Shown: positions 1 through 64,000 of the stretch, piece by piece
How positions within the stretch are numbered: the first letter of the stretch is position 1
How the letters are laid out: each line of letters opens with the position of its first letter
Virus record (IMG/VR): IMGVR_UViG_3300043395_000421
Location: 1-64,000 of that record
Source of the DNA: a virus
Strand: one strand, 5' to 3'
DNA: 64,000 nt
The notes under the pieces: model-generated
Seen by the model: the letters and a program-made list of their open reading frames with translations, nothing else
Told to the model about the DNA's origin: nothing
Database searches by the model: none
Translations under genes and position numbers: made by a program

Positions 1-255
1 ATGAATAACTATAAAGTATTTGGAGACAAGTTAGTTAGTTATGTACTGGATGTTCAGGCCAGCTCGGCAGAGGAGGCATGGGATATTGCCTCTAATGCCG
101 CAACGGCTGATTGGATCCAAATTGATGAGGGCCCAAAGATTGAGGTCCATTTTGTAGAAGACCTGGTTGAAGATGAAACAGATTTGTTAGAAGATGGTTA
201 TCCCTCAATGGATAATGAAATTCTAGTAATGGACAAATCGGACATATCGGACTAG
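1..255 (+). CDS. Small acidic hypothetical protein, possibly 5'-incomplete
   Basis: An 84-residue acidic protein opens with an ATG at the first base of the window, so the true start may lie upstream. The N-terminus (MNNYKVFGDKL) followed by a hydrophobic strand and a helix rich in Ala and Glu resembles small phage proteins that begin MN-x-YKV, including the one at 11966-12109 in this window. The C-terminal third is Asp/Glu rich. I do not recognise a function. It is the first of three plus-strand genes and lies upstream of a strong promoter at 295-323. Confidence 0.7.
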   Translation: MNNYKVFGDKLVSYVLDVQASSAEEAWDIASNAATADWIQIDEGPKIEVHFVEDLVEDETDLLEDGYPSMDNEILVMDKSDISD

Positions 256-294
256 GTGAGGTTTTGAGGGCATAAATTTGCTCTTACGAGGGTA

Positions 295-323
295 TTTACA
301 AATTCGTGGATACCTGATAAAAT
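295..323 (+). promoter_or_regulatory. Promoter for the Lsr2-like microgene
   Basis: TTTACA (295-300), a 17-base spacer and TAAAAT (318-323) form a near-consensus sigma-70 type promoter. The start codon of the next gene lies 31 bases downstream, after an AAAGGA SD site. The sequence upstream of and through the -35 box resembles another element at 1024-1051 (see findings). Confidence 0.65.
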
Positions 324-353
324 ATAACACTATCATAGAAAGGATAGACAACA

Positions 354-500
354 ATGGCAACAAAGCGTGAATATCTAGCAAGCAAGGGAATTACTGTTGG
401 CCGCCGTGGCCGATTCTCAGCAGCAGCTAAGCAGGCTTTGTCTGAGGCGGAAAAGAATGGAATTAAGTTCTCCGCTGAAGTCAAGCAAGCTAAGAACTAA
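354..500 (+). CDS. Lsr2 C-terminal-like DNA-binding microprotein
   Basis: This 48-residue basic protein starts at ATG 354 after AAAGGA. The segment from about residue 4 to 30 (KREYLASKGI, then GRRGRFS, then a helix of Ala, Lys and Glu) resembles the C-terminal DNA-binding domain of actinobacterial Lsr2, where an RGR motif inserts into the minor groove of AT-rich DNA. The family resemblance is from memory and unverified. A stand-alone Lsr2-type domain in a phage could compete with host xenogeneic silencing; that role is inference. The gene has its own promoter and a terminator directly after it, so it is probably expressed as a monocistron. Confidence 0.7.
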   Translation: MATKREYLASKGITVGRRGRFSAAAKQALSEAEKNGIKFSAEVKQAKN

Positions 501-505
501 GGAAG

Positions 506-544
506 TCAGATCCAAAGGGGCTGGCGCAAGTCAGCCCCTTCTGA
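506..544 (+). terminator. Hairpin terminator after the Lsr2-like gene
   Basis: AAGGGGCTG (515-523) pairs with CAGCCCCTT (532-540) around an 8-base loop, and TCAGA/TCTGA extends the stem at its base. A long T tract is lacking, so termination may be partial. The bases TATAAT directly after the stem (545-550) could serve as a -10 box for the next gene, but no -35 box is evident. Confidence 0.6.
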
Positions 545-573
545 TATAATGGGCGGTTACAAGAAAGGCGGAC

Positions 574-789
574 ATGAGAAAAAGAACCAAAGTAGATAAA
601 GTAATAGACCAATTAGAAGAAATTCTAAACGACCACCATTTTCATCCAGCGTTAATGGCAAATATGATAACAACAAGTTATCCACCATACACTCAATCCA
701 AACTAATAGAACTAATTGAATATATCAAAGTCTATCATGAGAAGGAAAATGAGTTACACAAATCAACACATACAGCGCAATACCGCTAA
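574..789 (+). CDS. Hypothetical protein, 71 aa
   Basis: The protein begins at ATG 574, ten bases after an AAGAAAGG SD-like stretch. It has a basic N-terminus, a predicted helix (VDKVIDQLEEILNDHH) and a His-rich middle. I do not recognise the family. It is the last gene on the plus strand and is closed by a strong terminator. Confidence 0.6.
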   Translation: MRKRTKVDKVIDQLEEILNDHHFHPALMANMITTSYPPYTQSKLIELIEYIKVYHEKENELHKSTHTAQYR

Positions 790-810
790 TTAAATAAATA
801 TAAACCTCAT

Positions 811-848
811 AGGGGTGAATTGGACAATATGTCCGATTTGCCCCTTTT
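811..848 (+). terminator. Strong intrinsic terminator closing the plus-strand operon
   Basis: The outer stem AGGGG/CCCCT encloses an inner 9-pair stem AATTGGACA/TGTCCGATT with a 3-base loop, followed by TTTTGTGTT. It stops plus-strand transcription before the convergent non-coding region. Confidence 0.75.
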
Positions 849-1165
849 GTGTTCTATTTTAGCGGGCGGGATTTCGCTTTTACGACGACATATAAAAAAT
901 CCCTCAAAATTTGATCAATATCTCAAAGAATATAACAAAATGTTATACAAATAGATCAAAATAGATCCAATTTAATCCAAAATCTGTCAAAATTTATCTC
1001 GTATTTGTGGGCGAAAACGCCCATTTACGAGAGCTATTGACAAATCCTGGAACATATGCTGCCATATAGGGTATTGACAACATTACGACATTATGGTAAA
1101 TGGGGTTCAATTACTCATATAATAATTTAAATATAATACAATAACATTTCGTTATTAAATGATAA

Positions 1166-1205
1166 CCACTTTACTCCACTTTACTCCACAATTCTCCACT
1201 ATAAA
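1166..1205. repeat. Tandem 10-base repeats, unit CCACTTTACT
   Basis: Two identical copies of CCACTTTACT (1166-1175 and 1176-1185) are followed by the diverged copies CCACAATTCT and CCACTATAAA. All four keep CCAC at 10-base spacing, one helical turn, as expected for an iteron or protein-binding array. Confidence 0.6.
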
Positions 1206-1220
1206 AGCCGTATAAGGCTC
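1202..1220 (-). terminator. Weak terminator of the leftmost minus-strand operon
   Basis: On the minus strand AGCC-TTATAC-GGCT is followed by TTTTAT. The stem is only 4-5 pairs, but it lies 44 bases after the last minus-strand gene and no better candidate is visible. Confidence 0.35.
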
Positions 1221-1263
1221 ATAGAGAGGAGAAAAGGGAGGGGGGAATAGAAGATATAGGACC

Positions 1264-1554
1264 TTATTCTGGAGAATTTTCTACAGGAGCTGTAGCCATT
1301 CTCCAGCCACCTATATTTGGATCCATCATATCTGGATTGACTGGCATACCTTCTGGATATACTCTATGAACTACATGAGGGTTATCTGGTATATAGTGAT
1401 TATTACAGACGAAGATTATTCTGTACCCGTCCGAATTTATTCCAGTTGACTGAGACTTACAATATTCACATACTGAAGCCTGCTTAATATCTCTCTCTTT
1501 CAGATGCTGTAAGTAAGCAGCAATTTGCGGATCTTTGGGTAATGGATAACTCAT
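1264..1554 (-). CDS. Hypothetical protein with a Cys pair, 96 aa
   Basis: I start this gene at the ATG ending at 1554 because it forms an ATGA overlap with the microgene upstream; an in-frame ATG four codons earlier is possible. The protein has ASVCEYCKSQ and a later Cys-Asn-Asn-His, which could form one zinc site (CxxC...C..H), then a Pro/Met-rich tail. No function is recognised. It is the last gene of the minus-strand transcription unit. Confidence 0.65.
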   Translation of the reverse strand: MSYPLPKDPQIAAYLQHLKERDIKQASVCEYCKSQSTGINSDGYRIIFVCNNHYIPDNPHVVHRVYPEGMPVNPDMMDPNIGGWRMATAPVENSPE

Positions 1555-1622
1555 TGCTGTAACCATGCAAAGTAATTAAGGATAATGAATATAGCTAGGA
1601 GGATTAATAGGGCGTATTTCAT
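1551..1622 (-). CDS. Single-pass membrane micropeptide, 23 aa
   Basis: A 23-residue peptide starts MKYALLILLAIF and is almost entirely hydrophobic, so it should form one membrane helix. Its ATG overlaps the TGA of the upstream gene (ATGA) and its TGA overlaps the ATG of the next gene in the same way. This double coupling is the main evidence that it is translated. No family is recognised. Confidence 0.55.
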   Translation of the reverse strand: MKYALLILLAIFIILNYFAWLQQ

Positions 1623-2026
1623 TCTTTCCCGCCAAAATTTATTACCTTAAATGCATCGCCTGTCTCTTCATCGATATAGTCCCAGTGAAATTCATCATAG
1701 TCATAATCTGGGTCTACCGTCCCAGTCTTTTCCCAGTATGGAACTCCATTCTCATCATAGTCATCCCAGCCAGGACCAGACATGTCCATATTTAACCTAT
1801 AGAAGGTTCCGTATTTGCTGTAGATTGGCCAGAATGTATCCCATAGCCATCCATAATACTTATATCTAAATCCTTTATCTAAGCCTTCATCTTCCATATA
1901 GGATAGCTCTAGCATATTCTTGGACGCTATTGATCCCGCCCAATTTGCGATCCATCTCAAAGGTGGTCTTGATTTATGCTCTACAATCGAATCATCAAGA
2001 AAGTTTCTCAATATCCGCCTCCACAT
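1619..2026 (-). CDS. Hypothetical Trp/Tyr/Asp-rich protein, 135 aa
   Basis: The protein starts MWRRILRNFLDD. It is rich in aromatic and acidic residues, with clusters such as YYGWLWDTFWPIYS and a repeated Asp-Tyr pattern near the C-terminus. No catalytic motif or membrane segment is evident. It overlaps the zinc-type microgene upstream by 19 bases and the micropeptide downstream by ATGA, so all three are probably co-translated. Confidence 0.7.
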   Translation of the reverse strand: MWRRILRNFLDDSIVEHKSRPPLRWIANWAGSIASKNMLELSYMEDEGLDKGFRYKYYGWLWDTFWPIYSKYGTFYRLNMDMSGPGWDDYDENGVPYWEKTGTVDPDYDYDEFHWDYIDEETGDAFKVINFGGKE

Positions 2027-2157
2027 TCATTTCTCGTATGATATAACCGATTGGTTATAAAATCTGCCCTAGTGGGCGCAAAAAGCTCTTTACGACAGGA
2101 AGCGCAAAATCCCTGCCATTCTCGTCCGAAAAAGTCATAGTACATCCACTTAGACAT
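2008..2157 (-). CDS. Cys-pair microprotein, 49 aa
   Basis: A 49-residue ORF fills the apparent gap between two longer genes. It starts MSKWMYYDFFG and has GFCASCRKELF, a CxxC knuckle, with a further Cys near the C-terminus. It overlaps the upstream nuclease gene by 8 bases and the downstream gene by 19, which is the usual packing here. Function is unknown. Confidence 0.6.
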   Translation of the reverse strand: MSKWMYYDFFGREWQGFCASCRKELFAPTRADFITNRLYHTRNECGGGY

Positions 2158-2629
2158 TTGTATCCTTTAATTTATTTACTAGTTGACTAAAAGGCCTAGC
2201 CAATTCTTTTGGAGCTAAATAGAAGTTATCCTCATGCTTGCGATATCTGTCGTATTTTCGCTCTACCCGCCAAGACTTGGAAAATGCGGTGGGGAATACA
2301 AACATGCCGCCTGTATTCTGACTAACCATAACATAGGCAATTGGCTTTGGATCTTTGGCTTCATATCCTGAAACTGTATCAATAATCAAATCGTCATATG
2401 GAAATGATTCTGGGTTATCGCTAAAATTAAGATTACGACTCTTGACCTCAATTACCTGATCTCCTACAATAATATCCTTATCATTGAGGGTATATTCTTT
2501 TATTTCTTCCTTTGATTGGGCAAATGAGAACTCTGGTACTTCCGCCGAAATTCCTTCTGATTCTAGTCGCATAGCGACGATTTTGTTGAAGGCATGGCCC
2601 GATTCCATTGCTGATTTATAATCGAACAT
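2150..2629 (-). CDS. Putative PD-(D/E)XK-type nuclease, 159 aa
   Basis: Around residues 50-67 the sequence reads DIIVGDQVIEVKSRNLNF: an Asp, a short beta strand and then E-x-K, the core of the PD-(D/E)XK nuclease fold. An upstream Glu-containing helix (residues 10-30) would complete the site. The remainder is helical with a basic C-terminus (RKYDRYRKH). No specific subfamily is recognised, so a restriction-like, repair or resolvase nuclease are all possible. The gene is first after the promoter at 2678-2706. Confidence 0.55.
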   Translation of the reverse strand: MFDYKSAMESGHAFNKIVAMRLESEGISAEVPEFSFAQSKEEIKEYTLNDKDIIVGDQVIEVKSRNLNFSDNPESFPYDDLIIDTVSGYEAKDPKPIAYVMVSQNTGGMFVFPTAFSKSWRVERKYDRYRKHEDNFYLAPKELARPFSQLVNKLKDTNV

Positions 2630-2677
2630 GTTCTCTCTTTCGCCGCACTTGCCGCTTCACTTTTGAGCGTATTGAGT

Positions 2678-2706
2678 AGTATATAATATATATTTGGATA
2701 GGTCAA
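2678..2706 (-). promoter_or_regulatory. Promoter for the 2629-1264 operon
   Basis: On the minus strand TTGACC (2706-2701), a 17-base spacer and TATACT (2683-2678) lie upstream of the nuclease gene, leaving a leader of about 40 bases. Confidence 0.65.
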
Positions 2707-2709
2707 TAG

Positions 2710-2907
2710 TTAAATAGACCACCAGCCACGTATTGTGCCGCCTTCTATTGGGCATTTGTAGGCTTTAGGTGCGTCTGAGTCGTAGTACTCCTTGAATAAA
2801 CGGGCGTGGAGGGCCCCATCTGTCTCGTGAGTATCTCTACCGCAATCTGGGCAGATAGGCTCTCCTATAATTTCGTAGACGTGTCTACACGCCGTATTTG
2901 TATGCAT
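2710..2907 (-). CDS. Zinc-ribbon-like hypothetical protein, 65 aa
   Basis: The protein carries CRHVYEIIGEPICPDCGRDTHE near residues 8-29, a Cys/His followed by CPDCG, and one more Cys near residue 53 (YKCPIEGG). This is consistent with a single zinc-binding module. It overlaps the preceding microgene by 23 bases. The function is unknown. Confidence 0.65.
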   Translation of the reverse strand: MHTNTACRHVYEIIGEPICPDCGRDTHETDGALHARLFKEYYDSDAPKAYKCPIEGGTIRGWWSI

Positions 2908-3040
2908 CCGAGCCCAGCCAGTCCATTCTTGACTTTCCGCATGGACATGGTGGAACTAAATGAATTTTGCTATCTTCAAGCTCTGTTTCAATGCACATAA
3001 TAGTATTGCATGTCTTACATCTAAATAGATATTTTTTCAT
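2885..3040 (-). CDS. Zinc-ribbon microprotein, 51 aa
   Basis: A 51-residue ORF starts MKKYLFRCKTCNTIMC and has a second cluster PPCPCGKSRMDW, so CxxC plus CxC could hold one zinc ion. Its ATG overlaps the TGA of the upstream gene (ATGA). It is one of a run of tiny Cys-containing genes. Confidence 0.65.
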   Translation of the reverse strand: MKKYLFRCKTCNTIMCIETELEDSKIHLVPPCPCGKSRMDWLGSDAYKYGV

Positions 3041-3255
3041 TTCTTTTTATTCCCTGCGGTAAGCATTTCTTGAACTAGGATCTTCATTCCTAATCCATTA
3101 AGTTTAACTGTATCTATTTTATCAAGTTCATCTAATATTCTTTTCCGCTCTTGCTTTACCGCCTTTGCACATCCATTACAAGGACATGCCCAATCCTTTT
3201 TTACTTCCGCCTTATCATCTCTTTTGTGAGCTGTTTCTGCCGCCTGCAAATCCAT
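3037..3255 (-). CDS. Hypothetical Lys-rich protein with CxCxxC motif, 72 aa
   Basis: The protein reads DWACPCNGCAKAVKQERKRILDEL around residues 21-44, a CxCxxC cluster followed by a basic helix, then a KLNGLGMKILVQEML helix and a Lys tail. The cluster and helix suggest a nucleic-acid-binding or metal-binding microprotein. It is coupled to both neighbours by 1- to 4-base overlaps. Confidence 0.65.
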   Translation of the reverse strand: MDLQAAETAHKRDDKAEVKKDWACPCNGCAKAVKQERKRILDELDKIDTVKLNGLGMKILVQEMLTAGNKKK

Positions 3256-3341
3256 TATAAACCTAACGCTTCCGTTACATCTATAGAGTCATCGATTGTT
3301 TTATCGTGCTCTTTGCTACAATTACCACATTCTTTACACAT
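3255..3341 (-). CDS. Very small CxxCxxC ORF, 28 aa
   Basis: A 28-codon ORF starts MCKECGNCSKEHD and ends in TAATG overlapping the next start. The CxxCxxC motif and the overlap fit the style of the operon, but the size makes it the least certain gene of the series. Confidence 0.4.
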   Translation of the reverse strand: MCKECGNCSKEHDKTIDDSIDVTEALGL

Positions 3342-3347
3342 AATAAG

Positions 3348-3383
3348 TTCCCCCACCACAACCAAAGGCCATTAGCGGGGGAA
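3348..3383 (-). terminator. Inverted repeat, possible terminator or attenuator
   Basis: TTCCCCC (3348-3354) pairs with GGGGGAA (3377-3383) around a 22-base loop between two minus-strand genes. The stem is GC-only against an AT-rich background, but a U tract is poor, so partial termination or mRNA processing is possible. Confidence 0.4.
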
Positions 3384-3387
3384 TCCT

Positions 3388-3597
3388 TTATACTTTCTTA
3401 GGTCTGCTTTTCTTCGGACCTACGGTAGTTTCTCTGCGGATACCATGACGATTGCGATCTATTTTCATAGTTCTCTTATCCTGGATTCCAGACTTAAATC
3501 TACCTTGACTTGGATTTTTCCTCGTTGCTTCTTGAGAAGTTACAGCACCTGATGGTTGGCTGTTTGGAGGAGTCTCCATTCCTGTACCATTATTCAT
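3388..3597 (-). CDS. Basic low-complexity hypothetical protein, 69 aa
   Basis: The protein is hydrophilic, rich in Ser, Gln, Lys and Arg, with no predicted hydrophobic core; the C-terminal half (KIDRNRHGIRRETTVGPKKSRPKKV) is strongly basic. It may be disordered and bind nucleic acid. The start overlaps the previous gene by 8 bases; ATG six codons later is an alternative. Confidence 0.55.
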   Translation of the reverse strand: MNNGTGMETPPNSQPSGAVTSQEATRKNPSQGRFKSGIQDKRTMKIDRNRHGIRRETTVGPKKSRPKKV

Positions 3598-3745
3598 TAA
3601 TAAATCTTTCTCTTTGTTCTGGAGTTGCAGTCATATTTAGGGTAAGACCTGCTTCTCCATCCCTTGTAACATCTAGCATACCGCCAGGAATCTTTGCCAT
3701 TCCTGTTTGGCTACCGACGTTTTCGCATCCACATTCAACGCACAT
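3590..3745 (-). CDS. Small conserved-type protein with CxxCGC motif, 51 aa
   Basis: I place the start at the ATG ending at 3745 (MCVECGCENVGSQTG), not at the longest ORF, because the longer version would fully overlap the coding part of the microgene at 3747-3896. With this start the two genes are separated by one base. The body (KIPGGMLDVTRDGEAGLTL, then NMTATPEQRERFINE) resembles a small conserved family I have seen in actinobacterial phages. Function is unknown. Confidence 0.65.
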   Translation of the reverse strand: MCVECGCENVGSQTGMAKIPGGMLDVTRDGEAGLTLNMTATPEQRERFINE

Positions 3746-3746
3746 A

Positions 3747-3896
3747 TTACTTAGGACCTTGTGCTGTTGCTTGGTTTGATACATCTTTCGCTGGGAAAGC
3801 TGCTGCTGGCTGTTGTCCTGTTGGGTTGAGATCAAGATTGTTTGATCCTGACTGCTCACCTGTCTGGTTGAAACCAGTTAGATTAATTCCGTCCAT
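3747..3896 (-). CDS. Asn/Gln-rich microprotein, 49 aa
   Basis: A 49-residue ORF begins MDGINLTGFNQTGEQSG, six bases after a good GGAG SD site, and ends one base before the next ATG. It is Gly, Asn, Gln and Ala rich and probably disordered. The SD site and spacing argue it is genuine. Confidence 0.6.
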   Translation of the reverse strand: MDGINLTGFNQTGEQSGSNNLDLNPTGQQPAAAFPAKDVSNQATAQGPK

Positions 3897-3941
3897 TTTA
3901 TTTCTCCTATAGGTTGTATTTAAGCGGGTCTAGAAAGCCGC

Positions 3942-4052
3942 TCATTCGTCTATTATAGCATTTTCGTCATCTTCAAAGTCGAAGAGGTCGTCTGGAAGGC
4001 TATAGAGTTTTTCTATAGCCCTCCAGATTATATTCGCTATTTTATCTATCAT
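3942..4052 (-). CDS. Acidic microprotein, 36 aa
   Basis: The ORF starts MIDKIANIIWRAIEKLY and ends in a strongly acidic tail (DDLFDFEDDENAIIDE). The amphipathic helix plus acidic tail could mimic DNA or bind a host protein; that is speculation. Its ATG overlaps the upstream TGA (ATGA). Confidence 0.55.
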   Translation of the reverse strand: MIDKIANIIWRAIEKLYSLPDDLFDFEDDENAIIDE

Positions 4053-4171
4053 TTCTTATACAATTCATGCCAACAGTCGTCACAAATCAAAATATATTTA
4101 GTTTCTGTGCTGCTGATGCGAGTTGCCTCGTTTTCACAACCCTTCAATTCACAGATCTCTACATATTCCAT
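4049..4171 (-). CDS. Zinc-ribbon microprotein, 40 aa
   Basis: The 40-residue protein has YVEICELKGCENEA and YILICDDCWHELYKK, that is C-x4-C and CxxC, a complete four-Cys zinc ribbon. It is coupled by ATGA to the acidic microgene downstream. Confidence 0.65.
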   Translation of the reverse strand: MEYVEICELKGCENEATRISSTETKYILICDDCWHELYKK

Positions 4172-4173
4172 TG

Positions 4174-4311
4174 CTATGATCTCTTAGCCTTTACACGGTT
4201 ATATCCAGTCTTCTTTTTATTCATAGAGCCTGGGGCTTTACCGCCTGGACCTTTATGATTCCTACGGCGTATTTCTAGAGATGCCGCTATTTTATCGTGG
4301 TGCTTTCCCAT
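4174..4311 (-). CDS. Basic microprotein, 45 aa
   Basis: The protein starts MGKHHDKIAASLEIRRRNH and continues with GPGGKAPGSMNKKK; about a third of residues are Lys or Arg. It directly follows the histone-like gene, whose stop adjoins its ATG. It may bind nucleic acid; no family is recognised. Confidence 0.55.
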   Translation of the reverse strand: MGKHHDKIAASLEIRRRNHKGPGGKAPGSMNKKKTGYNRVKAKRS

Positions 4312-4512
4312 TTACTTCTTCTTTGGGGTTGACTTCTTTACAGTCTTCTTTGCAGGAGACTTCTTTGCAGGAGCCTTCTTCTTTGCTGCTGGCTTCTTTG
4401 CTGCTGCTTTCTTCACGACTACCACCTTTCTTTCAGGTTCAGCCTGAACTAATACATTATATTTAAACTCTTCCTCTTTTGGAAGTAGCCAATTCTTTAT
4501 TTTATTCCACAT
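4312..4512 (-). CDS. Histone H1-like Lys/Ala/Pro-rich protein, 66 aa
   Basis: The first 28 residues are an amphipathic segment (MWNKIKNWLLPKEEEF). Residues 29-66 are a tail of KKAAAKKPAAKKKAPAKK-type repeats, as in histone H1 C-terminal tails and bacterial histone-like proteins. It probably binds DNA non-specifically and may help genome condensation or host takeover. It overlaps the upstream gene by one base (TAATG). Confidence 0.65.
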   Translation of the reverse strand: MWNKIKNWLLPKEEEFKYNVLVQAEPERKVVVVKKAAAKKPAAKKKAPAKKSPAKKTVKKSTPKKK

Positions 4513-4643
4513 TATTTTTTATTTATCTTTCTGATTATATAATCAATCACTTGTTGTGGCTTCCATTCATTTGGAAGTTCAAGATTACTTATTTCTTTTA
4601 TTATGTCCCGTCGGACTTTTTCTTGTAAGTATTCTTCCACCAT
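4512..4643 (-). CDS. Helical microprotein, 43 aa
   Basis: The ORF starts MVEEYLQEKVRRDIIKE and ends IIRKINKK. It has a charged, helical pattern with no Cys. It begins after the terminator at 4655-4692; a TAGAAT hexamer lies three bases upstream of the ATG and no SD site is visible, so initiation may be leaderless or weak. Confidence 0.5.
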   Translation of the reverse strand: MVEEYLQEKVRRDIIKEISNLELPNEWKPQQVIDYIIRKINKK

Positions 4644-4654
4644 ATTATTCTATC

Positions 4655-4692
4655 ATTTATAAAATAAAGGGGCAAGACCTCAGTCCTGCCCC
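4655..4692 (-). terminator. Terminator after the secreted 383-aa protein
   Basis: On the minus strand GGGGCAGGAC-TGAG-GTCTTGCCCC (one mismatch) is followed by TTTATTTTAT, a classical intrinsic terminator 14 bases after the stop codon. Confidence 0.75.
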
Positions 4693-4706
4693 AGTATTTA
4701 ATTAGA

Positions 4707-5858
4707 TTACTTTACGAGAGCAACCTTGGCTTTTGGATTAGCCTTATTCCATTTTGCAGCAAGTGCATTGAATGCCTTTTTAATTGCATCAAGAGCAGCA
4801 GAGTTATCTGCTTTTAATTTTGCAATTTCAGCATCTTTAGCAGCAACGGCATCGGATAGGGCTTTATCAGCAGCAAGCTTAGCGGTTACTGCATTAGCCT
4901 TAAGTGTTGCAACCTCTGCCTTAAGTGTTGCAATTTCTGCATCAGCAGTAGCCTTGGCAGTTGCAGCAGCAGTTGCAGCAGCAGCAGCGTCGGCAGCACG
5001 AGCAGACTTCTCTGTTGCTAAAGCAGCCTCAGCAGTAGCCTTGGCAGCAAGCGCAGCAGTAAGTTCTGCAGCAAGGTCACGAACTGCAATATTCTTTGCA
5101 ACAGATGAAGTAATGGTATTAAAACCAGTTACAGCAGTTGCCAAATCAGCAGAGTTTGTGACTGAAAAAATTACAGCAGCCGAACCATTGGTTGGAAGTG
5201 TAACCTTAAAATCACGGGCACCAAAGTCTGCTAGACCAGTGCCAGTTGTGGCAGTTGTCGTATCAAGAGTTCCGTTAGCAACTACTGCTGTAATTGACTT
5301 TCCAGAAACCTTATTACCGAATACATCCTTAGCGGTAACTGTTAGCGTCACCTGTGTACCAGAAGCACCGACGTCAAGACCAGATACTGAAATATCATTG
5401 ATCTTTCCGACTGCACCTTGTACATAATAAACCTTAGTTTCACCTTGGTTTGTAATGGAAACAGTTCCTACTGCGGTGGTCTTTGTAAAAACAAAGAATG
5501 TAGCAGTTGTTCCTGTTCCAGTTGCAATTGTTGTTGAAGCAGATCCACTAGCAGCAGTTACTGGAGCAGCAGCAGTTGCTGTTGCAAGTACGATAGAGGC
5601 GTTTGTTGCAGAAACCGCAACGGCTGTACCTGTATCTACTGTAACTACAAACTTTAGAGCATCAGCAGCATCAACAGAATTATCTGATGGAACTGGAAGC
5701 TCCACAGCAGTTGTTGTGGCTGTTCCCGCTGTTGCAGGGGCGCTACCATTAACAGTCAAAGCAACTGTCATAGGGGCGGCATTTGCAGGTGCCACTCCAA
5801 GGGTGCCCAGTGTCATGGCTGCAACCATGGCGAGAGCTATTTTCTTAAATGATTTCAT
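4707..5858 (-). CDS. Secreted Ig-like / coiled-coil surface protein, 383 aa
   Basis: The N-terminus is a classical signal peptide (KSFKKIALAMVAAM, cleavage after about residue 28 at ANAA). Residues 30-140 are Ala/Thr-rich beta-type sequence, and residues 150-260 resemble an invasin/BIg-type Ig domain (TLTVTAKDVFGNKVSGKSI). Residues 265-355 form an Ala-rich coiled coil with heptads of Ala, Lys and Glu, ending in a short KWNKANPKAK motif. A Sec-exported protein of this type is unusual in a phage and resembles actinobacterial S-layer-type proteins. An AAGGAG SD site precedes the ATG and a terminator follows, so it forms its own unit. It could coat the infected cell or be a virion adhesin; both are inference. 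Confidence 0.75.
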   Translation of the reverse strand: MKSFKKIALAMVAAMTLGTLGVAPANAAPMTVALTVNGSAPATAGTATTTAVELPVPSDNSVDAADALKFVVTVDTGTAVAVSATNASIVLATATAAAPVTAASGSASTTIATGTGTTATFFVFTKTTAVGTVSITNQGETKVYYVQGAVGKINDISVSGLDVGASGTQVTLTVTAKDVFGNKVSGKSITAVVANGTLDTTTATTGTGLADFGARDFKVTLPTNGSAAVIFSVTNSADLATAVTGFNTITSSVAKNIAVRDLAAELTAALAAKATAEAALATEKSARAADAAAAATAAATAKATADAEIATLKAEVATLKANAVTAKLAADKALSDAVAAKDAEIAKLKADNSAALDAIKKAFNALAAKWNKANPKAKVALVK

Positions 5859-5904
5859 TTAATTTTTTCTCCTTTTTTATTCTGACCCATTGTAGACCAG
5901 AAAT

Positions 5905-6138
5905 CTATTTTATGTACGAATTCCGCCAATTTGATGGGGAATGGTTATCCTCTATACTTTGTTTCATCTCAATGTCTTCGTACATTCGAACAATATGCAT
6001 GCAAGGATCTTGACCTTCATCAAACTCTGCAAACTCTTGCTCAGACATTGGTAGTCCGTCATGTGTATAACATACTGGGGGTCCGCACCAACCTTTTTCA
6101 ATCCCGTATGTCATCCATTCACTAAATGTTATATCCAT
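5905..6138 (-). CDS. Small acidic conserved-type protein, 77 aa
   Basis: The protein has GWCGPPVCYTHDGLPMSEQE at residues 16-35 and a centre of Glu/Asp with DPCMHIVRMYED. It resembles a small family common in actinobacterial phage and metagenome contigs; no function is known to me. It overlaps the thioredoxin gene end by 10 bases and is probably co-expressed with it. Confidence 0.65.
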   Translation of the reverse strand: MDITFSEWMTYGIEKGWCGPPVCYTHDGLPMSEQEFAEFDEGQDPCMHIVRMYEDIEMKQSIEDNHSPSNWRNSYIK

Positions 6139-6431
6139 CCTTCAAACTCTTTCACGAGTTTGTGTTTAGGCTGTGCGCCAACCACTTTTTTGACTGGTAC
6201 TCCATTTTCGAATACCATTAATGTTGGTATTGTAGATATGTCGTACTTTGTAGCCAAATCTTGTTGTTCATCTACATGAACTTTAGCAATTGATACATTG
6301 TACTCACTTGCTATCTCATCTAATATTGGAGCAACCTTTAAACAAGGCCCACACCAATCCGCCCAAAAATCTACAATCAGTATCTTGTTGTCATTTAAAG
6401 CTTTACTAAAGGTTTCACTAGTTAGATTCAT
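6129..6431 (-). CDS. Thioredoxin
   Basis: This is a full-length 100-residue thioredoxin. The active site WCGPC is at residues 26-30 and the cis-proline is at residue 69 (STIPT). It should reduce disulfides in the cytoplasm; in phages such proteins may supply reducing power to ribonucleotide reductase or act as polymerase factors, but neither partner is known here. I start at the ATG ending at 6431 because it has a GGAGGA SD site five bases upstream and yields the usual family N-terminus; the longer ORF adds 15 unlikely residues. Confidence 0.93.
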   Translation of the reverse strand: MNLTSETFSKALNDNKILIVDFWADWCGPCLKVAPILDEIASEYNVSIAKVHVDEQQDLATKYDISTIPTLMVFENGVPVKKVVGAQPKHKLVKEFEGWI

Positions 6432-6903
6432 CTGTATCCTCCGCATGAGTTGGCCAGTAGTAACTGCAAGATTCACAGCAAGTATACCCTAGTTCACGAT
6501 AGTCCGCAAACTCCGAATAGAAATAGTACTTTTCTGGGTCCTTTTCGTATAACCTTCCCTTATGAGAATAATGTACACGCTCATCTCCTAGCCACCAAGG
6601 CTCATCTGATTCCAGCATAAGGAAATTTTCCTGATAGATCTGGTCGAATGTATCTCGTGTACTATTCTTATAGCCACGCATAATAATTTCTTTTACGATG
6701 GCTTCATTGTATAGGAACAGCCAATCTTCATGGCCCTCCCACATTTTGACGGCTGGATGATTCACCCATGCGCCTGATTCATTATAATATCCTGCAAGAG
6801 ACTTGAGGACCTGAAGATTTTCTACGCTTTGCTTAATAAGACGCTTACGATCTAAATGTTTAGCAGTCTTTGCAAAGTCCGCCTCTGGTAAAAATGTTTG
6901 CAT
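6418..6903 (-). CDS. Pyrimidine-dimer DNA glycosylase-like protein, 161 aa
   Basis: The opening MQTFLPEADFAKTAKHLDRKRL followed by KQSVENLQVLKSL and later WVNHPAVKMWEGHEDWL matches a family commonly annotated in actinophages as pyrimidine-dimer DNA glycosylase-like. The characteristic R-L-x-KQ and NHPAVxMW motifs are present; the link to true T4 endonuclease V activity is weaker. Three Cys residues at the C-terminus (CCESC) are an extra feature. Its promoter has -10 TAAGAT only six bases before the ATG, so its mRNA may be leaderless. Confidence 0.6.
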   Translation of the reverse strand: MQTFLPEADFAKTAKHLDRKRLIKQSVENLQVLKSLAGYYNESGAWVNHPAVKMWEGHEDWLFLYNEAIVKEIIMRGYKNSTRDTFDQIYQENFLMLESDEPWWLGDERVHYSHKGRLYEKDPEKYYFYSEFADYRELGYTCCESCSYYWPTHAEDTDESN

Positions 6904-6909
6904 AGTCCT

Positions 6910-6938
6910 ATCTTACTAAATAGTATAAGGCTAGTCAA
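6910..6938 (-). promoter_or_regulatory. Leaderless-type promoter for the glycosylase-like gene
   Basis: TTGACT (6938-6933), a 17-base spacer and TAAGAT (6915-6910) are followed after six bases by the ATG at 6903. Transcription would start at or next to the A of the start codon. Confidence 0.7.
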
Positions 6939-6940
6939 TA

Positions 6941-7153
6941 CTAGTCTTGATTTTTTAATTCTTCTGCTGCTTGGTTGAATTTATCCATAAACATTTGGAT
7001 AACAAATAATGTGCTTTCTTGTGCATTTTTCTTCAACGCTGCTTCTGCCATTTCATTTCTTTCTTCTAATGGCATTGCGTTATACCATTTCTGATATAAC
7101 GCAATTGCAACGTCTCCGATTATTCCTTCTAATACGGTGACTTGATTAGCCAT
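6941..7153 (-). CDS. Hypothetical helical protein, 70 aa
   Basis: The protein is all-helical in appearance (MANQVTVLEGIIGDVAIALY, later EMAEAALKKNAQES), with no Cys and no membrane segment. It overlaps the end of the subtilase gene by 8 bases, so it is likely translated together with it. A role as protease partner or inhibitor is conceivable from position only. Confidence 0.6.
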   Translation of the reverse strand: MANQVTVLEGIIGDVAIALYQKWYNAMPLEERNEMAEAALKKNAQESTLFVIQMFMDKFNQAAEELKNQD

Positions 7154-8063
7154 TTAAAATATCCTTGCTTACAACATACCCTGAAATAGTTTTACTTTTT
7201 ACTGGGTAGGATTTTGATTTAATCAAATCTAATAATTGTTGTTTTGTGTATGAAGGATATTTTGATTTAAGTCCAACATAAACTGCTGCTGCAACTTGTG
7301 CCGAAACAGATGTGCCGTCTTCGTTGAAAAAATATCCACTAGGATTAATAAGTCTTAATCTACCAAGAGCAAACATGTCTGTGATATTAGAATCGTAATT
7401 AGAATAAACTGCAATTCCGTCTGTAACTGAAGTTGCAGATACAGTTACTGCTTGACTAATACAACCTGGCCAAGATACACGCTTTTGATCACGCATATTA
7501 CCAGCAGCAATAAAAACAGGTACTCCTGACGAATCAAGTGTTGATATAGCACTTACAGTATTTGGTGTTGTTGGGCAATAATTAGCCAAAGGCGCTAAAT
7601 TATGATGTCCTTGAGAGATTGCCACAGCCTGAATATTAAATTTAGACTTGTTTGCGTTTACCCAATTTAAAGCCTTAACAAAAGTTTCCTCATTGTATAT
7701 CTGTCTTACGCCAGTTGAAGTGGCTCCAACAATCCTTACGAATACAATTCCAATATTTGGATTAGTTGATACTGATGCATGTGCCATTTTAGTTCCATGA
7801 TCAAAGCCATTTGCCACCATTTGTGATAATGGCATATATGCTGCTCCTGGACCCTCCATAAAATTAGATCCATTTGGGCATGAATTCCATTCTAAAATAC
7901 ATACTTCATAAACAATTCTATCTTTAAACACTGGTAAATTTGCGTTCAAAGCTGTATCAAGAATTGCCACCGTTGCAGGAGCAGGTTGATTAGCCTGAAC
8001 CATATTAATTGATGTTATAGTTGTAATTAAGGCTACAACAGCCGCCATTAGTTTTTTATTCAT
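7146..8063 (-). CDS. Secreted subtilisin-like (S8) serine protease, 305 aa
   Basis: Residues 1-25 form a signal peptide (KKLMAAVVALITTITS). The catalytic triad is visible: Asp36 in TVAILDTALN, His89 in GFDHGTKMAHA and Ser252 in EDGTSVSAQVAAA, with the oxyanion Asn189 in FIAAGNMRD. The protein is about the size of a minimal subtilase domain without an obvious propeptide. It should act outside the membrane, perhaps on host surface proteins or co-secreted phage proteins. I start at the ATG ending at 8063; the promoter's -10 box is seven bases upstream, so the TTG-extended ORF lies outside the transcript. Confidence 0.88.
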   Translation of the reverse strand: MNKKLMAAVVALITTITSINMVQANQPAPATVAILDTALNANLPVFKDRIVYEVCILEWNSCPNGSNFMEGPGAAYMPLSQMVANGFDHGTKMAHASVSTNPNIGIVFVRIVGATSTGVRQIYNEETFVKALNWVNANKSKFNIQAVAISQGHHNLAPLANYCPTTPNTVSAISTLDSSGVPVFIAAGNMRDQKRVSWPGCISQAVTVSATSVTDGIAVYSNYDSNITDMFALGRLRLINPSGYFFNEDGTSVSAQVAAAVYVGLKSKYPSYTKQQLLDLIKSKSYPVKSKTISGYVVSKDILNG

Positions 8064-8070
8064 GTTGCCT

Positions 8071-8099
8071 ATTCTACTAAATGACAACTAGATCGTCAA
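8071..8099 (-). promoter_or_regulatory. Leaderless-type promoter for the subtilase
   Basis: TTGACG (8099-8094), a 17-base spacer and TAGAAT (8076-8071) lie seven bases before the ATG. The spacer end and -10 region (ATTTAGTAGAATAGG) closely resemble the promoter at 6910-6938 (ATTTAGTAAGATAGG). Confidence 0.72.
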
Positions 8100-8101
8100 T
8101 A

Positions 8102-8284
8102 CTAGTTGTTAGGAATATCAGGTCTATTTGGTTTCTTTGAATACCATTTCCCAGCATCCATCTCTGGAGCTTTAATTCCGCCGACCTCTATAATTGCGGA
8201 CAACATTGCTTTTACATATTCTATTTCGTAGTTAAGTCTAACTATTTCTAACTCTGCAAGTCTAAGTCTTTCTGATTTTCTCAA
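8102..8284 (-). CDS. Small coiled-coil protein, 60 aa
   Basis: Residues 1-36 have a heptad-like charged pattern (RLRLAELEIVRLNYEIEYV) suggesting a short coiled coil, followed by a Pro/Lys-rich tail. It is coupled by ATGA to the zinc-ribbon membrane protein upstream and ends just before the subtilase promoter. Confidence 0.6.
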   Translation of the reverse strand: MRKSERLRLAELEIVRLNYEIEYVKAMLSAIIEVGGIKAPEMDAGKWYSKKPNRPDIPNN

Positions 8285-8634
8285 TTATCTAACCCTTCTC
8301 TATAGTCTACTGGCGTAGGTGCAGTAGCGAGACTGCCGCAGTTTGCACATTCCATATCAAGAAAGTAAGTTGCGATTTCATTCTCATTAAAAATTACTTT
8401 TACATTAAAAATGTTACATCCACAAGCACAAACATGAGTTGGTGTACCACGAAGATCCATGGCATTATCATAATTCTCTGGCTTAAGATTTAGTATGTCA
8501 TCCACTTCTTCATCCTCGTCATCTTCTTCCTGATTGTCAAATACAATAACAGTGTGCTTATCTAGGAAGTCTCTTATTAATCCTACTGTAACTAATCCAA
8601 ACAGTAGGGCGGCTAAACGATTCAGCCACTTCAT
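8281..8634 (-). CDS. Membrane-anchored zinc-ribbon protein, 117 aa
   Basis: An N-terminal hydrophobic helix (LNRLAALLFGLVTVGLI, residues 4-20) is followed by a highly acidic linker (residues 35-47) and a C-terminal zinc ribbon with VCACGCN and MECANCGS. The domain probably faces the cytoplasm. The function is unknown, though similar proteins occur in actinophage accessory regions. Its promoter places the -10 six bases before the ATG. Confidence 0.65.
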   Translation of the reverse strand: MKWLNRLAALLFGLVTVGLIRDFLDKHTVIVFDNQEEDDEDEEVDDILNLKPENYDNAMDLRGTPTHVCACGCNIFNVKVIFNENEIATYFLDMECANCGSLATAPTPVDYREGLDN

Positions 8635-8640
8635 ATGTCT

Positions 8641-8670
8641 ATTATACTCCTAGACCTCTATAATTGTAAA
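8641..8670 (-). promoter_or_regulatory. Leaderless-type promoter inside the 3' end of the upstream gene
   Basis: TTTACA (8670-8665), an 18-base spacer and TATAAT (8646-8641) are followed after six bases by the ATG at 8634. The -35 box lies within the last codons of the Ntn hydrolase gene. Confidence 0.7.
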
Positions 8671-9228
8671 GGGGCCTCTTACGCTCATTATGAACTTGGC
8701 TGATGCCTCTAGAGCCATTCTTACACGCTTTCGTGGAGTCTTTATTGTAGACGTAGAAAATAAAGATCCTAGCGCTACTTGCTGTCCGCTTCCTTCTGCA
8801 AGGTATTCAACATCAACTTCAGCAACATGGTAGTCTACATCCATAATAAATATTCTTCCAGTATTTTGTACTGCAATAATTATAATTCCACCTTCATCGC
8901 CATCTTCACCAGCGCTTGTACCGAATCTTCCATATCCGTGTTCTTGATAAGCTTCTTTAACAGATTCAACAAACTTGGTACGCATAAACTTATCTAAATT
9001 TTTATATCCTGCCGTCGGTTTATAAATTGGCGGAGTCCAGTTGTATTGTAAAATTTGTCCCATTCTAAAACTATCCACAAAGCCAATGCCAAACTGTCCT
9101 ACTCTAAAAACTTTAGGATCTGTTGTTTGAAGTATTAAACCAGACTTTTCATCTGATGCGGCAGAATCTCCTCCAAGAAATACCTTGTTCCCAGAAGATA
9201 GGGCTACGATACAGGTCATATACCCCAT
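8650..9228 (-). CDS. Proteasome-like Ntn hydrolase, 192 aa
   Basis: After a short start (MGYM) the sequence TCIVALSSGNKVFLGGDSAAS matches a proteasome beta-subunit N-terminus. Counting the Thr after MGYM as position 1, an Asp falls at position 17, as in the proteasome, and a Lys at 35 near the usual Lys33. The remaining sequence has the alternating strands and Gly-rich turns of the Ntn fold. The Thr would become the N-terminal nucleophile after removal of Met; an ATG three codons in, giving exactly Met-Thr, is therefore an attractive alternative start (8650-9219). Homologues without assigned function occur in actinophages. It may act as a protease or amidohydrolase. Confidence 0.75.
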   Translation of the reverse strand: MGYMTCIVALSSGNKVFLGGDSAASDEKSGLILQTTDPKVFRVGQFGIGFVDSFRMGQILQYNWTPPIYKPTAGYKNLDKFMRTKFVESVKEAYQEHGYGRFGTSAGEDGDEGGIIIIAVQNTGRIFIMDVDYHVAEVDVEYLAEGSGQQVALGSLFSTSTIKTPRKRVRMALEASAKFIMSVRGPFTIIEV

Positions 9229-9238
9229 TGTACTATTT

Positions 9239-9547
9239 CTAATATTCCGAGTCTACATCCTGCAATTCAATTATATTTAATTGTACTAGGGCATTCTCAA
9301 GCTCTGATTTAACCTGGATTAATTCCTGTATTGAGGAGTAATATTTATCCTTCCAGTCTGTCAGCTCTTTTTCAAGCTTATATAATTCAATTTTAAGGTC
9401 TTTTATCTCTAATTTAAGGTGATCCTGTTCCCGCTCTTGCTTTCTTGTTTTTTCTCTTTTATTTTCTTTTAGCCCCGCCACAATTGCCGTACCCATACCG
9501 CTTAGTACGGCGGCAGAAATAGCCAAAACAATAGAGGTATAATCCAT
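9239..9547 (-). CDS. Membrane-anchored coiled-coil protein, 102 aa
   Basis: Residues 4-25 are a membrane helix (SIVLAISAAVLSGMGTAIV). Residues 30-95 form a long charged coiled coil with regular Leu and Ile heptads (LKIELYKLEKELTDWKDKY). This architecture occurs in phage Rz/spanin-like proteins and in membrane-tethered scaffolds; neither is demonstrated. TATAAT lies nine bases upstream of the ATG without a clear -35. Confidence 0.65.
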   Translation of the reverse strand: MDYTSIVLAISAAVLSGMGTAIVAGLKENKREKTRKQEREQDHLKLEIKDLKIELYKLEKELTDWKDKYYSSIQELIQVKSELENALVQLNIIELQDVDSEY

Positions 9548-9575
9548 AATAGATTAATTATACCGTTAAATAGGT

Positions 9576-9812
9576 CTAAACTAATAGTTCAGACGCAGAT
9601 ATTTCATTTCCTATATAGCGTTTTTTAAGAACAAATTCCCTGACATGATCGGCGCCATTTGATCTTCCCGCCAAAATAATTACCCAGCGTGGCTCCAATT
9701 TAGAATTGATGCAGGTCTCGCACATCAATAAATTAATCGGAAGCAAAGAGGACTTCTTTGCATTTAATTTATGCTTGCTCTTGCTACAGCTATAGCATAA
9801 GATCTTATCCAT
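9576..9812 (-). CDS. Zinc-binding conserved-type protein, 78 aa
   Basis: The protein has ILCYSCSKSKHKL and LLMCETCINSK, two CxxC knuckles about 25 residues apart, and then EPRWVIILAGRSNGADHVREF. I recall close relatives in freshwater actinobacterial phages, always uncharacterised. It overlaps the upstream gene by 8 bases. Confidence 0.65.
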   Translation of the reverse strand: MDKILCYSCSKSKHKLNAKKSSLLPINLLMCETCINSKLEPRWVIILAGRSNGADHVREFVLKKRYIGNEISASELLV

Positions 9813-10005
9813 TATCTTCCTCTACGTGATGAAATACGATTTCGTCTACTATAGCGAACTCGTCATTTTCTAATAAAACTTCGCAATCTATTCCGTCTTT
9901 ATTATATTTTACTAAAGATGCAAACGCTCCAAGCTTATCCACTGTTCCGTAAACTCTTTCTTCATATATATACACAATGTTAATTATCTCATAATACTCT
10001 TGCAC
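9805..10005 (-). CDS. Hypothetical protein, 66 aa
   Basis: A beta-rich acidic protein (IINIVYIYEERVYGTV) with a C-terminal His-Val-Glu-Glu-Asp tail. It overlaps both neighbours by 8 and 17 bases, supporting translation. No motif is recognised. Confidence 0.6.
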   Translation of the reverse strand: MQEYYEIINIVYIYEERVYGTVDKLGAFASLVKYNKDGIDCEVLLENDEFAIVDEIVFHHVEEDNG

Positions 10006-10318
10006 TTGGTACCCCCTCTAGTTCACATCTTACACCAAATGATTCTATTACTTTTTTAACCTTATCAACATAAGAAATTACTTCTTCTTTTTTGCTTCCG
10101 TCAAACTGTAAAAAATTATCTTCGTATAATCTGATCGCTAGAAAGTCTGGGTACATTGCAATATCCATCATGAGCAACATAGGTTGTCTTATCTCTCTGA
10201 TCTTTTTTTTCATTTCGTCATTATAAAATACTGGTTTATTTGGTTCGCCCGTCCATTGATTAATGCCATGTTTGAAATGGCCTTTATCATAAAAATGACT
10301 GCTATTGCTAAGCGACAC
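9989..10318 (-). CDS. Hypothetical protein, 109 aa
   Basis: The protein begins MSLSNSSHFYDKGHFKHG and has a central RQPMLLMMDIAMYPDFLAI segment, followed by a helix containing VISYVDKVKKVIESF. The fold is probably alpha/beta; no motif is recognised. It is co-transcribed with the WhiB gene, overlapping it by 11 bases. Confidence 0.6.
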   Translation of the reverse strand: MSLSNSSHFYDKGHFKHGINQWTGEPNKPVFYNDEMKKKIREIRQPMLLMMDIAMYPDFLAIRLYEDNFLQFDGSKKEEVISYVDKVKKVIESFGVRCELEGVPSARVL

Positions 10319-10619
10319 CTTTACTCCTTAGTTTCTTCCAAATTTCTGGAGTTTTGTGGAGATTCTTAGATTTATCTATTTCTCCTGATGACATATAGAC
10401 GCCACCCCATACTCCATACTCTGCTTTTTCTATGCCTGATTCATAGCACATTTTAAGTACTGGGCATGACAAGCATGCGTCGTCTATATTTTTTGCTATG
10501 TTGGCGTCTACTTCATACTTATCATAGAATAGATTTGTATCCATTCCACGACATACTGCCAGATGCCACCAGTCAAAATCGTCTGTATCTACACCTAAAT
10601 CATTTAAAATATTTGACAT
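10308..10619 (-). CDS. WhiB-family transcriptional regulator
   Basis: The four Fe-S ligands are at Cys23 (AVCRG), Cys49, Cys52 and Cys58 (ACLSCPVLKMC), and the G[VI]WGG turn is at residues 69-73 (EYGVWGG). WhiB proteins are found almost only in actinobacteria and their phages and bind the host housekeeping sigma factor. The C-terminal basic tail (KSKNLHKTPEIWKKLRSKG) would contact DNA. In mycobacteriophages WhiB-like proteins alter septation and superinfection; a similar role is possible here. It is the second gene of the operon starting at 10833. Confidence 0.9.
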   Translation of the reverse strand: MSNILNDLGVDTDDFDWWHLAVCRGMDTNLFYDKYEVDANIAKNIDDACLSCPVLKMCYESGIEKAEYGVWGGVYMSSGEIDKSKNLHKTPEIWKKLRSKGVA

Positions 10620-10833
10620 ACTTTATAGGAAGCTTCCATATACCATTATTGTTGACGGCTATTCTTTCTGCCGTCCCCCATGTATTCTTTCGAAACATGC
10701 CGTTTTTGCTTGTATATCCGTTGATATTTTTATTCCATATTAAAAGATCATAATTTTCCCAGAAAGTATTTATTTTTTCTGTCTGCGCTTTTTTTATGAA
10801 GATTTCAACACCTTGTAAATTTAGGTTTAACAT
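10600..10833 (-). CDS. Hypothetical protein upstream of WhiB, 77 aa
   Basis: The protein is rich in Asn, Lys and aromatics (NTFWENYDLLIWNKNINGY, then FRKNTWGTAER). It starts after an AAAGGG SD site and overlaps the WhiB start by 20 bases. The repeated Trp/Asn pattern hints at a small beta domain, perhaps HNH- or AP2-like, but no catalytic His is present. Function is unknown. Confidence 0.6.
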   Translation of the reverse strand: MLNLNLQGVEIFIKKAQTEKINTFWENYDLLIWNKNINGYTSKNGMFRKNTWGTAERIAVNNNGIWKLPIKYVKYFK

Positions 10834-10853
10834 TTTCCCTTTTATAGACTAAA

Positions 10854-10895
10854 CCGCAGCATCCCAATATATATATTATACAGGAATTACTGCGG
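10854..10895 (-). terminator. Inverted repeat overlapping the WhiB-operon promoter
   Basis: CCGCAG-TA-ATTCC and GGGAT-G-CTGCGG pair imperfectly around a 17-base AT-rich loop that contains the -10 box of the WhiB operon. On the minus strand it follows the stop of the 352-aa structural-type gene and is trailed by TTTAG, so it may terminate that transcript; it could also be an operator. Confidence 0.5.
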
Positions 10896-10904
10896 CTATG
10901 TCAA
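10875..10904 (-). promoter_or_regulatory. Consensus promoter of the WhiB operon
   Basis: TTGACA (10904-10899), an 18-base spacer and TATAAT (10880-10875) match the sigma-70 consensus exactly. The leader is about 35 bases long and carries AAAGGG before the ATG. Confidence 0.8.
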
Positions 10905-10907
10905 TAC

Positions 10908-11969
10908 TTATTTCCAGTTTTCTGGAATCATATCTGATGCGCCAAGTGCCTTTGCACGACGCTTAATATGTGCTTTTACCTTTGGATCTGCTCCGCCACG
11001 TCCCCATGAACGAATTGCATTCATTAGGTCTGTGCGGTTAGCAATTGGATATGACCCATCTGGCATGGCCTTGCCTTCTTCTGCCATGCTACGGCGTTGC
11101 TCTGCTGTAAATTTACGCTTTACAAGATCAAATGGATCTAGTTTGTCTGCAAATAAAGATTTCTTAACGCTGGATGATGGTACACAATTTGGTACCATAC
11201 GTCCACCCTTTTCTTTCATGCCAACCTGCGTATACCCAGACCAGCACTTTTGCATTTCATTGTCCCATTTATCTTCATCTTCATTATCAGACTTATATAC
11301 TTCTTCTTTATCCTCTTCGTCATGAACTTTTGCAACAGGATAATTAATTTCATTCTTCATAGGGTCTCCAACAGGAGGAACGCCATTGTCTTCTGCTTCT
11401 GGCGTTTCTGCATCAGACTCTGAGTCTGGGGCCTCTTCTTCTGGCACTTCAATCATTCCTTCAATTGCTTCCATAAGATGTTCAATTACCATGCCAAGCT
11501 GTTCTTTAGTTACTTCTGGACGTAAAGCTTTTTTGATTTCTTCGTCGTCATCAATTTCAACAACAGTATCAAATGGCTCTACTGCATCTGTTAGCATATC
11601 TTTAATTTCTTCAATTAGGTCTTCTTGTACATATGATTTTTTCATATTCTTTTCTCTTTCTACAATTTTGCGAGACCAAGAGAAACCAGCATCTCCACCC
11701 CATGCGTCCCACATAATCCGCCCATTTGAGGGGTTAGAAGTATTATAAAAATCTTTACCTTTTTTGTCTACTTCATGTCTGGAAAAGAAGGAGTACATGC
11801 GCTTAACAGTAGAGAGGCTTAGTGTTTCACCTCTAGCTAATTGTCCAGCACGAGTCCAGCCAACTGCAGTTCCTGCACCTTTTGCTTTACCCTGTTCTTT
11901 CCAACGAATAGCCCGCTTTGCTGCGGACTTCATTCCTGCCGTTGGCGAATATCCTTCTTTAGCCATCAT
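10908..11969 (-). CDS. Multidomain phage protein with DUF6582-like C-terminus, 353 aa
   Basis: Residues 14-95 (KSAAKRAIRWKEQGKAKG, later RGETLSLSTVKRMYSFFSRH and a WGGDAGFSW end) match a domain I know at the N-terminus of actinophage structural proteins. A linker of about 100 acidic residues follows. Residues 240-262 carry CWSGYTQVGMKEKGGRMVPN. The C-terminus (FTAEQRRSMAEEGKAMPDGS, then AHIKRRAKALGASDMIPENW) is DUF6582-like. Similar proteins are linked to head morphogenesis, yet this one lies far from the capsid genes, next to the endolysin. It could start at the second ATG. Confidence 0.65.
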   Translation of the reverse strand: MMAKEGYSPTAGMKSAAKRAIRWKEQGKAKGAGTAVGWTRAGQLARGETLSLSTVKRMYSFFSRHEVDKKGKDFYNTSNPSNGRIMWDAWGGDAGFSWSRKIVEREKNMKKSYVQEDLIEEIKDMLTDAVEPFDTVVEIDDDEEIKKALRPEVTKEQLGMVIEHLMEAIEGMIEVPEEEAPDSESDAETPEAEDNGVPPVGDPMKNEINYPVAKVHDEEDKEEVYKSDNEDEDKWDNEMQKCWSGYTQVGMKEKGGRMVPNCVPSSSVKKSLFADKLDPFDLVKRKFTAEQRRSMAEEGKAMPDGSYPIANRTDLMNAIRSWGRGGADPKVKAHIKRRAKALGASDMIPENWK

Positions 11970-12109
11970 TTCTCCTTTACGCTGACAACTTTGACATTTC
12001 TGACTTCGTCATCAACTCCGAATATATCGTTCAAATAATCTACAGCGTCATTTTCATCGAATGCCTGTATTTCTGCTTCAATCTCTAATTTTACCTTATA
12101 TGTGTTCAT
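11966..12109 (-). CDS. Small DpnD/PcfM-like protein, 47 aa
   Basis: The ORF MNTYKVKLEIEAEIQAFDE ends VRNVKVVSVKEK and overlaps the flanking genes by one and four bases. The alternating strand-helix-strand pattern resembles DpnD/PcfM-type short proteins (recalled, not searched) and the plus-strand protein at 1-255. No activity is known. Confidence 0.6.
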   Translation of the reverse strand: MNTYKVKLEIEAEIQAFDENDAVDYLNDIFGVDDEVRNVKVVSVKEK

Positions 12110-12648
12110 TATGCTTTAAATTTAGGGCGTCCAAATCCTACTATAGTAATTGGCACCTTTTTACTATTTTTTTTGAATGCACGGAGTTGTCTGCAGGCTT
12201 CTCCGCCATTTCTTTGACTACCTTTTTTATTGCTTGATGTATTTCCCTCTACACACCAAACAGTTCCGTCTTCATTATCTTCAATAACAATTCCAACGTG
12301 AGAAATTCTATCTACTCCATCTGCAGGGAAATCAAAATAGGCAATGTCTCCTGGTTCTGGATCTGCTAGATCTCCGTCAATCCAAGCGTTTTTCTTTTTA
12401 AATGCTGCTGCGCCACCTGGAGTATACACGGTGTTTGGAACTTTAACTCCTGCTTGATCTGCACACCACATTACAAAAGATCCGCACCAAGGCTGGAAAT
12501 TAGCTTTTGTGAACGCACCATACTTTGTCTCATTGTCTTTTGGACCCTCAATATATCCAACCTGAGATTTAGCAACCTGAATTAAACGAGCAGCGCTACC
12601 TTTTGGAGCTTTTGGTGTTTCTGCTGGTACTGGAAAATTATCTGACAT
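12109..12648 (-). CDS. Endolysin with CHAP domain, 179 aa
   Basis: A CHAP-type Cys/His amidase-peptidase domain covers most of the protein: nucleophile Cys55 in FQPWCGSFVMW, His117 in RISHVGIVIED, and the polar residue in CVEGNTSS near 134-136. It should cut peptidoglycan cross-links at lysis. There is no signal peptide, so a holin is needed, and membrane proteins encoded directly upstream could supply it. No separate wall-binding domain is seen; the C-terminus (FKKNSKKVPITIVGFGRPKF) is short and basic. Confidence 0.85.
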   Translation of the reverse strand: MSDNFPVPAETPKAPKGSAARLIQVAKSQVGYIEGPKDNETKYGAFTKANFQPWCGSFVMWCADQAGVKVPNTVYTPGGAAAFKKKNAWIDGDLADPEPGDIAYFDFPADGVDRISHVGIVIEDNEDGTVWCVEGNTSSNKKGSQRNGGEACRQLRAFKKNSKKVPITIVGFGRPKFKA

Positions 12649-12650
12649 GA

Positions 12651-13094
12651 TTAGTCCTTATCCCAATCTAGATCTATTGGTTGTTCTGCTGGCATCTGGC
12701 CATCAGGTTTTGCAGCAAGACGTGCTCTAACTGCATCTGCTTCGACATCTGCTTTCAATTCATTAATTTCTAATTCTGACTCAAGTTTCTTATCCGCCTG
12801 AGTATTCTTAGCGTCCATTTCTTTATTGTCTAACTGTGCCTTCATAATATCTTTTGCACCAGACTGTCCAATTAGTAGACCAGCCAATGTTCCTGTAATA
12901 AATGTTGCAACGCTTCCCAATACATTAAAGAACATCTTGTCATTTTCTGACTGTGCTCCTATTGGTTGTGTAACAAACAACAATCCGTAAAGAATTCCAA
13001 TTGATGTTAGTAATAGAATTGATCCAAGCGTAATTCCTAAAATAAATTTTAATCTTGCATCAAGATCTTGCGGAGTTAATCTTTCTTTAGCCAT
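12651..13094 (-). CDS. Two-helix membrane protein, holin candidate, 147 aa
   Basis: Two membrane helices (about 16-41 and 55-78) are joined by a short loop, followed by a charged coiled-coil tail (residues 82-130). It ends two bases before the endolysin start. Position and topology fit a holin, though the long charged tail is larger than usual and the two smaller membrane proteins upstream compete for this role. Confidence 0.55.
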   Translation of the reverse strand: MAKERLTPQDLDARLKFILGITLGSILLLTSIGILYGLLFVTQPIGAQSENDKMFFNVLGSVATFITGTLAGLLIGQSGAKDIMKAQLDNKEMDAKNTQADKKLESELEINELKADVEADAVRARLAAKPDGQMPAEQPIDLDWDKD

Positions 13095-13308
13095 TTTTTA
13101 CCTTTGTCTTTTGGTACTCATCCCATATTTCCTGTCCTACTAAATCTCTTGAACAGGTTCCAGTAGTCTCACAAATTGGAGGATTACACTCTGCCTTTTC
13201 CCAATTTGATTGGTCTTGGCATTCATAACGGAATGAACCATCAAAATTACACGATGTAACTGTGAGGGCTAGCATCAAACTAGCTAATGAGGCACCTAAT
13301 TTTCTCAT
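13087..13308 (-). CDS. Lipoprotein with Cys-rich mature domain, 73 aa
   Basis: The signal ends with a lipobox LTVTSC (lipidated Cys20). The mature part has four more Cys (YECQD, AECNPPICETTGTC), probably two disulfides. An exported small lipoprotein in the lysis cluster could be an outer spanin-like or superinfection-exclusion protein; host phyla without an outer membrane make exclusion more likely. The -10 box TATAAT lies six bases before the ATG. Confidence 0.7.
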   Translation of the reverse strand: MRKLGASLASLMLALTVTSCNFDGSFRYECQDQSNWEKAECNPPICETTGTCSRDLVGQEIWDEYQKTKVKNG

Positions 13309-13314
13309 GCCTCT

Positions 13315-13320
13315 ATTATA
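13315..13320 (-). promoter_or_regulatory. -10 box for the lipoprotein gene (leaderless type)
   Basis: TATAAT is followed after exactly six bases by the ATG at 13308. A -35 box is not clear. Confidence 0.45.
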
Positions 13321-13325
13321 GCATT

Positions 13326-13544
13326 TTAGTCTTTAGAACCCTTAGCTCCAAAATATCCGCCTATAATACCAATAACTCCGCCAAGAGCGGTTTGAACCAG
13401 GGTCATAACTTCGGCTGAAACGTCTACTGGTTCGCCAGTTTTACTAGTTTCAATTGCAGCAACAACATAGTCTCCAATTATTGCCATGCCAATTGCGCCC
13501 ATTACACCTGCTGCTAAAATAAGCATTATTTTTTCTTTAATCAT
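13326..13544 (-). CDS. Small two-helix membrane protein, holin candidate, 72 aa
   Basis: I start at the ATG ending at 13544, which has a GAGGA SD site and follows the upstream stop by two bases. Helix one is IMLILAAGVMGAIGMAIIG and helix two is ALGGVIGIIGGYFGAKG, with Gly-rich faces typical of pore-forming holins. Size and topology fit class II holins. Confidence 0.6.
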   Translation of the reverse strand: MIKEKIMLILAAGVMGAIGMAIIGDYVVAAIETSKTGEPVDVSAEVMTLVQTALGGVIGIIGGYFGAKGSKD

Positions 13545-13546
13545 TT

Positions 13547-13741
13547 TTAGTCCTCTTTTCTTAGTGGTATTGTTGCTAGCCAAATAATAGTAGCAATTAC
13601 TGTCGCTACTCCTACAACTTGCTGAGCACTACCCGTTAGGGTCAACCATGCTATAAAAAATCCTAGGAGGGTAAATATTTGGGCAATGCTTTCTTTAATT
13701 ACCTCCCAGACGTAGCTAAGGACCTTTTTAATTATTTTCAT
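13547..13741 (-). CDS. Small two-helix membrane protein, 64 aa
   Basis: A basic N-terminus is followed by two hydrophobic segments (IFTLLGFFIAWLTL and VVGVATVIATIIWLA) and the tail PLRKED. It overlaps the upstream secreted protein gene by one base and precedes the next membrane protein by two. It may be a holin, antiholin or accessory pore protein. Confidence 0.6.
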   Translation of the reverse strand: MKIIKKVLSYVWEVIKESIAQIFTLLGFFIAWLTLTGSAQQVVGVATVIATIIWLATIPLRKED

Positions 13742-15264
13742 TATTTCCTCCTTGTCATGGCTGCTGCCACAATATTACTTGCGATAATTACAGGAATAAC
13801 TACTTCCTGAGCTTTTTCTCTTTGGTCATCTGTCATATCCTTACCCCATTCTGAGGGACTAAGAACTTTTTCTAAATCTATATTTGTTAATGCACCTATT
13901 GGATCCGCCAAAAATTTTTCTGCTTGAACCTCTGTTGTTGCATCAGCCAACGTATATGGCATGGGTGCATCTAAATTAGCATTTGCTCTGTCTCCAAATT
14001 CTTGTAGTGCTTCTGCTACCGCCTCATTTGTTTTTGCTAATTCTACTATTTTTGTCACTTCTTCAGATTTAATACCAAGGGTAGAGGCAACTGCAGCTTT
14101 TTGTTCTGGACTTAATGTTGCAAGAGTTTGGCTACTTGTAAGATCGGCAAGCAGTCTAGACATATCTTCAGACACTTCTGTATTTTCTGTTTTATCTTGA
14201 ACTGGTATTACAATATCTTCTTCTGGAAAACGTGGATCTTCTGGAGTAATTATTTCTGGTTCCACTACCACAATTTCTGGTTTTGTGGTATTATCTGGAG
14301 ATGGTTCTGGAGAAGGTTCAATTGGAGATGGAGCAGGTGTTGGCTCTGGAGTTGGAGTTATATCCGTTGGCTGAGGTGAAGGCTCTGGTGAGGGCTCAGC
14401 TGTGGGCTCAGGAGAGGAACTTGGAGTTGGTTCTGGTGTCAAGGTTGTTTCGGGCGTTGGAGTTGGAGTGGGATCGCTTGGTTGAGTTTGCTCAGGCGAT
14501 GGCATTGGAGTAGGTTCTACATTTTGTGCGCTGGCAATTGCATTTGCAATTAAGTTTGCCGTAACACGCATTTCTTCTTGAACAGCTAATTGTTCCTGTG
14601 TTGGTCCAACAACAACTGGTTCTGGCGCTAATGTAGGTGTAGAAGATCCTGGCTGTATTTGTGTTGCTCCCCATGCATCTAATGAAACAATTGAGCCATT
14701 ATGTAATCTAACGCCAGTTCTCATATTATTATATTCTGGACCTTGATAACTATATGAAACCGCAAGGTTGCCTGTATTTGTAATTGCTACAAGAATATTA
14801 ATTGTACTTGGTTGAGCTCCCCATTGTCCAAATGGAATTGCTTGCATATTTAATTGAAATCCGCCTTCTGAATATAATATGTCTAAAGTATTTGGCGCAT
14901 TATACCAACCTGTAACCCAATCCATAGAATATAAAGAAATTGATGGGGTTTGTGGATAATCCCAATATGTATTATCTGCTCGTCCAAAAGTAATTACTGA
15001 ATTAGTTGTAGCATAAACATTTGAATATTGAACGCCATCAAATGTAATTGTTGTTGCTATTGGTATCTGATAAGATACATCGTCTCCGCCACAAGTATCC
15101 ATTGTATTAACTGTGGGTACTGGATCGCCTTCATAAGCGGCTGCTATTGTTTGTGATTGTAAATAATTAACGCAAGTTGCGTAGGCGTTTGACGGAACAA
15201 GAAAAGCCCAGCCAAACATTAAAATTGCGGCTAATGATAATCTCCATAACTTAGTTCCAGTCAA
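13741..15264 (-). CDS. Secreted proline-rich extracellular protein, 507 aa
   Basis: The start is a TTG preceded by a perfect AAGGAG SD site at 15271-15276. Residues 1-29 are a signal peptide ending SNAYA. Residues 30-215 form a beta-rich domain with two Cys (ATCVNY, DTCGGDD). Residues 245-345 are a Pro/Thr/Glu/Ser spacer with PTPEPTP-type repeats, typical of a wall-spanning linker. Residues 365-485 are helical, and the end is a hydrophobic helix plus RRK (VVIPVIIASNIVAAAM), which looks like a membrane anchor. The whole resembles an actinobacterial surface protein displayed through the cell wall. It sits at the head of the lysis/membrane cluster. Confidence 0.75.
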   Translation of the reverse strand: MTGTKLWRLSLAAILMFGWAFLVPSNAYATCVNYLQSQTIAAAYEGDPVPTVNTMDTCGGDDVSYQIPIATTITFDGVQYSNVYATTNSVITFGRADNTYWDYPQTPSISLYSMDWVTGWYNAPNTLDILYSEGGFQLNMQAIPFGQWGAQPSTINILVAITNTGNLAVSYSYQGPEYNNMRTGVRLHNGSIVSLDAWGATQIQPGSSTPTLAPEPVVVGPTQEQLAVQEEMRVTANLIANAIASAQNVEPTPMPSPEQTQPSDPTPTPTPETTLTPEPTPSSSPEPTAEPSPEPSPQPTDITPTPEPTPAPSPIEPSPEPSPDNTTKPEIVVVEPEIITPEDPRFPEEDIVIPVQDKTENTEVSEDMSRLLADLTSSQTLATLSPEQKAAVASTLGIKSEEVTKIVELAKTNEAVAEALQEFGDRANANLDAPMPYTLADATTEVQAEKFLADPIGALTNIDLEKVLSPSEWGKDMTDDQREKAQEVVIPVIIASNIVAAAMTRRK

Positions 15265-15273
15265 CTTAAACTC

Positions 15274-15296
15274 CTTGTTACAACTTTTGTAACAAG
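15274..15296 (-). promoter_or_regulatory. Perfect inverted repeat reaching into the SD site of the 507-aa gene
   Basis: CTTGTTACAA and TTGTAACAAG form a 10-pair perfect stem with a 3-base loop. The distal arm contains the first bases of the AAGGAG SD site. The hairpin could terminate fmdB transcripts, hide the ribosome-binding site, or be an operator. Confidence 0.5.
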
Positions 15297-15313
15297 TTAA
15301 TTATAACATTAAA

Positions 15314-15496
15314 TTATTTAGCGTTGTCTGTTTTATAAAAGCCTGTGCCCTTGAATTGAATGCCAAATGTACCGTATTGTTTAACCATTGCAGCACCACA
15401 TTTTTCACAAAGCTCAACCATATCAGCTTGCGTTATTGGCTTAGGTATTTCTTTTGTGTATGAACATATCACACACTTGTAATCATACGCTGGCAT
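15314..15496 (-). CDS. FmdB-family zinc-ribbon protein, 60 aa
   Basis: The protein matches the FmdB family: MPAYDYKCVICSYTKEI, then VELCEKCGAAM, then FKGTGFYKTD, with four Cys for one zinc ion. FmdB proteins are putative regulators found widely in bacteria and phages. An AGGAG SD site precedes the ATG. It follows a GC-rich, structured leader (15497-15601) and probably depends on the promoter at 15607-15636. Confidence 0.85.
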   Translation of the reverse strand: MPAYDYKCVICSYTKEIPKPITQADMVELCEKCGAAMVKQYGTFGIQFKGTGFYKTDNAK

Positions 15497-15601
15497 TTAT
15501 CTCCTAAATTTAAGGAGCAGTTTTTTACAGTCATGCTCAGGACTATACCAGTTATTTTTCGTCGCTGTCTTCCCCGACGATCCTAGGCTGCGATGCCCAG
15601 G
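15497..15601 (-). ncRNA. Candidate structured leader RNA upstream of fmdB
   Basis: This 105-base gap is clearly more GC-rich than its surroundings. On the minus strand it can form ATCCTGGGC/GCCTAGGAT (loop ATCGCA), TCGTCG/CGACGA, and GAGCA/TGCTC, three stems in series. A promoter places the transcript start at or inside the first stem. No known riboswitch class is recognised. An 18-codon ORF (15552-15608) overlaps it. Confidence 0.5.
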
Positions 15602-15606
15602 ATACC

Positions 15607-15636
15607 ATTATACTATTTCTTCTTCTTGCGTTTCAA
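15607..15636 (-). promoter_or_regulatory. Promoter of the structured leader / fmdB
   Basis: TTGAAA (15636-15631), an 18-base spacer and TATAAT (15612-15607) lie across the 3' end of the hsp20 gene. Confidence 0.6.
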
Positions 15637-16122
15637 GAGGCCTTCTTTTTCTGCCTGCTCAAGCATTTCATCCTGCTCTGCGCCAGAAATTGCGGCTAAT
15701 TCATCACCATCAGTAATTGAAAACACTTTTGGTTTTGCTTCCTCTGGAACCCTCTTGATTAAATTAACTATTAGCATTCCTTGTAGCATTATAGCGCTAT
15801 GTACTTCAACATATTCTGCAAGAGAAAATGTTCTTGTAAAATTGCGACCTCCAATGCCTCTGTGAATGTAGGTGCTACTGGTGTCTGATTTGCTTTCACC
15901 AGTAATCGTTAAAACATTTTTTTCCTGTTTTACCGTGATGTCTTCTTTGCTAAATCCTGCCAAAGCAATTTCAACAGCATAGGAGTCTTCTCCAATTTGT
16001 TTTAGATTGTATGGCGGGTAATTAGTAGATGCACCCATAAGTTTTTCAAGATCTTTAATATGGCGATCCCAGCCAATAAAAAATGGATCTTTAAAAAGAT
16101 CCAATGATAGGTTTGTAACCAT
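15613..16122 (-). CDS. Small heat-shock protein Hsp20, 169 aa
   Basis: The alpha-crystallin domain spans about residues 40-125. It has VEIALAGFSKEDITVKQEKN, then GGRNFTRTFSLAEYVEV, and ends GMLIVNLIKRVPEE with the V-x-L motif that binds partner subunits. The protein should act as an ATP-independent holdase in the cytoplasm; similar genes occur in cyanophages and may aid capsid folding. A Lys-rich C-terminus follows. An AAGGAGG SD site and a near-consensus promoter precede it. Confidence 0.92.
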   Translation of the reverse strand: MVTNLSLDLFKDPFFIGWDRHIKDLEKLMGASTNYPPYNLKQIGEDSYAVEIALAGFSKEDITVKQEKNVLTITGESKSDTSSTYIHRGIGGRNFTRTFSLAEYVEVHSAIMLQGMLIVNLIKRVPEEAKPKVFSITDGDELAAISGAEQDEMLEQAEKEGLLKRKKKK

Positions 16123-16150
16123 TTTATTCCTCCTTCAAGCGAATAAATTA

Positions 16151-16181
16151 ATATGTGGGCCCCTGACGGCGACCCACATAT
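16151..16181 (-). terminator. Hairpin between hsp20 promoter and gene
   Basis: ATATGTGGG and CCCACATAT form a perfect 9-pair stem with a 13-base loop, followed on the minus strand by TTAATTTATT. It would stop readthrough from the 59-aa gene, while the hsp20 promoter starts inside its first arm. Confidence 0.6.
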
Positions 16182-16210
16182 ATTATAGCAAAAAGCTTTT
16201 TAGATTACAA
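16182..16210 (-). promoter_or_regulatory. Promoter of hsp20
   Basis: TTGTAA (16210-16205), a 17-base spacer and TATAAT (16187-16182) form a strong promoter. The -35 box overlaps the stop codon of the upstream gene, and the spacer contains the perfect palindrome AAAAAGCTTTTT. Confidence 0.65.
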
Positions 16211-16384
16211 GATGCGTTTTTTCTTCTCTTTCATCTTTTCTTCATTTGCTGTTGCGGCATATAGGGCTCTTTGATGAGCCAATGCTCTTCCTCTGCTTGG
16301 GTGACATCCTTTAAGTTCGCCCTTATCATTAACTACTGCAAACCCTCTGCACCCTGCTACATTCTGTTTAATATTGTATGGCAT
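16205..16384 (-). CDS. Small conserved-type phage protein, 59 aa
   Basis: The protein starts MPYNIKQNVAGCRGFAVVND and has GCHPSRGRALAHQRALYAA. This pattern (C...FAVVN...G-CHPS-x-A...ALYA) matches a short domain often found beside phage prohead proteases. Here it stands alone in the accessory region and has a basic tail. Function is unknown. Confidence 0.65.
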   Translation of the reverse strand: MPYNIKQNVAGCRGFAVVNDKGELKGCHPSRGRALAHQRALYAATANEEKMKEKKKRIL

Positions 16385-16392
16385 ATTATCTC

Positions 16393-16707
16393 CTAATCAT
16401 TTGGGGGCTCTGGCATATCCATTTGGATTAGCCCCAATTCTTTTGCAAGCTTTTGTCCTTCTGGACTAAGATGTAGTGTTGCTTCAAGATTTTCATCATA
16501 TTCAACCTCCATCAAACCTTTTTCATATAACTTAACAAGAGTTTCATCGACATAACTTGTATGAGCTTCCCATAATTCTGGTGCTATGTCTTTAGCTTTT
16601 TCATCTATAGCAAATATAAGTTCACCATTTTCATCCATGCCTTCCAGAGTTATTGCACCTATTTCTAAATAGTGCTCTAGCTCCATTCCGAACTCCTCTT
16701 CATCCAT
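16393..16707 (-). CDS. Acidic hypothetical protein, possible winged helix, 104 aa
   Basis: The protein is strongly acidic, with a central helix pair (APELWEAHTSYVDETLVKLY) and a C-terminal strand-turn-strand-helix (MEVEYDENLEATLHLSPEGQ), which resembles a winged-helix wing. The first ATG lies six bases after TATAAT and has no SD site, so translation is likely leaderless. Confidence 0.6.
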   Translation of the reverse strand: MDEEEFGMELEHYLEIGAITLEGMDENGELIFAIDEKAKDIAPELWEAHTSYVDETLVKLYEKGLMEVEYDENLEATLHLSPEGQKLAKELGLIQMDMPEPPND

Positions 16708-16713
16708 ATCTTT

Positions 16714-16719
16714 ATTATA
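16714..16719 (-). promoter_or_regulatory. -10 box for the 104-aa gene (leaderless type)
   Basis: TATAAT lies six bases before the ATG at 16707, just after the 3' end of the tRNA gene; the matching -35 region would fall inside the tRNA. Confidence 0.45.
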
Positions 16720-16729
16720 CTCTCTTTTG

Positions 16730-16803
16730 TGTGGCGTGTAGGACTTGAACCTACGACGGCCAAATTATGAGTTTGGGGCTCTGACCAACTGAGCTAACGC
16801 CAC
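16730..16803 (-). tRNA. tRNA with anticodon CAU (Met, possibly Ile2)
   Basis: The minus strand folds into a complete cloverleaf: acceptor GTGGCGT/ACGCCAC, D arm GCTC/GAGC, anticodon stem CCAAA/TTTGG with loop CTCATAA (anticodon CAT at 16767-16769), and T arm GTAGG/CCTAC with loop TTCAAGT. The discriminator is A and CCA is not encoded. The loop CTCATAA fits elongator Met in actinobacteria; an Ile tRNA with modified CAU cannot be excluded. Confidence 0.93.
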
Positions 16804-16809
16804 CTAGCC

Positions 16810-17061
16810 CTATTGTATTGTGCCATCCTCATTTTTGTCAATGGTTGTCTCCACTAACTGCTGGACGTAATCAGAGAAATGTTTTCTGACGCTTCCAGGT
16901 GGTCTTGATCCAAGAGATTTCCACAATCTCTTATATTCAACTACATTTGCAAATGTGGTAGGGCAAAGCATATATCCCGCATACTCTTTTAGGGTAGTAG
17001 GCAGTGGTACATGTTTTCCACAGCATTTACATTCTTTAGCTTTATCTTGATATATGCTCAT
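16810..17061 (-). CDS. Zinc-binding protein after the terminase, 83 aa
   Basis: The protein has ECKCCGKHVPLP and a later YMLCPTTFANVVEYKRLWKS, giving three Cys plus a His in a knuckle-like array, then a basic stretch (GSRPPGSVRKHFSDYVQQLV). It is coupled to the terminase gene by ATGA. A small HNH-like or terminase-associated DNA-binding role is possible, but the HNH triad is not evident. Confidence 0.65.
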   Translation of the reverse strand: MSIYQDKAKECKCCGKHVPLPTTLKEYAGYMLCPTTFANVVEYKRLWKSLGSRPPGSVRKHFSDYVQQLVETTIDKNEDGTIQ

Positions 17062-18863
17062 AGTATTTCCATTCCATCTAGTACGTCCGCCAATTTTGAA
17101 GGCATCTTTGGTGGTCTAATTACATTAAGTCTAACGTCTTCTTCCTGTCTATCATTTCTACGTGCAATTGAGTCGTATGTATGCACATTTATTTCCTGAT
17201 TAGTTTCAAATTTACTTCTGCTTATAGCGTTATATATTGAACCACATACAGCATCCGCCAAGTCTTTTGATCCTTTTCTTGGATGATCTACTCTATCACG
17301 CATAATTTTCAGCTGCAAAAGCTCATCTATAAGTAATTTAATATTAGGCCCAGAAAGCCTTTCTTCCGCCACTACCATAGCCATATCATCATAATGCTTT
17401 TTGGCAACTGACAAAGTCTCCGTATTTATTCCGTAGGCTTTTAGCTGCTGCATCATGTCATGCGAATTCCATCTATCAAATGTGCAGACTCTTATTTTAA
17501 ATCCACGAGTTCTTAAAGACAAAATATAATCTTTTACCTCTGTAAAATCTACAGATTTATCAGCAGTAGGAGTCCAATATCTAACTGCATCTACTTCTAC
17601 GATTGGCGCAGGCTGGGAGTATGTATCGGTTACTTTTACATTTACCCACTTTTGAACATGGGCCATAGATACGGCACAATGGTCATGCTTTTGTGCCAAG
17701 TCTACATGCAAGAAGTATTCCTTATCAGGGTCTGGTGCGAACCAATTTTCAAATCTACCAAAGTTGTCTACTGCCAGCGCCATATTGTTAAATGCTTTTT
17801 CTATTTTCTCACGAGACTTAAAGAAAGCATCTACTGCTTCTGGGGGCATACAGGCAAAGCGACCTAATGCATCTGGCATATTTTTATAAAATTCTACCTT
17901 AAAGTTTTCTATGCTTTTAGTTGGATTAATTTCCCATGTTGGTCTTTTGAGAGCATAGACCTTTGGAATTGTATAAGAGATGATATGATCTTCTTCCCAT
18001 TCAACTACAAATTCATTTCCCTCTGTGCCGTCTGGCAACTCTTCATCCATCTTTAACTTCTTGGTTCTAATTATTGTTTCTTTTTCTGCTATTACAGAAT
18101 CATAAAATTTTTGTATTGGATCATTTTTAAATCGGGGAAACGACAAAAGAATTACTTTGCCGTAATCTGGAAAACGAGATACGACAGATCCACGATACAT
18201 ATCGTATATAGCATCTGCAGTTTTAGCTTGGTCATGCCCAGTAGTATTCTCTGTGGCGAATCCAGAAATTTCATCTAGGATAACGGCTATGACGTTATAA
18301 CCTTCGAATGCTTCACGCTCAGAGTGTCCAGAGTATACGTTTACATTCTTGTTAAATCTGACTTCCGAAGCCTTTGGATCATACTTTCCAATAAACCATG
18401 GGGATCTATCTATGCGTGTTTTAAATCCCTTGAAGAAAACATTGTTTGCTTGCTGTGCGTTGACAGCAATATTAAGAATATCAATGGTATCTCCAGGAGG
18501 CTTTCCATAATATGTGGCAGGATCTTTTAGGCATAGCAGCAAATAAACTATGTAAGAAACCGAGATAGTGGAGCAGTAATCTTTGCCGCTTCCTTTTCCT
18601 AGTTGTGCAATAACTTCATTACATGTTTGCTTGAATCTACGACGACCTTCTTCTTCGCCAAACAATTTTATTAGGGTAGACTCTTTATAAATCTGAGACG
18701 ACTTTTCAATTAACGTATATTGATTTTCAGAAAGTGGCGGTAGTCCAAGATAGTCTGGGCTTGTTACAAATGTCTTAAGATCAACTGGTCTTTCATCAAA
18801 TTCTTCTCCGTCAAGAATATCAATGAGATCATTAAAATTAAGATCCACTTGCTTCCTCTGCAT
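17058..18863 (-). CDS. terL: Terminase large subunit
   Basis: The packaging ATPase motifs are clear: Walker A GKGSGKD near residues 89-95 and Walker B VIAVILDE near 192-199. The RNase-H-fold nuclease follows, with an acidic strand YFLHVDLAQKHDHCAVSM near residue 390, a middle motif CTFDRWNS near 465, and KDLADAVCGSIYNAI near 550. It should translocate DNA into the prohead at the portal and cut concatemers. I start at the ATG ending at 18863, one codon inside a TTG-started ORF; it overlaps the small subunit by 26 bases. Confidence 0.92.
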   Translation of the reverse strand: MQRKQVDLNFNDLIDILDGEEFDERPVDLKTFVTSPDYLGLPPLSENQYTLIEKSSQIYKESTLIKLFGEEEGRRRFKQTCNEVIAQLGKGSGKDYCSTISVSYIVYLLLCLKDPATYYGKPPGDTIDILNIAVNAQQANNVFFKGFKTRIDRSPWFIGKYDPKASEVRFNKNVNVYSGHSEREAFEGYNVIAVILDEISGFATENTTGHDQAKTADAIYDMYRGSVVSRFPDYGKVILLSFPRFKNDPIQKFYDSVIAEKETIIRTKKLKMDEELPDGTEGNEFVVEWEEDHIISYTIPKVYALKRPTWEINPTKSIENFKVEFYKNMPDALGRFACMPPEAVDAFFKSREKIEKAFNNMALAVDNFGRFENWFAPDPDKEYFLHVDLAQKHDHCAVSMAHVQKWVNVKVTDTYSQPAPIVEVDAVRYWTPTADKSVDFTEVKDYILSLRTRGFKIRVCTFDRWNSHDMMQQLKAYGINTETLSVAKKHYDDMAMVVAEERLSGPNIKLLIDELLQLKIMRDRVDHPRKGSKDLADAVCGSIYNAISRSKFETNQEINVHTYDSIARRNDRQEEDVRLNVIRPPKMPSKLADVLDGMEIL

Positions 18864-19377
18864 CAAGAATAACTGGCTCTACTACTCCAGTTATTTGAGA
18901 CAAGCGTTTCGCAACTTCCATTTTACATTTAGGACAGGTTGCTGTTACTTCTTTTAATATTTTAACTAATACATCTTGCTTTCGTTCGGTCTCTGCTACC
19001 TGCGATGCCAATTCTTGATTGTCCAACAATCCGACTTCTTGTAGCATTCCAATACGCTTGCCTTCAATATCTGCAATTAGTTTTAATGCTGTTGCTTTTA
19101 TATTTAATTGTCCCGCCTGATCTGCATCCTCTACGGTCTTCCAGGCCTCTTTAATAAGCATGGCATAGTGTTGGTCTGCTCCAGAGATGGCTTCCTTTGC
19201 CCTGTCACGGGCCCCAGAATCGCTTCTAACGACCTCTTTCCACTCGTCTATATATCCTAGGACATCTGAACGTTTAAAACCCGTTATAGAGGCAATCTGA
19301 GTGGGATTGTTACCTTTGAGTAATTCTTCAACAACCTTGTTCATGCGATCAAAATGATCAGCTAATTCAATTTCCAT
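18838..19377 (-). CDS. terS: Terminase small subunit
   Basis: The N-terminus contains a helix-turn-helix (NPTQIASITGFKRSDVLGYI, residues 24-43), followed by a long helical oligomerisation region and a CPKC pair near residue 145 that may bind zinc. It precedes the large subunit in the same operon, as usual for DNA-recognition subunits. The -10 box of the promoter lies eight bases before the ATG, leaving almost no leader. Confidence 0.78.
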   Translation of the reverse strand: MEIELADHFDRMNKVVEELLKGNNPTQIASITGFKRSDVLGYIDEWKEVVRSDSGARDRAKEAISGADQHYAMLIKEAWKTVEDADQAGQLNIKATALKLIADIEGKRIGMLQEVGLLDNQELASQVAETERKQDVLVKILKEVTATCPKCKMEVAKRLSQITGVVEPVILDAEEASGS

Positions 19378-19385
19378 ATGTAATT

Positions 19386-19414
19386 ATTATACTCTTAGTC
19401 GACTAAAATATCAA
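19386..19414 (-). promoter_or_regulatory. Terminase promoter with a palindrome in the spacer
   Basis: TTGATA (19414-19409), a 17-base spacer and TATAAT (19391-19386) form a strong promoter whose -35 overlaps the stop codon of the upstream gene. The spacer contains the perfect 12-base palindrome TTAGTCGACTAA (19395-19406), a likely operator. Confidence 0.7.
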
Positions 19415-19734
19415 CTGGATTTAGCTATTTTGAGCAGGATTAAATAGCCAATCAGGTCATCAATATCATTATCTCCTGGATAATCTGAACCCTTCATAAG
19501 TCTACTTAATTTATCGTCTATGCGGACATATAATTGTTCTCTTGGTTCCGCCTTCGAAAATATGCGGACGGGAGACAAAGCAGAATCTCCATAAGAGATA
19601 TTCTTATCTATTAACATCTTTGCAATTTCATGGCAGGAGTCTAAAATCTTTCTACCAGAAGGAGCACCTATTGAATATAGGTAAAGATCATTACAGTCAA
19701 ATCTATTAGCGTCTGGGAATATCGGTTCAGGCAT
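19411..19734 (-). CDS. DUF1599 / nucleotide-modification-associated-domain-like protein, 107 aa
   Basis: The core MLIDKNISYGDSALSPVRIF, then YVRIDDKLSRLMKG, then DDLIGYLILLKIA resembles DUF1599 (Nmad1), an all-alpha domain linked by comparative genomics to nucleotide or DNA modification and distantly like MazG. It is probably cytoplasmic and may bind a nucleotide. It overlaps the sugar nucleotidyltransferase by 8 bases and is the last gene before the terminase promoter. Confidence 0.6.
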   Translation of the reverse strand: MPEPIFPDANRFDCNDLYLYSIGAPSGRKILDSCHEIAKMLIDKNISYGDSALSPVRIFSKAEPREQLYVRIDDKLSRLMKGSDYPGDNDIDDLIGYLILLKIAKSS

Positions 19735-20395
19735 TATCCATCTCCTTGTATAACTGTTTAAGTCCTCTTAGCGTTCCAATATCCATATATCGTCCGCCTG
19801 GTCTTACTGCCCTAATATTTGCACCATCCTGTATCCAATCTTTTAATTGTTTACCTGGATGGTCCAATTTTGGATCTAGATATCTTATCATATTTTTGCG
19901 AAATAGCATAGTGCCCCACATATCTGGATAATCGCAATTATCTATTTTATCTTCTGATCCTACAACTTTATCGTCAGATATTAATACCTGTCCAACTCGT
20001 CCTTTTAATTCATTTGTACATTCCCACACCCCAAGAACAATATCTGCGTTATTATCTTTCATCATTTCTTTATAAATATTTACTGGAGCGTTTAAAATAA
20101 ATGTATCTGGCATTCCAATTATTACAGTATCATTATATTCTCCAACCATGAACTTAACTGCATCAGACATAGTAGATGGCTCACGAACAATTAGCTTAAT
20201 ATTCATATCCATATTTTGAACAATCGGGACCCACTCTGGTCTAGTTGCTACACGAACTTCATCGCAAACTTCTAGCATTTGCTCTACGTGCCATTGAAGT
20301 AATGATCTTTCATCGGATACTGGCAAGCAAAACTTTGGTATTCCGCCAATTCTTGATGCCTTGCCAGAGGCTGGCAAAACTCCTATCGTAGCCAT
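19727..20395 (-). CDS. Sugar-1-phosphate nucleotidyltransferase-like protein, 222 aa
   Basis: The N-terminus IGVLPASGKASRIGGIPK is the NTP-binding signature of nucleotidyltransferases (Rossmann strand, GxxxR, and PK). A metal-binding Asp in VIIGMPDTFILN and a substrate loop GVWECTNELKGRVG follow, and GRYMDIGTLRGLKQL closes the fold. It should make an NDP-sugar from a sugar phosphate. I start at the ATG ending at 20395 because of a GGAGGG SD site; the longest ORF adds ten residues. The adjacent glycosyltransferase could use its product. Confidence 0.78.
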   Translation of the reverse strand: MATIGVLPASGKASRIGGIPKFCLPVSDERSLLQWHVEQMLEVCDEVRVATRPEWVPIVQNMDMNIKLIVREPSTMSDAVKFMVGEYNDTVIIGMPDTFILNAPVNIYKEMMKDNNADIVLGVWECTNELKGRVGQVLISDDKVVGSEDKIDNCDYPDMWGTMLFRKNMIRYLDPKLDHPGKQLKDWIQDGANIRAVRPGGRYMDIGTLRGLKQLYKEMDNA

Positions 20396-21024
20396 TCGTG
20401 ATCCCTCCTTCTTGATAAAGACCAAGGTTTTGGTTGTTCGAAGTTTGTAGTTTGTTTGTATTTATAGTATTCTTGATTTTTTACAAATGTCTCGTGGTTT
20501 TTATTTTTTAATTTATCGTCGCTATTTATTGTTTGGCTTCCAACTTCGGGAGCGGTTTGAATTGAAGTTGATACTATTGTGTTTTCAGGACAAAACCTTG
20601 CTACTCTTTCATGAAAGTCGTTGTCTTCAAAATATATGGGATAAAAATATTCATCGAATAATCCCACTTTTTCTATTACGTTTTCTCCTACAGAAAAACA
20701 TCCGTACGCATCATTAGTTAGTATTAATTTATCTGGTCCACTGATGTTATCTATTTCTTGTAAGGCTGTTTCTGACCATTTAGTATCTGCTGATGCAAAA
20801 AGCCAATACTTGGCATGGGGGAAACATTTAATTGCTAAATTCCATGAAGCTGATAGTCCTAGATTAGCTGGCATATTTAAAACTTTTATATTTCTATCTG
20901 TTTTAAATTCTCCACCGTTATCTATAATTAATATATTATCTATTGGATAATTAATAGAATTAAGCATATCTTCTAATAAGTCATATCTATTTAAAACTGG
21001 AACTACTAGTACTGGTATGCTCAT
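20383..21024 (-). CDS. GT2-type glycosyltransferase, 213 aa
   Basis: The sequence PVLNRYDLLEDMLNSI with IIDNGG, MPANLGLSASWNLAI and WLFASADTKW matches the nucleotide-sugar-binding half of family 2 glycosyltransferases, and FYPIYFEDNDFHERV matches the acceptor/catalytic ED motif. It should transfer a sugar to an unknown acceptor in the cytoplasm, such as phage DNA, a virion protein or a host polymer. It overlaps the nucleotidyltransferase by 13 bases and the HTH gene by ATGA. Confidence 0.8.
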   Translation of the reverse strand: MSIPVLVVPVLNRYDLLEDMLNSINYPIDNILIIDNGGEFKTDRNIKVLNMPANLGLSASWNLAIKCFPHAKYWLFASADTKWSETALQEIDNISGPDKLILTNDAYGCFSVGENVIEKVGLFDEYFYPIYFEDNDFHERVARFCPENTIVSTSIQTAPEVGSQTINSDDKLKNKNHETFVKNQEYYKYKQTTNFEQPKPWSLSRRRDHEWLR

Positions 21025-21161
21025 TTAATTAATCCATTATCTTTTAGTGCCCTATATATGGTCATTGTAGTAACGCCACATTCTTTTGCTATTTCTTCCA
21101 TGGTCTTTTTTTGCACAATATATCGTCGATACAGCCAATCTTTACTTTTATAAAGCTTCAT
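21021..21161 (-). CDS. Small helix-turn-helix protein, 46 aa
   Basis: A 46-residue ORF starts MKLYKSKDWLYRRYIVQ and has KTMEEIAKECGVTTMTIYRALKDNGLI, a clear resolvase/Hin-type helix-turn-helix. It overlaps both the RuvC-like gene and the glycosyltransferase gene by ATGA. It could regulate this operon or recruit a partner to DNA. Confidence 0.7.
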   Translation of the reverse strand: MKLYKSKDWLYRRYIVQKKTMEEIAKECGVTTMTIYRALKDNGLIK

Positions 21162-21724
21162 CGTTCAGTTAACACCGTATTTGAATAGTGGGCAATGCCG
21201 AATGCATCTGCCACATCAAAATCATCTAGTTTTAAATTGTACTTACTGTTAAAGTAATCTACAGTTCTTTGCTTTCTAATCTCCCGCATTTTTGCTTTAT
21301 ACCAAGAGTCAGCATATCCTGGATTTTCAAACCTAAGTTTGTCCTTCTCCAGCTTTGTTGGGTTCTTGTTTCCAATATAAGCCTGCCAAGATGTAGGAGA
21401 TATAGTGATAACACTAGCGCCACTAGACATAAGCTCAGCAATGACAACACCATAGACATATGATAATTTTATCACGGCATCTGGGGATTTGACAAACACT
21501 GCTCCTTCTACAACAATATAATCAGACTTTAATTCATCTAGCATGGCATGCATTTTAACTTTAGCATCATGTATTTTCTCATATATGTCTGATCCAGAAA
21601 ATTCTACTTTGCCCCATTTAATTGGTTTATCATTTTCCATAAGGCAAAAGGCAACAGAGTTTGTTGAAGCATCTATGCCAAGGACTCTATTAGCTTTAGT
21701 TTTAATTAACTCACCCAATCTCAT
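21158..21724 (-). CDS. RuvC-like Holliday junction resolvase
   Basis: The RNase-H fold is visible with catalytic acids Asp18 (VLGIDASTNS), Glu73 (YIVVEGAVF) and Asp170/Asp173 (DDFDVADAFGIAHY). It should resolve branched DNA before packaging. The gene lies between a zinc-finger gene and the HTH microgene in the replication-recombination block, where phage RuvC homologues usually sit. Confidence 0.85.
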   Translation of the reverse strand: MRLGELIKTKANRVLGIDASTNSVAFCLMENDKPIKWGKVEFSGSDIYEKIHDAKVKMHAMLDELKSDYIVVEGAVFVKSPDAVIKLSYVYGVVIAELMSSGASVITISPTSWQAYIGNKNPTKLEKDKLRFENPGYADSWYKAKMREIRKQRTVDYFNSKYNLKLDDFDVADAFGIAHYSNTVLTER

Positions 21725-21989
21725 CGATCATCCTCAACAATTTGTTCTTTTGATTTATATCGATTTTTTTCTGACAGCCAGAACATACATTAGATTCGTT
21801 ATATCTGCTTAGCCTAGCGTTACATTTTTTGCATAATCTTTTTGCCCCACCTCTAATTGCCTTTTTCTCATAATATTTTTCCATGATTCTACGATTAGTA
21901 GCAATACGGCAACACTCATCTGAACAATACTTTTGATTATGTGTTTTTGCCTCAAAGTCTTTCGCACATTCTTTATTAGCACAAATCAT
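21711..21989 (-). CDS. Double zinc-ribbon protein, 92 aa
   Basis: Two zinc sites are visible: MICANKECAKDF with QKYCSDECCR in the first half, and RLCKKCNARLSRY with VCSGCQKK in the second. The region between is basic. Such proteins are often encoded next to phage RuvC and nuclease genes and are thought to bind DNA; the exact role is unknown. Confidence 0.7.
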   Translation of the reverse strand: MICANKECAKDFEAKTHNQKYCSDECCRIATNRRIMEKYYEKKAIRGGAKRLCKKCNARLSRYNESNVCSGCQKKIDINQKNKLLRMIDEIG

Positions 21990-22771
21990 TATTTCTGCAC
22001 CTCATATGGCTCTATTTGAACTTCTCCAGTTGGTCCTGCCCAGCATTCTTTTTTAATTGGACACCCTTTGCAGGCATAACTTGTTTTTACAAACGGTCTT
22101 ATTGGAAGTCCGCCATCTTTAAAGTTATCATAAACTTCACATAGCCAAACAAATAAATTATCTATAACTTCTTTATTCTTATCATTCATCTGAATTGGAA
22201 TCAAAAGAATTTCCTGTGTATTTTTATTTTCGTACAAAAAGAAGGCTTCTTTTACATTCCTCAATTTCATATATGTAAGCAACTGAAGCATGTGGTTTGC
22301 TGATGGTGACATTTCTGCCTGCCTTGTATCCCATACCTCCTGCTTAGCCGTTTTAATTTCTCCAAGAACTTCTTCGTCATCCCAATTAATTACGAGATCT
22401 ATGAACCCACGAATTGGAGGATACTCATTTTTAATCTCTATTTCAGTCTGTACTGACTTTATTGGAGCTCCCATTTTTTCAATTAGGCCTTGCAATCTTT
22501 CATGAGCCTGAGTTCCTTGAGCCATATTTGCGACTGCCTTTGCGTCGTTGTTATCTACAAAAGTTGCTCCGCTAAATGCCATATACCAATAACGTGGACA
22601 GTTTCCATTGCCATATCCAAAACTACTTGGGCTAAATGTATATTTAGTCATTTCTCCATCTGCACGTTTTGTAGCAAGATAGGCATCATCAAGCATCTTG
22701 GCAAATTCTTTAGGATCAAATTTACCTTCATATTTTTTAAACTTTAAGTTTTTTACTATGTCTCTAGCCAT
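21989..22771 (-). CDS. Cas4/RecB-like PD-(D/E)XK exonuclease, 260 aa
   Basis: The nuclease core is RGFIDLVINW followed by VLGEIKTAK, giving the Asp and E-x-K metal ligands, and an upstream GTQAHERL provides the His motif. Cys residues at GNCPRYW and CKGCPIKKEC are placed as in Cas4-type iron-sulfur nucleases. It probably resects DNA ends for RecA-dependent recombination. The start is uncertain: the longest ORF uses TTG at 22804, and I prefer the ATG at 22771 (MARDIVKNL), overlapping the upstream gene by 8 bases. Confidence 0.8.
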   Translation of the reverse strand: MARDIVKNLKFKKYEGKFDPKEFAKMLDDAYLATKRADGEMTKYTFSPSSFGYGNGNCPRYWYMAFSGATFVDNNDAKAVANMAQGTQAHERLQGLIEKMGAPIKSVQTEIEIKNEYPPIRGFIDLVINWDDEEVLGEIKTAKQEVWDTRQAEMSPSANHMLQLLTYMKLRNVKEAFFLYENKNTQEILLIPIQMNDKNKEVIDNLFVWLCEVYDNFKDGGLPIRPFVKTSYACKGCPIKKECWAGPTGEVQIEPYEVQK

Positions 22772-23099
22772 TATAGCGAACAACATACTTGAGGGCATCC
22801 ACAAGTTTGTCTATCGACTCCTTTGCCGAATAGTATATATTCTTTTTATTATTATTTACCGTCCCAGCCTTGTCTTTAGCAATAGTTGAGTATACAGAGG
22901 CAAGCATAGAAAACTTTGTAGACATTGCCTGTAGTTCAATTATAAGATGTGGCGCTTTTGCTGCTGGTACATCTGGGTTTAGTAAAAGCTTTACCACGAT
23001 AGCAAGAGCTTTATCAAGCTGTTCATCCTTCATATATTCATGCAGATCATTAAACTCTGTTATATCATTAATTAACTCTAATGTATTTTTCTCTGTCAT
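22764..23099 (-). CDS. Hypothetical helical protein, 111 aa
   Basis: I start at the ATG ending at 23099 (MTEKNTLELINDI), which forms an ATGA overlap with the upstream membrane gene; a longer ORF exists. The protein is helical with a mid-section VPAAKAPHLIIELQAMSTKF and a Lys/Asn-rich NNNKKN loop. It resembles small proteins encoded beside recombination genes in actinophages, but no function is known. Confidence 0.65.
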   Translation of the reverse strand: MTEKNTLELINDITEFNDLHEYMKDEQLDKALAIVVKLLLNPDVPAAKAPHLIIELQAMSTKFSMLASVYSTIAKDKAGTVNNNKKNIYYSAKESIDKLVDALKYVVRYNG

Positions 23100-23239
23100 G
23101 CCAATACCTTTGTTACTATAGCGTATCCAATCCATAGTCCAACGATTCCCATCAATCCAGCAAATACTGGAGGTGCTGGAATTGGAAGCTTGAATGCGCT
23201 AAATACTCCACCTACAATAGCTCCAACTAATGTTGTCAT
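23096..23239 (-). CDS. XapX-domain membrane microprotein, 47 aa
   Basis: The sequence TLVGAIVGGVFSAFKLPIPA and PPVFAGLMGIVGLWIGYAIV is a match to the XapX domain, a two-helix membrane unit with a conserved PxPAP-P turn, whose function is not established. I start at the ATG ending at 23239, after a GAGAG SD-like site. It sits inside the replication operon between a nuclease-like gene and a helical protein. Confidence 0.65.
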   Translation of the reverse strand: MTTLVGAIVGGVFSAFKLPIPAPPVFAGLMGIVGLWIGYAIVTKVLA

Positions 23240-23250
23240 AAATATATCTC

Positions 23251-23550
23251 TCACTCGTGCCACTTTTCTACTAGCTGTTCCAGTAATGACCACTCAATTA
23301 CTGCTAATCTTGTCTTACTATTGTCTTCACCTATAACTAATTTTAATACTGGATAATATGCCCTACTTACCTTAAAGGTATCTGTGCATACTTTTGCCCA
23401 CATTTCTTTTGACACTAATACAGATTTACCAGACTCTTTATAGTCAACAACAAAGCCATTCCAGATAGCATCACCCTTTTGGTAATCTCCCCTGCCGCTA
23501 TTCTTTTGTTGTTTTGCGCCGTCTCTTTTTGCTTCTGATCTTTCTGACAT
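23251..23550 (-). CDS. Putative PD-(D/E)XK resolvase-like protein, 99 aa
   Basis: The pattern KQQKNSGRGDYQKGDAIW, then FVVDYKESGKSVLV, looks like the Asp and D-x-K active site of small Holliday-junction-resolvase or VRR-type nucleases, though the usual E-x-K is D-Y-K here. A basic N-terminus precedes it. It is located between a zinc-ribbon gene and XapX downstream of recA. The call is tentative. Confidence 0.5.
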   Translation of the reverse strand: MSERSEAKRDGAKQQKNSGRGDYQKGDAIWNGFVVDYKESGKSVLVSKEMWAKVCTDTFKVSRAYYPVLKLVIGEDNSKTRLAVIEWSLLEQLVEKWHE

Positions 23551-23732
23551 TAGTTTATCCTGTATGAATTTTTATGACCGTCTGGGCATGTCCAAGTCAT
23601 TTCTAAATTTTGTGCATTCCAATAATAAAAGTCTGAGTCCTTGCTACATTTTGAGCATGGCCTAGACTCTTCAATTTTATCTAGGCCTGGGATTGGCTCT
23701 TTGTTTTGTATGAATTCATTAAGACTTGGCAT
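23550..23732 (-). CDS. Zinc-ribbon protein next to recA, 60 aa
   Basis: The protein has RPCSKCSKDSDFYYWN and TWTCPDGHKNSYRIN, so Cys-x2-Cys plus Cys and His can bind one zinc ion. It overlaps the recA-like gene by 14 bases and is likely co-translated with it. Confidence 0.65.
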   Translation of the reverse strand: MPSLNEFIQNKEPIPGLDKIEESRPCSKCSKDSDFYYWNAQNLEMTWTCPDGHKNSYRIN

Positions 23733-24723
23733 CTATAGCCTTAACAAGTTTGTCTACTACTTTTGGATTATCACGAAGGAATTGCACGGCTTTTGCTCTT
23801 CCTTGTAGCCGCTCACCTTCCACGGTGTACCAAGCGCCACCTTTTTCCACGACTCCGCACATTTCGGCAACATCAAGTACTTCTCCTGTCCTATCAATAC
23901 CAATAGTTTCTCCTTGGTAATAAAAATCATATTGTCCTGCAAGATTAGGTGGACCTAGCTTATTATAATCAATAATCCAATTTACTGGTCTTCCTACCCT
24001 TTGTTCAATAATCTTATCTCCAACTTTAACGCCAGCCTTGATCGCATTCGCTTCAGCTTCCGAGCTCCATAGTTTAATAACAGTAGATGAGAAGAATTTA
24101 ACCGCCATTCCACCCGTCGGAATATGAGAAGCATGCATAGACCCAAATTGATTACGTTGTTGTGATATGAGGACAAGAAGCGTGTTCTTGTTTGCATAAT
24201 TAAGCATCTTAACTGCATGTGTCATATCCTTTGCTTCTGCGCCGATCTGTTTGGTATCTTCAAGCTTCTTTAATTCTGAACTATCTTTTTCAAAATAAAT
24301 TGCTGGAAGTAAGGCAGATATAGAATCAACTACAATTAGGTCGACTTCTGCCTCCATCAATTGTGTAGCAACGTCAACCATGTCGTTAATTGTTTTTGCT
24401 GGGGAATAGATCAATTTAGATGAGTCTACCCCAAGCCGTTCCGCCCAACCTTTATCATAAGATGCTTCTGCGTCAATCCAGGCACAAGTCTTACCATTCT
24501 TTTGTGCTTCTGCTATCATCTGTAGACAGAAAGATGACTTGCCAGCAGACTTATTACCCCAAACTAAGACTTGTCTTCCGAAGCCAAGTCCTCCCTTTAG
24601 AGCAAGATTCAAACCAATGCTAGGCGTTGGCTGTCTTTCTACTTGAACATCTACTGCTGACTGTACTCTTGATCTAGTTTTTGGATCTAATTTTGCTAAT
24701 ATATCTTCTATTACAATTGTCAT
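23719..24723 (-). CDS. recA: RecA-like recombinase, 334 aa
   Basis: The ATPase core has Walker A GNKSAGKSS (residues 56-64) and Walker B VDLIVVDSISALLP (residues 127-140). The L1/L2 region includes LISQQRNQFGSMHASHIPTG and GMAVKFFSSTVIKL, as in bacterial RecA. A C-terminal domain of about 80 residues follows (LQGRAKAVQFLRDNPK). It should form filaments on ssDNA and drive strand exchange for phage recombination and repair. An AAGAAAGAG SD site precedes the ATG, with a TATAAT box about 20 bases further. Confidence 0.92.
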   Translation of the reverse strand: MTIVIEDILAKLDPKTRSRVQSAVDVQVERQPTPSIGLNLALKGGLGFGRQVLVWGNKSAGKSSFCLQMIAEAQKNGKTCAWIDAEASYDKGWAERLGVDSSKLIYSPAKTINDMVDVATQLMEAEVDLIVVDSISALLPAIYFEKDSSELKKLEDTKQIGAEAKDMTHAVKMLNYANKNTLLVLISQQRNQFGSMHASHIPTGGMAVKFFSSTVIKLWSSEAEANAIKAGVKVGDKIIEQRVGRPVNWIIDYNKLGPPNLAGQYDFYYQGETIGIDRTGEVLDVAEMCGVVEKGGAWYTVEGERLQGRAKAVQFLRDNPKVVDKLVKAIDAKS

Positions 24724-24753
24724 TTATACTCTTTCTTTCTACTATTATATCAT

Positions 24754-25101
24754 TTAGAATAGGTTGCCGTGAAGCTTTGGACGTTGTTTATTTTTTTTCA
24801 TTTTATTATTTAATATTTCATCAAGGCTGTGTAGGACTGCCTCTTCATTTCTCATAGCGGCATATACATCTAAAATACGAATAATAATATCTGCTATTTC
24901 TTCTACTACTTTTTCTGATCCTTGACTTTTACGAACCGCTTCTAATACTTCTGTAACTTCAGAATGTACTAGAGCTAACTTATTTCCAATTTTGTCATGT
25001 GTGTATTCTCCATCCCAAAATCCTTTTTCTACTGCCGTCTCATGCAGTACTGCGGCCAAAGCATCTAGACCATATTCAGTTACTATTTCATTGCTGTTCA
25101 T
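24754..25101 (-). CDS. MazG-like NTP pyrophosphohydrolase, 115 aa
   Basis: The all-alpha MazG signature is present: LVHSEVTEVLEAVRK (E-x3-E) followed by VVEEIADIIIRILDVYA (E-E-x2-D). The end KQRPKLHGNLF is a common C-terminus in this family. It should hydrolyse (d)NTPs or alarmones such as ppGpp, a function proposed for phage MazG proteins. It overlaps the gene before it by 14 bases. Confidence 0.88.
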   Translation of the reverse strand: MNSNEIVTEYGLDALAAVLHETAVEKGFWDGEYTHDKIGNKLALVHSEVTEVLEAVRKSQGSEKVVEEIADIIIRILDVYAAMRNEEAVLHSLDEILNNKMKKNKQRPKLHGNLF

Positions 25102-25282
25102 TTTTACTCCTTAAACTAAATTTAAACGTAAAGTCCGTATCATCGTACTCTACAACTAATTCTTTATCTTCATTTGCTGCCTCTACAAATTTTGTGGTTG
25201 GAACCGTGAGACTACCATATTGTTCCAGCAAGGCAACCAATATTTTATTCAGGCTCATTGACTGAACAATATCGTCTGTCAT
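25088..25282 (-). CDS. Hypothetical protein between DnaE and MazG, 64 aa
   Basis: The protein has a helical N-terminal half (DDIVQSMSLNKILVALLEQY) and a beta-type C-terminal half (LVVEYDDTDFTFKFSLRS). It is coupled by ATGA to dnaE. I recall similar short genes at this position in actinophage replication clusters, uncharacterised. Confidence 0.65.
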   Translation of the reverse strand: MTDDIVQSMSLNKILVALLEQYGSLTVPTTKFVEAANEDKELVVEYDDTDFTFKFSLRSKNEQQ

Positions 25283-28200
25283 TTTATTTCCTTAATCATC
25301 AATGTGCCATCATCTAATTTTGATAACACAGGCTTACATTTCATTCCGTCACGCATTTTTGCTAATGTTATTTTATACATTGATGGAAATGCAATTGCTC
25401 TAGTAAGATTTTTATCCTTATCAGACATTACAATATGAGACATAGTCTTTCCATTTTTTGTCTGGTACGGGCTAAAGTTTACCACAATCTTCTCATCTTC
25501 TTCAAGACTATACTGTTTTCGATATAAGAAATCTACAAATACGTCTGCAGACTCTGGATTAATATCGGCAACGTCCACATATCTTGCAATACGATTATCT
25601 CCTACAAGAATAAAATACATCTTGCCAGATTCAATTTGCGTTTGTTCGTGGTGGAAAAGACCGATACTTCCAGTCTCATCTACTAATTCGACTCTTGCCC
25701 AGCCTTTGCCACGCTTTATACTTTTAACCATACCAAACATAACAAACGATCCCAATGGATCAAATTGATCTATTGTAATTGCCTGCGCTTTAATTCTAGG
25801 GGGAATATTCTTTAATTCAAAAGATGGTATGCCTAGGTATTCGTAGTAGTTTTCTTTTTCTTGACCGCTCCTAGCATTATCCTCAAAGGCAGCACCGCCA
25901 ATAGCATTAAGAGAGCTAATAGCCCTACTATTAATGCCGCTTCCTTTTTTTGCGGCCTTTTCAATAAATTCTTTATAGTTTGCATATGGTCTTCCTTCTA
26001 TGATTTTATTTGCGATACTATCTGATATAAATTTAATTTCTGCCAGCCCGAATCGCAGGGAGTCTTTCTGTAAAGAAAAGTATACATCAGACTCATTTAT
26101 ATGTGGCAGTTGAACTCTTAGTCCAAGTCGCTTTGCTTCAATGAGGTATTCTGTTCTGGTGTCTTTGTCTCCTTCATTTTTGAGCGCTGCGAAAATAAAC
26201 TCCAGAGGATAATGTAACTTAAGCCAAGCGGTATAATAAGAAAGCATAGAGTAAGCAACAGCGTGAGACCTATTGAACGAGTATCCAGCATGTGCTTCAA
26301 AGTCGTGCCAAAGCTTTTCTGCCTGCTTTTTAGAAATGTGCTTTGAAGCGCCTTCAACAAATTTATCCTTGAACTGGTCGAATTCTTTTGCATCTTTTTT
26401 CTTTCCAATAATTTTACGAACTTTGTCTGCCTCAGACCAAGTCATTCCACCAAGGTGTACGCAGGCCTGCATGACCTGCTCTTGATATATAATTACGCCA
26501 TATGTATTTTTTGTGAAGGGCTGCATAATTGGATGTACATATTCAACCGCTTCTTTGCCATGCTTTCTATTGATATATGATGCACCGACAGTATTCATAG
26601 CTCCTGGGCGAACGAGAGCATTAGATACGATTAGATCTTCAAACTCTGTAGCCCCCATCTTAATCAAAAGGTTTGTGTATGGTGTTGCTTCCGCTTGAAA
26701 TACTCCTTTAGTATAACCTTCGCTTAGCATCTTGTATACTTCTGGGTCATCAAAATTCATTTTAGAAAAATCTATATTCTTCCCAGTACGCTTTCTAATT
26801 GAAGCAGTTGTATCTGCTATAACTGATAAACATTTTAATCCAAGAGCATCTAGCTTAATTAGACCTATGTCTGCGACGGTGTCCATGTCATATGCAATAA
26901 CTGGAATACGACCAGAAGCCTTATCCTCACGATCTTCTCTTGTTTCAACTGGACCGTAGTTACGGATATCATCCTTCGCCACAATAACTCCAGCAGCATG
27001 AATACCTGTACTTCTAATTTTTCCACGAAGCCTTTCTGCAAGCCACGTTACTTCTGGATACTTCATTCTAAATTCTTTTGTATTTGGAGATGTAGCATAC
27101 TCTTCAAATGTATCTACAGATTTAAGGGCATGATTAACATCTGAAAGCGGCACAAGGAATGCACGAGCAGCATCACGAACGACGCCTTTATCCTTAAAAT
27201 AAGTAAATGTAGAAATAGATGCAACATGCTTAAACTTTTTCTTTAAATAATCTTTAACCTCTTTACGGCGGCGGTCCTCAAAGTCTGTATCAATATCTGG
27301 GAAGTCATTACGCTCAGGATTAATAAATCGGAAAAACAGTAGGTCATATTCAATTGGATCTACATCTGTAATACCTATGGAATAGCAGACCAAAGATCCT
27401 GCTGCCGAACCACGTCCTGGACCTACCATAATTTCTTGGCCTTTGGCCCAGTTAATCATATCTGCCACAATAAGAAAGTAGGAGGCAAATTTCTTATCCT
27501 TAATAACTGCCAATTCTTCCTCTAGGCGGGCTCTATAGACCTCATCTGAAGCCTTCCCAAGCCGTTCTAAGCCCTTTTCAGCCATGTCCCGTAGCTTTTC
27601 ATCAGCATTAGTCTTTGGGACTGGCAGAAGGTCAAGGTTCCGATATAGGTAATATTCTCCTATTTTATCTGCTACCTCTAGGGTATTATCAAATATATCG
27701 GTTCTATTTATTCCAGCCTTTTTAAAGTCCGCCTCAATCTCTTCACGAGTCTGCATAAACAGGTTCATGCCCTTAAATGACATACGACGATCAGGATATA
27801 AGTAATCAAATCTATCTGCCATATCCTTCATCTGACGAGACATGTCAAAGTCTGCATCTTTATTCATCTTAGGGTTTGTGGAAATAATTAGCAACGCTTC
27901 TTCCAACAACCTATCTTCCTCTTTGGCATAATGAAGATCTCCTGTTGCAACCGCCTTAATTCCTAATTCATCTGCTAGTTGTAGCAGTCCGTCATTTATT
28001 TCTTTTGGGTTATGAGATTGAACTTCAACATATAAATCTTCGCCAAAGGTTTTACTAAAATCTTTGAGTATAAGTTTGGCGTCAGATAGATCGCCTTTTT
28101 CGATACACTTACTAATAAGCCCATTAAGACATCCAGTAAGAACAATAATACCTTCCGCATATTCTTTTAGCACCTCTCTATCAATACGTGGCTTGGAATA

Positions 28201-28548
28201 AAATCCTTCAGTCCACGCTATCTCCTGCAACTTGTGAATATTCTCTAAGCCCTTTTTATTTTTAGCAAGCAGGATAATGTGATTATAGGCTTGAATACTT
28301 TTATCTTTAAATGATGATCTATCAAATCTATCCGTTGGCGATATATATGCCTCTACTCCAAGGATTGGCTTTACGCCATATTCCTCACAGGCAATTTGCA
28401 TTTCACGATGTGATGATAATGTACCATGATCTGTAATAGCAATAGCAGGCATGCCAAGTATCTTGGCCTGCTTTACTAACTCATCTGGTGAATTTAGTCC
28501 ATCCATTGTTGAATAATGGGAATGGACATGCAAATGTATAAAACTCAT
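25279..28548 (-). CDS. dnaE: DNA polymerase III alpha subunit (DnaE type), 1089 aa
   Basis: The N-terminal PHP domain starts with FIHLHVHSHYSTMDG. The polymerase palm follows with GPGRGSAAGSLVCYS near residue 380 and the catalytic PDIDTDF near residue 416. A helix-hairpin-helix region and an OB-type domain (SIKRGKGWARVELVDETGSI, about 930-990) complete the protein. At 1089 residues it is slightly shorter than bacterial DnaE (about 1160). A bacterial-type C-family replicase is uncommon among phages but known in several actinophage groups. With the helicase, primase and SSB genes it should form the phage fork. An AAAGGCGG SD site precedes the ATG. Confidence 0.95.
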   Translation of the reverse strand: MSFIHLHVHSHYSTMDGLNSPDELVKQAKILGMPAIAITDHGTLSSHREMQIACEEYGVKPILGVEAYISPTDRFDRSSFKDKSIQAYNHIILLAKNKKGLENIHKLQEIAWTEGFYSKPRIDREVLKEYAEGIIVLTGCLNGLISKCIEKGDLSDAKLILKDFSKTFGEDLYVEVQSHNPKEINDGLLQLADELGIKAVATGDLHYAKEEDRLLEEALLIISTNPKMNKDADFDMSRQMKDMADRFDYLYPDRRMSFKGMNLFMQTREEIEADFKKAGINRTDIFDNTLEVADKIGEYYLYRNLDLLPVPKTNADEKLRDMAEKGLERLGKASDEVYRARLEEELAVIKDKKFASYFLIVADMINWAKGQEIMVGPGRGSAAGSLVCYSIGITDVDPIEYDLLFFRFINPERNDFPDIDTDFEDRRRKEVKDYLKKKFKHVASISTFTYFKDKGVVRDAARAFLVPLSDVNHALKSVDTFEEYATSPNTKEFRMKYPEVTWLAERLRGKIRSTGIHAAGVIVAKDDIRNYGPVETREDREDKASGRIPVIAYDMDTVADIGLIKLDALGLKCLSVIADTTASIRKRTGKNIDFSKMNFDDPEVYKMLSEGYTKGVFQAEATPYTNLLIKMGATEFEDLIVSNALVRPGAMNTVGASYINRKHGKEAVEYVHPIMQPFTKNTYGVIIYQEQVMQACVHLGGMTWSEADKVRKIIGKKKDAKEFDQFKDKFVEGASKHISKKQAEKLWHDFEAHAGYSFNRSHAVAYSMLSYYTAWLKLHYPLEFIFAALKNEGDKDTRTEYLIEAKRLGLRVQLPHINESDVYFSLQKDSLRFGLAEIKFISDSIANKIIEGRPYANYKEFIEKAAKKGSGINSRAISSLNAIGGAAFEDNARSGQEKENYYEYLGIPSFELKNIPPRIKAQAITIDQFDPLGSFVMFGMVKSIKRGKGWARVELVDETGSIGLFHHEQTQIESGKMYFILVGDNRIARYVDVADINPESADVFVDFLYRKQYSLEEDEKIVVNFSPYQTKNGKTMSHIVMSDKDKNLTRAIAFPSMYKITLAKMRDGMKCKPVLSKLDDGTLMIKEIK

Positions 28549-28561
28549 AACCGCCTTTGTA

Positions 28562-28583
28562 TTGGGGCCCTTTCGGGCCCCAA
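28562..28583 (-). terminator. Very stable hairpin between SSB and dnaE
   Basis: TTGGGGCCC and GGGCCCCAA form nine perfect pairs; on the minus strand the loop is GAAA, a stable GNRA tetraloop. No U tract follows, so it may be a processing or mRNA-stability element, or a weak terminator tuning dnaE expression. Confidence 0.55.
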
Positions 28584-28587
28584 ACTA

Positions 28588-29256
28588 TTACCAATCTAGA
28601 CTGCTGCTAGTTGCAGATTCAGCCTCTTCTGCTCCGCCTTCTCCATTAAAGAAAGCTTCCTGCTCTGCGTATGGCAAGTCACGCACAGCAGTTTCTTCCA
28701 ACTTATACAATTCAATGGCTGAGGAATCGAATGGAGTCTCATCTTTTGCCAATGGGATAATGGTATAACTTGTTTCGGTCTTTAGACCAGTTCTCTTGAT
28801 ACGCCACATCAGATTTGTGATTGAACCCATTTCTCCTGCGTATTCAATTAGTGTAGGTGTAACGGTTTTGCCGCTAGAACCTTGTGAAAGAATTGCTACG
28901 TATGGCTCATTCTTTCCATCATCAACTAGGACATTGATGTAAAGTCGTGAACGACCCTTCCATCCCGCCTTATAATCCTTGCGATGTTGATCGCAACCGT
29001 GACACTTGCCCTGGTCATCCATGGTGCATAGCGCCTTGCGACGATAATCTTTAGGATTTGTGTGCTCCACTGCAATAAAACCCAGTCCGAGCTTTTCATT
29101 ATAGTTTGGTGAATCTGGATCAAGTTCTTGAAGGAAACGAATCTTTACGCTTTCTCCATCTTCAAGCTTTACCCATTTTGCTTTGCTACCTTCGCCAGAT
29201 GATTGTGGCTTATCTAGCGCTTTGTTTAGGTCTTTTAGACCTTTTACGATACCCAT
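28588..29256 (-). CDS. Single-stranded DNA-binding protein (phage type), 222 aa
   Basis: The layout matches phage SSB-like proteins of actinophages: a helical start, WVKLEDGESVKIRFLQELDP, a zinc-type cluster CTMDDQGKCHGCDQHRKDY, an OB-fold core (SRLYINVLVDDGKNEPYVAI) and an acidic C-terminus rich in Glu/Ala ending SSSLDW. The acidic tail would bind polymerase or helicase partners, as in T7 gp2.5 and T4 gp32. It is located between primase and polymerase genes. An AAAGGAG SD site precedes the ATG. Confidence 0.75.
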   Translation of the reverse strand: MGIVKGLKDLNKALDKPQSSGEGSKAKWVKLEDGESVKIRFLQELDPDSPNYNEKLGLGFIAVEHTNPKDYRRKALCTMDDQGKCHGCDQHRKDYKAGWKGRSRLYINVLVDDGKNEPYVAILSQGSSGKTVTPTLIEYAGEMGSITNLMWRIKRTGLKTETSYTIIPLAKDETPFDSSAIELYKLEETAVRDLPYAEQEAFFNGEGGAEEAESATSSSLDW

Positions 29257-29308
29257 ATAGTTTCTCCTTTATAGTTGACGGTATAGATCCGTCTGTTCTT
29301 TCATTATA
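29257..29308 (-). promoter_or_regulatory. Leader of the SSB gene with small hairpin
   Basis: A TATAAT box (29308-29303) without a clear -35 precedes a leader containing GACGG/CCGTC (29277-29293, 7-base loop) and an AAAGGAG SD site. It could give SSB an extra promoter for high expression. Confidence 0.35.
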
Positions 29309-30307
29309 TCATGGGTTCCAAGATCGATATTCGATATCGGAAACTGCGTTTTTAATACAAGCGACAATTTCTTTTTCAGTCATATCGCCAGCATCTTTTG
29401 CGTCATGTGGATATATCTTACCATATTCATACGATGCCCACAAGATATCTTTATTCTTTAATCTATTAGCTATGCTGAGACCTAATTCCCTGCCAGCCAA
29501 ATCTGCATCTGTCATAATAGTTATGCGATTAAAATATCTATTTAGTAATGCCAAATTTTCTTTTGACAAATGTCCGCCTAATGTTGCGACAACATTTGGA
29601 AATCCCGCCTGATGAATTCTAATAGCATCAAAGCTTGATTCAACAATAATAACATTCTCACCAATTCTTTTTGCCCTATGAATATTAAACATGGTCTTAT
29701 TCTTTGGCAGATTTGTACTATTCTTAAATTTCTTTTCTGTAATAGATCTGCCAACAAGACCTACTGGCATTCCGTCTGGGCTATGTACTGGAACAATGAC
29801 CATGCCCATTTTACTAGAATATCCGAGTTTAAAATGTTGCATTGACTCTTCATTTATTCCTCTAGACTTAAAGTATTCTTTAGCAGTATCTGAATTTCCT
29901 AGTTCTTCATAAAGATTGTCTAATGTCTGCTGCGGAAATTCCTCAAAGTCTGGTTTATCGTCAAATAATGAATTTAGTGTATCTTCAAATACATCATCTG
30001 CTTCTGACTTCTTTGACATAATGAATCTTAATACTTCAAACTCATTCTTGCCTAATATTCTTTTTACTAAATCTTTTAGTCCGCCTGCTTCTCCGCATGA
30101 CGGATTAAAGCAAAGCCAAGCTCCAGTTTTTTCGCTAATATAAAAGCATGGGGTATTTGTGTTGTTATGAAATGGGCAGTATAGGATTAGATTATCGTTA
30201 GATTCGCCAACTATATTTAAGCCAAGGCCTTTTATTATTGCCTTGACGTGACTTGGCGTATAGAACGAGGTATCAGTTTGCCCTGTGTAATCCCCTCTGA
30301 TTCCCAT
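29309..30307 (-). CDS. DNA primase (zinc finger plus Toprim), 332 aa
   Basis: The N-terminus carries a CHC2-like zinc finger with Cys44 and His47 (LYCPFH) and Cys66 and Cys71 (WLCFNPSCG). The Toprim domain has its Glu in VIIVESSFDAIRI (about 223) and the DxD in IMTDADLAGRELG (about 267-269). It should lay RNA primers for the phage fork with the DnaB-type helicase. I start at the ATG ending at 30307 (MGIRGDYTG), with AAGAAGG upstream; this overlaps the preceding gene by 73 bases in another frame. Confidence 0.88.
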   Translation of the reverse strand: MGIRGDYTGQTDTSFYTPSHVKAIIKGLGLNIVGESNDNLILYCPFHNNTNTPCFYISEKTGAWLCFNPSCGEAGGLKDLVKRILGKNEFEVLRFIMSKKSEADDVFEDTLNSLFDDKPDFEEFPQQTLDNLYEELGNSDTAKEYFKSRGINEESMQHFKLGYSSKMGMVIVPVHSPDGMPVGLVGRSITEKKFKNSTNLPKNKTMFNIHRAKRIGENVIIVESSFDAIRIHQAGFPNVVATLGGHLSKENLALLNRYFNRITIMTDADLAGRELGLSIANRLKNKDILWASYEYGKIYPHDAKDAGDMTEKEIVACIKNAVSDIEYRSWNP

Positions 30308-30534
30308 GCCTTCTTCTTTCCTACATAAACACCATGGATTGTCATTATGAACTTCCATGTCTCGCCTGTAAATTCTACCGAAAATGCTGGGTCTATGTCA
30401 ATGACTCTAGCATATCCTCTGCTTCTCATATCATGAGTAAGCATATTTTCATATTGATTTTTAATCCTGATCATATCAGAATCATCTGCAAACTCTACAC
30501 GAGCCTGAAATCTTTTAATTTGTCGATGAGTCAT
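30235..30534 (-). CDS. Conserved-type hypothetical protein, 99 aa
   Basis: The protein starts MTHRQIKRFQARVEFADDSD and continues with NMLTHDMRSRGYARVIDIDP and KFIMTIHGVYVGKKKAWESE. I recall relatives at this position between helicase and primase genes in actinophages. The strand pattern suggests a small alpha/beta domain. It shares 73 bases with the primase gene and 20 with the helicase gene. Confidence 0.65.
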   Translation of the reverse strand: MTHRQIKRFQARVEFADDSDMIRIKNQYENMLTHDMRSRGYARVIDIDPAFSVEFTGETWKFIMTIHGVYVGKKKAWESEGITQGKLIPRSIRQVTSRQ

Positions 30535-31768
30535 TTTTCATGTTAGGTAGATTCTCATATATAGGCTTGATAACACCTCTATTGATATCCCAGTCTAAAT
30601 AGAAATCGAACTCATGTCCGTGTCGATTCTTTCTGCTAACCACTTCAATCATATTAGTATTAGGATATCTGTGAATAGCCATAGCCATATCTGCATCATA
30701 CTCAATAGCCTTTGACCAAGCAACTTGACTCATCATTGGTGGCTCATCTTGGTCCGATATGTCGTCAGCCGTTGCAGCGGTGATATCGACAATCGGAATA
30801 TTATTCGATACAGCAAGCAATTTAAACTCACGAGAAATATTACGGTTACGCTCAACTTCAGAATTGCTTCGCTTATTATCATTAAACAACTGATGGTAAT
30901 CCAAGATAACTAAATCTGGCTTATGCTGATCTATTTTACCTTGTACTGTTGCTGGGGTTACATCTGCGATACCTTCGTTAGACACTAGGATAAATCCGTT
31001 CTTGTTCTCAAACTTCTTTTTACCCCACGCTTTAAAATCATCTACATTAATATCACCTTTTGAAAAATCGCTGTTCTTAAATAGGCCAGAACCCATAATG
31101 GTATAGATACGGTCACGCATATTCTCTGGCGACATTTCAAGCGAAATAATCATTGGCTTAAAGCCTTGTTCCCACGCCTTACATGCAAGGTATGATGTAA
31201 ACCAAGTCTTACCACGTCCTGGCCAACCAATAGCAACAATTAAATGTCCTGGAGCCATACCTGTAGGATAAGCTTTATCAATTGCTTCTATGCCAGTAAT
31301 AATTCCTGGACTACCGCCCATCGCTGCGGACCGCTCTTTGACTGCGGCGAAATGTTGTTCTGCTAATCCAATATCTGTAAGGTCAATATCACGGACATTA
31401 TTAGTATGCCTACTCAATCCAGCAAGTTTGCCTTGAATATCTGCAAGAACTCTTGATGCTGAATCCTCTTTAAGAGATGCGCCTGCCTGCAAAATAATAG
31501 ACTTTAGTCTGTTAGAAATATACTCATTCTTAAGTTGGTCAAGATAATATCCAGTCTCTGCCTTTGCTGAAGGATCTGGTTCAAAATCTTTATGTCGCTC
31601 CATAATGATTCCAACTTCAGGCACAGCCTTAAACTTATAGTAGTAATTCTTCAAGCTTTCCCATACGTCACGATATGACGTAAACAATTCATCCACGTTG
31701 GCGGCAAGCAATGTACTAATATCTTTATTATTGCATACTGCTGTAATTACTTTTGCTTCTATATTCAC
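30515..31768 (-). CDS. dnaB: Replicative DNA helicase (DnaB type), 417 aa
   Basis: The RecA-like motor has Walker A GWPGRGKT (residues 181-188) after an N-terminal domain of about 150 residues, H1a MIISLEMSPENMRDR, and Walker B LVILDYHQLFND. The C-terminal strands SKAIEYDADMAMAI and EVVSRKNRHG match DnaB motif H4. It should unwind DNA at the fork. It overlaps its neighbours by 20 and 4 bases and lies with loader-like and primase genes. Confidence 0.92.
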   Translation of the reverse strand: MNIEAKVITAVCNNKDISTLLAANVDELFTSYRDVWESLKNYYYKFKAVPEVGIIMERHKDFEPDPSAKAETGYYLDQLKNEYISNRLKSIILQAGASLKEDSASRVLADIQGKLAGLSRHTNNVRDIDLTDIGLAEQHFAAVKERSAAMGGSPGIITGIEAIDKAYPTGMAPGHLIVAIGWPGRGKTWFTSYLACKAWEQGFKPMIISLEMSPENMRDRIYTIMGSGLFKNSDFSKGDINVDDFKAWGKKKFENKNGFILVSNEGIADVTPATVQGKIDQHKPDLVILDYHQLFNDNKRSNSEVERNRNISREFKLLAVSNNIPIVDITAATADDISDQDEPPMMSQVAWSKAIEYDADMAMAIHRYPNTNMIEVVSRKNRHGHEFDFYLDWDINRGVIKPIYENLPNMKNDSSTN

Positions 31769-32088
31769 TCTTGTCCGCCTTCTACTAGTTTCTTCGTCTG
31801 CTCTCTTAGCATCGCCCTATTCGCCTTATCCTTCTCAATGTCAGATTGAACCTGATCTATCCTATCAAAGTTATAGAAAAAGAAATTGAGCGGGTGCCCA
31901 GATTTACTGGTCTTAAAATAATATTCCAATAACTCTTTAGCACGATCATATCCTACACTATCTATGACATCTTGCATAGCCCACTTCTCACGGAATTTAT
32001 TTATACGAGGCTTCTTTTTATATTTTTCTGTATATAGATTTTCGTATAAAGATATTAGGACATAAGGCTCTTTACTTTTTGCCGCCAC
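31765..32088 (-). CDS. Helicase-associated protein, possible loader, 107 aa
   Basis: The protein has YTEKYKKKPRINKFREKWAM followed by VIDSVGYDRAKELLEYYF and HPLNFFFYNFDRI. This helical pattern resembles short replisome-organiser or helicase-loader domains and is coupled to dnaB by ATGA. No ATPase motif is present, so it would load passively. Confidence 0.55.
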   Translation of the reverse strand: MAAKSKEPYVLISLYENLYTEKYKKKPRINKFREKWAMQDVIDSVGYDRAKELLEYYFKTSKSGHPLNFFFYNFDRIDQVQSDIEKDKANRAMLREQTKKLVEGGQE

Positions 32089-32281
32089 TTAATTCCTCTT
32101 CCACCTCACGAGTCTTTTGAATAAGCTTATCCTCAACAAACTTATAAATGCGTTCTGTAGCAGAATCGACATTCTCTCCGCTACGAACAATATCCTCTAC
32201 GCCAATTCCAATTTTAATACTTTCATAGTTACCCAAATTTCTGGTAAAAGATAGATCTACTTTTACTTTTGTCTCTGACAT
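32072..32281 (-). CDS. Small conserved-type protein, 69 aa
   Basis: A beta strand start (VKVDLSFTRNLGNYESIKIGI) and a C-terminal helix rich in Lys/Glu (YKFVEDKLIQKTREVEEEL) suggest a small fold. Similar short proteins are frequent near phage replication genes; function unknown. It overlaps both neighbours. Confidence 0.6.
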   Translation of the reverse strand: MSETKVKVDLSFTRNLGNYESIKIGIGVEDIVRSGENVDSATERIYKFVEDKLIQKTREVEEELSGGKK

Positions 32282-32388
32282 TACTTGTGCTCCTTTAGGT
32301 GTCTATTTAAAGTATCGTGAGCAAATATGCCCCAACGAACTTCTGTTTCTTTTTTGCATACTGGGCAGATAACTACTTTGCCTGTCAT
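32281..32388 (-). CDS. Single C2H2-type zinc-finger microprotein, 35 aa
   Basis: The 35-residue ORF has VICPVCKKETEVRWG and HDTLNRHLKEHK, which gives Cys-x2-Cys and His-x4-His, a complete C2H2-like finger. It is joined by TAATG to the next gene. A stand-alone finger in the replication operon could bind DNA or a replication protein. Confidence 0.65.
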   Translation of the reverse strand: MTGKVVICPVCKKETEVRWGIFAHDTLNRHLKEHK

Positions 32389-32873
32389 TCTTCCGCCTTC
32401 CATACTGGTACAAACTTTCCTTCGCTGGTCTTAGTATACAATATTAAATTATGTTTGAGAAGAGCCAATAATTCTGAGCGGGACGGAACCTCAGAAGTAT
32501 ATCCATCATCTAAAATAAACTGATGTATCTCTAATATGTCTTCTTCTGTTAACATATACATAGACCAATTTGCATCGTCTGGATTACTTATTGGATATAT
32601 TTTTACAGGCTGCTGTATTTTGCCAGCCAAAATATATTCCTCTACAGTAATCTTATGTCTATTTAAAAGCTTTGCGGCTTCACGTAAAGTATATGCCTTT
32701 TGCATATGCTTATTAACTAAAGAATAGTTATACATGACCCTGCGCCTTTCAGGGTAACACCAAGCAACTATCTCATCTCTTGCACGAGATATTCGCAAAG
32801 ACTTATGTATTTTCCCGTCTAAGAAAAAATAGAGAAGTCTTTTAGATGTTCGAACTCTCTTTGTTCCAGCCAT
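32385..32873 (-). CDS. Excisionase/MerR-like HTH DNA-binding protein, 162 aa
   Basis: The middle reads AYTLREAAKLLNRHKITVEE followed by YILAGKIQQP, the MerR/excisionase winged-helix pattern. The N-terminus is very basic (GTKRVRTSKRLLYFF), and the C-terminus is acidic with a helix EEDILEIHQFILDDGY. No integrase is visible, so it is more likely a regulator or origin-binding protein. It overlaps the zinc genes on both sides. Confidence 0.65.
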   Translation of the reverse strand: MAGTKRVRTSKRLLYFFLDGKIHKSLRISRARDEIVAWCYPERRRVMYNYSLVNKHMQKAYTLREAAKLLNRHKITVEEYILAGKIQQPVKIYPISNPDDANWSMYMLTEEDILEIHQFILDDGYTSEVPSRSELLALLKHNLILYTKTSEGKFVPVWKAEE

Positions 32874-33007
32874 CGTCCTAATGCGCTTCTATCCTTGTTA
32901 ATCATCCAACGCTTTCCACACATTATGCAGAACAGCTCTACGTGTAGTTTTTGCGAAAAGACTCTGTCCACAAAGACTCTTCCGCCACACTTTTTACAAC
33001 TCATCAT
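32819..33007 (-). CDS. Zinc-ribbon protein, 62 aa
   Basis: The protein begins MMSCKKCGGRVFVDRVF and has LFCIMCGKRWMINKD, a four-Cys zinc ribbon. The second ATG is an equally likely start. It overlaps the HTH gene by 55 bases in another frame, an unusually long overlap, and the phosphoesterase by 4. Confidence 0.6.
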   Translation of the reverse strand: MMSCKKCGGRVFVDRVFSQKLHVELFCIMCGKRWMINKDRSALGRWLEQREFEHLKDFSIFS

Positions 33008-33810
33008 ACCTTAAACACCTTGCCATCTACAACGCATGAATAATCTGGTGAGACTTCAATAATTTGTACATGCGGCCATTTACCATTCTCAATATGAGCA
33101 ATAGCAAATCCCTTTTGCCAATCGTGATGTTGGGCATACTTCATGCCAGAACTCTTTGGATCACACATGTGTCCAATTTCATATCCACGAATAGTTTCAC
33201 CTTTACCTTTATTTCGTAATTCATAAGTCTGGAAATGAGAAGCGATTCTATGTGAGTGTCCACGGATCAATGATATCTGTAGATCATTCATGTCTTTACG
33301 AACTGCGCCTGTATCTGCTACGGATAGACCATGGTGAACATGGATATCGCCATATCGCTTCTTAGGCAACTCATCGTAATAAATATAATCATATCCAAGA
33401 CTATCCAAATTCCATAACGCTTCTGGCGTAACAACTTTAATATGATCTGGCAATTTAGCATCTACATAATTAAAGATGCGAATATCATGATTGCCAAGAG
33501 CAGTAAATAGTTCTGCATTCTTGCCAGCGACTTCACGATTCATGGCATAGAAATCTCTTGCGCCTTTTGCTTCATGCTGCATAAGCGGCATGATTGAATG
33601 TCCGTTTTGATCCTTGTACATTCTTAAAAATTCTGCAGATCTACCTTCTGTATATTTGCTGTAGCATGCCTGGTCGTCGGTATCTCCAAGAATATCGACT
33701 ACATCTGGCTTCCACCATTTCATTACCTCAAACCACAGTTTTATCATTTTATTATCTTGATAAGGGAACTGCTGATCTGACGATAACATCCATTTGAGAT
33801 CGTTTGTCAT
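33004..33810 (-). CDS. Calcineurin-like metallophosphoesterase, 268 aa
   Basis: Metallophosphoesterase motifs are in order: SDQQFP (residues 11-16, where the usual D-x-H is D-x-Q), GDTDD (42-46), GNHD (106-109), HHG, and GHSHR near 200. The fold suits a phosphodiesterase or nuclease acting in the cytoplasm, possibly on DNA ends or cyclic nucleotides. It is the first gene of the replication operon, directly after the promoter at 33860-33887. Confidence 0.85.
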   Translation of the reverse strand: MTNDLKWMLSSDQQFPYQDNKMIKLWFEVMKWWKPDVVDILGDTDDQACYSKYTEGRSAEFLRMYKDQNGHSIMPLMQHEAKGARDFYAMNREVAGKNAELFTALGNHDIRIFNYVDAKLPDHIKVVTPEALWNLDSLGYDYIYYDELPKKRYGDIHVHHGLSVADTGAVRKDMNDLQISLIRGHSHRIASHFQTYELRNKGKGETIRGYEIGHMCDPKSSGMKYAQHHDWQKGFAIAHIENGKWPHVQIIEVSPDYSCVVDGKVFKV

Positions 33811-33822
33811 TATTTCCTTTTA

Positions 33823-33847
33823 TTAATAAAAACTGCAGGTAGCAGTT
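33823..33847 (-). terminator. Hairpin terminator/attenuator in the phosphoesterase leader
   Basis: AACTGC and GCAGTT pair around a 5-base loop, followed on the minus strand by TTTTTATTAATAAAA. It lies downstream of the promoter at 33860-33887, so it could attenuate the replication operon or end late transcripts. Confidence 0.55.
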
Positions 33848-33859
33848 TATATGCTACGA

Positions 33860-33887
33860 ATTGTAGCATTTGATTTCAGATTGTCAA
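33860..33887 (-). promoter_or_regulatory. Replication-operon promoter
   Basis: TTGACA (33887-33882), a 16-base spacer and TACAAT (33865-33860) form a strong promoter whose -35 overlaps the stop codon of the last tail gene. TGCTAC-AATTC-GTAGCA, an inverted repeat at the -10, may be an operator. Confidence 0.7.
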
Positions 33888-34327
33888 TCGAATTGAATTG
33901 TTTTCATCTGAACAGCAATCCAGTTGACAGAAACCTTTTTGCCATTTTGTTTTGCGGCACCAGTTGCTTCAATAAAAAACTGTGTTGTACTTTTTGCTGC
34001 CGCTGAGATTGTAAACCAAACTTCTTTGTCCTGATTATAATTAAGTGATGCTACAACTATAGGGGCCTCTGTAAAGTTTATATTTGCAAATGGAAATACT
34101 TTTTGTCCTGCATTTACCTCTACTTCTTGTGTTCCTTTATCAATTACAGGAAAAACTTGAATATTTTTTTGAATACCAGCAATTGAAGTATTTTGGCTTC
34201 CTAATGTTTGAACAGCAGACGCATTTTGTTGATATACACTTGTAATGTTATCTTGAAGCTTATTAAGCTTATTTACATCAAGCGGAGCCCCAGTATTAAA
34301 TTTTACTGATGAGTCAAATGGTGCCAT
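33884..34327 (-). CDS. Tail/baseplate accessory protein, 147 aa
   Basis: The protein starts APFDSSVKFNTGAPLDVNKL with a helical segment, then a beta-rich domain (VEVNAGQKVFPFANINF, then APIVVASLNYNQDKEVWFTI) ending VNWIAVQMKTIQF, like an H-type lectin fold found in phage tail proteins. It is the last gene of the late operon. Attachment to the tail tip or to a host glycan is inferred. Confidence 0.6.
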   Translation of the reverse strand: MAPFDSSVKFNTGAPLDVNKLNKLQDNITSVYQQNASAVQTLGSQNTSIAGIQKNIQVFPVIDKGTQEVEVNAGQKVFPFANINFTEAPIVVASLNYNQDKEVWFTISAAAKSTTQFFIEATGAAKQNGKKVSVNWIAVQMKTIQFD

Positions 34328-34716
34328 TATAAATTATCTCCTAATTCATGCATATTTGCTTCCGCCTCAGAAACCTCAATAACCGACTTCCGATCCAACC
34401 CATATCTATCAAAAGCATCTGGGTCAACTATATGCCGCTTTTTATTTTGCGATATTAAATACATTTTACCATCCGCTATATTCTTTATCAAAGTACCATC
34501 ACGGAATCCTAGTTTACCAACCACTTTGATTCCTGCTACCGCCTGCTCCGTGGCATTTACAGTTGTGAATGACCACGATTTTGCGGCACGATCAGAAATA
34601 AGTTTATAGCGCTTATTATCTTTAATCCAATATACTCCCTTATCGGTCTTGACTGCAAGACCTGATGGGAGCATAGTAGGACTAATTACTGTCGCTGTCT
34701 TCGTTCTTCGTAGCAT
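34327..34716 (-). CDS. Tail-associated carbohydrate-binding-like protein, 129 aa
   Basis: I start at the ATG ending at 34716 (MLRRTKTATVISP) because the longest ORF would run through most of the coiled-coil gene before it. The body GLAVKTDKGVYWIKDNKRYK, then GFRDGTLIKNIADGKMYLIS, contains two short repeats ending in a basic KKRHIVDPDAF. Similar repeats occur in secreted and tail proteins. Confidence 0.6.
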   Translation of the reverse strand: MLRRTKTATVISPTMLPSGLAVKTDKGVYWIKDNKRYKLISDRAAKSWSFTTVNATEQAVAGIKVVGKLGFRDGTLIKNIADGKMYLISQNKKRHIVDPDAFDRYGLDRKSVIEVSEAEANMHELGDNL

Positions 34717-34840
34717 TTTTCTCATTAAGAAGTTGAGTAATTTCTGCACGTAGAATTGCAACTTGAGTTTCATAATTTGATACAATCTCGCCAATGCGTT
34801 GTTGCAAGGCGGTGATTACTAGTTCTGCTTTATTTTCCAT
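34682..34840 (-). CDS. Coiled-coil microprotein, 52 aa
   Basis: A 52-residue ORF starts MENKAELVITALQQRIGEIV and continues with VAILRAEITQLLNEK, a single amphipathic helix able to form a coiled coil. It overlaps the next gene by 35 bases. Comparable small genes follow tail-fibre genes in related phages. Confidence 0.6.
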   Translation of the reverse strand: MENKAELVITALQQRIGEIVSNYETQVAILRAEITQLLNEKNATKNEDSDSN

Positions 34841-34871
34841 TATTCTCCTAATGTAGACCTAAAGGATACCA

Positions 34872-37853
34872 TTATCCTTCAAGGGCGTCAAGCCTAGACT
34901 CTATGCTTGAAATTTTTTGCGATAGCTCCTGTATTGCTTTTACAATAGGAGAGGTAAATTGCTCATACGATAAGGATTGATAAGATTCTGGGTCTGAAAG
35001 ATTATCTTTTACCCAGCCAGCAAAATCATCTATTCCAGCATCATCTATTGCTTCTTTTACCTCTTGAGCTATAAATCCATAATGTCTACGAACTCCAGGA
35101 ATAGAAATAGTTTGATAAATTGGCTTTCCATAAGAATCAGTTCCAATTTGTATTTCATTTCCATCTTCATCTTTTGCTATTTCTTTGCTTCCCTCAATCC
35201 ATTTATAAGCAACTGGTCTTAAATTATTTATAAAATCCAAACCTAGGGGAGAATCAATAATATCCTTTTTCAATCTTATGTCTGATGTGCTTACAGTTGT
35301 ATTATTGGCATATAATCTTCTCCATCTTATGTTAGAAGAATCGTTTCCTGGGCCAGATGTAGCTAATCCTAAATCTTTAGAGTTATCTGTATTTGGAGAC
35401 CAATTTGTATCTACTCCATAACCTCCACTAATGGACATAAATCCAGTAATATTTAAATATGCAAACTCTGATCTGCTTCCTGAAGTACCTACTCCAACAA
35501 CTCTACCTCCAGCCGATATTGCTCCTCCAGTACTAATCGCTATTGACGATGGAGACATAGCTGTTGCAATAGAAATTCCTCTTGTATTTGTAACCATTGC
35601 ATATGTATCAGTTGATTTTCCATATAAAAATACATCTAAGTCTTTTCCAAAAATAACACCGTATGTCGCTGCTCCTGAATTTATTCCAACTCTCCAGTTT
35701 CCTATTGAAACTGAATTTGCGGAATAGGTTATTCCAGTTGACCCACCTAATTGAAAATCTCCATTTGAATTCCAAAAGTCTCCACTTGATAAAGATATTG
35801 CATTAGCAGTCAATGTTCCGCCGATTGAAACATTTCCAGTAGAAGTATTAATTGTTACTGGGTTTCCAGATGAACCTATAGTTATATTACCAGATCCAGA
35901 ATAATTTATTCCACTACTTCCTCCAAGTCTAAATCCTCCACTTGTCCAAAAATCTGTAGTAGCATTAATAGTTACTGATGATGCTGCTAAATTTCCAGCG
36001 ATAGAAACATTTCCATTTGTCGTATTAATTGTTAAGGCATTTCCAGTTGATCCTATTGATACTGTAGAGCCTGCAAACTTTATACCACTTGCTCCACCTA
36101 ATTGAAATCCGCTTCCAATATTCCAGTAATCTCCATTTGATAAAACTATGGAACCAGCTACTAACGTACCTCCAATAGATAATGATCCTGTAGAGGTATT
36201 GATTGTTATAGGGTTTCCACTTGAGCCTAAAGTTATAGATGACCCATTATAATTAATTCCAGAGCTTCCGCCAAATCTAAATGTTCCGTTGCTATTCCAA
36301 TAATCAGAACCATTTGTAATTGTTCCGCTAAAATTTCCTCCTGTTGCTGTCAGGATGCCACTAGAGCTGACAGTAAAGCTTCCGCTTGCTGTTGATCCGC
36401 CATTTGAACTATGATAAATATAAGCAGAGCCAACAGAGGCGGCTGGATCAATAATTATTGCGCTACCAACAGAAGAGCCAAATCTTGCTTTGCCTCCAGA
36501 ATCTAAAGCAAATGTTCCTCCAGAGTTTGTTATCGAACTTGCAGACAATGTTAAACCGCCAATTGTTCCAGATATTGCTCTAAGCACACCGCTTGAACTT
36601 ACACTAAATGGATATAGCCCTCCGCTTGGAGTTCCAATATTTAATGCTCCAGTAAATGTTCCGCTAGCAGCGCTTAAGCTTCCGCTAAATGTTCCGCTTC
36701 CATTTATTGTTAATGTACCTGCATCAATGTCAAGATTGAATATTTCTGTATTCCCGCTTGAATATGCAACTAAACCTTTTTGAACTGTATTGCCACCATT
36801 TGTAAAATCAGATACAGCACTTAACTCTATTCTTGCCCCGCCAGAAGTTCCTGTTCTTAACCATGAAGAAAATTGTCCATTACCAGCAACAAGATTCTCA
36901 ATTGATATAATTCCTCTTGTTAAATCTACAAAGTTTGCTTTAGTTGGAACAAGAGCACTTGAATTAATTCTGGTATAGGTAGGTGAACCAAATCTTGTCC
37001 CGTCTTTATTACTAGCATTATAATACAAATATATCCAGGGCTGAGGAACACCATTTGCGTCATCATTATATACAGCAGAGTTTGAGCCTAAAGATAATGC
37101 TTGTCTTAAATTGTCTAAACTTATATTTATTTTGTTTGGCGTATTATTTACAGTAAGGCTACCAACAAGATTTGTTGAAGTTATGCCAGATGTTACAGAT
37201 GAGCCAAGATCTGATCCTACAGCATAAATATCTATTGATTTAAATCCAGTAAATGTACTTGTACTATATGTTCCGTCCCAGTTTACAGTAAGAGCAAAAG
37301 GAGCTGTTGATGAAGACAATCCAGATGGCAAAGTTGGAGTTTCAATTGTTTCACCAGGAGCAGTTACTGTGACAGTTCTTGTTGTGCTAAAAAATGAAGA
37401 TGCACCATTAAGTCTATATGCTTTTAATTGAACTATATATACTCCAGGGGTGGCAGCAAATGTTAATGTCCCAGCCTTTTTAAAATTGCCTGATGGTGTA
37501 GTTCCATCTCCAAATGATGATCCAGAAATATGAACATCTACACGATCAATATTTGTAATTGGATTACCACTAGAATCATTTCCAGACCATGTTACTTTTA
37601 TAAATCCAGCATCTCCAACAACATCAGAAACTTGCAGCTGAGGAGTATTTGGAACAGTAGACGTACTTGTTGGAACATTGTATACCGCAGACCAATTTTC
37701 TGACGGCTTTCCATCCTTGTATTTCCATCTAAATTGAATTGGATATGTTGTGGCTAAATCTAAATCTACAATAGTTACAAGAAAATATTCATTGTCAGTA
37801 CCTAACGGATTGCTAGAATCTTTAAGTAAATCTGGTACTGATGGGTTAGCCAT
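34872..37853 (-). CDS. Tail fibre with repeats and C-terminal S74 chaperone domain, 993 aa
   Basis: The N-terminal 170 residues contain fibronectin-like beta domains (PQLQVSDVVGDAGFIKVTWS). Residues 330-720 hold repeated beta segments of the type FQLGGASGIKF and VTINTSTGNVSIGG, at least five copies, typical of a triple-beta-helix shaft. The C-terminus has TSDIRLKKDIIDSPLGLDF and RPVAYKW, the intramolecular chaperone (peptidase S74) that trimerises the fibre and then cleaves itself. It should bind the host surface. Confidence 0.85.
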   Translation of the reverse strand: MANPSVPDLLKDSSNPLGTDNEYFLVTIVDLDLATTYPIQFRWKYKDGKPSENWSAVYNVPTSTSTVPNTPQLQVSDVVGDAGFIKVTWSGNDSSGNPITNIDRVDVHISGSSFGDGTTPSGNFKKAGTLTFAATPGVYIVQLKAYRLNGASSFFSTTRTVTVTAPGETIETPTLPSGLSSSTAPFALTVNWDGTYSTSTFTGFKSIDIYAVGSDLGSSVTSGITSTNLVGSLTVNNTPNKINISLDNLRQALSLGSNSAVYNDDANGVPQPWIYLYYNASNKDGTRFGSPTYTRINSSALVPTKANFVDLTRGIISIENLVAGNGQFSSWLRTGTSGGARIELSAVSDFTNGGNTVQKGLVAYSSGNTEIFNLDIDAGTLTINGSGTFSGSLSAASGTFTGALNIGTPSGGLYPFSVSSSGVLRAISGTIGGLTLSASSITNSGGTFALDSGGKARFGSSVGSAIIIDPAASVGSAYIYHSSNGGSTASGSFTVSSSGILTATGGNFSGTITNGSDYWNSNGTFRFGGSSGINYNGSSITLGSSGNPITINTSTGSLSIGGTLVAGSIVLSNGDYWNIGSGFQLGGASGIKFAGSTVSIGSTGNALTINTTNGNVSIAGNLAASSVTINATTDFWTSGGFRLGGSSGINYSGSGNITIGSSGNPVTINTSTGNVSIGGTLTANAISLSSGDFWNSNGDFQLGGSTGITYSANSVSIGNWRVGINSGAATYGVIFGKDLDVFLYGKSTDTYAMVTNTRGISIATAMSPSSIAISTGGAISAGGRVVGVGTSGSRSEFAYLNITGFMSISGGYGVDTNWSPNTDNSKDLGLATSGPGNDSSNIRWRRLYANNTTVSTSDIRLKKDIIDSPLGLDFINNLRPVAYKWIEGSKEIAKDEDGNEIQIGTDSYGKPIYQTISIPGVRRHYGFIAQEVKEAIDDAGIDDFAGWVKDNLSDPESYQSLSYEQFTSPIVKAIQELSQKISSIESRLDALEG

Positions 37854-37854
37854 A

Positions 37855-38793
37855 TTAGAATTCCAATTCTAATTTATATTCTACATCTACCTGTCTTCCA
37901 GCCAATTTTGAAATTGGAGTAGTTAGGTGTGATCTGCTAATAAGCCCAAATGCAGGATCAAATGTATCTTCATCATTAATTCTAAGACCGTCTAAACCAA
38001 CAGTTGTTGACCCGCCAGCGCCTGCAGTAACAACTATTCCAACTTGATTTATATTTGTAATGTCTGGAGCTGGGCTGGTGGCGCCAGAAAAAAATGTAGA
38101 TAAAGGAATATCTGTTGATATTTTGTAACCAGTTCCAGCAGATGGAGTTATAGTTGCTTCATAGTATTTAGAGGCTTCGCTATAAAGCCTAACTTTAATT
38201 GTAGAAAGATTTGCATCTTCTCTATGGTAAGCTAAACGAATAGTATCAGCAGTACTATATCCAGACATGTCTATTGAAGGTATTGTAGATTTATACTCAT
38301 TCGATGAGTTAGTCGAAGCTGTCATTCTAAGAAGATTGCCGCCAATTCTATAATTAGAGCTTGTAGTTAAAGGATTTACCTGCAATGAATCTTGCCAATC
38401 AATTACACTATTAAAGTCTGTAATAAATTTACTATCAAAATTATTGATAGAAGATCTTGTTGATGGGTATAGTCCAATTTCATAAATTTGTGCTACAACG
38501 TCTTGAGGAATAGTTGTTTTATAAACTACAAAATATGTAGTAACTCCAGAAGTAGTTTGAATATCTGTTGATCCAAAAAGAACTGGAAGTCTGTAGAACT
38601 CAAAACCTAGGCGAGTGTCATTTTGTGTTGCAGTGGTTGAATCTATTCCGAATGCCATATCTTTTGTTGAACTCAATATGTTTCCTGCAATAAAATTAGT
38701 TAAAAATCTTTTGCCAAATTTAGTTATAACATTAGACTTTTCTGCTATCTTTTTTCCATTTTCATAAAATGTATATGTACCTTTTATCATCAT
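37855..38793 (-). CDS. Tail/fibre structural protein, 312 aa
   Basis: The N-terminus FYENGKKIAEKSNVITKFGK and NFIAGNILSSTKDMAFGIDS resembles proteins that link baseplate to fibres in actinophages. Residues 110-240 carry a jelly-roll-like carbohydrate-binding segment (DTIRLAYHREDANLSTIKVR). No catalytic residues were recognised. It overlaps the gene before it by ATGA. Confidence 0.6.
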   Translation of the reverse strand: MMIKGTYTFYENGKKIAEKSNVITKFGKRFLTNFIAGNILSSTKDMAFGIDSTTATQNDTRLGFEFYRLPVLFGSTDIQTTSGVTTYFVVYKTTIPQDVVAQIYEIGLYPSTRSSINNFDSKFITDFNSVIDWQDSLQVNPLTTSSNYRIGGNLLRMTASTNSSNEYKSTIPSIDMSGYSTADTIRLAYHREDANLSTIKVRLYSEASKYYEATITPSAGTGYKISTDIPLSTFFSGATSPAPDITNINQVGIVVTAGAGGSTTVGLDGLRINDEDTFDPAFGLISRSHLTTPISKLAGRQVDVEYKLELEF

Positions 38794-39335
38794 ATTCCCT
38801 TTGGCTGGTAAATTCTAGCATCGACACCAGTTACATCTTCTTTAATTTTGCTAGAGTTTTTTACTTTTAATACTATTTTAGCTCTTTCTTTACCAATTTC
38901 ATCGAAATATTTTTCATTTGAAATTATTTGAATATCAGAAATCTCTGGAACATCTGGCCTTGGAGCAAAAGCCTCTGCAATTATTTTTGCTGCTGCCGCT
39001 GCATTAGCTGCAGCAGTTTCAGCATCTTTTTTTGCTGTTGCGGCATCTGCAATAACTTGAGCATTTAGAGCTGCGGATATTGCGTCTGCTTTAGCTATTG
39101 TTGCAGTAGCTTCCTCATTTGGATTAAATACTCCAGCTAGCAATGATCCACTTAGTGGCACTCTAGATAGAGGAACTCCAGAATTTAAATATTCAAATCC
39201 TTGAAAAGAATAGTCTGCATTTTTTCCAACTATAATAGCCCAGTCTGGTCTATACCAGAATAGGTCTGGGTGTCCTTCTGGCCTTACTGGTCTGCCAGAG
39301 GATGCTATTTGGGATTCATTTATTTTAGAGACCAT
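38790..39335 (-). CDS. Tail structural protein with Ala-rich coiled coil, 181 aa
   Basis: Residues 10-65 are beta-type (RPEGHPDLFWYRPDWAIIVG). Residues 76-118 form an Ala-rich coiled coil (AKADAISAALNAQVIADAAT), and the C-terminus is beta again. The coiled coil probably trimerises the protein at the baseplate. TATAAT lies six bases before the ATG with no SD site, so it may be read from a leaderless mRNA. Confidence 0.6.
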   Translation of the reverse strand: MVSKINESQIASSGRPVRPEGHPDLFWYRPDWAIIVGKNADYSFQGFEYLNSGVPLSRVPLSGSLLAGVFNPNEEATATIAKADAISAALNAQVIADAATAKKDAETAAANAAAAAKIIAEAFAPRPDVPEISDIQIISNEKYFDEIGKERAKIVLKVKNSSKIKEDVTGVDARIYQPKGI

Positions 39336-39341
39336 TTTTTA

Positions 39342-39347
39342 ATTATA
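39342..39347 (-). promoter_or_regulatory. -10-like box six bases before a tail gene
   Basis: TATAAT is followed by TAAAAA and ATG. A -35 box is not apparent, so this may be a weak internal promoter or chance in an AT-rich gap. Confidence 0.3.
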
Positions 39348-39360
39348 CCATTTAGTTGAA

Positions 39361-41067
39361 TTAAAGAGTTCTTCCAACTATTTGAGTTTCTAGCCCCCTT
39401 TCAAATCTTTGAGATACTTTAACTATAATGATTTTTTGAGAAGTTGTAAAACCTTGATACGGATAGTTAACAGTTATTATGTCGCCAACTGATATAAGCG
39501 GGTTGCCAAATACTGTCATAGTTACAATTTTTGCTTTATTTACAACTCTACCTTTAATCCATTCTGCTAAAGATTTAACATCTTTTTGATTTTGAAGCCA
39601 AGATGACTGAAATATTACTGGTTCTGTATTTGAATATTCAGCAGCAGGAGATGTTGTATATTCTATATCTCCAGAAAATCCTATATCATATCCAAATATA
39701 GATAACTGGTTTACCCCTCTGTCAGATAACGGTACCGATATGGAGCTATTGTTTAAAACTAAAACTTCTGATTTAAAATTATCTTTTGTTTCTGCTAGGA
39801 TCTTTGTAAGTCTATTCGCCCCAGTTGTCCATTTTACTGGAATTGATGGAGGGTTTCCAAAAATTATTTTTTCTTTTCTTAATTCTCTAACAACTGTTCC
39901 AAACTCTTCAAATGTTTTTGGTTTTTTTGTAGAATCTAAACCTTCATTTGAAAAATTGTATAAAAGATCTCCGTATGATGCGTCTAGAAAATCATCTGCC
40001 AGTTGTCCATTATATAAATTTAAATCTAGGTAGTCGCTGTTATATTTATTTATATCTATTGTATCTGCATAAACATAATCAAATTTACTAGTCCCTTGTA
40101 CTCCAAGTAATGCTACTTTAGTTGTTGGATATAAAATTTGATTATTGCTTGATCCTGTAGTCGTGTCCGTTGCCTCAATTTTAAATCCATTAATATAGGC
40201 AGTTATTTTAACTGAGAATCCTTCTATTTTAACTTTAACATCTATATAGTAAGTCTTGCCAGCCAATAATTCATCTAAAGTTGCTCTATTGCCTTGTTGA
40301 GAATCAGCCAACTTTTTAATTTGTTTACTTTCTAATTTAAATATTTTTACTGGTGATGTTTTGGAGGCTGCCGCCGTAGCAGTTGTTTCTATAGTAACAA
40401 AATATCCAGCATCATTAGACGAATTAAGAAAAAAGCCTATTCCTGCTCCTTGTGGTTTATATTGCAGCAATGGGTCAAAAACAATTGAAGTTCCAAATGA
40501 ATAATATCCAGGGCTATAACTTCTACTAGATCTTTCAAACTTATCAAGGCCAACAGTTGAATTTACATATGTTCCAAGCTGTATTGAGTCAAAATTAGAA
40601 TATGCAAAAGAATATTTATTTTTTTTAGCAGTATCACTTGTTCTTTCTGGGACTGTTATAGTTAAAAATGAAGATGCGCTAACTTTATCCCCCACATTTT
40701 TAGAAGATCCAGACTTTGCTGGCACCTCTTCGGAGGCGGACAATTGATAAAAAACTTCCATAGTTTTACCATATCCAGAAGCATTTTGTAACTGTGTAAT
40801 TATTTTATAAAGACTTCCTGTTGTAAGTCCAGAAACCGTTATTCCGTTTGAAGCAGAAGTTTGTGTCTGTACCGCTCCGTCGGTTGTAGTATAGTTTGTC
40901 ATTTTTTGATATTTTACAATGTAGGTGGTTGGAGTTCCAACTACCCCTATCATGCTAATATTTACTAATATTGATGTGGCGGAGGCTTTTTGTATTGTAG
41001 GTTCGTATATCTGATCAAGATCCATAAATGGATCTGAATCTGGAACATTTAATCTTCTATATACCAT
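39361..41067 (-). CDS. Minor tail protein with lectin-like domain, 568 aa
   Basis: The N-terminal 110 residues look fibronectin-like (KQSATSILVNISMIG-type strands). Residues 150-320 form a concanavalin-like jelly roll (VFDPLLQYKPQGAGIGFFLN, then YYIDVKVKIEGFSVKITAYI). The C-terminal 100 residues (LAEWIKGRVVNKAKIVTMTV, then GNPLISVGDIITVNYP) match tail-hub modules. I start at ATG 41067, after a GGAG site and overlapping the upstream stop by one base (TAATG). Confidence 0.65.
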   Translation of the reverse strand: MVYRRLNVPDSDPFMDLDQIYEPTIQKASATSILVNISMIGVVGTPTTYIVKYQKMTNYTTTDGAVQTQTSASNGITVSGLTTGSLYKIITQLQNASGYGKTMEVFYQLSASEEVPAKSGSSKNVGDKVSASSFLTITVPERTSDTAKKNKYSFAYSNFDSIQLGTYVNSTVGLDKFERSSRSYSPGYYSFGTSIVFDPLLQYKPQGAGIGFFLNSSNDAGYFVTIETTATAAASKTSPVKIFKLESKQIKKLADSQQGNRATLDELLAGKTYYIDVKVKIEGFSVKITAYINGFKIEATDTTTGSSNNQILYPTTKVALLGVQGTSKFDYVYADTIDINKYNSDYLDLNLYNGQLADDFLDASYGDLLYNFSNEGLDSTKKPKTFEEFGTVVRELRKEKIIFGNPPSIPVKWTTGANRLTKILAETKDNFKSEVLVLNNSSISVPLSDRGVNQLSIFGYDIGFSGDIEYTTSPAAEYSNTEPVIFQSSWLQNQKDVKSLAEWIKGRVVNKAKIVTMTVFGNPLISVGDIITVNYPYQGFTTSQKIIIVKVSQRFERGLETQIVGRTL

Positions 41068-43325
41068 TAGCTCCACTCCTCAGATGATAAAAGATACCAA
41101 CCATTTATGGTACCACTTGTTGCTATATGATCTGCTGCTACTGTTCCAAATAAAGCTCTTGATTTAATTCTATATTTTCCTGATGGCTTAAAATTTTGTG
41201 ATCCAACTTCAGACAATGCTCTATACTGAGCCCAGTCTGCTTCAGATCCTATATATGCTTTTTGTTTGGTAGAAGAATTTAATGGAAGGTATTCATATTC
41301 TATAGCATCATATTCAAATACTTCTGAGTCCACAAGAAAATATCCATTAAATTTAAATGCTGAAACTATCCCATTAATTGGGTCTAAACTATCTAGATCT
41401 ATATTAAAATCTATTAATTCTGCTGGAGTAGATGACGATATAGCTGGAGACTGTCCATTATCTCTTAACCCGCCTGCGACTAAAAATGATGGTTCTGACG
41501 ACCATAGATCTTTTGCGTTTTGTGTATATAAAGAACTCATTGGAGTTTTCCAAATAATCTTTACTTGATTTGCAGAAGGAAGTTCTTCTTTTTCAAACGA
41601 CATTATGTTTGGCAAAATATCACCATTGGCAGCATATGTAAATTCCCAATTTACTGTAGACTTGCTATATAGAAAATCTCTTGTATAAAATTGTAAGATA
41701 TTATTTTCATCAAAATATGCATTCATTTGTATATCTCTACATAACTCCTGAATAGAATCCCATACAGTTTTATTGTTTTCACTCCACCATATTGTTAGAG
41801 TAGGAATTGATGTATCTGTTACGGTATTTCCATTTGTTACGATATTAATATTATAGTTTGTAAATCCTATTGAATCTAAAAGACTCATTATAATTGAAGT
41901 TACTGGTGAGTTTTCATATATAAGATTTGGTACTAGGGCTTCCATTAATTGTTTTGATCCATCTAATGCATTTATACTTACATCTCCATATTGTGATATA
42001 GAATGTGAATCAAGATAAAATACGCCTTGCTGAATCCTGTCGTGCTTTGATGCTCCGCTTCCTACCGCTCCGTTACTATGGTAAACTTTTATGTACGGCT
42101 TTATCTCAGCATTTTTAGTAAAATAAATAACATTATCTGGGGTTGGAGATATCGTCCAATCGTCGTCTCTATTATATGTTAAAACTTTTAAATTTGTATT
42201 ATCATATCTTACTAAATTTAATTGAAGACTATTTGCAGTTATATTTCCTACTGGTAGCAAGTCAGAGGAGTTAGACGTAGACTCTTTATCTATGCTAAAC
42301 GAAACAATGTCTGCCGATATGTCTTTAATCCATCTTGCGGATATTTCTGTAACCCCTATTACTGTTCCTGCTCCTGTAGCTGGAGTTGTTATTGCAATAG
42401 ATTTAATTTCTTTTGGTGCTGGATACGATATTTCTTGTGATGAACTAAAAGGAGAACTTGTAGACCAAGATGTTCCATTATAATAAATTATAACTCTACC
42501 ATTAGATGGAACGGATATTGAAGAAAGTATACTTGTTGTATTATCGCTATATGTAATAGTAAAAGAACATGTTGAAGGAATGGCATGGTATTTTTCAAAT
42601 GCTACAACAATTTTGTTTGCTAAGGCTGGTTTTGTTGGTGTAGCGACCCCAGAAGAATTAACTAATGTTGCAGTTTTAGACAATCCAGATGAAGAGACTT
42701 GAGATAATGAATTTGTTACAGAAAATGTTCTTGCATCTGGAACTGCTGTTATGATTTGATTTGTTAAATTTAAAGAAGAAGTACCTGGGCCTGAGACAGT
42801 TACTCTTTTTCCAATTGTAAATCCATGATCGGTTGTAGTTTTATAAACAACCTTAGATCCTGTTGCATAGGCCTCGCTCACAGTAGCTGTACTTTGAATA
42901 TACTTAACTGTTACATTAACTCCAGTATTTTGTGGAGTAAGCCAATACTTATAATAATTATCTACTCCAGCATAATAAACTCTTGGAGAATTTGATGGGT
43001 ATGGAAGAGTACGATAGTCATAAAATATATTAGAACCTTGATTATCTGCGGTAAGTAACACATAATTTTTAATTCCAGGATTTACTGGTCTAAATGGCTT
43101 AATTATAGAATCTAATGGAAAAAGTTTTTTAAATGGATTGATTCTAACAATTTCACCCTCAGAAGGAGTTATTCCATTAATATAATTTTCATCTGTGGCT
43201 GTTGTGGTTATTGTTATGTTATCTAGCATAGCGTTCATATTGTATTCAATAGTACACGCTGTATCTGAATTTACTGTGCGGGATTTATAAAAAATATCCT
43301 TTAATTCTTGACTAGCAGATATCAC
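41067..43325 (-). CDS. Baseplate/minor tail protein, 752 aa
   Basis: The protein starts MISASQELKDIFYKSRTVNS. It contains a beta module (residues 150-220) with DHGFTIGKRVTVSG, often seen in tail proteins, and a hub-like segment near residue 515 (NKTVWDSIQELCRDIQMNAY followed by DENNILQFYTRD). Length and position right after the distal tail protein suggest the tail hub or baseplate wedge. No lysis enzyme motif was found. Confidence 0.65.
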   Translation of the reverse strand: MISASQELKDIFYKSRTVNSDTACTIEYNMNAMLDNITITTTATDENYINGITPSEGEIVRINPFKKLFPLDSIIKPFRPVNPGIKNYVLLTADNQGSNIFYDYRTLPYPSNSPRVYYAGVDNYYKYWLTPQNTGVNVTVKYIQSTATVSEAYATGSKVVYKTTTDHGFTIGKRVTVSGPGTSSLNLTNQIITAVPDARTFSVTNSLSQVSSSGLSKTATLVNSSGVATPTKPALANKIVVAFEKYHAIPSTCSFTITYSDNTTSILSSISVPSNGRVIIYYNGTSWSTSSPFSSSQEISYPAPKEIKSIAITTPATGAGTVIGVTEISARWIKDISADIVSFSIDKESTSNSSDLLPVGNITANSLQLNLVRYDNTNLKVLTYNRDDDWTISPTPDNVIYFTKNAEIKPYIKVYHSNGAVGSGASKHDRIQQGVFYLDSHSISQYGDVSINALDGSKQLMEALVPNLIYENSPVTSIIMSLLDSIGFTNYNINIVTNGNTVTDTSIPTLTIWWSENNKTVWDSIQELCRDIQMNAYFDENNILQFYTRDFLYSKSTVNWEFTYAANGDILPNIMSFEKEELPSANQVKIIWKTPMSSLYTQNAKDLWSSEPSFLVAGGLRDNGQSPAISSSTPAELIDFNIDLDSLDPINGIVSAFKFNGYFLVDSEVFEYDAIEYEYLPLNSSTKQKAYIGSEADWAQYRALSEVGSQNFKPSGKYRIKSRALFGTVAADHIATSGTINGWYLLSSEEWS

Positions 43326-43822
43326 TATACTTGCTCCATTGACATTGACACATTATAAAAAGGGACTTCGCCTCTTTTTACAAGAGTTGCATTAAATCCT
43401 GTGCAAGATACTGTATACTCCTCATAACCTGAAGATTCTTGACTTGTTCCGCTTTTTGCAAAATTTAATCTAATAGTAAAAGTGGACTGCCCTTCGCTAC
43501 TATTATAAAATTCAATTAAATCTAAAGCGCCCCACTGATTATCTACTGTATAAACTCTAGTTCCTGGAAGCATGGTCCATGAAACACTAAAACGTTTTTT
43601 GTCTGCGACAAAGAATTTACGCAATGAACCATTAGCCATTCTTTGCGATTGTTCAATTCTTTCTATATCTATTCCGATATCGCTTCTGTTATGCTCAGAC
43701 AATTTAATCCAAGCTTGCGTTGTATCTGATGGGTCGGCATATAAATCTCTTGCATATACCTGAATAGCAGATCCTCTAGGCAAGTATGTAGTTCTTTGGC
43801 CATTTGCTACATATGGGCTCAT
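43325..43822 (-). CDS. Minor tail / distal tail protein, 165 aa
   Basis: A beta-rich protein (FSVSWTMLPGTRVYTVDNQW, then FTIRLNFAKSG, then VPFYNVSMSMEQV) directly after the tape measure gene, where distal tail proteins usually lie. It overlaps both neighbours by one base. Confidence 0.65.
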   Translation of the reverse strand: MSPYVANGQRTTYLPRGSAIQVYARDLYADPSDTTQAWIKLSEHNRSDIGIDIERIEQSQRMANGSLRKFFVADKKRFSVSWTMLPGTRVYTVDNQWGALDLIEFYNSSEGQSTFTIRLNFAKSGTSQESSGYEEYTVSCTGFNATLVKRGEVPFYNVSMSMEQV

Positions 43823-46800
43823 TAGTATCTCCTACTCATATTAATCTGTGTGCCAGATTTTCTTTGATCAAATTCCATCGCTGCCTTAAACTCTTCAAAT
43901 AATTTTCTGCCATCGGAAGGAGCTTCTGCAAATTGCATTGTAACATTTCCAACATTATATACAGATCCACCTGATGCTGAATTATATGCTGCCATACCAA
44001 CCAGCTCTCCGCCATTATCATATCTTGGTACACTATAGTTTAGCATAAGTCCGCCAGATTTCATACCATTAATTCGGTCAAAGAATGGAACTCCTAATTT
44101 AGATACAGTATCTGCATTTACTATATATTCTCCATTAGATACTCTTACCATGCCGCCATTGGAATACATGCCAATAATTGAATCTGATGTTCCAGTTCCT
44201 GGTCCACGTAATAGTCCACCAGATGCATAATTTGCACGTGCTCCTAATTTATTTTGAGCTGGATCAAAATTATATATTACTCCAGTAGTTTTATCTACTG
44301 CATAGTTTTTACCATTCCATTCAAATATATCAAATCCAGGCCCACCTGTAGATGGTACATATGTCTGAGTCTTTTTCCCAGTTGTTGCTAATTTGGCGGC
44401 ATCTTTTAAACTATTTGCAGTTACTGTTTTCTTTTCTGCTCCAAAAGTTTCTCCATAACCAGTTTTCTTTGGAGTGCCAGATGTATCCATACCAATCTTT
44501 TTGCCATTTATATAAATATCTCCGCCGCTGGTTACTGTAATTCCTTTTGATGCAACTATAGTATCTATTTCTGATCCATATTTTCCAAGTAAATCTAGAG
44601 CTTGCTGTCCAATATTTTCTTGTAATTGACCATTTCTAACATCTGGCAATCTTGTGCTGGAAACAGTTATACCAGCAGATTTTACTGCATCAACAAGTTT
44701 TCCAGCAAGACCTTTAAATTCTTCTGACTGTTTAAATTTTTCAAGATTATCTTTATTTAATTGAAGTGCTACCTGCAAATTTGTCATTGCAGTATTTACG
44801 TTATCAATTTTTTCTTTTTGCTTCTCAAGCCTCTTATTCATAGAATCAAGACTCTCTGATGCTAGGGCTGCTTTGTCTGCTAATGCTTCTTGAGCTTTTT
44901 GTATTCTTTCTTTTTCACGTTCTAACGGAGCAATATCTTTAAGTCTACGTTCTTCTATCTGTTGCTCAGCTAAAACAAGCTGTTGCTCATTTAAAGTTCT
45001 TTGTATGTCTAGCTGTGCAGATGCGGCTCCTCCGAAGTCGCCAGAGGCTACTGCTTTTTCATATTCAAGTCTCTGTTGTTGTAAGCGAAGAGCAACATCT
45101 TCTGCTTGAGCCTCTTCACGAAGAGCTTTTTTCTTTGCTTCCGCCTTATCATTAATTCTTTTAATTTCTTTATCAAGAGCACGTAGTCTATCTCGTGCAT
45201 CAATTTGTTCTTGTACGCTCTGTCCCTTTGCAGCTTTCTTAAGGTCATTTATTTGACCTTTTAATTTGTCGTAAGCAGCATATTGAGAAGATAGAAGACC
45301 TTTTCTATTTACAGTTTCTACTGCCTGAGCTGTTGCTATTTGTAATTTATATATAGCATCAGTTTGTTGTGCATTTAAATTAGCCAATTCACCAGTAAAT
45401 CCTCTAGCAACTAGTTGTAGCTTTTGGAACATGCTTACTGCTGTATCTTGTGCATTTACAAATTTTTCTATTTCTGGATTTTGTTTCTTTAGGTTGTTTA
45501 GCAATCCTTGTCCTAGTTGCTCCTGGCTTCCGACCTTTTGTGCAATGATATCTAACTGTTTCTTTTCAGCCTCGTACCTTGCAGCAGTCTCATTAAAATC
45601 TTGACCTTTCTTCTTTGCAGCCTTCTCGCTTTTATCTACAAGATCTTCAACGCCAGTATTAATTGCTGTTAATGCTGTATTTAACGCTGCAGCTGCATCC
45701 TTTGTGCTTTCAAAATTCTTTGCGTAATTAAATGATTGTAATGCGCTGGCAGCAGCCGTCTGTGCGTCTACAATTCCTTTAAATGCATCTGTATTAATTA
45801 CGCTAACTGCTTGTCCAGCTTTATTTGAAAGATTAAATAGTGTATAAATTCTCTTTGCTGCTTCTTCCGCCGATAGTCCAGCAGCCATTAATTGCTCTTT
45901 TAATTGCACAGCAACTCTTGCTGCATCTGGGCGGGATGTAGCATTAATTACTTTAATTTGTTCCGCCATAGTTTCTTTTAATTCTTTTCTTAGCTTCTTA
46001 TATTCTGCTATTGTCATCTTAAAAGGTGTTCCAGCAGACTGCAAACTTTCATAAGTAAGCATGTTTTGATCTATCATTAATTTCTGAGCAGCAATAGCAT
46101 CTTTTATCTTAGTATTATAATCAGTAAATTTAAGTCCTGCTTTTTGTGCAGATTCTGCAGTTAATCCAAATGCTGCTGCGCTTATGCGCTGAGTCTCATT
46201 GTATTGATCAAATGCTTTTTTAGCTAAAACTGCAGTTCCAATAACCGCCCCTAAAGCTACATTAAATTTTGTAACTCCAGCTAAAGCTCTTCCAATTACT
46301 GAGCTAAATTTATTTGTACTTGCCGCCATTCCAGCAATTGGCTCAGCTGCTCTTCCAAAAAGCGGTGTTCCTTTTGCAAATAATGATTGTCTTCCTTTTG
46401 ACAATGCTCCAGTTCCTTGGATCATTTGTCCTAGTGGTGCACCAGCCAATGCTTCTTCTAAGCTTGGCATTCCTCCAAATTGAGGAATCGTTTGCATACC
46501 AAGTCTTTGCTCAACGCTTGGCCTTGGGCCACGCATATTTGAAAACATTCCTGGATAGAACAAGAAAGGTAATATTCCAGAAGCTGTTGAAATTGCAGTT
46601 CCAGCTCCTCCGCCTACCTTTTCTCCAATCTTTTGACCAGCAAACATTGCAGCCAAAGGACCAAACATGCTTAGTATAGATCCTCCACGCTGATACCCTG
46701 GAATAGCTCCACCACGGTTTCTAAATACTGTTTGAGAAACTTTAGATAAATATGGGGCGGAACCAACAGTTCCCGTTAATGTTCCTCCCTTACCAGAAAT

Positions 46801-49800
46801 TGCTTGTAGTATTGCCATGTCTTTTTCTGATAACCAACCCTTATTCCATGTGATTGCATTAGATGCAATTGTTGGCATAGCAGTAAGTAAAAATCTAGGA
46901 TTAAATGTTCTTTTGCCGCCTTGCAAATCTCCTTTAATTATATTAGAATTAAAAAAGTCTACTGTAGAAGCATATAGCGCTCCTTTTGCTTTATCACTTA
47001 ATCCTGGAATATCTCCAAAGAATTTTCTGCCTCCATTAACATCAAGTGATTTAATTCTGTAAACTCCGAGAGCCTCTGGACCGTCGTATGATTTTCCTTC
47101 AAATTTAAATTTTGCTCCAAGTCTAGCAAGAACTGTAGCTCTTTGAATTCCTCCGCCTCCAATATACCCAGGAACCATTCCTCCACTATTAGCAGCAAAT
47201 GGCATAGTATATTGAGATAGCTCTCCTGCATTTTGTACAATGGCAGATTGTTCTGCTTTTTTAATAGACTCTGCCCAAACTCTTTCGTTTATACCTTTTG
47301 AAGGCAATATATTTTTTAATTTGTTTGCTGCAGATAATGCTACTCGTCTTGCGACTTCAGGTGGAATTCCTTTGGATGCTAGGAAGTCTAACAAATTAGT
47401 CATTTGGTATCCTTGCATTCCAGCAAAATCTTGTCTGGTTGCTGTTCCTGCACCGATCTTTGTATTCAATGCGCCATCAATATGTACGACAGAGCCTGGT
47501 AATACTTGGGCTACTCTTCCTTCTTGAATATATCTTAAAGCATCTTTTCTACTTCTTCCAGTTGGAGTAAATGATCCAGAAAGTTGAAACCTGCTAAATA
47601 TGTCTTCGAATGTGCTTGTGGGATAAGATCCCTGTGATGTTCTGGCACCTACATTTCTTAAGAAATCTCTTGAAACTCCATGTGCACCTATCATCGAAGA
47701 TAATGATGATAACTCGTCATCTGTTAAATATCCTTTTTGTTGTAGTCCTGGCAATAGGACTCCGCCTCTTGCTGCGCTTCTTGACATAGATTCAAAATTA
47801 AGTTCATTTGGAGTAAATGCTTGTCGCCCAGATCTTTCGCCAGCAACCCTTAATCCAGAAATTGATTCTCTACGCATTTGCAATGCTCTAAGCAAAGGTA
47901 TTACTCCGCCAATATTTCTTTGTACTGGAACAATCATAGCTCTTCCTTCATTTAGAGCTCTCATTCCGTCTGGATCTTGTTGTGCTACATCTCTACGGAT
48001 TACAAATTCTCCTGGTGTAAGCATTGCTGGGACAATGTCTGCATTTACTGCTGGACCAGGAACTTGGTCTCCATTATTATAAAATACTCCTCCGCCAGCA
48101 TTTCTTTGTATAGGTCTTGTAGTTTCTATGCTGTATGGCCCGCCAAATGTTCTAGTTTGTGTTGCACGTCCAACCGCAGCCATGACATCTTGGAATGATC
48201 CTTGACGGAACATACCACGAAGATTTGGTTTGCCAGAGACGTCCACAACTGGCTGATCTATAAGTGGAGCTTTTGTTAAATCAATTGTTCTGCCACGTCC
48301 AGCAGCATATTGACTTACTTGAACTCCCATCATTCTTTCAAGATCAGCATTTACTGCAATAATTGCTGCTCGTGCCTGCTCAACATTTAATTTACCAGCA
48401 CGAAGGTCTGCAACAATTGCAGCAGATTGTGTTGCAGCATTTTGGGTAAGTCTTTGCGTTATAGGCAATATATCATCAAATGTATCAATAAATTCTCGTG
48501 AGACTTGTCCGCCCAAAGAAATTGTTTTCTTTAATTGTTCAATTTCTTGTTTGCTTTGCACTCCAAGTGTTGCCATAAGGGCGGCATATCTAGCATGTTC
48601 TCCAGCAACAACTCCTGTTGAATATCCTCCAACTGATGTAAGGCCTTCGATGTTTGGAAGTCTTTCTGACATCATTATTTGAGGAGTTCTTCCAAGCTTT
48701 CTATTTAATGGAATAGGTTGCATGGTTAATCCAAATATTGTTGATGGATTATTTGGATCTCTAGGATTTAGATGGGCTGCTGCTCTTGATTCTCCGCCAA
48801 GAAGTGGATGCTCTGGATCTACCATTCTTGGTCCGCCCATAGTCAATATTGGAGATCCGCCAACTGTTGTTACTACTTTGCCAGCACCTGTTCCTGCTGC
48901 AGATATTCCTGTAGCATTTTTTTGTAACAAAACTAAATCTTCATTTAATTTTTCAATTGCTAGGCTAAGAGTTTTTGCTGCTGCTGCATCTGAATAGAAT
49001 TCGTCTGATAGTTGTGCGCTAGCAGCACGAGCTGCCATGAGCTCTGGTGTTAAAAGTTTAAATCCTTCTGCACCTTTAAATAGAGCCTTAAAATGTCCAA
49101 GACCTTTAATAACATATCCAAAGAAGTTAGCAAGAACACCAGTAAGCATAATTACTGGTCCAATGATTGCTGTAAATGCACCTCCAAATGCCATGATCTT
49201 TTTAATCGGATCTGGGAGTTTGCCAGCAAAATCAATTATCTTGCTAAGAACATTTACTAGCTTTGTTCCAATATCTAGGAATTCATCTCCAACCCCTGCA
49301 AGTTCCGCCTTTAATCCTTCTACTGCTCTACGATATCTTCCTGAAGCTGATTCTGTTACTGCCGCCAACTCTCGTCCCGCCACGGCTTCCAATTCGCCAG
49401 CGCTTGCCTTCATCAAATCTAATACTTGAAGAGTCTGGCTTCCTTGACGTCCTAGATTTTCAAATAATGCATTAAGACGTGAGAATTGAAACTTGCCAAA
49501 CAATTGTTCAATTGCTTGCTGTTTTGATAGTGGATCTAATCTATCTAAGGCTGACTGTAGCGCTAACAAAGTTCCTGTGACATCGCCAGCGTTATTCTTA
49601 ACAATACCTAAAAGATCAATTCCAAATCCCTTAAATTTATCCACTGCAACATCTGTTGGGTTAATTAAAGATGCAAGGGCAGACTTTAAAGCGTTTGCAC
49701 CTTCTGATGCATTTACTCCGCCTTCACGCATAGCAGTCAAATAAAGAGCAAGATCTTGTACGCTTCCGCCTAGCCCCTTAATTACTGGTCCAGCTTTTGG

Positions 49801-50808
49801 AATTGCTTCTACTAAGTCATTTAGAGTTGTTGAAGTTTGGTTTTCAACTGCGTTTAAGAAGTTAATTGTTTCTGCTAATTCTTGCGTATTAGATTTGAAT
49901 GCTGATTGAATTGCTAGTGTTGCTTTCATTGCTTCTTGACGATCTACTTCACCAAGAACTGCAAGACGTGTTGTTTCTGATATTGAAGACAGCAGTTCAT
50001 CTCCAGTCTTTCCAGTAGCAGCTATATCAGCAGCAAGACCTATTGTTTCTGCAAAATTAACGCCCATAGCAGAAGATAACTCTTTTGCAGTTGCAGCAAC
50101 CTCATTTCTAATTTTACTTAACTCTTGTGATGATGTTCCTGCGATATCGCCATATACCTTAGTTAAACGAGTTAACTCTTGATCTGCAACTTTAAATGCA
50201 TCTGCTGCTGCTTTGCCAAATGCAGCTAATGGTAAAGTTAATCCTACTGTTAACTGACGACCTGCCCACTGAGTATTTTTACCCCAGTTAATAAGTTGAA
50301 CTCCGCCATCTTGAATAACCTTATTCATAATCTGAAGTTCTTGCTTCAGTAATGCTGCTTTATTCTTTGTTAAATCTAAGCCTCTTGGAATATGAACATT
50401 ATATTGCATCAACCCCTGTGCATTTCTGCCAAGGGGTTGCAATACAGCATTTTGCATTTGTACCTGTTGTTTTGCCAGGTCTCTTATTAGTCCGCCATTT
50501 GTTCTTGCATGTTCTTGATATGTTCTAAAGTAGTCTCTAAGTTTTAATCTTCCGCTATCTAAGTTGCGACCAAATTTTTCTACATCTGATGTTAGGCTGA
50601 CGAAATGTGTAGAAAATTGACCAGTCTTACGCATTGATTCTGAAAACATTGCGTTTGTAGCATCGATCTGACCAGCAAGCGCTCTATTGGCGCCAGCAAA
50701 CTCTTGTTGTAATCTAGACAGGCTGTTAGTAACTCTCTGCACATCTGCAATGAGTTGTGAAAAATCAGAATTAGCAACTATACTAGTTACTATTTTTTCG
50801 TCAGCCAT
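43822..50808 (-). CDS. Tail tape measure protein, 2328 aa
   Basis: This is the longest gene in the window. Residues 1-150 are helical. Residues 180-560 have the PhageMin_Tail pattern (QLTVGLTLPLAAFGKAAADA, then FAETIGLAADIAATGKTGDE). Hydrophobic stretches follow near 545-575. Long coiled coils cover about 1830-2050. Between these, Gly-rich segments with AMLTPGEFVIRRD (about 930) and VSNGEYIVNAD (about 2230) recur. At roughly 1.5 angstrom per residue it predicts a tail of about 350 nm, so a long siphovirus tail. No lytic transglycosylase motif was recognised. Confidence 0.95.
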   Translation of the reverse strand: MADEKIVTSIVANSDFSQLIADVQRVTNSLSRLQQEFAGANRALAGQIDATNAMFSESMRKTGQFSTHFVSLTSDVEKFGRNLDSGRLKLRDYFRTYQEHARTNGGLIRDLAKQQVQMQNAVLQPLGRNAQGLMQYNVHIPRGLDLTKNKAALLKQELQIMNKVIQDGGVQLINWGKNTQWAGRQLTVGLTLPLAAFGKAAADAFKVADQELTRLTKVYGDIAGTSSQELSKIRNEVAATAKELSSAMGVNFAETIGLAADIAATGKTGDELLSSISETTRLAVLGEVDRQEAMKATLAIQSAFKSNTQELAETINFLNAVENQTSTTLNDLVEAIPKAGPVIKGLGGSVQDLALYLTAMREGGVNASEGANALKSALASLINPTDVAVDKFKGFGIDLLGIVKNNAGDVTGTLLALQSALDRLDPLSKQQAIEQLFGKFQFSRLNALFENLGRQGSQTLQVLDLMKASAGELEAVAGRELAAVTESASGRYRRAVEGLKAELAGVGDEFLDIGTKLVNVLSKIIDFAGKLPDPIKKIMAFGGAFTAIIGPVIMLTGVLANFFGYVIKGLGHFKALFKGAEGFKLLTPELMAARAASAQLSDEFYSDAAAAKTLSLAIEKLNEDLVLLQKNATGISAAGTGAGKVVTTVGGSPILTMGGPRMVDPEHPLLGGESRAAAHLNPRDPNNPSTIFGLTMQPIPLNRKLGRTPQIMMSERLPNIEGLTSVGGYSTGVVAGEHARYAALMATLGVQSKQEIEQLKKTISLGGQVSREFIDTFDDILPITQRLTQNAATQSAAIVADLRAGKLNVEQARAAIIAVNADLERMMGVQVSQYAAGRGRTIDLTKAPLIDQPVVDVSGKPNLRGMFRQGSFQDVMAAVGRATQTRTFGGPYSIETTRPIQRNAGGGVFYNNGDQVPGPAVNADIVPAMLTPGEFVIRRDVAQQDPDGMRALNEGRAMIVPVQRNIGGVIPLLRALQMRRESISGLRVAGERSGRQAFTPNELNFESMSRSAARGGVLLPGLQQKGYLTDDELSSLSSMIGAHGVSRDFLRNVGARTSQGSYPTSTFEDIFSRFQLSGSFTPTGRSRKDALRYIQEGRVAQVLPGSVVHIDGALNTKIGAGTATRQDFAGMQGYQMTNLLDFLASKGIPPEVARRVALSAANKLKNILPSKGINERVWAESIKKAEQSAIVQNAGELSQYTMPFAANSGGMVPGYIGGGGIQRATVLARLGAKFKFEGKSYDGPEALGVYRIKSLDVNGGRKFFGDIPGLSDKAKGALYASTVDFFNSNIIKGDLQGGKRTFNPRFLLTAMPTIASNAITWNKGWLSEKDMAILQAISGKGGTLTGTVGSAPYLSKVSQTVFRNRGGAIPGYQRGGSILSMFGPLAAMFAGQKIGEKVGGGAGTAISTASGILPFLFYPGMFSNMRGPRPSVEQRLGMQTIPQFGGMPSLEEALAGAPLGQMIQGTGALSKGRQSLFAKGTPLFGRAAEPIAGMAASTNKFSSVIGRALAGVTKFNVALGAVIGTAVLAKKAFDQYNETQRISAAAFGLTAESAQKAGLKFTDYNTKIKDAIAAQKLMIDQNMLTYESLQSAGTPFKMTIAEYKKLRKELKETMAEQIKVINATSRPDAARVAVQLKEQLMAAGLSAEEAAKRIYTLFNLSNKAGQAVSVINTDAFKGIVDAQTAAASALQSFNYAKNFESTKDAAAALNTALTAINTGVEDLVDKSEKAAKKKGQDFNETAARYEAEKKQLDIIAQKVGSQEQLGQGLLNNLKKQNPEIEKFVNAQDTAVSMFQKLQLVARGFTGELANLNAQQTDAIYKLQIATAQAVETVNRKGLLSSQYAAYDKLKGQINDLKKAAKGQSVQEQIDARDRLRALDKEIKRINDKAEAKKKALREEAQAEDVALRLQQQRLEYEKAVASGDFGGAASAQLDIQRTLNEQQLVLAEQQIEERRLKDIAPLEREKERIQKAQEALADKAALASESLDSMNKRLEKQKEKIDNVNTAMTNLQVALQLNKDNLEKFKQSEEFKGLAGKLVDAVKSAGITVSSTRLPDVRNGQLQENIGQQALDLLGKYGSEIDTIVASKGITVTSGGDIYINGKKIGMDTSGTPKKTGYGETFGAEKKTVTANSLKDAAKLATTGKKTQTYVPSTGGPGFDIFEWNGKNYAVDKTTGVIYNFDPAQNKLGARANYASGGLLRGPGTGTSDSIIGMYSNGGMVRVSNGEYIVNADTVSKLGVPFFDRINGMKSGGLMLNYSVPRYDNGGELVGMAAYNSASGGSVYNVGNVTMQFAEAPSDGRKLFEEFKAAMEFDQRKSGTQINMSRRY

Positions 50809-50820
50809 CTATATTACTTT

Positions 50821-51189
50821 TTACTCCTTAGAGTATCCAAGACCTGCTCCGATTCCGAATCCAGCTTCTGCTGCTAATGAACCTTGTAAAGAAACAACAT
50901 CATCTCTTGATGCTTCTATACCCATAGCCCTTAGTCGGATATCATCAAAGGTTGGACCTTTGTTTTCTTGATCATCCTTAATGTCGACTCCTTGTAAAGA
51001 TGCCAAGAATATTCTGTTGTCTTTTTCTCTCTTGTGTATAGATTCTACTGTTTCCAGTAGCTCTGGTAGAGAGAGATTTTCTTCTAGCTCTTGGTAATTC
51101 TTCCAAGCTCCTACAAGAAAAACTTGTTTTACTAAAGCGGCAAGGTCTAGTTCTGACCAGCCAGAACCGCCGCCGCTATTAGATTTGGG
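50821..51189 (-). CDS. Tail assembly chaperone, frameshifted C-terminal part
   Basis: In the -1 frame relative to the upstream chaperone, an open frame runs from the slippery site to 50821 without a proper start. It reads SGGGSGWSELDLAALVKQVF and goes on to LLETVESIHKREKDNRIFLA. The GW-x-ELD-type junction is typical of gpT extensions. It is therefore expressed as a fusion to the upstream protein, about 220 residues in total. An internal ATG (51006) is probably not the real start. Confidence 0.75.
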   Translation of the reverse strand, partial: PKSNSGGGSGWSELDLAALVKQVFLVGAWKNYQELEENLSLPELLETVESIHKREKDNRIFLASLQGVDIKDDQENKGPTFDDIRLRAMGIEASRDDVVSLQGSLAAEAGFGIGAGLGYSKE

Positions 51190-51479
51190 TCTTCTAGTTT
51201 AATTCCTCCACATACTTCTAGAATTCTGTTAATTGTTGGAACATCTAGAGCCTCTTCTAAAGCGTCACGATCTTTTACCAAGTCTGGTAGTTGAGTCTCC
51301 AAAGCAATAGCACAAGCGTCGATTAATACGCTAAGCGATTCATTCTCTGTAGTAACTTCTTGAGCTTTATTCATGGCTGTCATGAATTTTCTTAGTTGTT
51401 TAATTGATAATGGCTTCAACTGTACGGTTGCGCCATTCTGTAGTTTGATATCTTCTACGTCGTATACTGTAGTAGCCAA
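51147..51479 (-). CDS. Tail assembly chaperone (gpG-like), 110 aa
   Basis: The protein begins (TTG start) with ATTVYDVEDIKLQNGATVQL and continues with LSIKQLRKFMTAMNKAQ, the usual short beta plus helical form of tail chaperones. It has an AAGGAGG SD site five bases before the TTG. It lies between the tail tube gene and the tape measure, and it carries a slippery heptamer near its end that makes the longer fusion. It should bind the tape measure during tail assembly. Confidence 0.85.
   Translation of the reverse strand: MATTVYDVEDIKLQNGATVQLKPLSIKQLRKFMTAMNKAQEVTTENESLSVLIDACAIALETQLPDLVKDRDALEEALDVPTINRILEVCGGIKLEDPNLIAAAVLAGQN
51183..51189 (-). promoter_or_regulatory. Slippery heptamer CCCAAAT for -1 frameshift
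   Basis: The heptamer sits in the reading frame as C-CCA-AAT (codons 98 and 99 of the upstream gene), the X-XXY-YYZ pattern. A -1 slip leads into the open frame that ends at 50821. Confidence 0.75.
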
Positions 51480-51505
51480 TTTATCCTCCTTGGATAGTTA
51501 TAAAC

Positions 51506-51534
51506 ATTATAACAAATACATTTTATTAATACAA
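51506..51534 (-). promoter_or_regulatory. Promoter of the tail chaperone / tape measure operon
   Basis: TTGTAT (51534-51529), a 17-base spacer and TATAAT (51511-51506) follow directly after the terminator of the tail tube gene and precede the SD site of the chaperone. Confidence 0.65.
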
Positions 51535-51537
51535 GCA

Positions 51538-51565
51538 CAAAACCCCCATAAAAATGGGGGTTTTG
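51538..51565 (-). terminator. Terminator after the tail tube gene
   Basis: AAAACCCCCAT and ATGGGGGTTTT form an 11-pair stem with a 4-base loop, with T-rich sequence on the minus strand. It limits readthrough from the highly expressed tube gene. Confidence 0.8.
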
Positions 51566-51583
51566 GCAATTAAATTGAATTAA

Positions 51584-52276
51584 TTATGCGAGTACACGAT
51601 CAATAATCTTGCCGTATTCTGCTCCGACGTAGTTAGCGTCTGGAAGAAGACGGAAGGTCACTGGGAATGTAGTTGGGGTATTACGTGCAAGTGTGAACTG
51701 AGTCTGTTGTACAGAGAGAACACGACGAGCATAATAAACACGCTCAGTTGTTGCTGATGTTTCTGGTGATCCCGACTTGTATGTTGGAGCTTGTCCAACT
51801 GCAAATAGCTGGCGCTCTGTTGGAGCACTACCTAGTGCACCTGCTTCAAGACCTAGGGTTAGGTCTGCGCTGGTGCCTGCATACTGATCAGTTGATGCTG
51901 ATCCGCTCTTCTTAAGAGTATCGCTCTTTTGTCCGAATACTGTAAGAACGTTCTGCAAAGTTCCTTCTGTCATTTCAGTCATAATCATGACCTGCATAGC
52001 AGACTTGAACAATTTAGCAGCATCTAGAAGCTGATCCACTGTAACATCTTCGTATGTTGGGTTATAAGTGATCTGGAGACCATTGTTTGTAAAACCAACG
52101 TTACGAACTGACGCTGCAGCGTTCAAAGTTGTTGCTGCAGTTGTACCATTTACCAACGTAATTGTACCGCCATCAAGAAGATTTTCGGTATATGTTGGGT
52201 CTGTGGAGTCCTTTACAGAAATGTAAACTGGAGCTGCACCGACAATAATGTTTTTGGCATCATTAATTTTTGCCAT
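51584..52276 (-). CDS. Major tail tube protein, 230 aa
   Basis: The protein starts AKINDAKNIIVGAAPVYISV and has the beta-sandwich pattern and central GLQITYNPTYEDVTVDQLLD strand of siphovirus tube proteins. The C-terminus FPVTFRLLPDANYVGAEYGK completes the fold. It is flanked by tail terminator and chaperone genes. A perfect AGGAGG SD site and a separate terminator fit high expression. Confidence 0.85.
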   Translation of the reverse strand: MAKINDAKNIIVGAAPVYISVKDSTDPTYTENLLDGGTITLVNGTTAATTLNAAASVRNVGFTNNGLQITYNPTYEDVTVDQLLDAAKLFKSAMQVMIMTEMTEGTLQNVLTVFGQKSDTLKKSGSASTDQYAGTSADLTLGLEAGALGSAPTERQLFAVGQAPTYKSGSPETSATTERVYYARRVLSVQQTQFTLARNTPTTFPVTFRLLPDANYVGAEYGKIIDRVLA

Positions 52277-52348
52277 TGTTTCTACCTCCTAATTTAAAAA
52301 TTTAGTTGTTTGAGCTGGCTAGGCTCTTTCCTCTTTCCTCTATGTCCA

Positions 52349-52377
52349 ATTTTAGGCCATTAAGGGTCAAAAGGCAA
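52349..52377 (-). promoter_or_regulatory. Candidate promoter of the tail tube gene
   Basis: TTGCCT (52377-52372), a 17-base spacer and TAAAAT (52354-52349) precede a leader of about 65 bases with an AGGAGG SD site. Confidence 0.4.
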
Positions 52378-52382
52378 ACGTA

Positions 52383-52898
52383 TTAAATATACCTGCCTGA
52401 TGAGTTTGTGCTACGGGAATATTGAGCCTCAAGAATGATATCTGCAGAATAAAACCCTTGTAGCTCCTCAGAAGGAGCAGTAGGGGACATATCTGCGACA
52501 TATATGCTATGGAATTTAAACTTTTCTGAATTGAACCCAGCAGACTTATTTATATCTTTTGCAGACTCATCCATTCTTCGAAATTCATCTATCATGAAGT
52601 TTCTAATCTCATTTATCTCTGAGAAGTCTGTTGAGTACACTGTAAATAGAATTTGTTCGGTGCATATAAGCCATAAGGTATCATATGAGACTCCTATCTT
52701 ATCGTAGACTATATGCTTCTTCCCGCTCAAAAATTGATTCATTTCTGGAGTTTGTTGAACTGGGAATATTGGAATTATGTTCTCTCCTAGATTATCGCTC
52801 CAATATGCATCTGCATCAAATATGCCCAAGGTTGTCATTCTGCCCCATAGATATTTACGAAGCTCAAGCATTGAATCTAATTTATAGTTTACTGTCAT
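52383..52898 (-). CDS. Tail terminator / tail completion protein, 171 aa
   Basis: The protein has LELRKYLWGRMTTLGIFDAD, then SYDTLWLICTEQILFTVYST, then EIRNFMIDEFRRMDESAKDI, an alpha/beta fold like lambda gpU-type tail terminators. It is placed between the head-tail genes and the tube gene, as expected. It should cap the tail at the head side. Confidence 0.65.
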   Translation of the reverse strand: MTVNYKLDSMLELRKYLWGRMTTLGIFDADAYWSDNLGENIIPIFPVQQTPEMNQFLSGKKHIVYDKIGVSYDTLWLICTEQILFTVYSTDFSEINEIRNFMIDEFRRMDESAKDINKSAGFNSEKFKFHSIYVADMSPTAPSEELQGFYSADIILEAQYSRSTNSSGRYI

Positions 52899-53674
52899 AG
52901 CGCCCCTCCAAATGCTGATGCTAGTGCTGCGTCTGCTTGAACAGACAAAGTATTAGGACTAAATGAATATTTAACTGTTCTAATTTCGGCTGGTAGTTTA
53001 AGAGCCTTCGACATAGATTTATTAAATAATTGTTGAAATCCAGATTTTCTTATTGATACATTAACTAGATTAGATTTAAAAAATCTTGAATAGGTCATCA
53101 TAAATGAATTTCTTACACTAGCCCCGCCTGGGCTTTTAACGGTCACAGAGGCGCCTTCTGGCATAAAGACTGTATAACCATTAGTTTCAAATACTAAGCG
53201 CTTAGAATGGCGTGGAGCAATTTTAAGAGGCATTCCAGCTTCCATCACAGAAGCTTTTTTAGTAAATACATGTCTACGATTACCTTCTGTTGAGGCAAAT
53301 GTTTTTGAAGGCATAAATTCATATGATACAGAAAATCCAAGACCCTCTGTATTTAATTTATTTAGTTTGAATAATCTAGCAGAAGGATCTCCAGTTTGCC
53401 GCCATTCATAAACATGATGCAAAGATTTTGGTTTTACTCTAGCCTGTGCGTCTACAAATTCTGCAAAGTCTTTATCTATTTGATTAAATATAATTTCTCT
53501 AAATTTATTTTTAAATGCTGCGTTAGACGACAACTTGCTTACTACCTGAGCATTATAATAAACATAAGCAGATATCTGAGCGACCAAACTTTCTTTAAAT
53601 ACCTTACCTTTAGATGAAGTCATTAATGATCTTAATCCGCTGGATGCTTGTACTAGAGGGATGCTATAGTCCAA
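52895..53674 (-). CDS. Head-tail joining or neck protein, 259 aa
   Basis: The N-terminal half is helical (ESLVAQISAYVYYNAQVVSK); the C-terminal half is beta-type (GYTVFMPEGASVTVKSPGG). It follows the adaptor gene and precedes the tail terminator. It resembles HK97 gp10-like proteins only loosely. The exact role is inferred from position. Confidence 0.55.
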   Translation of the reverse strand: MDYSIPLVQASSGLRSLMTSSKGKVFKESLVAQISAYVYYNAQVVSKLSSNAAFKNKFREIIFNQIDKDFAEFVDAQARVKPKSLHHVYEWRQTGDPSARLFKLNKLNTEGLGFSVSYEFMPSKTFASTEGNRRHVFTKKASVMEAGMPLKIAPRHSKRLVFETNGYTVFMPEGASVTVKSPGGASVRNSFMMTYSRFFKSNLVNVSIRKSGFQQLFNKSMSKALKLPAEIRTVKYSFSPNTLSVQADAALASAFGGAL

Positions 53675-54092
53675 TGTTCTGGTTCTCCGATCTCTTCAAT
53701 ACAGAGTTATATGATATAACATTTCCAAAGCCATCTGTCACTGGGGTGCTGCCTATTACTTCAAATACTGTTGGGGTATCTGAAGGATAGTTTAACTCTA
53801 CCCAAATTGGATTATTTTTTGAATCACGTATGTTTGTAATTTTCTCTCTAAAGGTTAATCTATCAGCAGTTCTTACTTGAAGAATCTCTTCGTTTGTATA
53901 TTTAGTTCCAAAAGATTGGATACTATTTGTTCTTGTAGAAGATGAATTGCTAATAACTCCTTTTGCAGAGCAGTCTACAGTTTTATAATACTGCCACTCT
54001 TTTACTATAGCACCAGTATCTGCATCTTGTAAATCATTTTGTCTATAGACGTCCATTTTCATGGACAATAAAGAATCTAATAGGTCTATCAT
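53664..54092 (-). CDS. Head closure / head-tail adaptor protein, 142 aa
   Basis: The pattern DVYRQNDLQDADTGAIVKEW, then TVDCSAKGVISNSSS, then YTNEEILQVRTADRLTFREK is typical of head-closure beta barrels of the SPP1 gp16 type. The C-terminal VFEVIGSTPVTDGFGNVISY completes the barrel. It is coupled to its neighbours by short overlaps. Confidence 0.65.
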   Translation of the reverse strand: MIDLLDSLLSMKMDVYRQNDLQDADTGAIVKEWQYYKTVDCSAKGVISNSSSTRTNSIQSFGTKYTNEEILQVRTADRLTFREKITNIRDSKNNPIWVELNYPSDTPTVFEVIGSTPVTDGFGNVISYNSVLKRSENQNIGL

Positions 54093-55078
54093 ATTACAAC
54101 CATAGTGGTAAGCACATATGGGTATAATAGTTGGTCTGCATAGGCGTTACCTGTTCCTTTATAGGCATCTGATGAATACTCAAAATCCCAGTCGAATGTA
54201 GAAACGCTTTTAACATATTTGTTGGTCCATACTTTATCTTTTGCAAAGTAATCGCCCATCAATTGAATGCATGCTTGCTCAACATTGTCTGGAACTTCCG
54301 CCCATCCAAATTTGCCAGCGACTTTATAGCGAACATCTTTTCTAAATGCTCCGTATCCAAAATTATCATTAATTGTTGGAGGTACCATACCATTCGCAAT
54401 ATATACAGTATTGTCTAGAGCTTGACTTCTGTCTACTCTTAGACCAAAACCAGTTTCAGAAACAAGCGGATCAAATATCCAGTTATTTTCATTATTGATA
54501 TTATCAACAAGCAAAATGTCATTTCCATAAAGCTCATGTAATGTATCTAATTTAAATGGAAGCGGAAGCAAATCTGAGCCTGCACCATACGCTATTTGAA
54601 CATCATCATACAAATAAAATTGCTGACCTGTATGATTTTCAATTACTTTACGTGCATACTTCTCTGCCATTATAAGTTCATGATATGACTTATAGTTTGG
54701 ATCTGCTGGGTCTACCGCTATTCCTAAATCTTCTACCGCTTCGGATATTGAAGCGTATGGAGTTACAACGTCTACAAAAGTATCATGGCTAACGTTTGAA
54801 GAACTAATAGAATACTTCCACCTCAATTTAAGATTTTTATTTCTATCAGTCAAGGCATAAGGAATACCAATTTCATATGAGCCAGGATCTACTTCTGACT
54901 TTGCTGCAACAACATTTGTTGCGACTGGAGTAGCTGGGCTTATTGCAGGTGTTACTGCTGGATCCTGAGTTATATCATAGATATCTACTAGGACTGATCC
55001 ATCTGCATCTACTATTTGTCCGCCCCAGAATATTTTAGTCTTTGCTGGTGCGTAACTATTCTTATAAACCTCTGCCAT
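54089..55078 (-). CDS. Head-tail connector with N-terminal Ig-like domain, 329 aa
   Basis: Residues 1-100 form a beta domain (VDADGSVLVDIYDITQDPAV, then GSYEIGIPYALTDRNKNLKL). Residues 110-250 contain DPNYKSYHELIMAEKYARKV, the helical gp6-type connector, and the C-terminus (VPDNVEQACIQLMGDYFAKD) is again helical. It should bind beneath the portal. Confidence 0.7.
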   Translation of the reverse strand: MAEVYKNSYAPAKTKIFWGGQIVDADGSVLVDIYDITQDPAVTPAISPATPVATNVVAAKSEVDPGSYEIGIPYALTDRNKNLKLRWKYSISSSNVSHDTFVDVVTPYASISEAVEDLGIAVDPADPNYKSYHELIMAEKYARKVIENHTGQQFYLYDDVQIAYGAGSDLLPLPFKLDTLHELYGNDILLVDNINNENNWIFDPLVSETGFGLRVDRSQALDNTVYIANGMVPPTINDNFGYGAFRKDVRYKVAGKFGWAEVPDNVEQACIQLMGDYFAKDKVWTNKYVKSVSTFDWDFEYSSDAYKGTGNAYADQLLYPYVLTTMVVI

Positions 55079-55087
55079 TTAATTGGC

Positions 55088-55483
55088 TTAGTTATAGAAC
55101 TCCTGAACTTCTTTTGGAGTAGCCATAACAAAACCTTCCTCCTTATCAAAAATTGCCTGGGCTGTATCTTTGTCCATAGCAACGAATGGGTGTTCTTTTG
55201 TAAATGTGTGTCCTAGAATATCGTATCTAAAGTTAGCACGAGTCATTTTAACTAGAACTAAGTCTTCTTGTTTGACCTGTTTTGCTTCTGGTTTTTTCAA
55301 TTCAGCAGCATTCATCTCTTCTTCTTCCTCTATGCCCTTGGCCTTTTTATAGATGGCCCAGGTTACGCCTTCTTCTGCGAGTGCAGCAATAATATCTTTT
55401 TTACCTTTTTGGTCTGTTACGTCTACTGCAAAGTCTTCCGCAATCTGCTTTAACTCTGCAACTTTTAATGTATCAAATGACAT
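55088..55483 (-). CDS. SAP/HeH-like head-associated protein, 131 aa
   Basis: Residues 5-42 (LKVAELKQIAEDFAVDVTDQ, then GKKDIIAALAEEGVTW) match the SAP/HeH (Rho N-terminal-like) helix-extended-helix fold that binds nucleic acid, often present in phage head proteins. An acidic linker leads to a beta-type C-terminus. It follows the capsid gene; a decoration or DNA-binding role is inferred. Confidence 0.65.
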   Translation of the reverse strand: MSFDTLKVAELKQIAEDFAVDVTDQKGKKDIIAALAEEGVTWAIYKKAKGIEEEEEMNAAELKKPEAKQVKQEDLVLVKMTRANFRYDILGHTFTKEHPFVAMDKDTAQAIFDKEEGFVMATPKEVQEFYN

Positions 55484-55534
55484 TAATTTCTCCTTTTATA
55501 GGTTATTTAATTATAGCATTAGTCAATTAAAAGG

Positions 55535-55562
55535 AAAAGCCCCCAAATTAATGGGGGCCTTT
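55535..55562 (-). terminator. Terminator after the major capsid gene
   Basis: AAAAGCCCCCA and TGGGGGCCTTT pair around a 6-base loop, with TTTTCCTTTT on the minus strand. It follows the highly expressed capsid gene by 20 bases. Confidence 0.8.
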
Positions 55563-55582
55563 CAGCAGATCTAAATCCTAAA

Positions 55583-56635
55583 TTAGGAAGCGACCTTAAC
55601 GTTCTTAACAACAACCCATGCGTCTGCTTGCTCAATTTGAACGCCAACACGAGTATAGAGTGTATACTCAATTGCGTCCTTCTTTGGCCAGAAGAAACGG
55701 TAAACGGTTACATCACGCTTGATACCAATAACTACGTTATTTGGGAATGTCAAGTGGACGTCACCATGATTGCCAGTTTCGCCTGAGTAATCGCCATCTT
55801 GTGCTTCTGGAAGAAGTGGAACTTCAACAATCGGAATACCGAATGCGAATGGAGCCACATATCCAGCTGGGCCACCTAGAGGCTGTACGCCTTCTCCACG
55901 GATGATCGACGATGCGATATCTTGTGGGATGGTCTGGTTTGTTCCAATGCTATTTGCATACAGGAAGTCCTGAATCAAATTGGAACCAGAAAGGAAGCGA
56001 AGGTCGGAACGACGTTGCTTGTACTTACGTGGGAGTGCCTTGAGGGCGCTGTTGAAGAGTGCACGGCTGATACCAGCACCTGCAGCGTCTACAACGTGAC
56101 CGTAGGTCTTTGCCTTCTTGACTACACCATCAAATGCCTTATAAAGGTTATCTGATGTAAGGGCGGTATTACCATTGAGGAGTACATCTTCAATGTCATT
56201 ACCTGCCTGTGTTGCCATCATACGGGCAATATGATCTTCTAGATCTGGACCTTCGATATTGTCCTCAAGAGATTCTGTTGAAAGCTCCCAATCCAAGCGA
56301 AGCTTCTTTGTTGTAAGAGAGATCTTGGAGAAGGATACAGCAGAGTTTGAACCTGTGTTATCTGCTTCTGTAGCGAGAACCATAAGTTTCTCACCAACAC
56401 CAATACGATCAATCTCGGTGGTGTCTGCTCGCATGCGAACAGTACGTGCCACCTTACCAATTACTGTTGCGTCAAACATGTAATCTAGGAAACGTGCGGA
56501 CTGCTCAGGATTGAGTAGACCACCTTCTCCTTCAGACCCGATGTGGATACCAGTAGTAGCTACTGCTGATCCAGTCATGCCTGCTGTTACGGTTGTGTTT
56601 GCTGCAACTGCTTTTTCTAACATTTCATTGCTCAT
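55583..56635 (-). CDS. Major capsid protein (HK97 fold), 350 aa
   Basis: The sequence has the HK97 capsid arrangement: a short N-arm (TTGIHIGSEGEGGLLNPEQS), the E-loop/spine region (ARTVRMRADTTEIDRIGVGE), the P-domain helices (DNIEGPDLEDHIARMMATQA) and a C-terminal A-domain (NVVIGIKRDVTVYRFFWPKK). It forms the icosahedral shell. I prefer the ATG at 56635; the longer ORF begins with GTG at 56647. Confidence 0.9.
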   Translation of the reverse strand: MSNEMLEKAVAANTTVTAGMTGSAVATTGIHIGSEGEGGLLNPEQSARFLDYMFDATVIGKVARTVRMRADTTEIDRIGVGEKLMVLATEADNTGSNSAVSFSKISLTTKKLRLDWELSTESLEDNIEGPDLEDHIARMMATQAGNDIEDVLLNGNTALTSDNLYKAFDGVVKKAKTYGHVVDAAGAGISRALFNSALKALPRKYKQRRSDLRFLSGSNLIQDFLYANSIGTNQTIPQDIASSIIRGEGVQPLGGPAGYVAPFAFGIPIVEVPLLPEAQDGDYSGETGNHGDVHLTFPNNVVIGIKRDVTVYRFFWPKKDAIEYTLYTRVGVQIEQADAWVVVKNVKVAS

Positions 56636-56654
56636 TATATTTTTCACCTACCTT

Positions 56655-57974
56655 TTATTTTAAAAGTTCATTCACGGAACCGAGGAAAGAACCGTTCCAT
56701 TTTGATTTCTTTATTGTTACTTCCTGAGACCCGCCAAGGTCTGAGGACTTCTTAACTGCGGTCTCTGATTCTACCGCACCGACACGCTTTTCTACGCCAT
56801 CAATCGTGTTCTTGATATCTTCTACAGCCTTTGAAAGTGCTGCATGTTGTTCTGCCAATTCTGAAATTCGTCCATCAACGCTCTTGCTGAAAGTTTCAAC
56901 TGTGTCTTTAATAGCTGTAACTTGAGCAGCATTTGCTTCTGATGCCTTATTTAGAGTTTCTGAGAAAAAGCCTTTTAGATCGCCAAGCATCTTTGCAAAA
57001 TCAGGTTCATCAACCTCAACTTCTGATACGTCGGCTGCTTTTTCCAGAGTTTCGGCAGAAGCGTCTTCAGCAGGCGCTGCTTCTTCAGCAGGTGCTGCAT
57101 CTTCGGCAGGAGCTGCTTCTTCAGCAGGTGCTGCATCAACGACAAGAGTCTCTTCGACTGCTGCCAATGTTTCTGTGTTTTCTGACACTTCATTACCTCC
57201 TTCTGCGTTTGCCTGTTTTGCAATTTTGTTTGTATCAGGCAACGTTAATCTTGACTTGTGTAAATCAAGAATTCTATCTATTTCCTTTGCTTTGTTTGTA
57301 TCATTTGATTCTACCCAACCGATCAAAGTTGCTGGCTTACCAGAGACTGGCGATACATATTCTGTGTCTGTGGACATAAATACAGAATCACTGTCTTCAC
57401 AATAAAAAATATTCTCTACTTTTGTTTCTGCTGCAATTCCTTTAAACATCAATTGTCCATTCATCTTTTGAATTGACAAGATGTTGCATAGCTCATTTGC
57501 TGGAGAATCTACAACTGATAGCTCCATCAATGCATATTCTTTGATAAATCTTACTGGCTTACCTGTGGACTTATTAACTTCGTTTTCTGAATCAATAATC
57601 TTTCCGCCGATTGAGAATCCTTGTAGGGTTCCATCCAAAATCTTTTCCCATGTATCTTGTGCACCTTTTGAAATATATGCATCAACATAAACGCCATTGT
57701 AAAATTCTTTTGACTCTGGATCGTAGTATGTTTCTGGCTTGAATGAAACCATCTTGCCAACAGCATTTGATCCATGCATTTCACGAATGTTTCCACGGAA
57801 AGATTCGAATGCTTTCAATGATGCATCTGCTGTAACTACATCTCCTGCTTGATCAAGATTATCTAGCGTAGCAAAACCAGAAACGGTGCGCTTTTCACGA
57901 TTGACTTTTGTGAATGGTACCGACAAATTGATATTGTCGCCATTTGATGACCATAGAGATTTCTCAATATTCAT
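56655..57974 (-). CDS. Prohead protease fused to scaffold-like coiled coil, 439 aa
   Basis: Residues 15-165 form a serine prohead protease: His67 (IREMHGSN), Ser121 (LQGFSIGG) and an acidic LMELSVVDSPAN near 149-160. Residues 280-312 are tandem AAPAEEAAPAED repeats. Residues 320-415 form a coiled coil, and the end KSKWNGSFLGSVNELL may bind the capsid, as scaffold C-termini do. The protein should scaffold the prohead and then process itself and the capsid. Confidence 0.85.
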   Translation of the reverse strand: MNIEKSLWSSNGDNINLSVPFTKVNREKRTVSGFATLDNLDQAGDVVTADASLKAFESFRGNIREMHGSNAVGKMVSFKPETYYDPESKEFYNGVYVDAYISKGAQDTWEKILDGTLQGFSIGGKIIDSENEVNKSTGKPVRFIKEYALMELSVVDSPANELCNILSIQKMNGQLMFKGIAAETKVENIFYCEDSDSVFMSTDTEYVSPVSGKPATLIGWVESNDTNKAKEIDRILDLHKSRLTLPDTNKIAKQANAEGGNEVSENTETLAAVEETLVVDAAPAEEAAPAEDAAPAEEAAPAEDASAETLEKAADVSEVEVDEPDFAKMLGDLKGFFSETLNKASEANAAQVTAIKDTVETFSKSVDGRISELAEQHAALSKAVEDIKNTIDGVEKRVGAVESETAVKKSSDLGGSQEVTIKKSKWNGSFLGSVNELLK

Positions 57975-58028
57975 ATGCTTAATTTTATAACGTTATTATA
58001 TATAAGGCAAATAATCAGTTGAGTAGTA

Positions 58029-59618
58029 TTACTCAACCTGTCTGCCTTCACCTTGAGGATTTCTAGCTTCCCCCGAAATATCTGGGGAATTATTATCCCT
58101 TTCTTGGTCTCTTGTTCTGGTATTTCCAGCCTGGGCTCTTACTTCCGCCTGCTGTTGTGGCTTTAATTGTACTACTTCGTCCCCGCCATCCATTGGAACC
58201 ATACCCTTGCGAATACGAACTTCATTTGGGGTAATTACCTGCATTCTTAAATAACGCTCATCAATCTTAGATTGAGTATCTTCGTCAGTAAGCGACAATT
58301 CATTAAATTTAATTTGAAGGGCATCAGTCATTTCTTCAATTAATTTATTTAGTTTCTTTTCTAAAATATCTTGGACTGGCTTACATACCTGCTCTTTAAA
58401 TGTTTTATCTGCATCACGGGCATTTGCCAAAGAAATTCCTTGTGGGCTACCAATTTTAGAAATTGGGACACGGTGAGCCATTAATATTTCGTCACGGTTA
58501 GACTGACGATATACGTTAAATGAAGATTCTTGTGCTCCCGCCTCAACTGGCTCCATTTTAAATTCAACCTTAGAATCTGGGGAATCGGCTGGAAGAGGGA
58601 TATAGAGTGAGCGGTGATTTTTTCCTTTAAGACCAACCTGGAAAAATTCCAGCAATTTGCGCTCTGACTCTGTAGAAAGCTTTGCACCTTTTACCGTAAT
58701 AATATAACGTGGCACTGCCTTATTTTCAAAATAGTCAAGGTTATATTTACCAGCAAATTCATTTCCAGCCATAGCATTTGATGCTGCTACGATATCTGGA
58801 ATACCGTAATAGTTATTGCGTGGGGTATATTTCTTAAAGTGGATAATTTCATTTGGTCTATCGCTGCCGTCCGCAATTGGATTAGGAGTTTGCTGATCTC
58901 CAAAATTACGGAAGAATACAGCCTTGCCATAAAGCAATTGAATAAAGCCATCACGAAGACGGCGGACACGCATTGTCTTTGAAGGAATATGTCCGATATA
59001 CCCTATCTTTCCAGATGTTGTTCTACCAACTTCTAAATAGCCATTTCCTGTTGCCTCTACATCTACATAGAACTTAATTAGAGTTTCTTTAAATGTTTCT
59101 TCTTCATTGCAATCTTCTAACCATTCATGTAGATCTTGACGAAGTCTATCAAGCTTTCTACGTGCCCGCTCTAATTGATTTTCGTTATCAATTCCATCAA
59201 TTGCATCCATTGTCTTGCGTGTTTCAATAAAGTCATATCCAAGACCTACAATGTTTGAAACCTTGGCGTTAATTGCTGCATAGTTGTATGGCGAAATTTC
59301 ATAAATATGTGAAAGATATTCAAGGTTATATGGAGGCTCAATAAGGTCAAACATTGCATAACCAGTAATGGCTTGTGCAAGAAGATTCTGTTGTGTCTCC
59401 GCCCCATCAAGGCCAACAAATCTCTTTTGAATTGTACGGCTCATCTTGCGTCGGAATGCAGGACTTAGCCCAGAAATCTTTTGTAAATCTTCGCCAGAGG
59501 CCATAAATACGTCTGTTGTTTTTACAACGCTTGCTGACGGTATGTGGAAATCTGATGCTGTGTATGCGTGTACGCCAGTATCTAATTCTTGTGAATTATC
59601 TTCGAACATTGTTGCCAT
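58029..59618 (-). CDS. Portal protein, 529 aa
   Basis: The N-terminus (residues 80-230) has SHIYEISPYNYAAINAKVSN and the helical/stem region; IIHFKKYTPRNNYYGIPDIV near 250 is the characteristic phage portal motif, and ANARDADKTFKEQVCKPVQD near 415 is the crown-side helix typical of HK97-like portals. A Gln-rich disordered tail follows. It should form the dodecameric channel at one capsid vertex and dock the terminase. It lies just upstream of the protease-scaffold gene in transcription order. Confidence 0.88.
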   Translation of the reverse strand: MATMFEDNSQELDTGVHAYTASDFHIPSASVVKTTDVFMASGEDLQKISGLSPAFRRKMSRTIQKRFVGLDGAETQQNLLAQAITGYAMFDLIEPPYNLEYLSHIYEISPYNYAAINAKVSNIVGLGYDFIETRKTMDAIDGIDNENQLERARRKLDRLRQDLHEWLEDCNEEETFKETLIKFYVDVEATGNGYLEVGRTTSGKIGYIGHIPSKTMRVRRLRDGFIQLLYGKAVFFRNFGDQQTPNPIADGSDRPNEIIHFKKYTPRNNYYGIPDIVAASNAMAGNEFAGKYNLDYFENKAVPRYIITVKGAKLSTESERKLLEFFQVGLKGKNHRSLYIPLPADSPDSKVEFKMEPVEAGAQESSFNVYRQSNRDEILMAHRVPISKIGSPQGISLANARDADKTFKEQVCKPVQDILEKKLNKLIEEMTDALQIKFNELSLTDEDTQSKIDERYLRMQVITPNEVRIRKGMVPMDGGDEVVQLKPQQQAEVRAQAGNTRTRDQERDNNSPDISGEARNPQGEGRQVE

Positions 59619-59952
59619 TTTGCTGAGCCTTCCTTGTTTCTTCCTTATAAACGCCTATGTCTAGTGGATCTGGTGTTAGGCCCCACTTTAGCCTTTGTTG
59701 CTGATATTCAAATTCTTCATCATCAATTTTACGACGGCCAGATAGGAATACTGGCTGCCCTTCATAAATTCCATATGATCTTACTTCTCTGGCAAGAGCA
59801 TCTATGCGAGAGCGATTGCCTTTCATGGAGGTTATAGATAGGAAGTTGCCGTCATCATCGCCAATCCAACGTCCGTCTGGCATTTCCCATACATATATTC
59901 CCAGAGTTGTTTCTTCTGGTCCTACCTTTATGCTCTTGTTCTTAATATCCAT
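59596..59952 (-). CDS. Conserved-type protein upstream of portal, 118 aa
   Basis: The protein has VWEMPDGRWIGDDDGNFLSI and later DALAREVRSYGIYEGQPVFL, ending in a basic region near EYQQQRLKWGLTPDPLDIGV. A family with this pattern lies directly upstream of portal genes in actinophages; function unknown. A TAAAAT box lies eight bases before the ATG. Confidence 0.65.
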   Translation of the reverse strand: MDIKNKSIKVGPEETTLGIYVWEMPDGRWIGDDDGNFLSITSMKGNRSRIDALAREVRSYGIYEGQPVFLSGRRKIDDEEFEYQQQRLKWGLTPDPLDIGVYKEETRKAQQNGNNVRR

Positions 59953-59992
59953 AGGTATTTATTTTACCATCTTTGCCAGTCTAAGTCCAGCT

Positions 59993-60015
59993 TTTTGTCA
60001 TGCCAAATGACAAAA
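59993..60015 (-). terminator. Inverted repeat after the LamG-like gene
   Basis: TTTTGTCAT and ATGACAAAA form nine perfect pairs with a 5-base loop directly after the stop codon at 60016. There is no strong U tract on the minus strand, so termination may be partial. Confidence 0.5.
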
Positions 60016-61551
60016 TTATATACTTTGAACCACAATCCAGTCATTATTATATGCCGTTGCGCTTGTTTCTGTCAGAATAGGAGTCGAAGAATCTGTAATT
60101 GTTGAAGTTTGCTTACGAATATATAGATCATAGTTGGCGGCAGCTTGGGTTGAATTAAAGGCTGTCTCGTATAAAGTAATATATTGGTATAGGGCTGATA
60201 CTGATCCATTTACTGAATAATTGAATCTAATATCACTTGATACAGCCGACGCAAATACGACTATGACATGGTGTAATTGCCCTGCTTTAAATATGCCTGA
60301 AACGTTGGTTTGAGATGTCTTATTTACCCCATTTACGTATATGGCAGAAATGTTAGTCTTAGACATTGTGCCAGAATTACTCCAGCGTAATGTTGAGGCG
60401 GCATATCCATTTGTAGCTGTCGTAGAAATTAAACCGCTATCTGTCAAGGCATTTGGTGTATAGAAAAATTCTATAGTCCTTATTCCTTTATTTGTAGTAA
60501 TTTCAAATCCAGAGTCTACAACAGTTCTGAGGCCATTTCTGCTATTTCTAGACAAGATGTCATAAGGCAATTTTCCTAAAGATATATTATAGTCCGATAT
60601 TCCAGCATGCTGTTCTAATGTTGCTAAGTATCCAGTCCCATTATAAGAATATCTCCTATAGTTATTGTAAAATAGTATATCTAAATTGTACAGTCTTGGA
60701 ATATATCTTGATGTATCGGTAGAGGTAAATGTTATTCTTAAATACAAATTACCACTTGATGAAAAACTATTTAAAGTATAATTTGGCACCTGCTGTCCAT
60801 TTATACAACTTGTATAATTTATTCCATCTATACTTGCTTCAACTGTAATTCCATTGTCGCCGTCCCATTCTATTTTAGAAGAATCTAAAGTTGCTGATGT
60901 CGGAATAGAAATAAAATCTTCTATTGTAACTGTGCTGGATGCAGAATTTTCTGTTTCTGTTATTTCAAGACAATCTAAAGATTGATTATATGTCAGACCA
61001 GAAGTTGTTAGTTGATCCCAGCTTTTGCTGTACGGATACTGAAATTTATAAGATGAAGAAACCTCATTATCATAAAGTTCAAATAATTCTCCTCCTGCTG
61101 GATCTGCTATTTGAATTGCAGGTAATCCCTGTCCTTGTGCAAAATGATATAGTATTTGAGACTGTGACAATCCGTATCTGTATATTGCTACGCTATTGAT
61201 TAAAAATGAATCGTTTGAGCTAGGAGTTGGACCAGTGGCTAAATTTAAACTGGTGTTTGTGAATTCAAAATTAGGCAATACTTTATACTGAACTAAAGCC
61301 CCATTTATATAAATAGAGGCGGAAGTAACTGAATATACACACGCTATATGAAAAACTTTATTGGTAGATGAAAGAGTATATTCTAAACTTTCTGAATCCA
61401 ATTTAAATACTATATTACCTTTTTGATAAAATACTCCTATGTCTTCTGTGGAGTCTCCTACTAAAGGAATTTCTGATGTTGAAACGATTTGAGGATAAAA
61501 CCAGAATTCAATAGTAAAATCATTATCAGAATAATATTTTTTTCCAAACAT
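60016..61551 (-). CDS. LamG-domain tail protein, 511 aa
   Basis: The beginning FTIEFWFYPQIVSTSEIPLV with FKLDSESLEYTLSSTNKVFH and ASIYINGALVQYKVLPNFE is a LamG/concanavalin-type lectin fold, and a second copy occurs near residue 360 (IRTIEFFYTPNALTDSGLIS). It probably binds a host glycan or decorates the tail or head. The start ATG overlaps the preceding stop (TAATG), and that upstream ORF looks like the missing N-terminal part (see findings). Confidence 0.7.
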   Translation of the reverse strand: MFGKKYYSDNDFTIEFWFYPQIVSTSEIPLVGDSTEDIGVFYQKGNIVFKLDSESLEYTLSSTNKVFHIACVYSVTSASIYINGALVQYKVLPNFEFTNTSLNLATGPTPSSNDSFLINSVAIYRYGLSQSQILYHFAQGQGLPAIQIADPAGGELFELYDNEVSSSYKFQYPYSKSWDQLTTSGLTYNQSLDCLEITETENSASSTVTIEDFISIPTSATLDSSKIEWDGDNGITVEASIDGINYTSCINGQQVPNYTLNSFSSSGNLYLRITFTSTDTSRYIPRLYNLDILFYNNYRRYSYNGTGYLATLEQHAGISDYNISLGKLPYDILSRNSRNGLRTVVDSGFEITTNKGIRTIEFFYTPNALTDSGLISTTATNGYAASTLRWSNSGTMSKTNISAIYVNGVNKTSQTNVSGIFKAGQLHHVIVVFASAVSSDIRFNYSVNGSVSALYQYITLYETAFNSTQAAANYDLYIRKQTSTITDSSTPILTETSATAYNNDWIVVQSI

Positions 61552-61880
61552 TATGCACCGCCACTGTAGTCATTCACTATTGTATAAACTATAGAGTTTA
61601 AATTTGTTATTTTTGTTGATCTACCATTACCAGAAACAATTGGTAAAATTCCAGACTCTGGATCTCCGATATATAATCCATCATTTTCGCATCCAGAATG
61701 ATCATATGCAACATCACCGTATAAGTTTGCATATGAAGATACATTGTCTAATATATCTTGATACGAAGAAAATTGTGATAGTATGTCGTTGTAGTCTGCT
61801 ACTAAATCAACAGTAGTCAAATCATCCAAAGGGTAATACGCAATTGGATAGTCATATAACACTGTTGATTTATAGGACAT
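61551..61880 (-). CDS. N-terminal partner of the LamG protein, 109 aa
   Basis: The protein reads LYDYPIAYYPLDDLTTVDLV, later AYDHSGCENDGLYIGDPESG, the pattern (YYPLDD ... DHSG..N) that normally opens LamG domains. It stops one base into the next gene, which resumes the LamG fold. It may therefore be a split protein, coupled by TAATG, or linked by frameshift. Confidence 0.65.
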   Translation of the reverse strand: MSYKSTVLYDYPIAYYPLDDLTTVDLVADYNDILSQFSSYQDILDNVSSYANLYGDVAYDHSGCENDGLYIGDPESGILPIVSGNGRSTKITNLNSIVYTIVNDYSGGA

Positions 61881-61881
61881 T

Positions 61882-62862
61882 TTAGCCTCCTACTGCAGAT
61901 TTTAAATATCTTATTATTACTATACCAGATCCACCATTTCCAGTAGAACTATTAACTGAATATTGTGGTCCGCCTGGATAAACATAGTAGTCTCCACCTG
62001 ATCCGCCTCCACCGCCACCAGTATTTGAGTCTCCATTAGTTCCCATTCCTGAAGATACTGCGGTTGGTGTTGATGAATAAATATATAGTCCTCCACCTTT
62101 TCCACCACCGCCTGATCCACCAGCACCTCCGCCGCCAAATCCAAATGCTGTTCCAATTGACCAATTTCCTCCACCAGAATAAGTAGCTGAATTATAGTTA
62201 GGTCCGTTAGTCATTCCGCCGCCGCCTCCTGCATATCTGCCATCTACTCCACTTCCAGTTACAGATGCCCAAGTAGAATATGCATTTGTCCCAGCTCCAC
62301 CTGCACCACCTTGTCCTCCAGATACAGCATTACTTCCTACTGCTCCAGCGCCACCACCACCGCCGCCACCGCTATCTTCAGCACTTCCTGTTCCAGATCC
62401 ACCATCATTTCCTTGTCCTACAATTCCGCTACCAGGAGAACGAGTAGAATAATAATTTGATCCTCCACCACCTGAGCCTCCATTTTGTCCAGGAGCAACT
62501 ACACCATAAAGACTTGCCCCAGCACCTCCGCCTGTTGCTGATACCGAGTTAAATGAGGATGCTGTTCCAGATCCAGTGCTTCCACCACCACCGCCGCCTA
62601 CTTGAACTAAGTAAGTTCCAGGAGATATTGTTGAAGACCCGTTTAAAACTCCACCACCACCACCACCTCCGCCTGCGCCACCGCCTGATCCTCCGCCTGC
62701 AACCAAAAGATATTCCACAGCTAAAGAATTATTTGACACAACTAAATTATCAGTTGATGTAAACTTTCTATAATAATATGTTGCATCGGAAGTAAGAGAT
62801 CCACCAGAAACTTCTATAATGCTTGTTACATTAACACCTAATGCAGCAGCTGCATAAGTCAT
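61882..62862 (-). CDS. Glycine-rich adhesin-like tail protein, 326 aa
   Basis: Residues 1-52 form an N-terminal beta segment. From residue 53 the chain is dominated by GGGSGGGAGGGG-type runs separated by short polar loops, ending GNGGSGIVIIRYLK. This pattern matches the glycine-rich domain of phage tail tip adhesins, whose polyglycine-II sandwich displays variable loops for receptor binding (as in T-even gp38). The call as a receptor-binding protein is inference. Confidence 0.75.
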   Translation of the reverse strand: MTYAAAALGVNVTSIIEVSGGSLTSDATYYYRKFTSTDNLVVSNNSLAVEYLLVAGGGSGGGAGGGGGGGGVLNGSSTISPGTYLVQVGGGGGGSTGSGTASSFNSVSATGGGAGASLYGVVAPGQNGGSGGGGSNYYSTRSPGSGIVGQGNDGGSGTGSAEDSGGGGGGGAGAVGSNAVSGGQGGAGGAGTNAYSTWASVTGSGVDGRYAGGGGGMTNGPNYNSATYSGGGNWSIGTAFGFGGGGAGGSGGGGKGGGLYIYSSTPTAVSSGMGTNGDSNTGGGGGGSGGDYYVYPGGPQYSVNSSTGNGGSGIVIIRYLKSAVGG

Positions 62863-62864
62863 GA

Positions 62865-63356
62865 TTAAGAAAGTCCTGGTCCAGCTATCAAATATGTGTT
62901 ACTTGCAACACATAATATTGTAACAACTCCATATGCTGGGATAGTTCTATTTCCAGTGTTTGATGTTCCTGCCCATCTTAATGTAACGCTAGAACCTTGA
63001 GTAATTGTTTGCGAAGAACCAGAATTATTATATATTACAGCATTTTGTCCCGCCGTCATTGCTGTGGCAGTAGTAACAGAAACTCCACCTGTTGTTATAT
63101 CTATATATTTACCATTATCAGAAGACTGTAATATGTATGCTGAAGTTTGAGAATTCTGTGGCAATGTTGCTGGGCCTTGTGGTCCAGTTGGACCAGTTGC
63201 GCCAGATGCGCCAGATGGGCCTGTTGCGCCAGTTGGTCCAGATGCTCCAGTTGAAATTCTTACTACGTCCCAAGTTGTTCCATTCCATATCCAAGTAGTT
63301 CCACTTACTGTATATGTTTGATTTAAGGTGGGGGAATTAGGAAAATCCATTGGCAT
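62865..63356 (-). CDS. Collagen-like tail fibre protein, 163 aa
   Basis: Residues 1-35 have PNSPTLNQTYTVSGTTWIWN, a fibre-attachment module. Residues 38-64 contain nine GXX triplets of the GPTGATGPSG type, and the rest is a beta-type head (NAVIYNNSGSSQTITQGSSV). Collagen-like stalks trimerise phage fibres. It precedes the Gly-rich protein in transcription and may share a fibre with it. Confidence 0.75.
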   Translation of the reverse strand: MPMDFPNSPTLNQTYTVSGTTWIWNGTTWDVVRISTGASGPTGATGPSGASGATGPTGPQGPATLPQNSQTSAYILQSSDNGKYIDITTGGVSVTTATAMTAGQNAVIYNNSGSSQTITQGSSVTLRWAGTSNTGNRTIPAYGVVTILCVASNTYLIAGPGLS

Positions 63357-63357
63357 A

Positions 63358-63621
63358 TTATGAACCCATAATTAACAAAATGTCTTCTTCTGTTAACCCT
63401 AACTGCTCTAGCTTAGATATCGCTTGTTGTCTTTTATTTTGTCTCTGCAATTCTTTTTGCTCAAGCCATGCTGGCAAATCTAATTTTCCTTGATTAAACT
63501 GTTCTTCTGTTAAATATGGATCTGCATCATGCCAAATAATTCCAGAATAATCATCTCCGTATATGGTCCACTTAACGCTGTCTGGCACAAGCATTTTTAA
63601 AACTTCGGCTCCAATCATCAT
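63358..63621 (-). CDS. Small tail-associated protein, 87 aa
   Basis: The protein has MLVPDSVKWTIYGDDYSGII, then DADPYLTEEQFNQG, and a helical C-terminus (RQQAISKLEQLGLTEEDILL). Such short proteins with a C-terminal helical hairpin often follow fibre genes, perhaps as chaperones. It overlaps the upstream gene by 4 bases. Confidence 0.6.
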   Translation of the reverse strand: MMIGAEVLKMLVPDSVKWTIYGDDYSGIIWHDADPYLTEEQFNQGKLDLPAWLEQKELQRQNKRQQAISKLEQLGLTEEDILLIMGS

Positions 63622-64000
63622 GGCGTTACCTCCATTAATACCATAGTACTACAATTTGTTATAATACCATCATTTACTGAAACATGTCCGTATCCGCCAG
63701 TAAATTTTGTTTTATATGTTATAGCGGAAGTTGTATTTGGTGAATCTAAATGACTTCCAGTAAAAACAAGTCCCCAAAAAAGATGCGCTGGTAGGTACGT
63801 ATTGGTCCACCCAGCAGCCAAAATAAATTGTTTAACAAGAGAATTATCTTTCCAAAGTTCAAGCCACATACTTGATTGCTGAGAATTAACATCTTTATTA
63901 TAAACTTGATCAAACATAATTAATATTTTATTAGAAGCGGAAGTTGGAGTAATTGTTGCCTGTAATGTAGTATCCTGTTTAGTTCCTTGCAAAGAATTTG
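63618..64000 (-). CDS. Tail fibre fragment, 5' end outside the window
   Basis: The reading frame is open to the right edge of the window, so the N-terminus is missing. The visible 127 residues are beta-type (QATITPTSASNKILIMFDQV, then SMWLELWKDNSLVKQFIL), typical of fibre C-terminal domains. An internal TTG at 63992 is probably not the true start. Confidence 0.6.
   Translation of the reverse strand, partial: NSLQGTKQDTTLQATITPTSASNKILIMFDQVYNKDVNSQQSSMWLELWKDNSLVKQFILAAGWTNTYLPAHLFWGLVFTGSHLDSPNTTSAITYKTKFTGGYGHVSVNDGIITNCSTMVLMEVTP

Follow-up and report, generated by a model that had tools for sequence, protein, structure and literature searches.

An exchangeable glycosylation cassette, probably acting on the phage particle, in a fixed slot of a Stanwilliamsviridae-like lake phage

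Two adjacent genes of a lake phage, encoding a GT2 glycosyltransferase and a sugar-1-phosphate nucleotidylyltransferase (NTase), appear to form a two-gene glycosylation cassette carried as cargo in a fixed slot of the genome, and the sugar would most likely go to a protein of the phage particle; we put the probability of this reading at about 0.6. The phage is Stanwilliamsviridae-like and is represented by a 70,442-base IMG/VR virus record, of which the window, that is, the whole stretch of DNA analysed here, covers 64,000 bases.

Two cargo genes lie between two fixed border genes

The slot, its flanks and the major capsid gene are laid out as follows.

21158..21724, minus strand: RuvC-like resolvase, backbone upstream of the slot (Pfam PF02075 2.6e-5, PHROG 159 1.1e-23)
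21021..21161, minus strand: HTH microprotein, 46 aa, backbone, left slot border (many weak HTH families)
20383..21024, minus strand: GT2 glycosyltransferase, 213 aa, cargo gene 1 (Pfam PF00535, PHROG 29879)
19727..20395, minus strand: NTase, 222 aa, predicted RmlA/GalU fold, cargo gene 2 (Pfam, predicted fold)
19411..19734, minus strand: PHROG 1485 protein, 107 aa, backbone, right slot border (PHROG 1485 8e-11, function unknown)
18838..19377, minus strand: probable terminase small subunit, backbone downstream of the slot (PHROG 9507 2.7e-56, function unknown)
17058..18866, minus strand: terminase large subunit (TerL), 62% identical to the BillNye terminase
55583-56647: major capsid protein (MCP), named by reading the sequence

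A sequence-only reading of this DNA had described four overlapping genes at 19411-21161 as one possible cassette. All four ORFs were found on the minus strand with short overlaps, the HTH gene sharing an ATGA of 4 nt with the GT2 gene and the NTase gene sharing 8 nt with the 107-aa gene. Because purifying selection acts on all four (pN/pS 0.12-0.42 in pairwise codon comparisons with four relatives, synonymous sites being near saturation in several) and were found again in many virus contigs, they are not chance ORFs. The RuvC, PD-(D/E)XK nuclease and terminase neighbours reported before were likewise recovered with Pfam and PHROG. The product of 18838..19377 is 46% identical to TunaTartare gp86, annotated as a terminase small subunit, and TerL gave one match per record in 12/12 related records. 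A blastn search of 16001-24000 against the phage collection returned distant backbone matches only. Several window genes, like the ribonucleotide reductase and collagen-like proteins of the related record G001, were named by reading the sequences without a search, as were HSP20-like, thioredoxin-like and Ntn-hydrolase-like genes at 15613-16122, 6129-6476 and 8650-9228, respectively.

The four genes are not a single unit, however. The HTH gene, whose earlier assignment agrees with matches to many HTH families, all weak, is kept beside filled and empty slots and also occurs in Streptomyces phages. The PHROG 1485 gene likewise stays where the glycosyltransferase and NTase are missing, as in 51/150 slots that are empty. 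The idea of a four-gene cassette was therefore abandoned: the HTH and PHROG 1485 genes are fixed backbone, and GT2 and NTase are exchangeable cargo between them. Nor was the 107-aa protein confirmed as DUF1599/Nmad1-like. Pfam returned no family for it at E<=1 and none for two of its orthologues at E<=10; PF07659 (DUF1599) had no hit at E<=1 in any of 11 related records, and PHROG 1485 was the only family matched. A search for genuine DUF1599 members to compare it with matched 0/146 genomes. A low-confidence AF2 model (pLDDT 56.7, too poor for a structure search) suggests that this protein is probably all-helical. In the phages G005 and G009 a DUF3310-type protein replaces the PHROG 1485 gene (L292:3403-3672, Pfam 3.2e-12; L293:6006-6269). 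Proteins starting just downstream of TerL in L292 and L293 look similar to an Ala/Thr-rich window protein with an apparent signal peptide (4707-5858, minus strand).

The GT2 and NTase genes probably make and use an NDP-sugar

The earlier GT2 call was borne out by a match to Pfam PF00535 above the cut-off (1.5e-5, 25.5 bits, cut-off 23.3) and by conserved acidic motifs, with invariant Glu and Asp residues in an alignment of 19 relatives (A2), where E125, D134, D136 and R140 are among the invariant positions. The protein carries the motif FDEYFYPIYFEDNDFHER and also matched PHROG 29879 (4.6e-38), and its profile matched the solved GT2 enzymes 5hea, 9jma and 6h1j, and also 5tze. Hydropathy analysis revealed no evident membrane helix in GT2 (maximum over 19 aa, 1.01) and no obvious one in the NTase.

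For the NTase we preferred the ATG at 20395, which stands behind a strong ribosome-binding site (AAGGAGG), over the listed TTG at 20425. Its Pfam match is to NTP_transf_3 (MobA-like, 1.3e-6), and neither its profile nor that of PHROG 1485 found anything in a sequence search of the PDB. The AF2 model of the NTase (pLDDT 88.2), searched against the PDB with Foldseek, matched RmlA/GalU-type enzymes (best E 5e-13, TMq 0.68-0.81), including glucose-1-phosphate thymidylyl- and uridylyltransferases. G11, R15, K21, D97 and D205 are invariant among 15 homologues and presumably represent the Gly-rich loop with its Arg, the Lys and the two metal-binding Asp. Fold and invariant catalytic signature together uphold the previous assignment as a sugar-phosphate nucleotidyltransferase. 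In a tblastn search with the NTase no phage record matched, and a search of genome contigs with the NTase alignment returned one locus (L231), on a phage-like contig that is assigned to a cyanobacterial MAG. Since its gene order, PolIII-RecA-RuvC-HTH-GT-NTase-TerL, is that of these phages, this contig is probably a phage.

GT2 and NTase would thus probably work as a pair, to judge from their sequences. The NTase, with the fold predicted for it, would condense a sugar-1-phosphate and an NTP into an NDP-sugar, most likely a dTDP- or UDP-hexose, and the soluble GT2 would then pass the sugar to an acceptor, most likely one of the phage's own particle proteins. In the cassettes of deeper relatives an epimerase/dehydratase-family gene adjoins an RmlC gene; from this a dTDP-sugar donor may reasonably be guessed, and no more than guessed.

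Slot contents vary on a conserved backbone

To survey the slot we collected loci with the cassette and PHROG 1485 as homology queries, called ORFs in the fetched neighbourhoods with a simple ORF caller and labelled them by BLASTP to window genes. The counts below are biased by this way of sampling and are not population frequencies. The order RuvC, HTH, PHROG 1485 gene, terminase small-subunit candidate, TerL was conserved across relatives. GT2+NTase occupied 48/150 distinct slots and GT32+NTase 19/150; 51/150 were empty with PHROG 1485 retained, and one more was empty in the DUF3310 variant. Most of the others contained sets that were larger or built around GT25 and included CTP-transferase-like, FkbM, epimerase, RmlC, methyltransferase or IMPDH genes, as identified with Pfam. 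According to a tally of the census table, a glycosyltransferase was present in about 92 of 98 filled slots, and a nucleotide-sugar enzyme in about 84. Two slots include an IMP dehydrogenase/GMP reductase-family gene (L233:9292-10314, PF00478 1.3e-88; L245:9667-10701, by similarity). In L078 a 253-aa protein that combines an APS-kinase domain with a weak cytidylyltransferase-like one (L078:6216-6977) is inserted together with a 70-aa protein between RuvC and HTH, an insertion also seen in several other relatives.

Cultured phages of the Stanwilliamsviridae have a corresponding slot. BillNye, Gilson and TunaTartare have the order RuvC-(DprA)-HTH-glycosyltransferase(s)...terminase, with an HTH of the same family. 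Slot contents differ: TunaTartare and Gilson carry HTH-GT25-GT-CTP-transferase, that is, GT25, a second GT family and a CTP-transferase-like gene in contrast to GT2+NTase in the window, and among the other Streptomyces phages BillNye has GT25 and Starbow an FkbM methyltransferase. The GT25 label in TunaTartare, Gilson and BillNye comes from similarity to slot proteins and from PHROG 16010, Pfam giving no match. No PHROG 1485 gene was recognised in the slots of these three phages, and dNMP kinase and DnaQ-like genes come next. In Tomas nothing lies between HTH and thymidylate kinase. Because Samisti12 carries the GT25-GT-CTP-transferase trio elsewhere in its genome, an empty slot alone does not show that a phage is devoid of the cassette.

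Cassettes are replaced between closely related phages

We compared the window by blastn with L156, L157, L158, L212, L218 and others. The comparison with L157 gives sharp boundaries: its flanks are 98.6% identical to the window over 16001-19721 and 92% identical over 21016-23300.

19722..21015, minus strand: segment replaced in L157, no blastn match between the flanks at the cut-off used

One breakpoint coincides with the HTH stop, the other lies 13 bases inside the PHROG 1485 gene, and the slot of L157 contains a CTP-transferase-like gene and GT25. On a backbone tree built with FastTree from RuvC and the terminase small-subunit candidate (138 rows), the slot type changes at least 24 times; many branches are weakly supported, but GT2+NTase still requires 9 changes when only the starred branches are counted. 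After L005, the rows that group nearest to the window are ones with GT25 cassettes. In G005 and G009 TerL is only 55-57% identical to that of the window while the NTase, part of another cassette away from the terminase, is about 84-86% identical, which points to horizontal transfer. Recombination in the flanks would account for the observed gene-precise replacements, and the expected outcome is that phages alike in other respects would swap their sugar coats.

The sugar acceptor is most likely on the phage particle

Virion glycosylation is the best-supported reading of the target, on indirect evidence from sequence comparison. Relatives of the window GT2 were found in 40 loci whose capsid, neck or tail genes are of the type of the Pontimonas phage phiPsal1, typically in the order MCP-GT-GT2-neck, and the cassettes of these loci share CTP-transferase-like and epimerase families with slot cassettes. 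The phiPsal1 GT2 itself is 41% identical to that of the window and stands in a cassette with a group-1 glycosyltransferase and a methyltransferase. This cassette differs in lying within the virion gene block, between the major capsid protein and a neck gene, and an NTase of the window type was not seen there. The position of the window slot, beside terminase and recombination genes and not beside a capsid gene, counts against a virion target.

A second comparison is with the genes gp108-gp110 of mycobacteriophage Che8, which are virion glycosylation genes according to Freeman et al. 2023 as cited in PMC12363180 and PMC11256854; the former reports gp110 as essential for capsid glycosylation. 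Like the window cassette, this is a short co-directional set of an actinophage; it comprises small GTs (GT2, GT25) and an O-methyltransferase-type domain. In contrast, it sits near the genome end instead of between RuvC and terminase, and an NDP-sugar synthase is part of the window cassette only. Che8 gp110 belongs to PF01755 and is weakly related to the TunaTartare slot GT25 (24.7% over 73 aa, E 4e-5). The window GT2 is not specifically related to gp110 (profile E 0.35) or to any other Che8 gene, so the functional link is indirect, by way of other genes that can fill the slot and of distant relatives (37-53% identity).

A different destination would be a cell-wall polymer or surface protein of the host, glycosylated during infection, for example to block superinfection; exchange of cassettes would then track host surface diversity. 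Two of the solved enzymes matched by the GT2 profile, 6h1j and 5tze, are wall-polymer glycosyltransferases, which we take to be TarP and a TarS-like enzyme, respectively. Cell-wall polymers are also modified by soluble GT2s, and an exchangeable, dispensable cassette is compatible with such a role too. In a study of freshwater actinophages, glycosylation of the cell wall is put forward as one function of phage glycosyltransferases (PMC10202952). However, the cassette has neither a membrane partner nor an evident membrane helix, and it is virion genes that surround the GT2 relatives; we consider a host-surface target unlikely.

The acceptor could also be a phage-encoded secreted or tail-fibre protein and not the capsid, such as the product of 13741-15264 or collagen-like tail proteins. 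At the far end of the phage's own record (L294:119-2593, about 63.6-66.1 kb) a collagen-like 466-aa protein is followed by a second, group-1 glycosyltransferase (Pfam 1e-16), an arrangement that also speaks for a virion target in general, and NTases 84-86% identical to that of the window lie in cassettes of other phages near tail-type or collagen-like genes. Against this, the candidates in the window are far from the slot and, a secreted protein excepted, a tail-fibre acceptor is a variant of virion glycosylation and not a separate mechanism. We regard this narrower version as quite improbable. The product of 13741-15264 (minus strand, 507 aa) has what looks like a signal peptide and a stretch rich in Pro, Thr and Ser, as read from the sequence, and no Pfam match; it is a possible glycan acceptor.

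The least probable target, by our estimate very improbable, is a hydroxymethylated base of the phage DNA, as in T-even phages; the Nmad1-like protein would then be an accessory. Attachment to DNA was one option of the sequence-only reading. In its favour are the adjacency of a glycosyltransferase and a nucleotide-sugar enzyme to recombination and terminase genes and the DNA role suggested for glycosyltransferases of other freshwater actinophages (PMC10202952). It is countered by the missing DUF1599, by the persistence of PHROG 1485 without the cassette and by the slots themselves, where none of the genes was recognised as encoding a DNA base-modifying enzyme. In the 11 related records, which are possibly incomplete, the thymidylate synthase/hydroxymethylase family (PF00303) had no match and Tet_JBP (PF12851) none above its curated cut-off; G001, one of these records (106.9 kb, about 100% identical over the cassette), had no Tet_JBP match even below it. 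T-even glucosylation resembles the proposed pathway in using a glycosyltransferase with an NDP-sugar but differs in that the related records searched have no hydroxymethylase family match and the window cassette is dispensable and exchangeable. The T-even glycosyltransferase families also differ from that of the window. Of the earlier claim that the pair makes an NDP-sugar and attaches it, the virion or host part thus fits the comparative evidence, whereas the DNA part is not supported.

Three candidates for DNA-modifying enzymes were rejected. Proteins in L150 and L151 with Tet_JBP matches below the cut-off match 2OG-FeII_Oxy_3 much better; the Tet_JBP matches of L147 and L148 are broken by stop codons; and the "DNA methyltransferase" label of phiAsp2 gp34 (PHROG 2675, L375:2992-4782) conflicts with its Pfam match to Methyltransf_24 and with a record note that calls it an O-methyltransferase. 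The N-terminus of phiAsp2 gp34 is similar to a phage glycosyltransferase. Genes resembling 2OG-Fe(II) oxygenases occur in L149-L154 of the related records (read by eye beyond L150 and L151), the one in L151 adjoining a collagen-like protein.

Biological meaning of the slot

Few phages are reported to have glycosylated virions. We tentatively suggest, as somewhat short of an even chance, that Stanwilliamsviridae-like phages have a dedicated, gene-precise exchange site beside the terminase at which whole glycosylation cassettes, for NDP-sugar synthesis, transfer and O-methylation, are swapped or dropped, so that near-identical phages would form particles with different sugar coats. Such a site would be the phage counterpart of a bacterial serotype locus. 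The case also cautions that phage glycosyltransferases near replication genes need not mean DNA modification. If the slot does control particle glycans, phages with flanks up to 98.6% identical and the cassette replaced would be natural near-isogenic pairs, and the cultured Streptomyces phages, some with a filled slot and some with an empty one, would make roles in host range, superinfection and particle stability testable.
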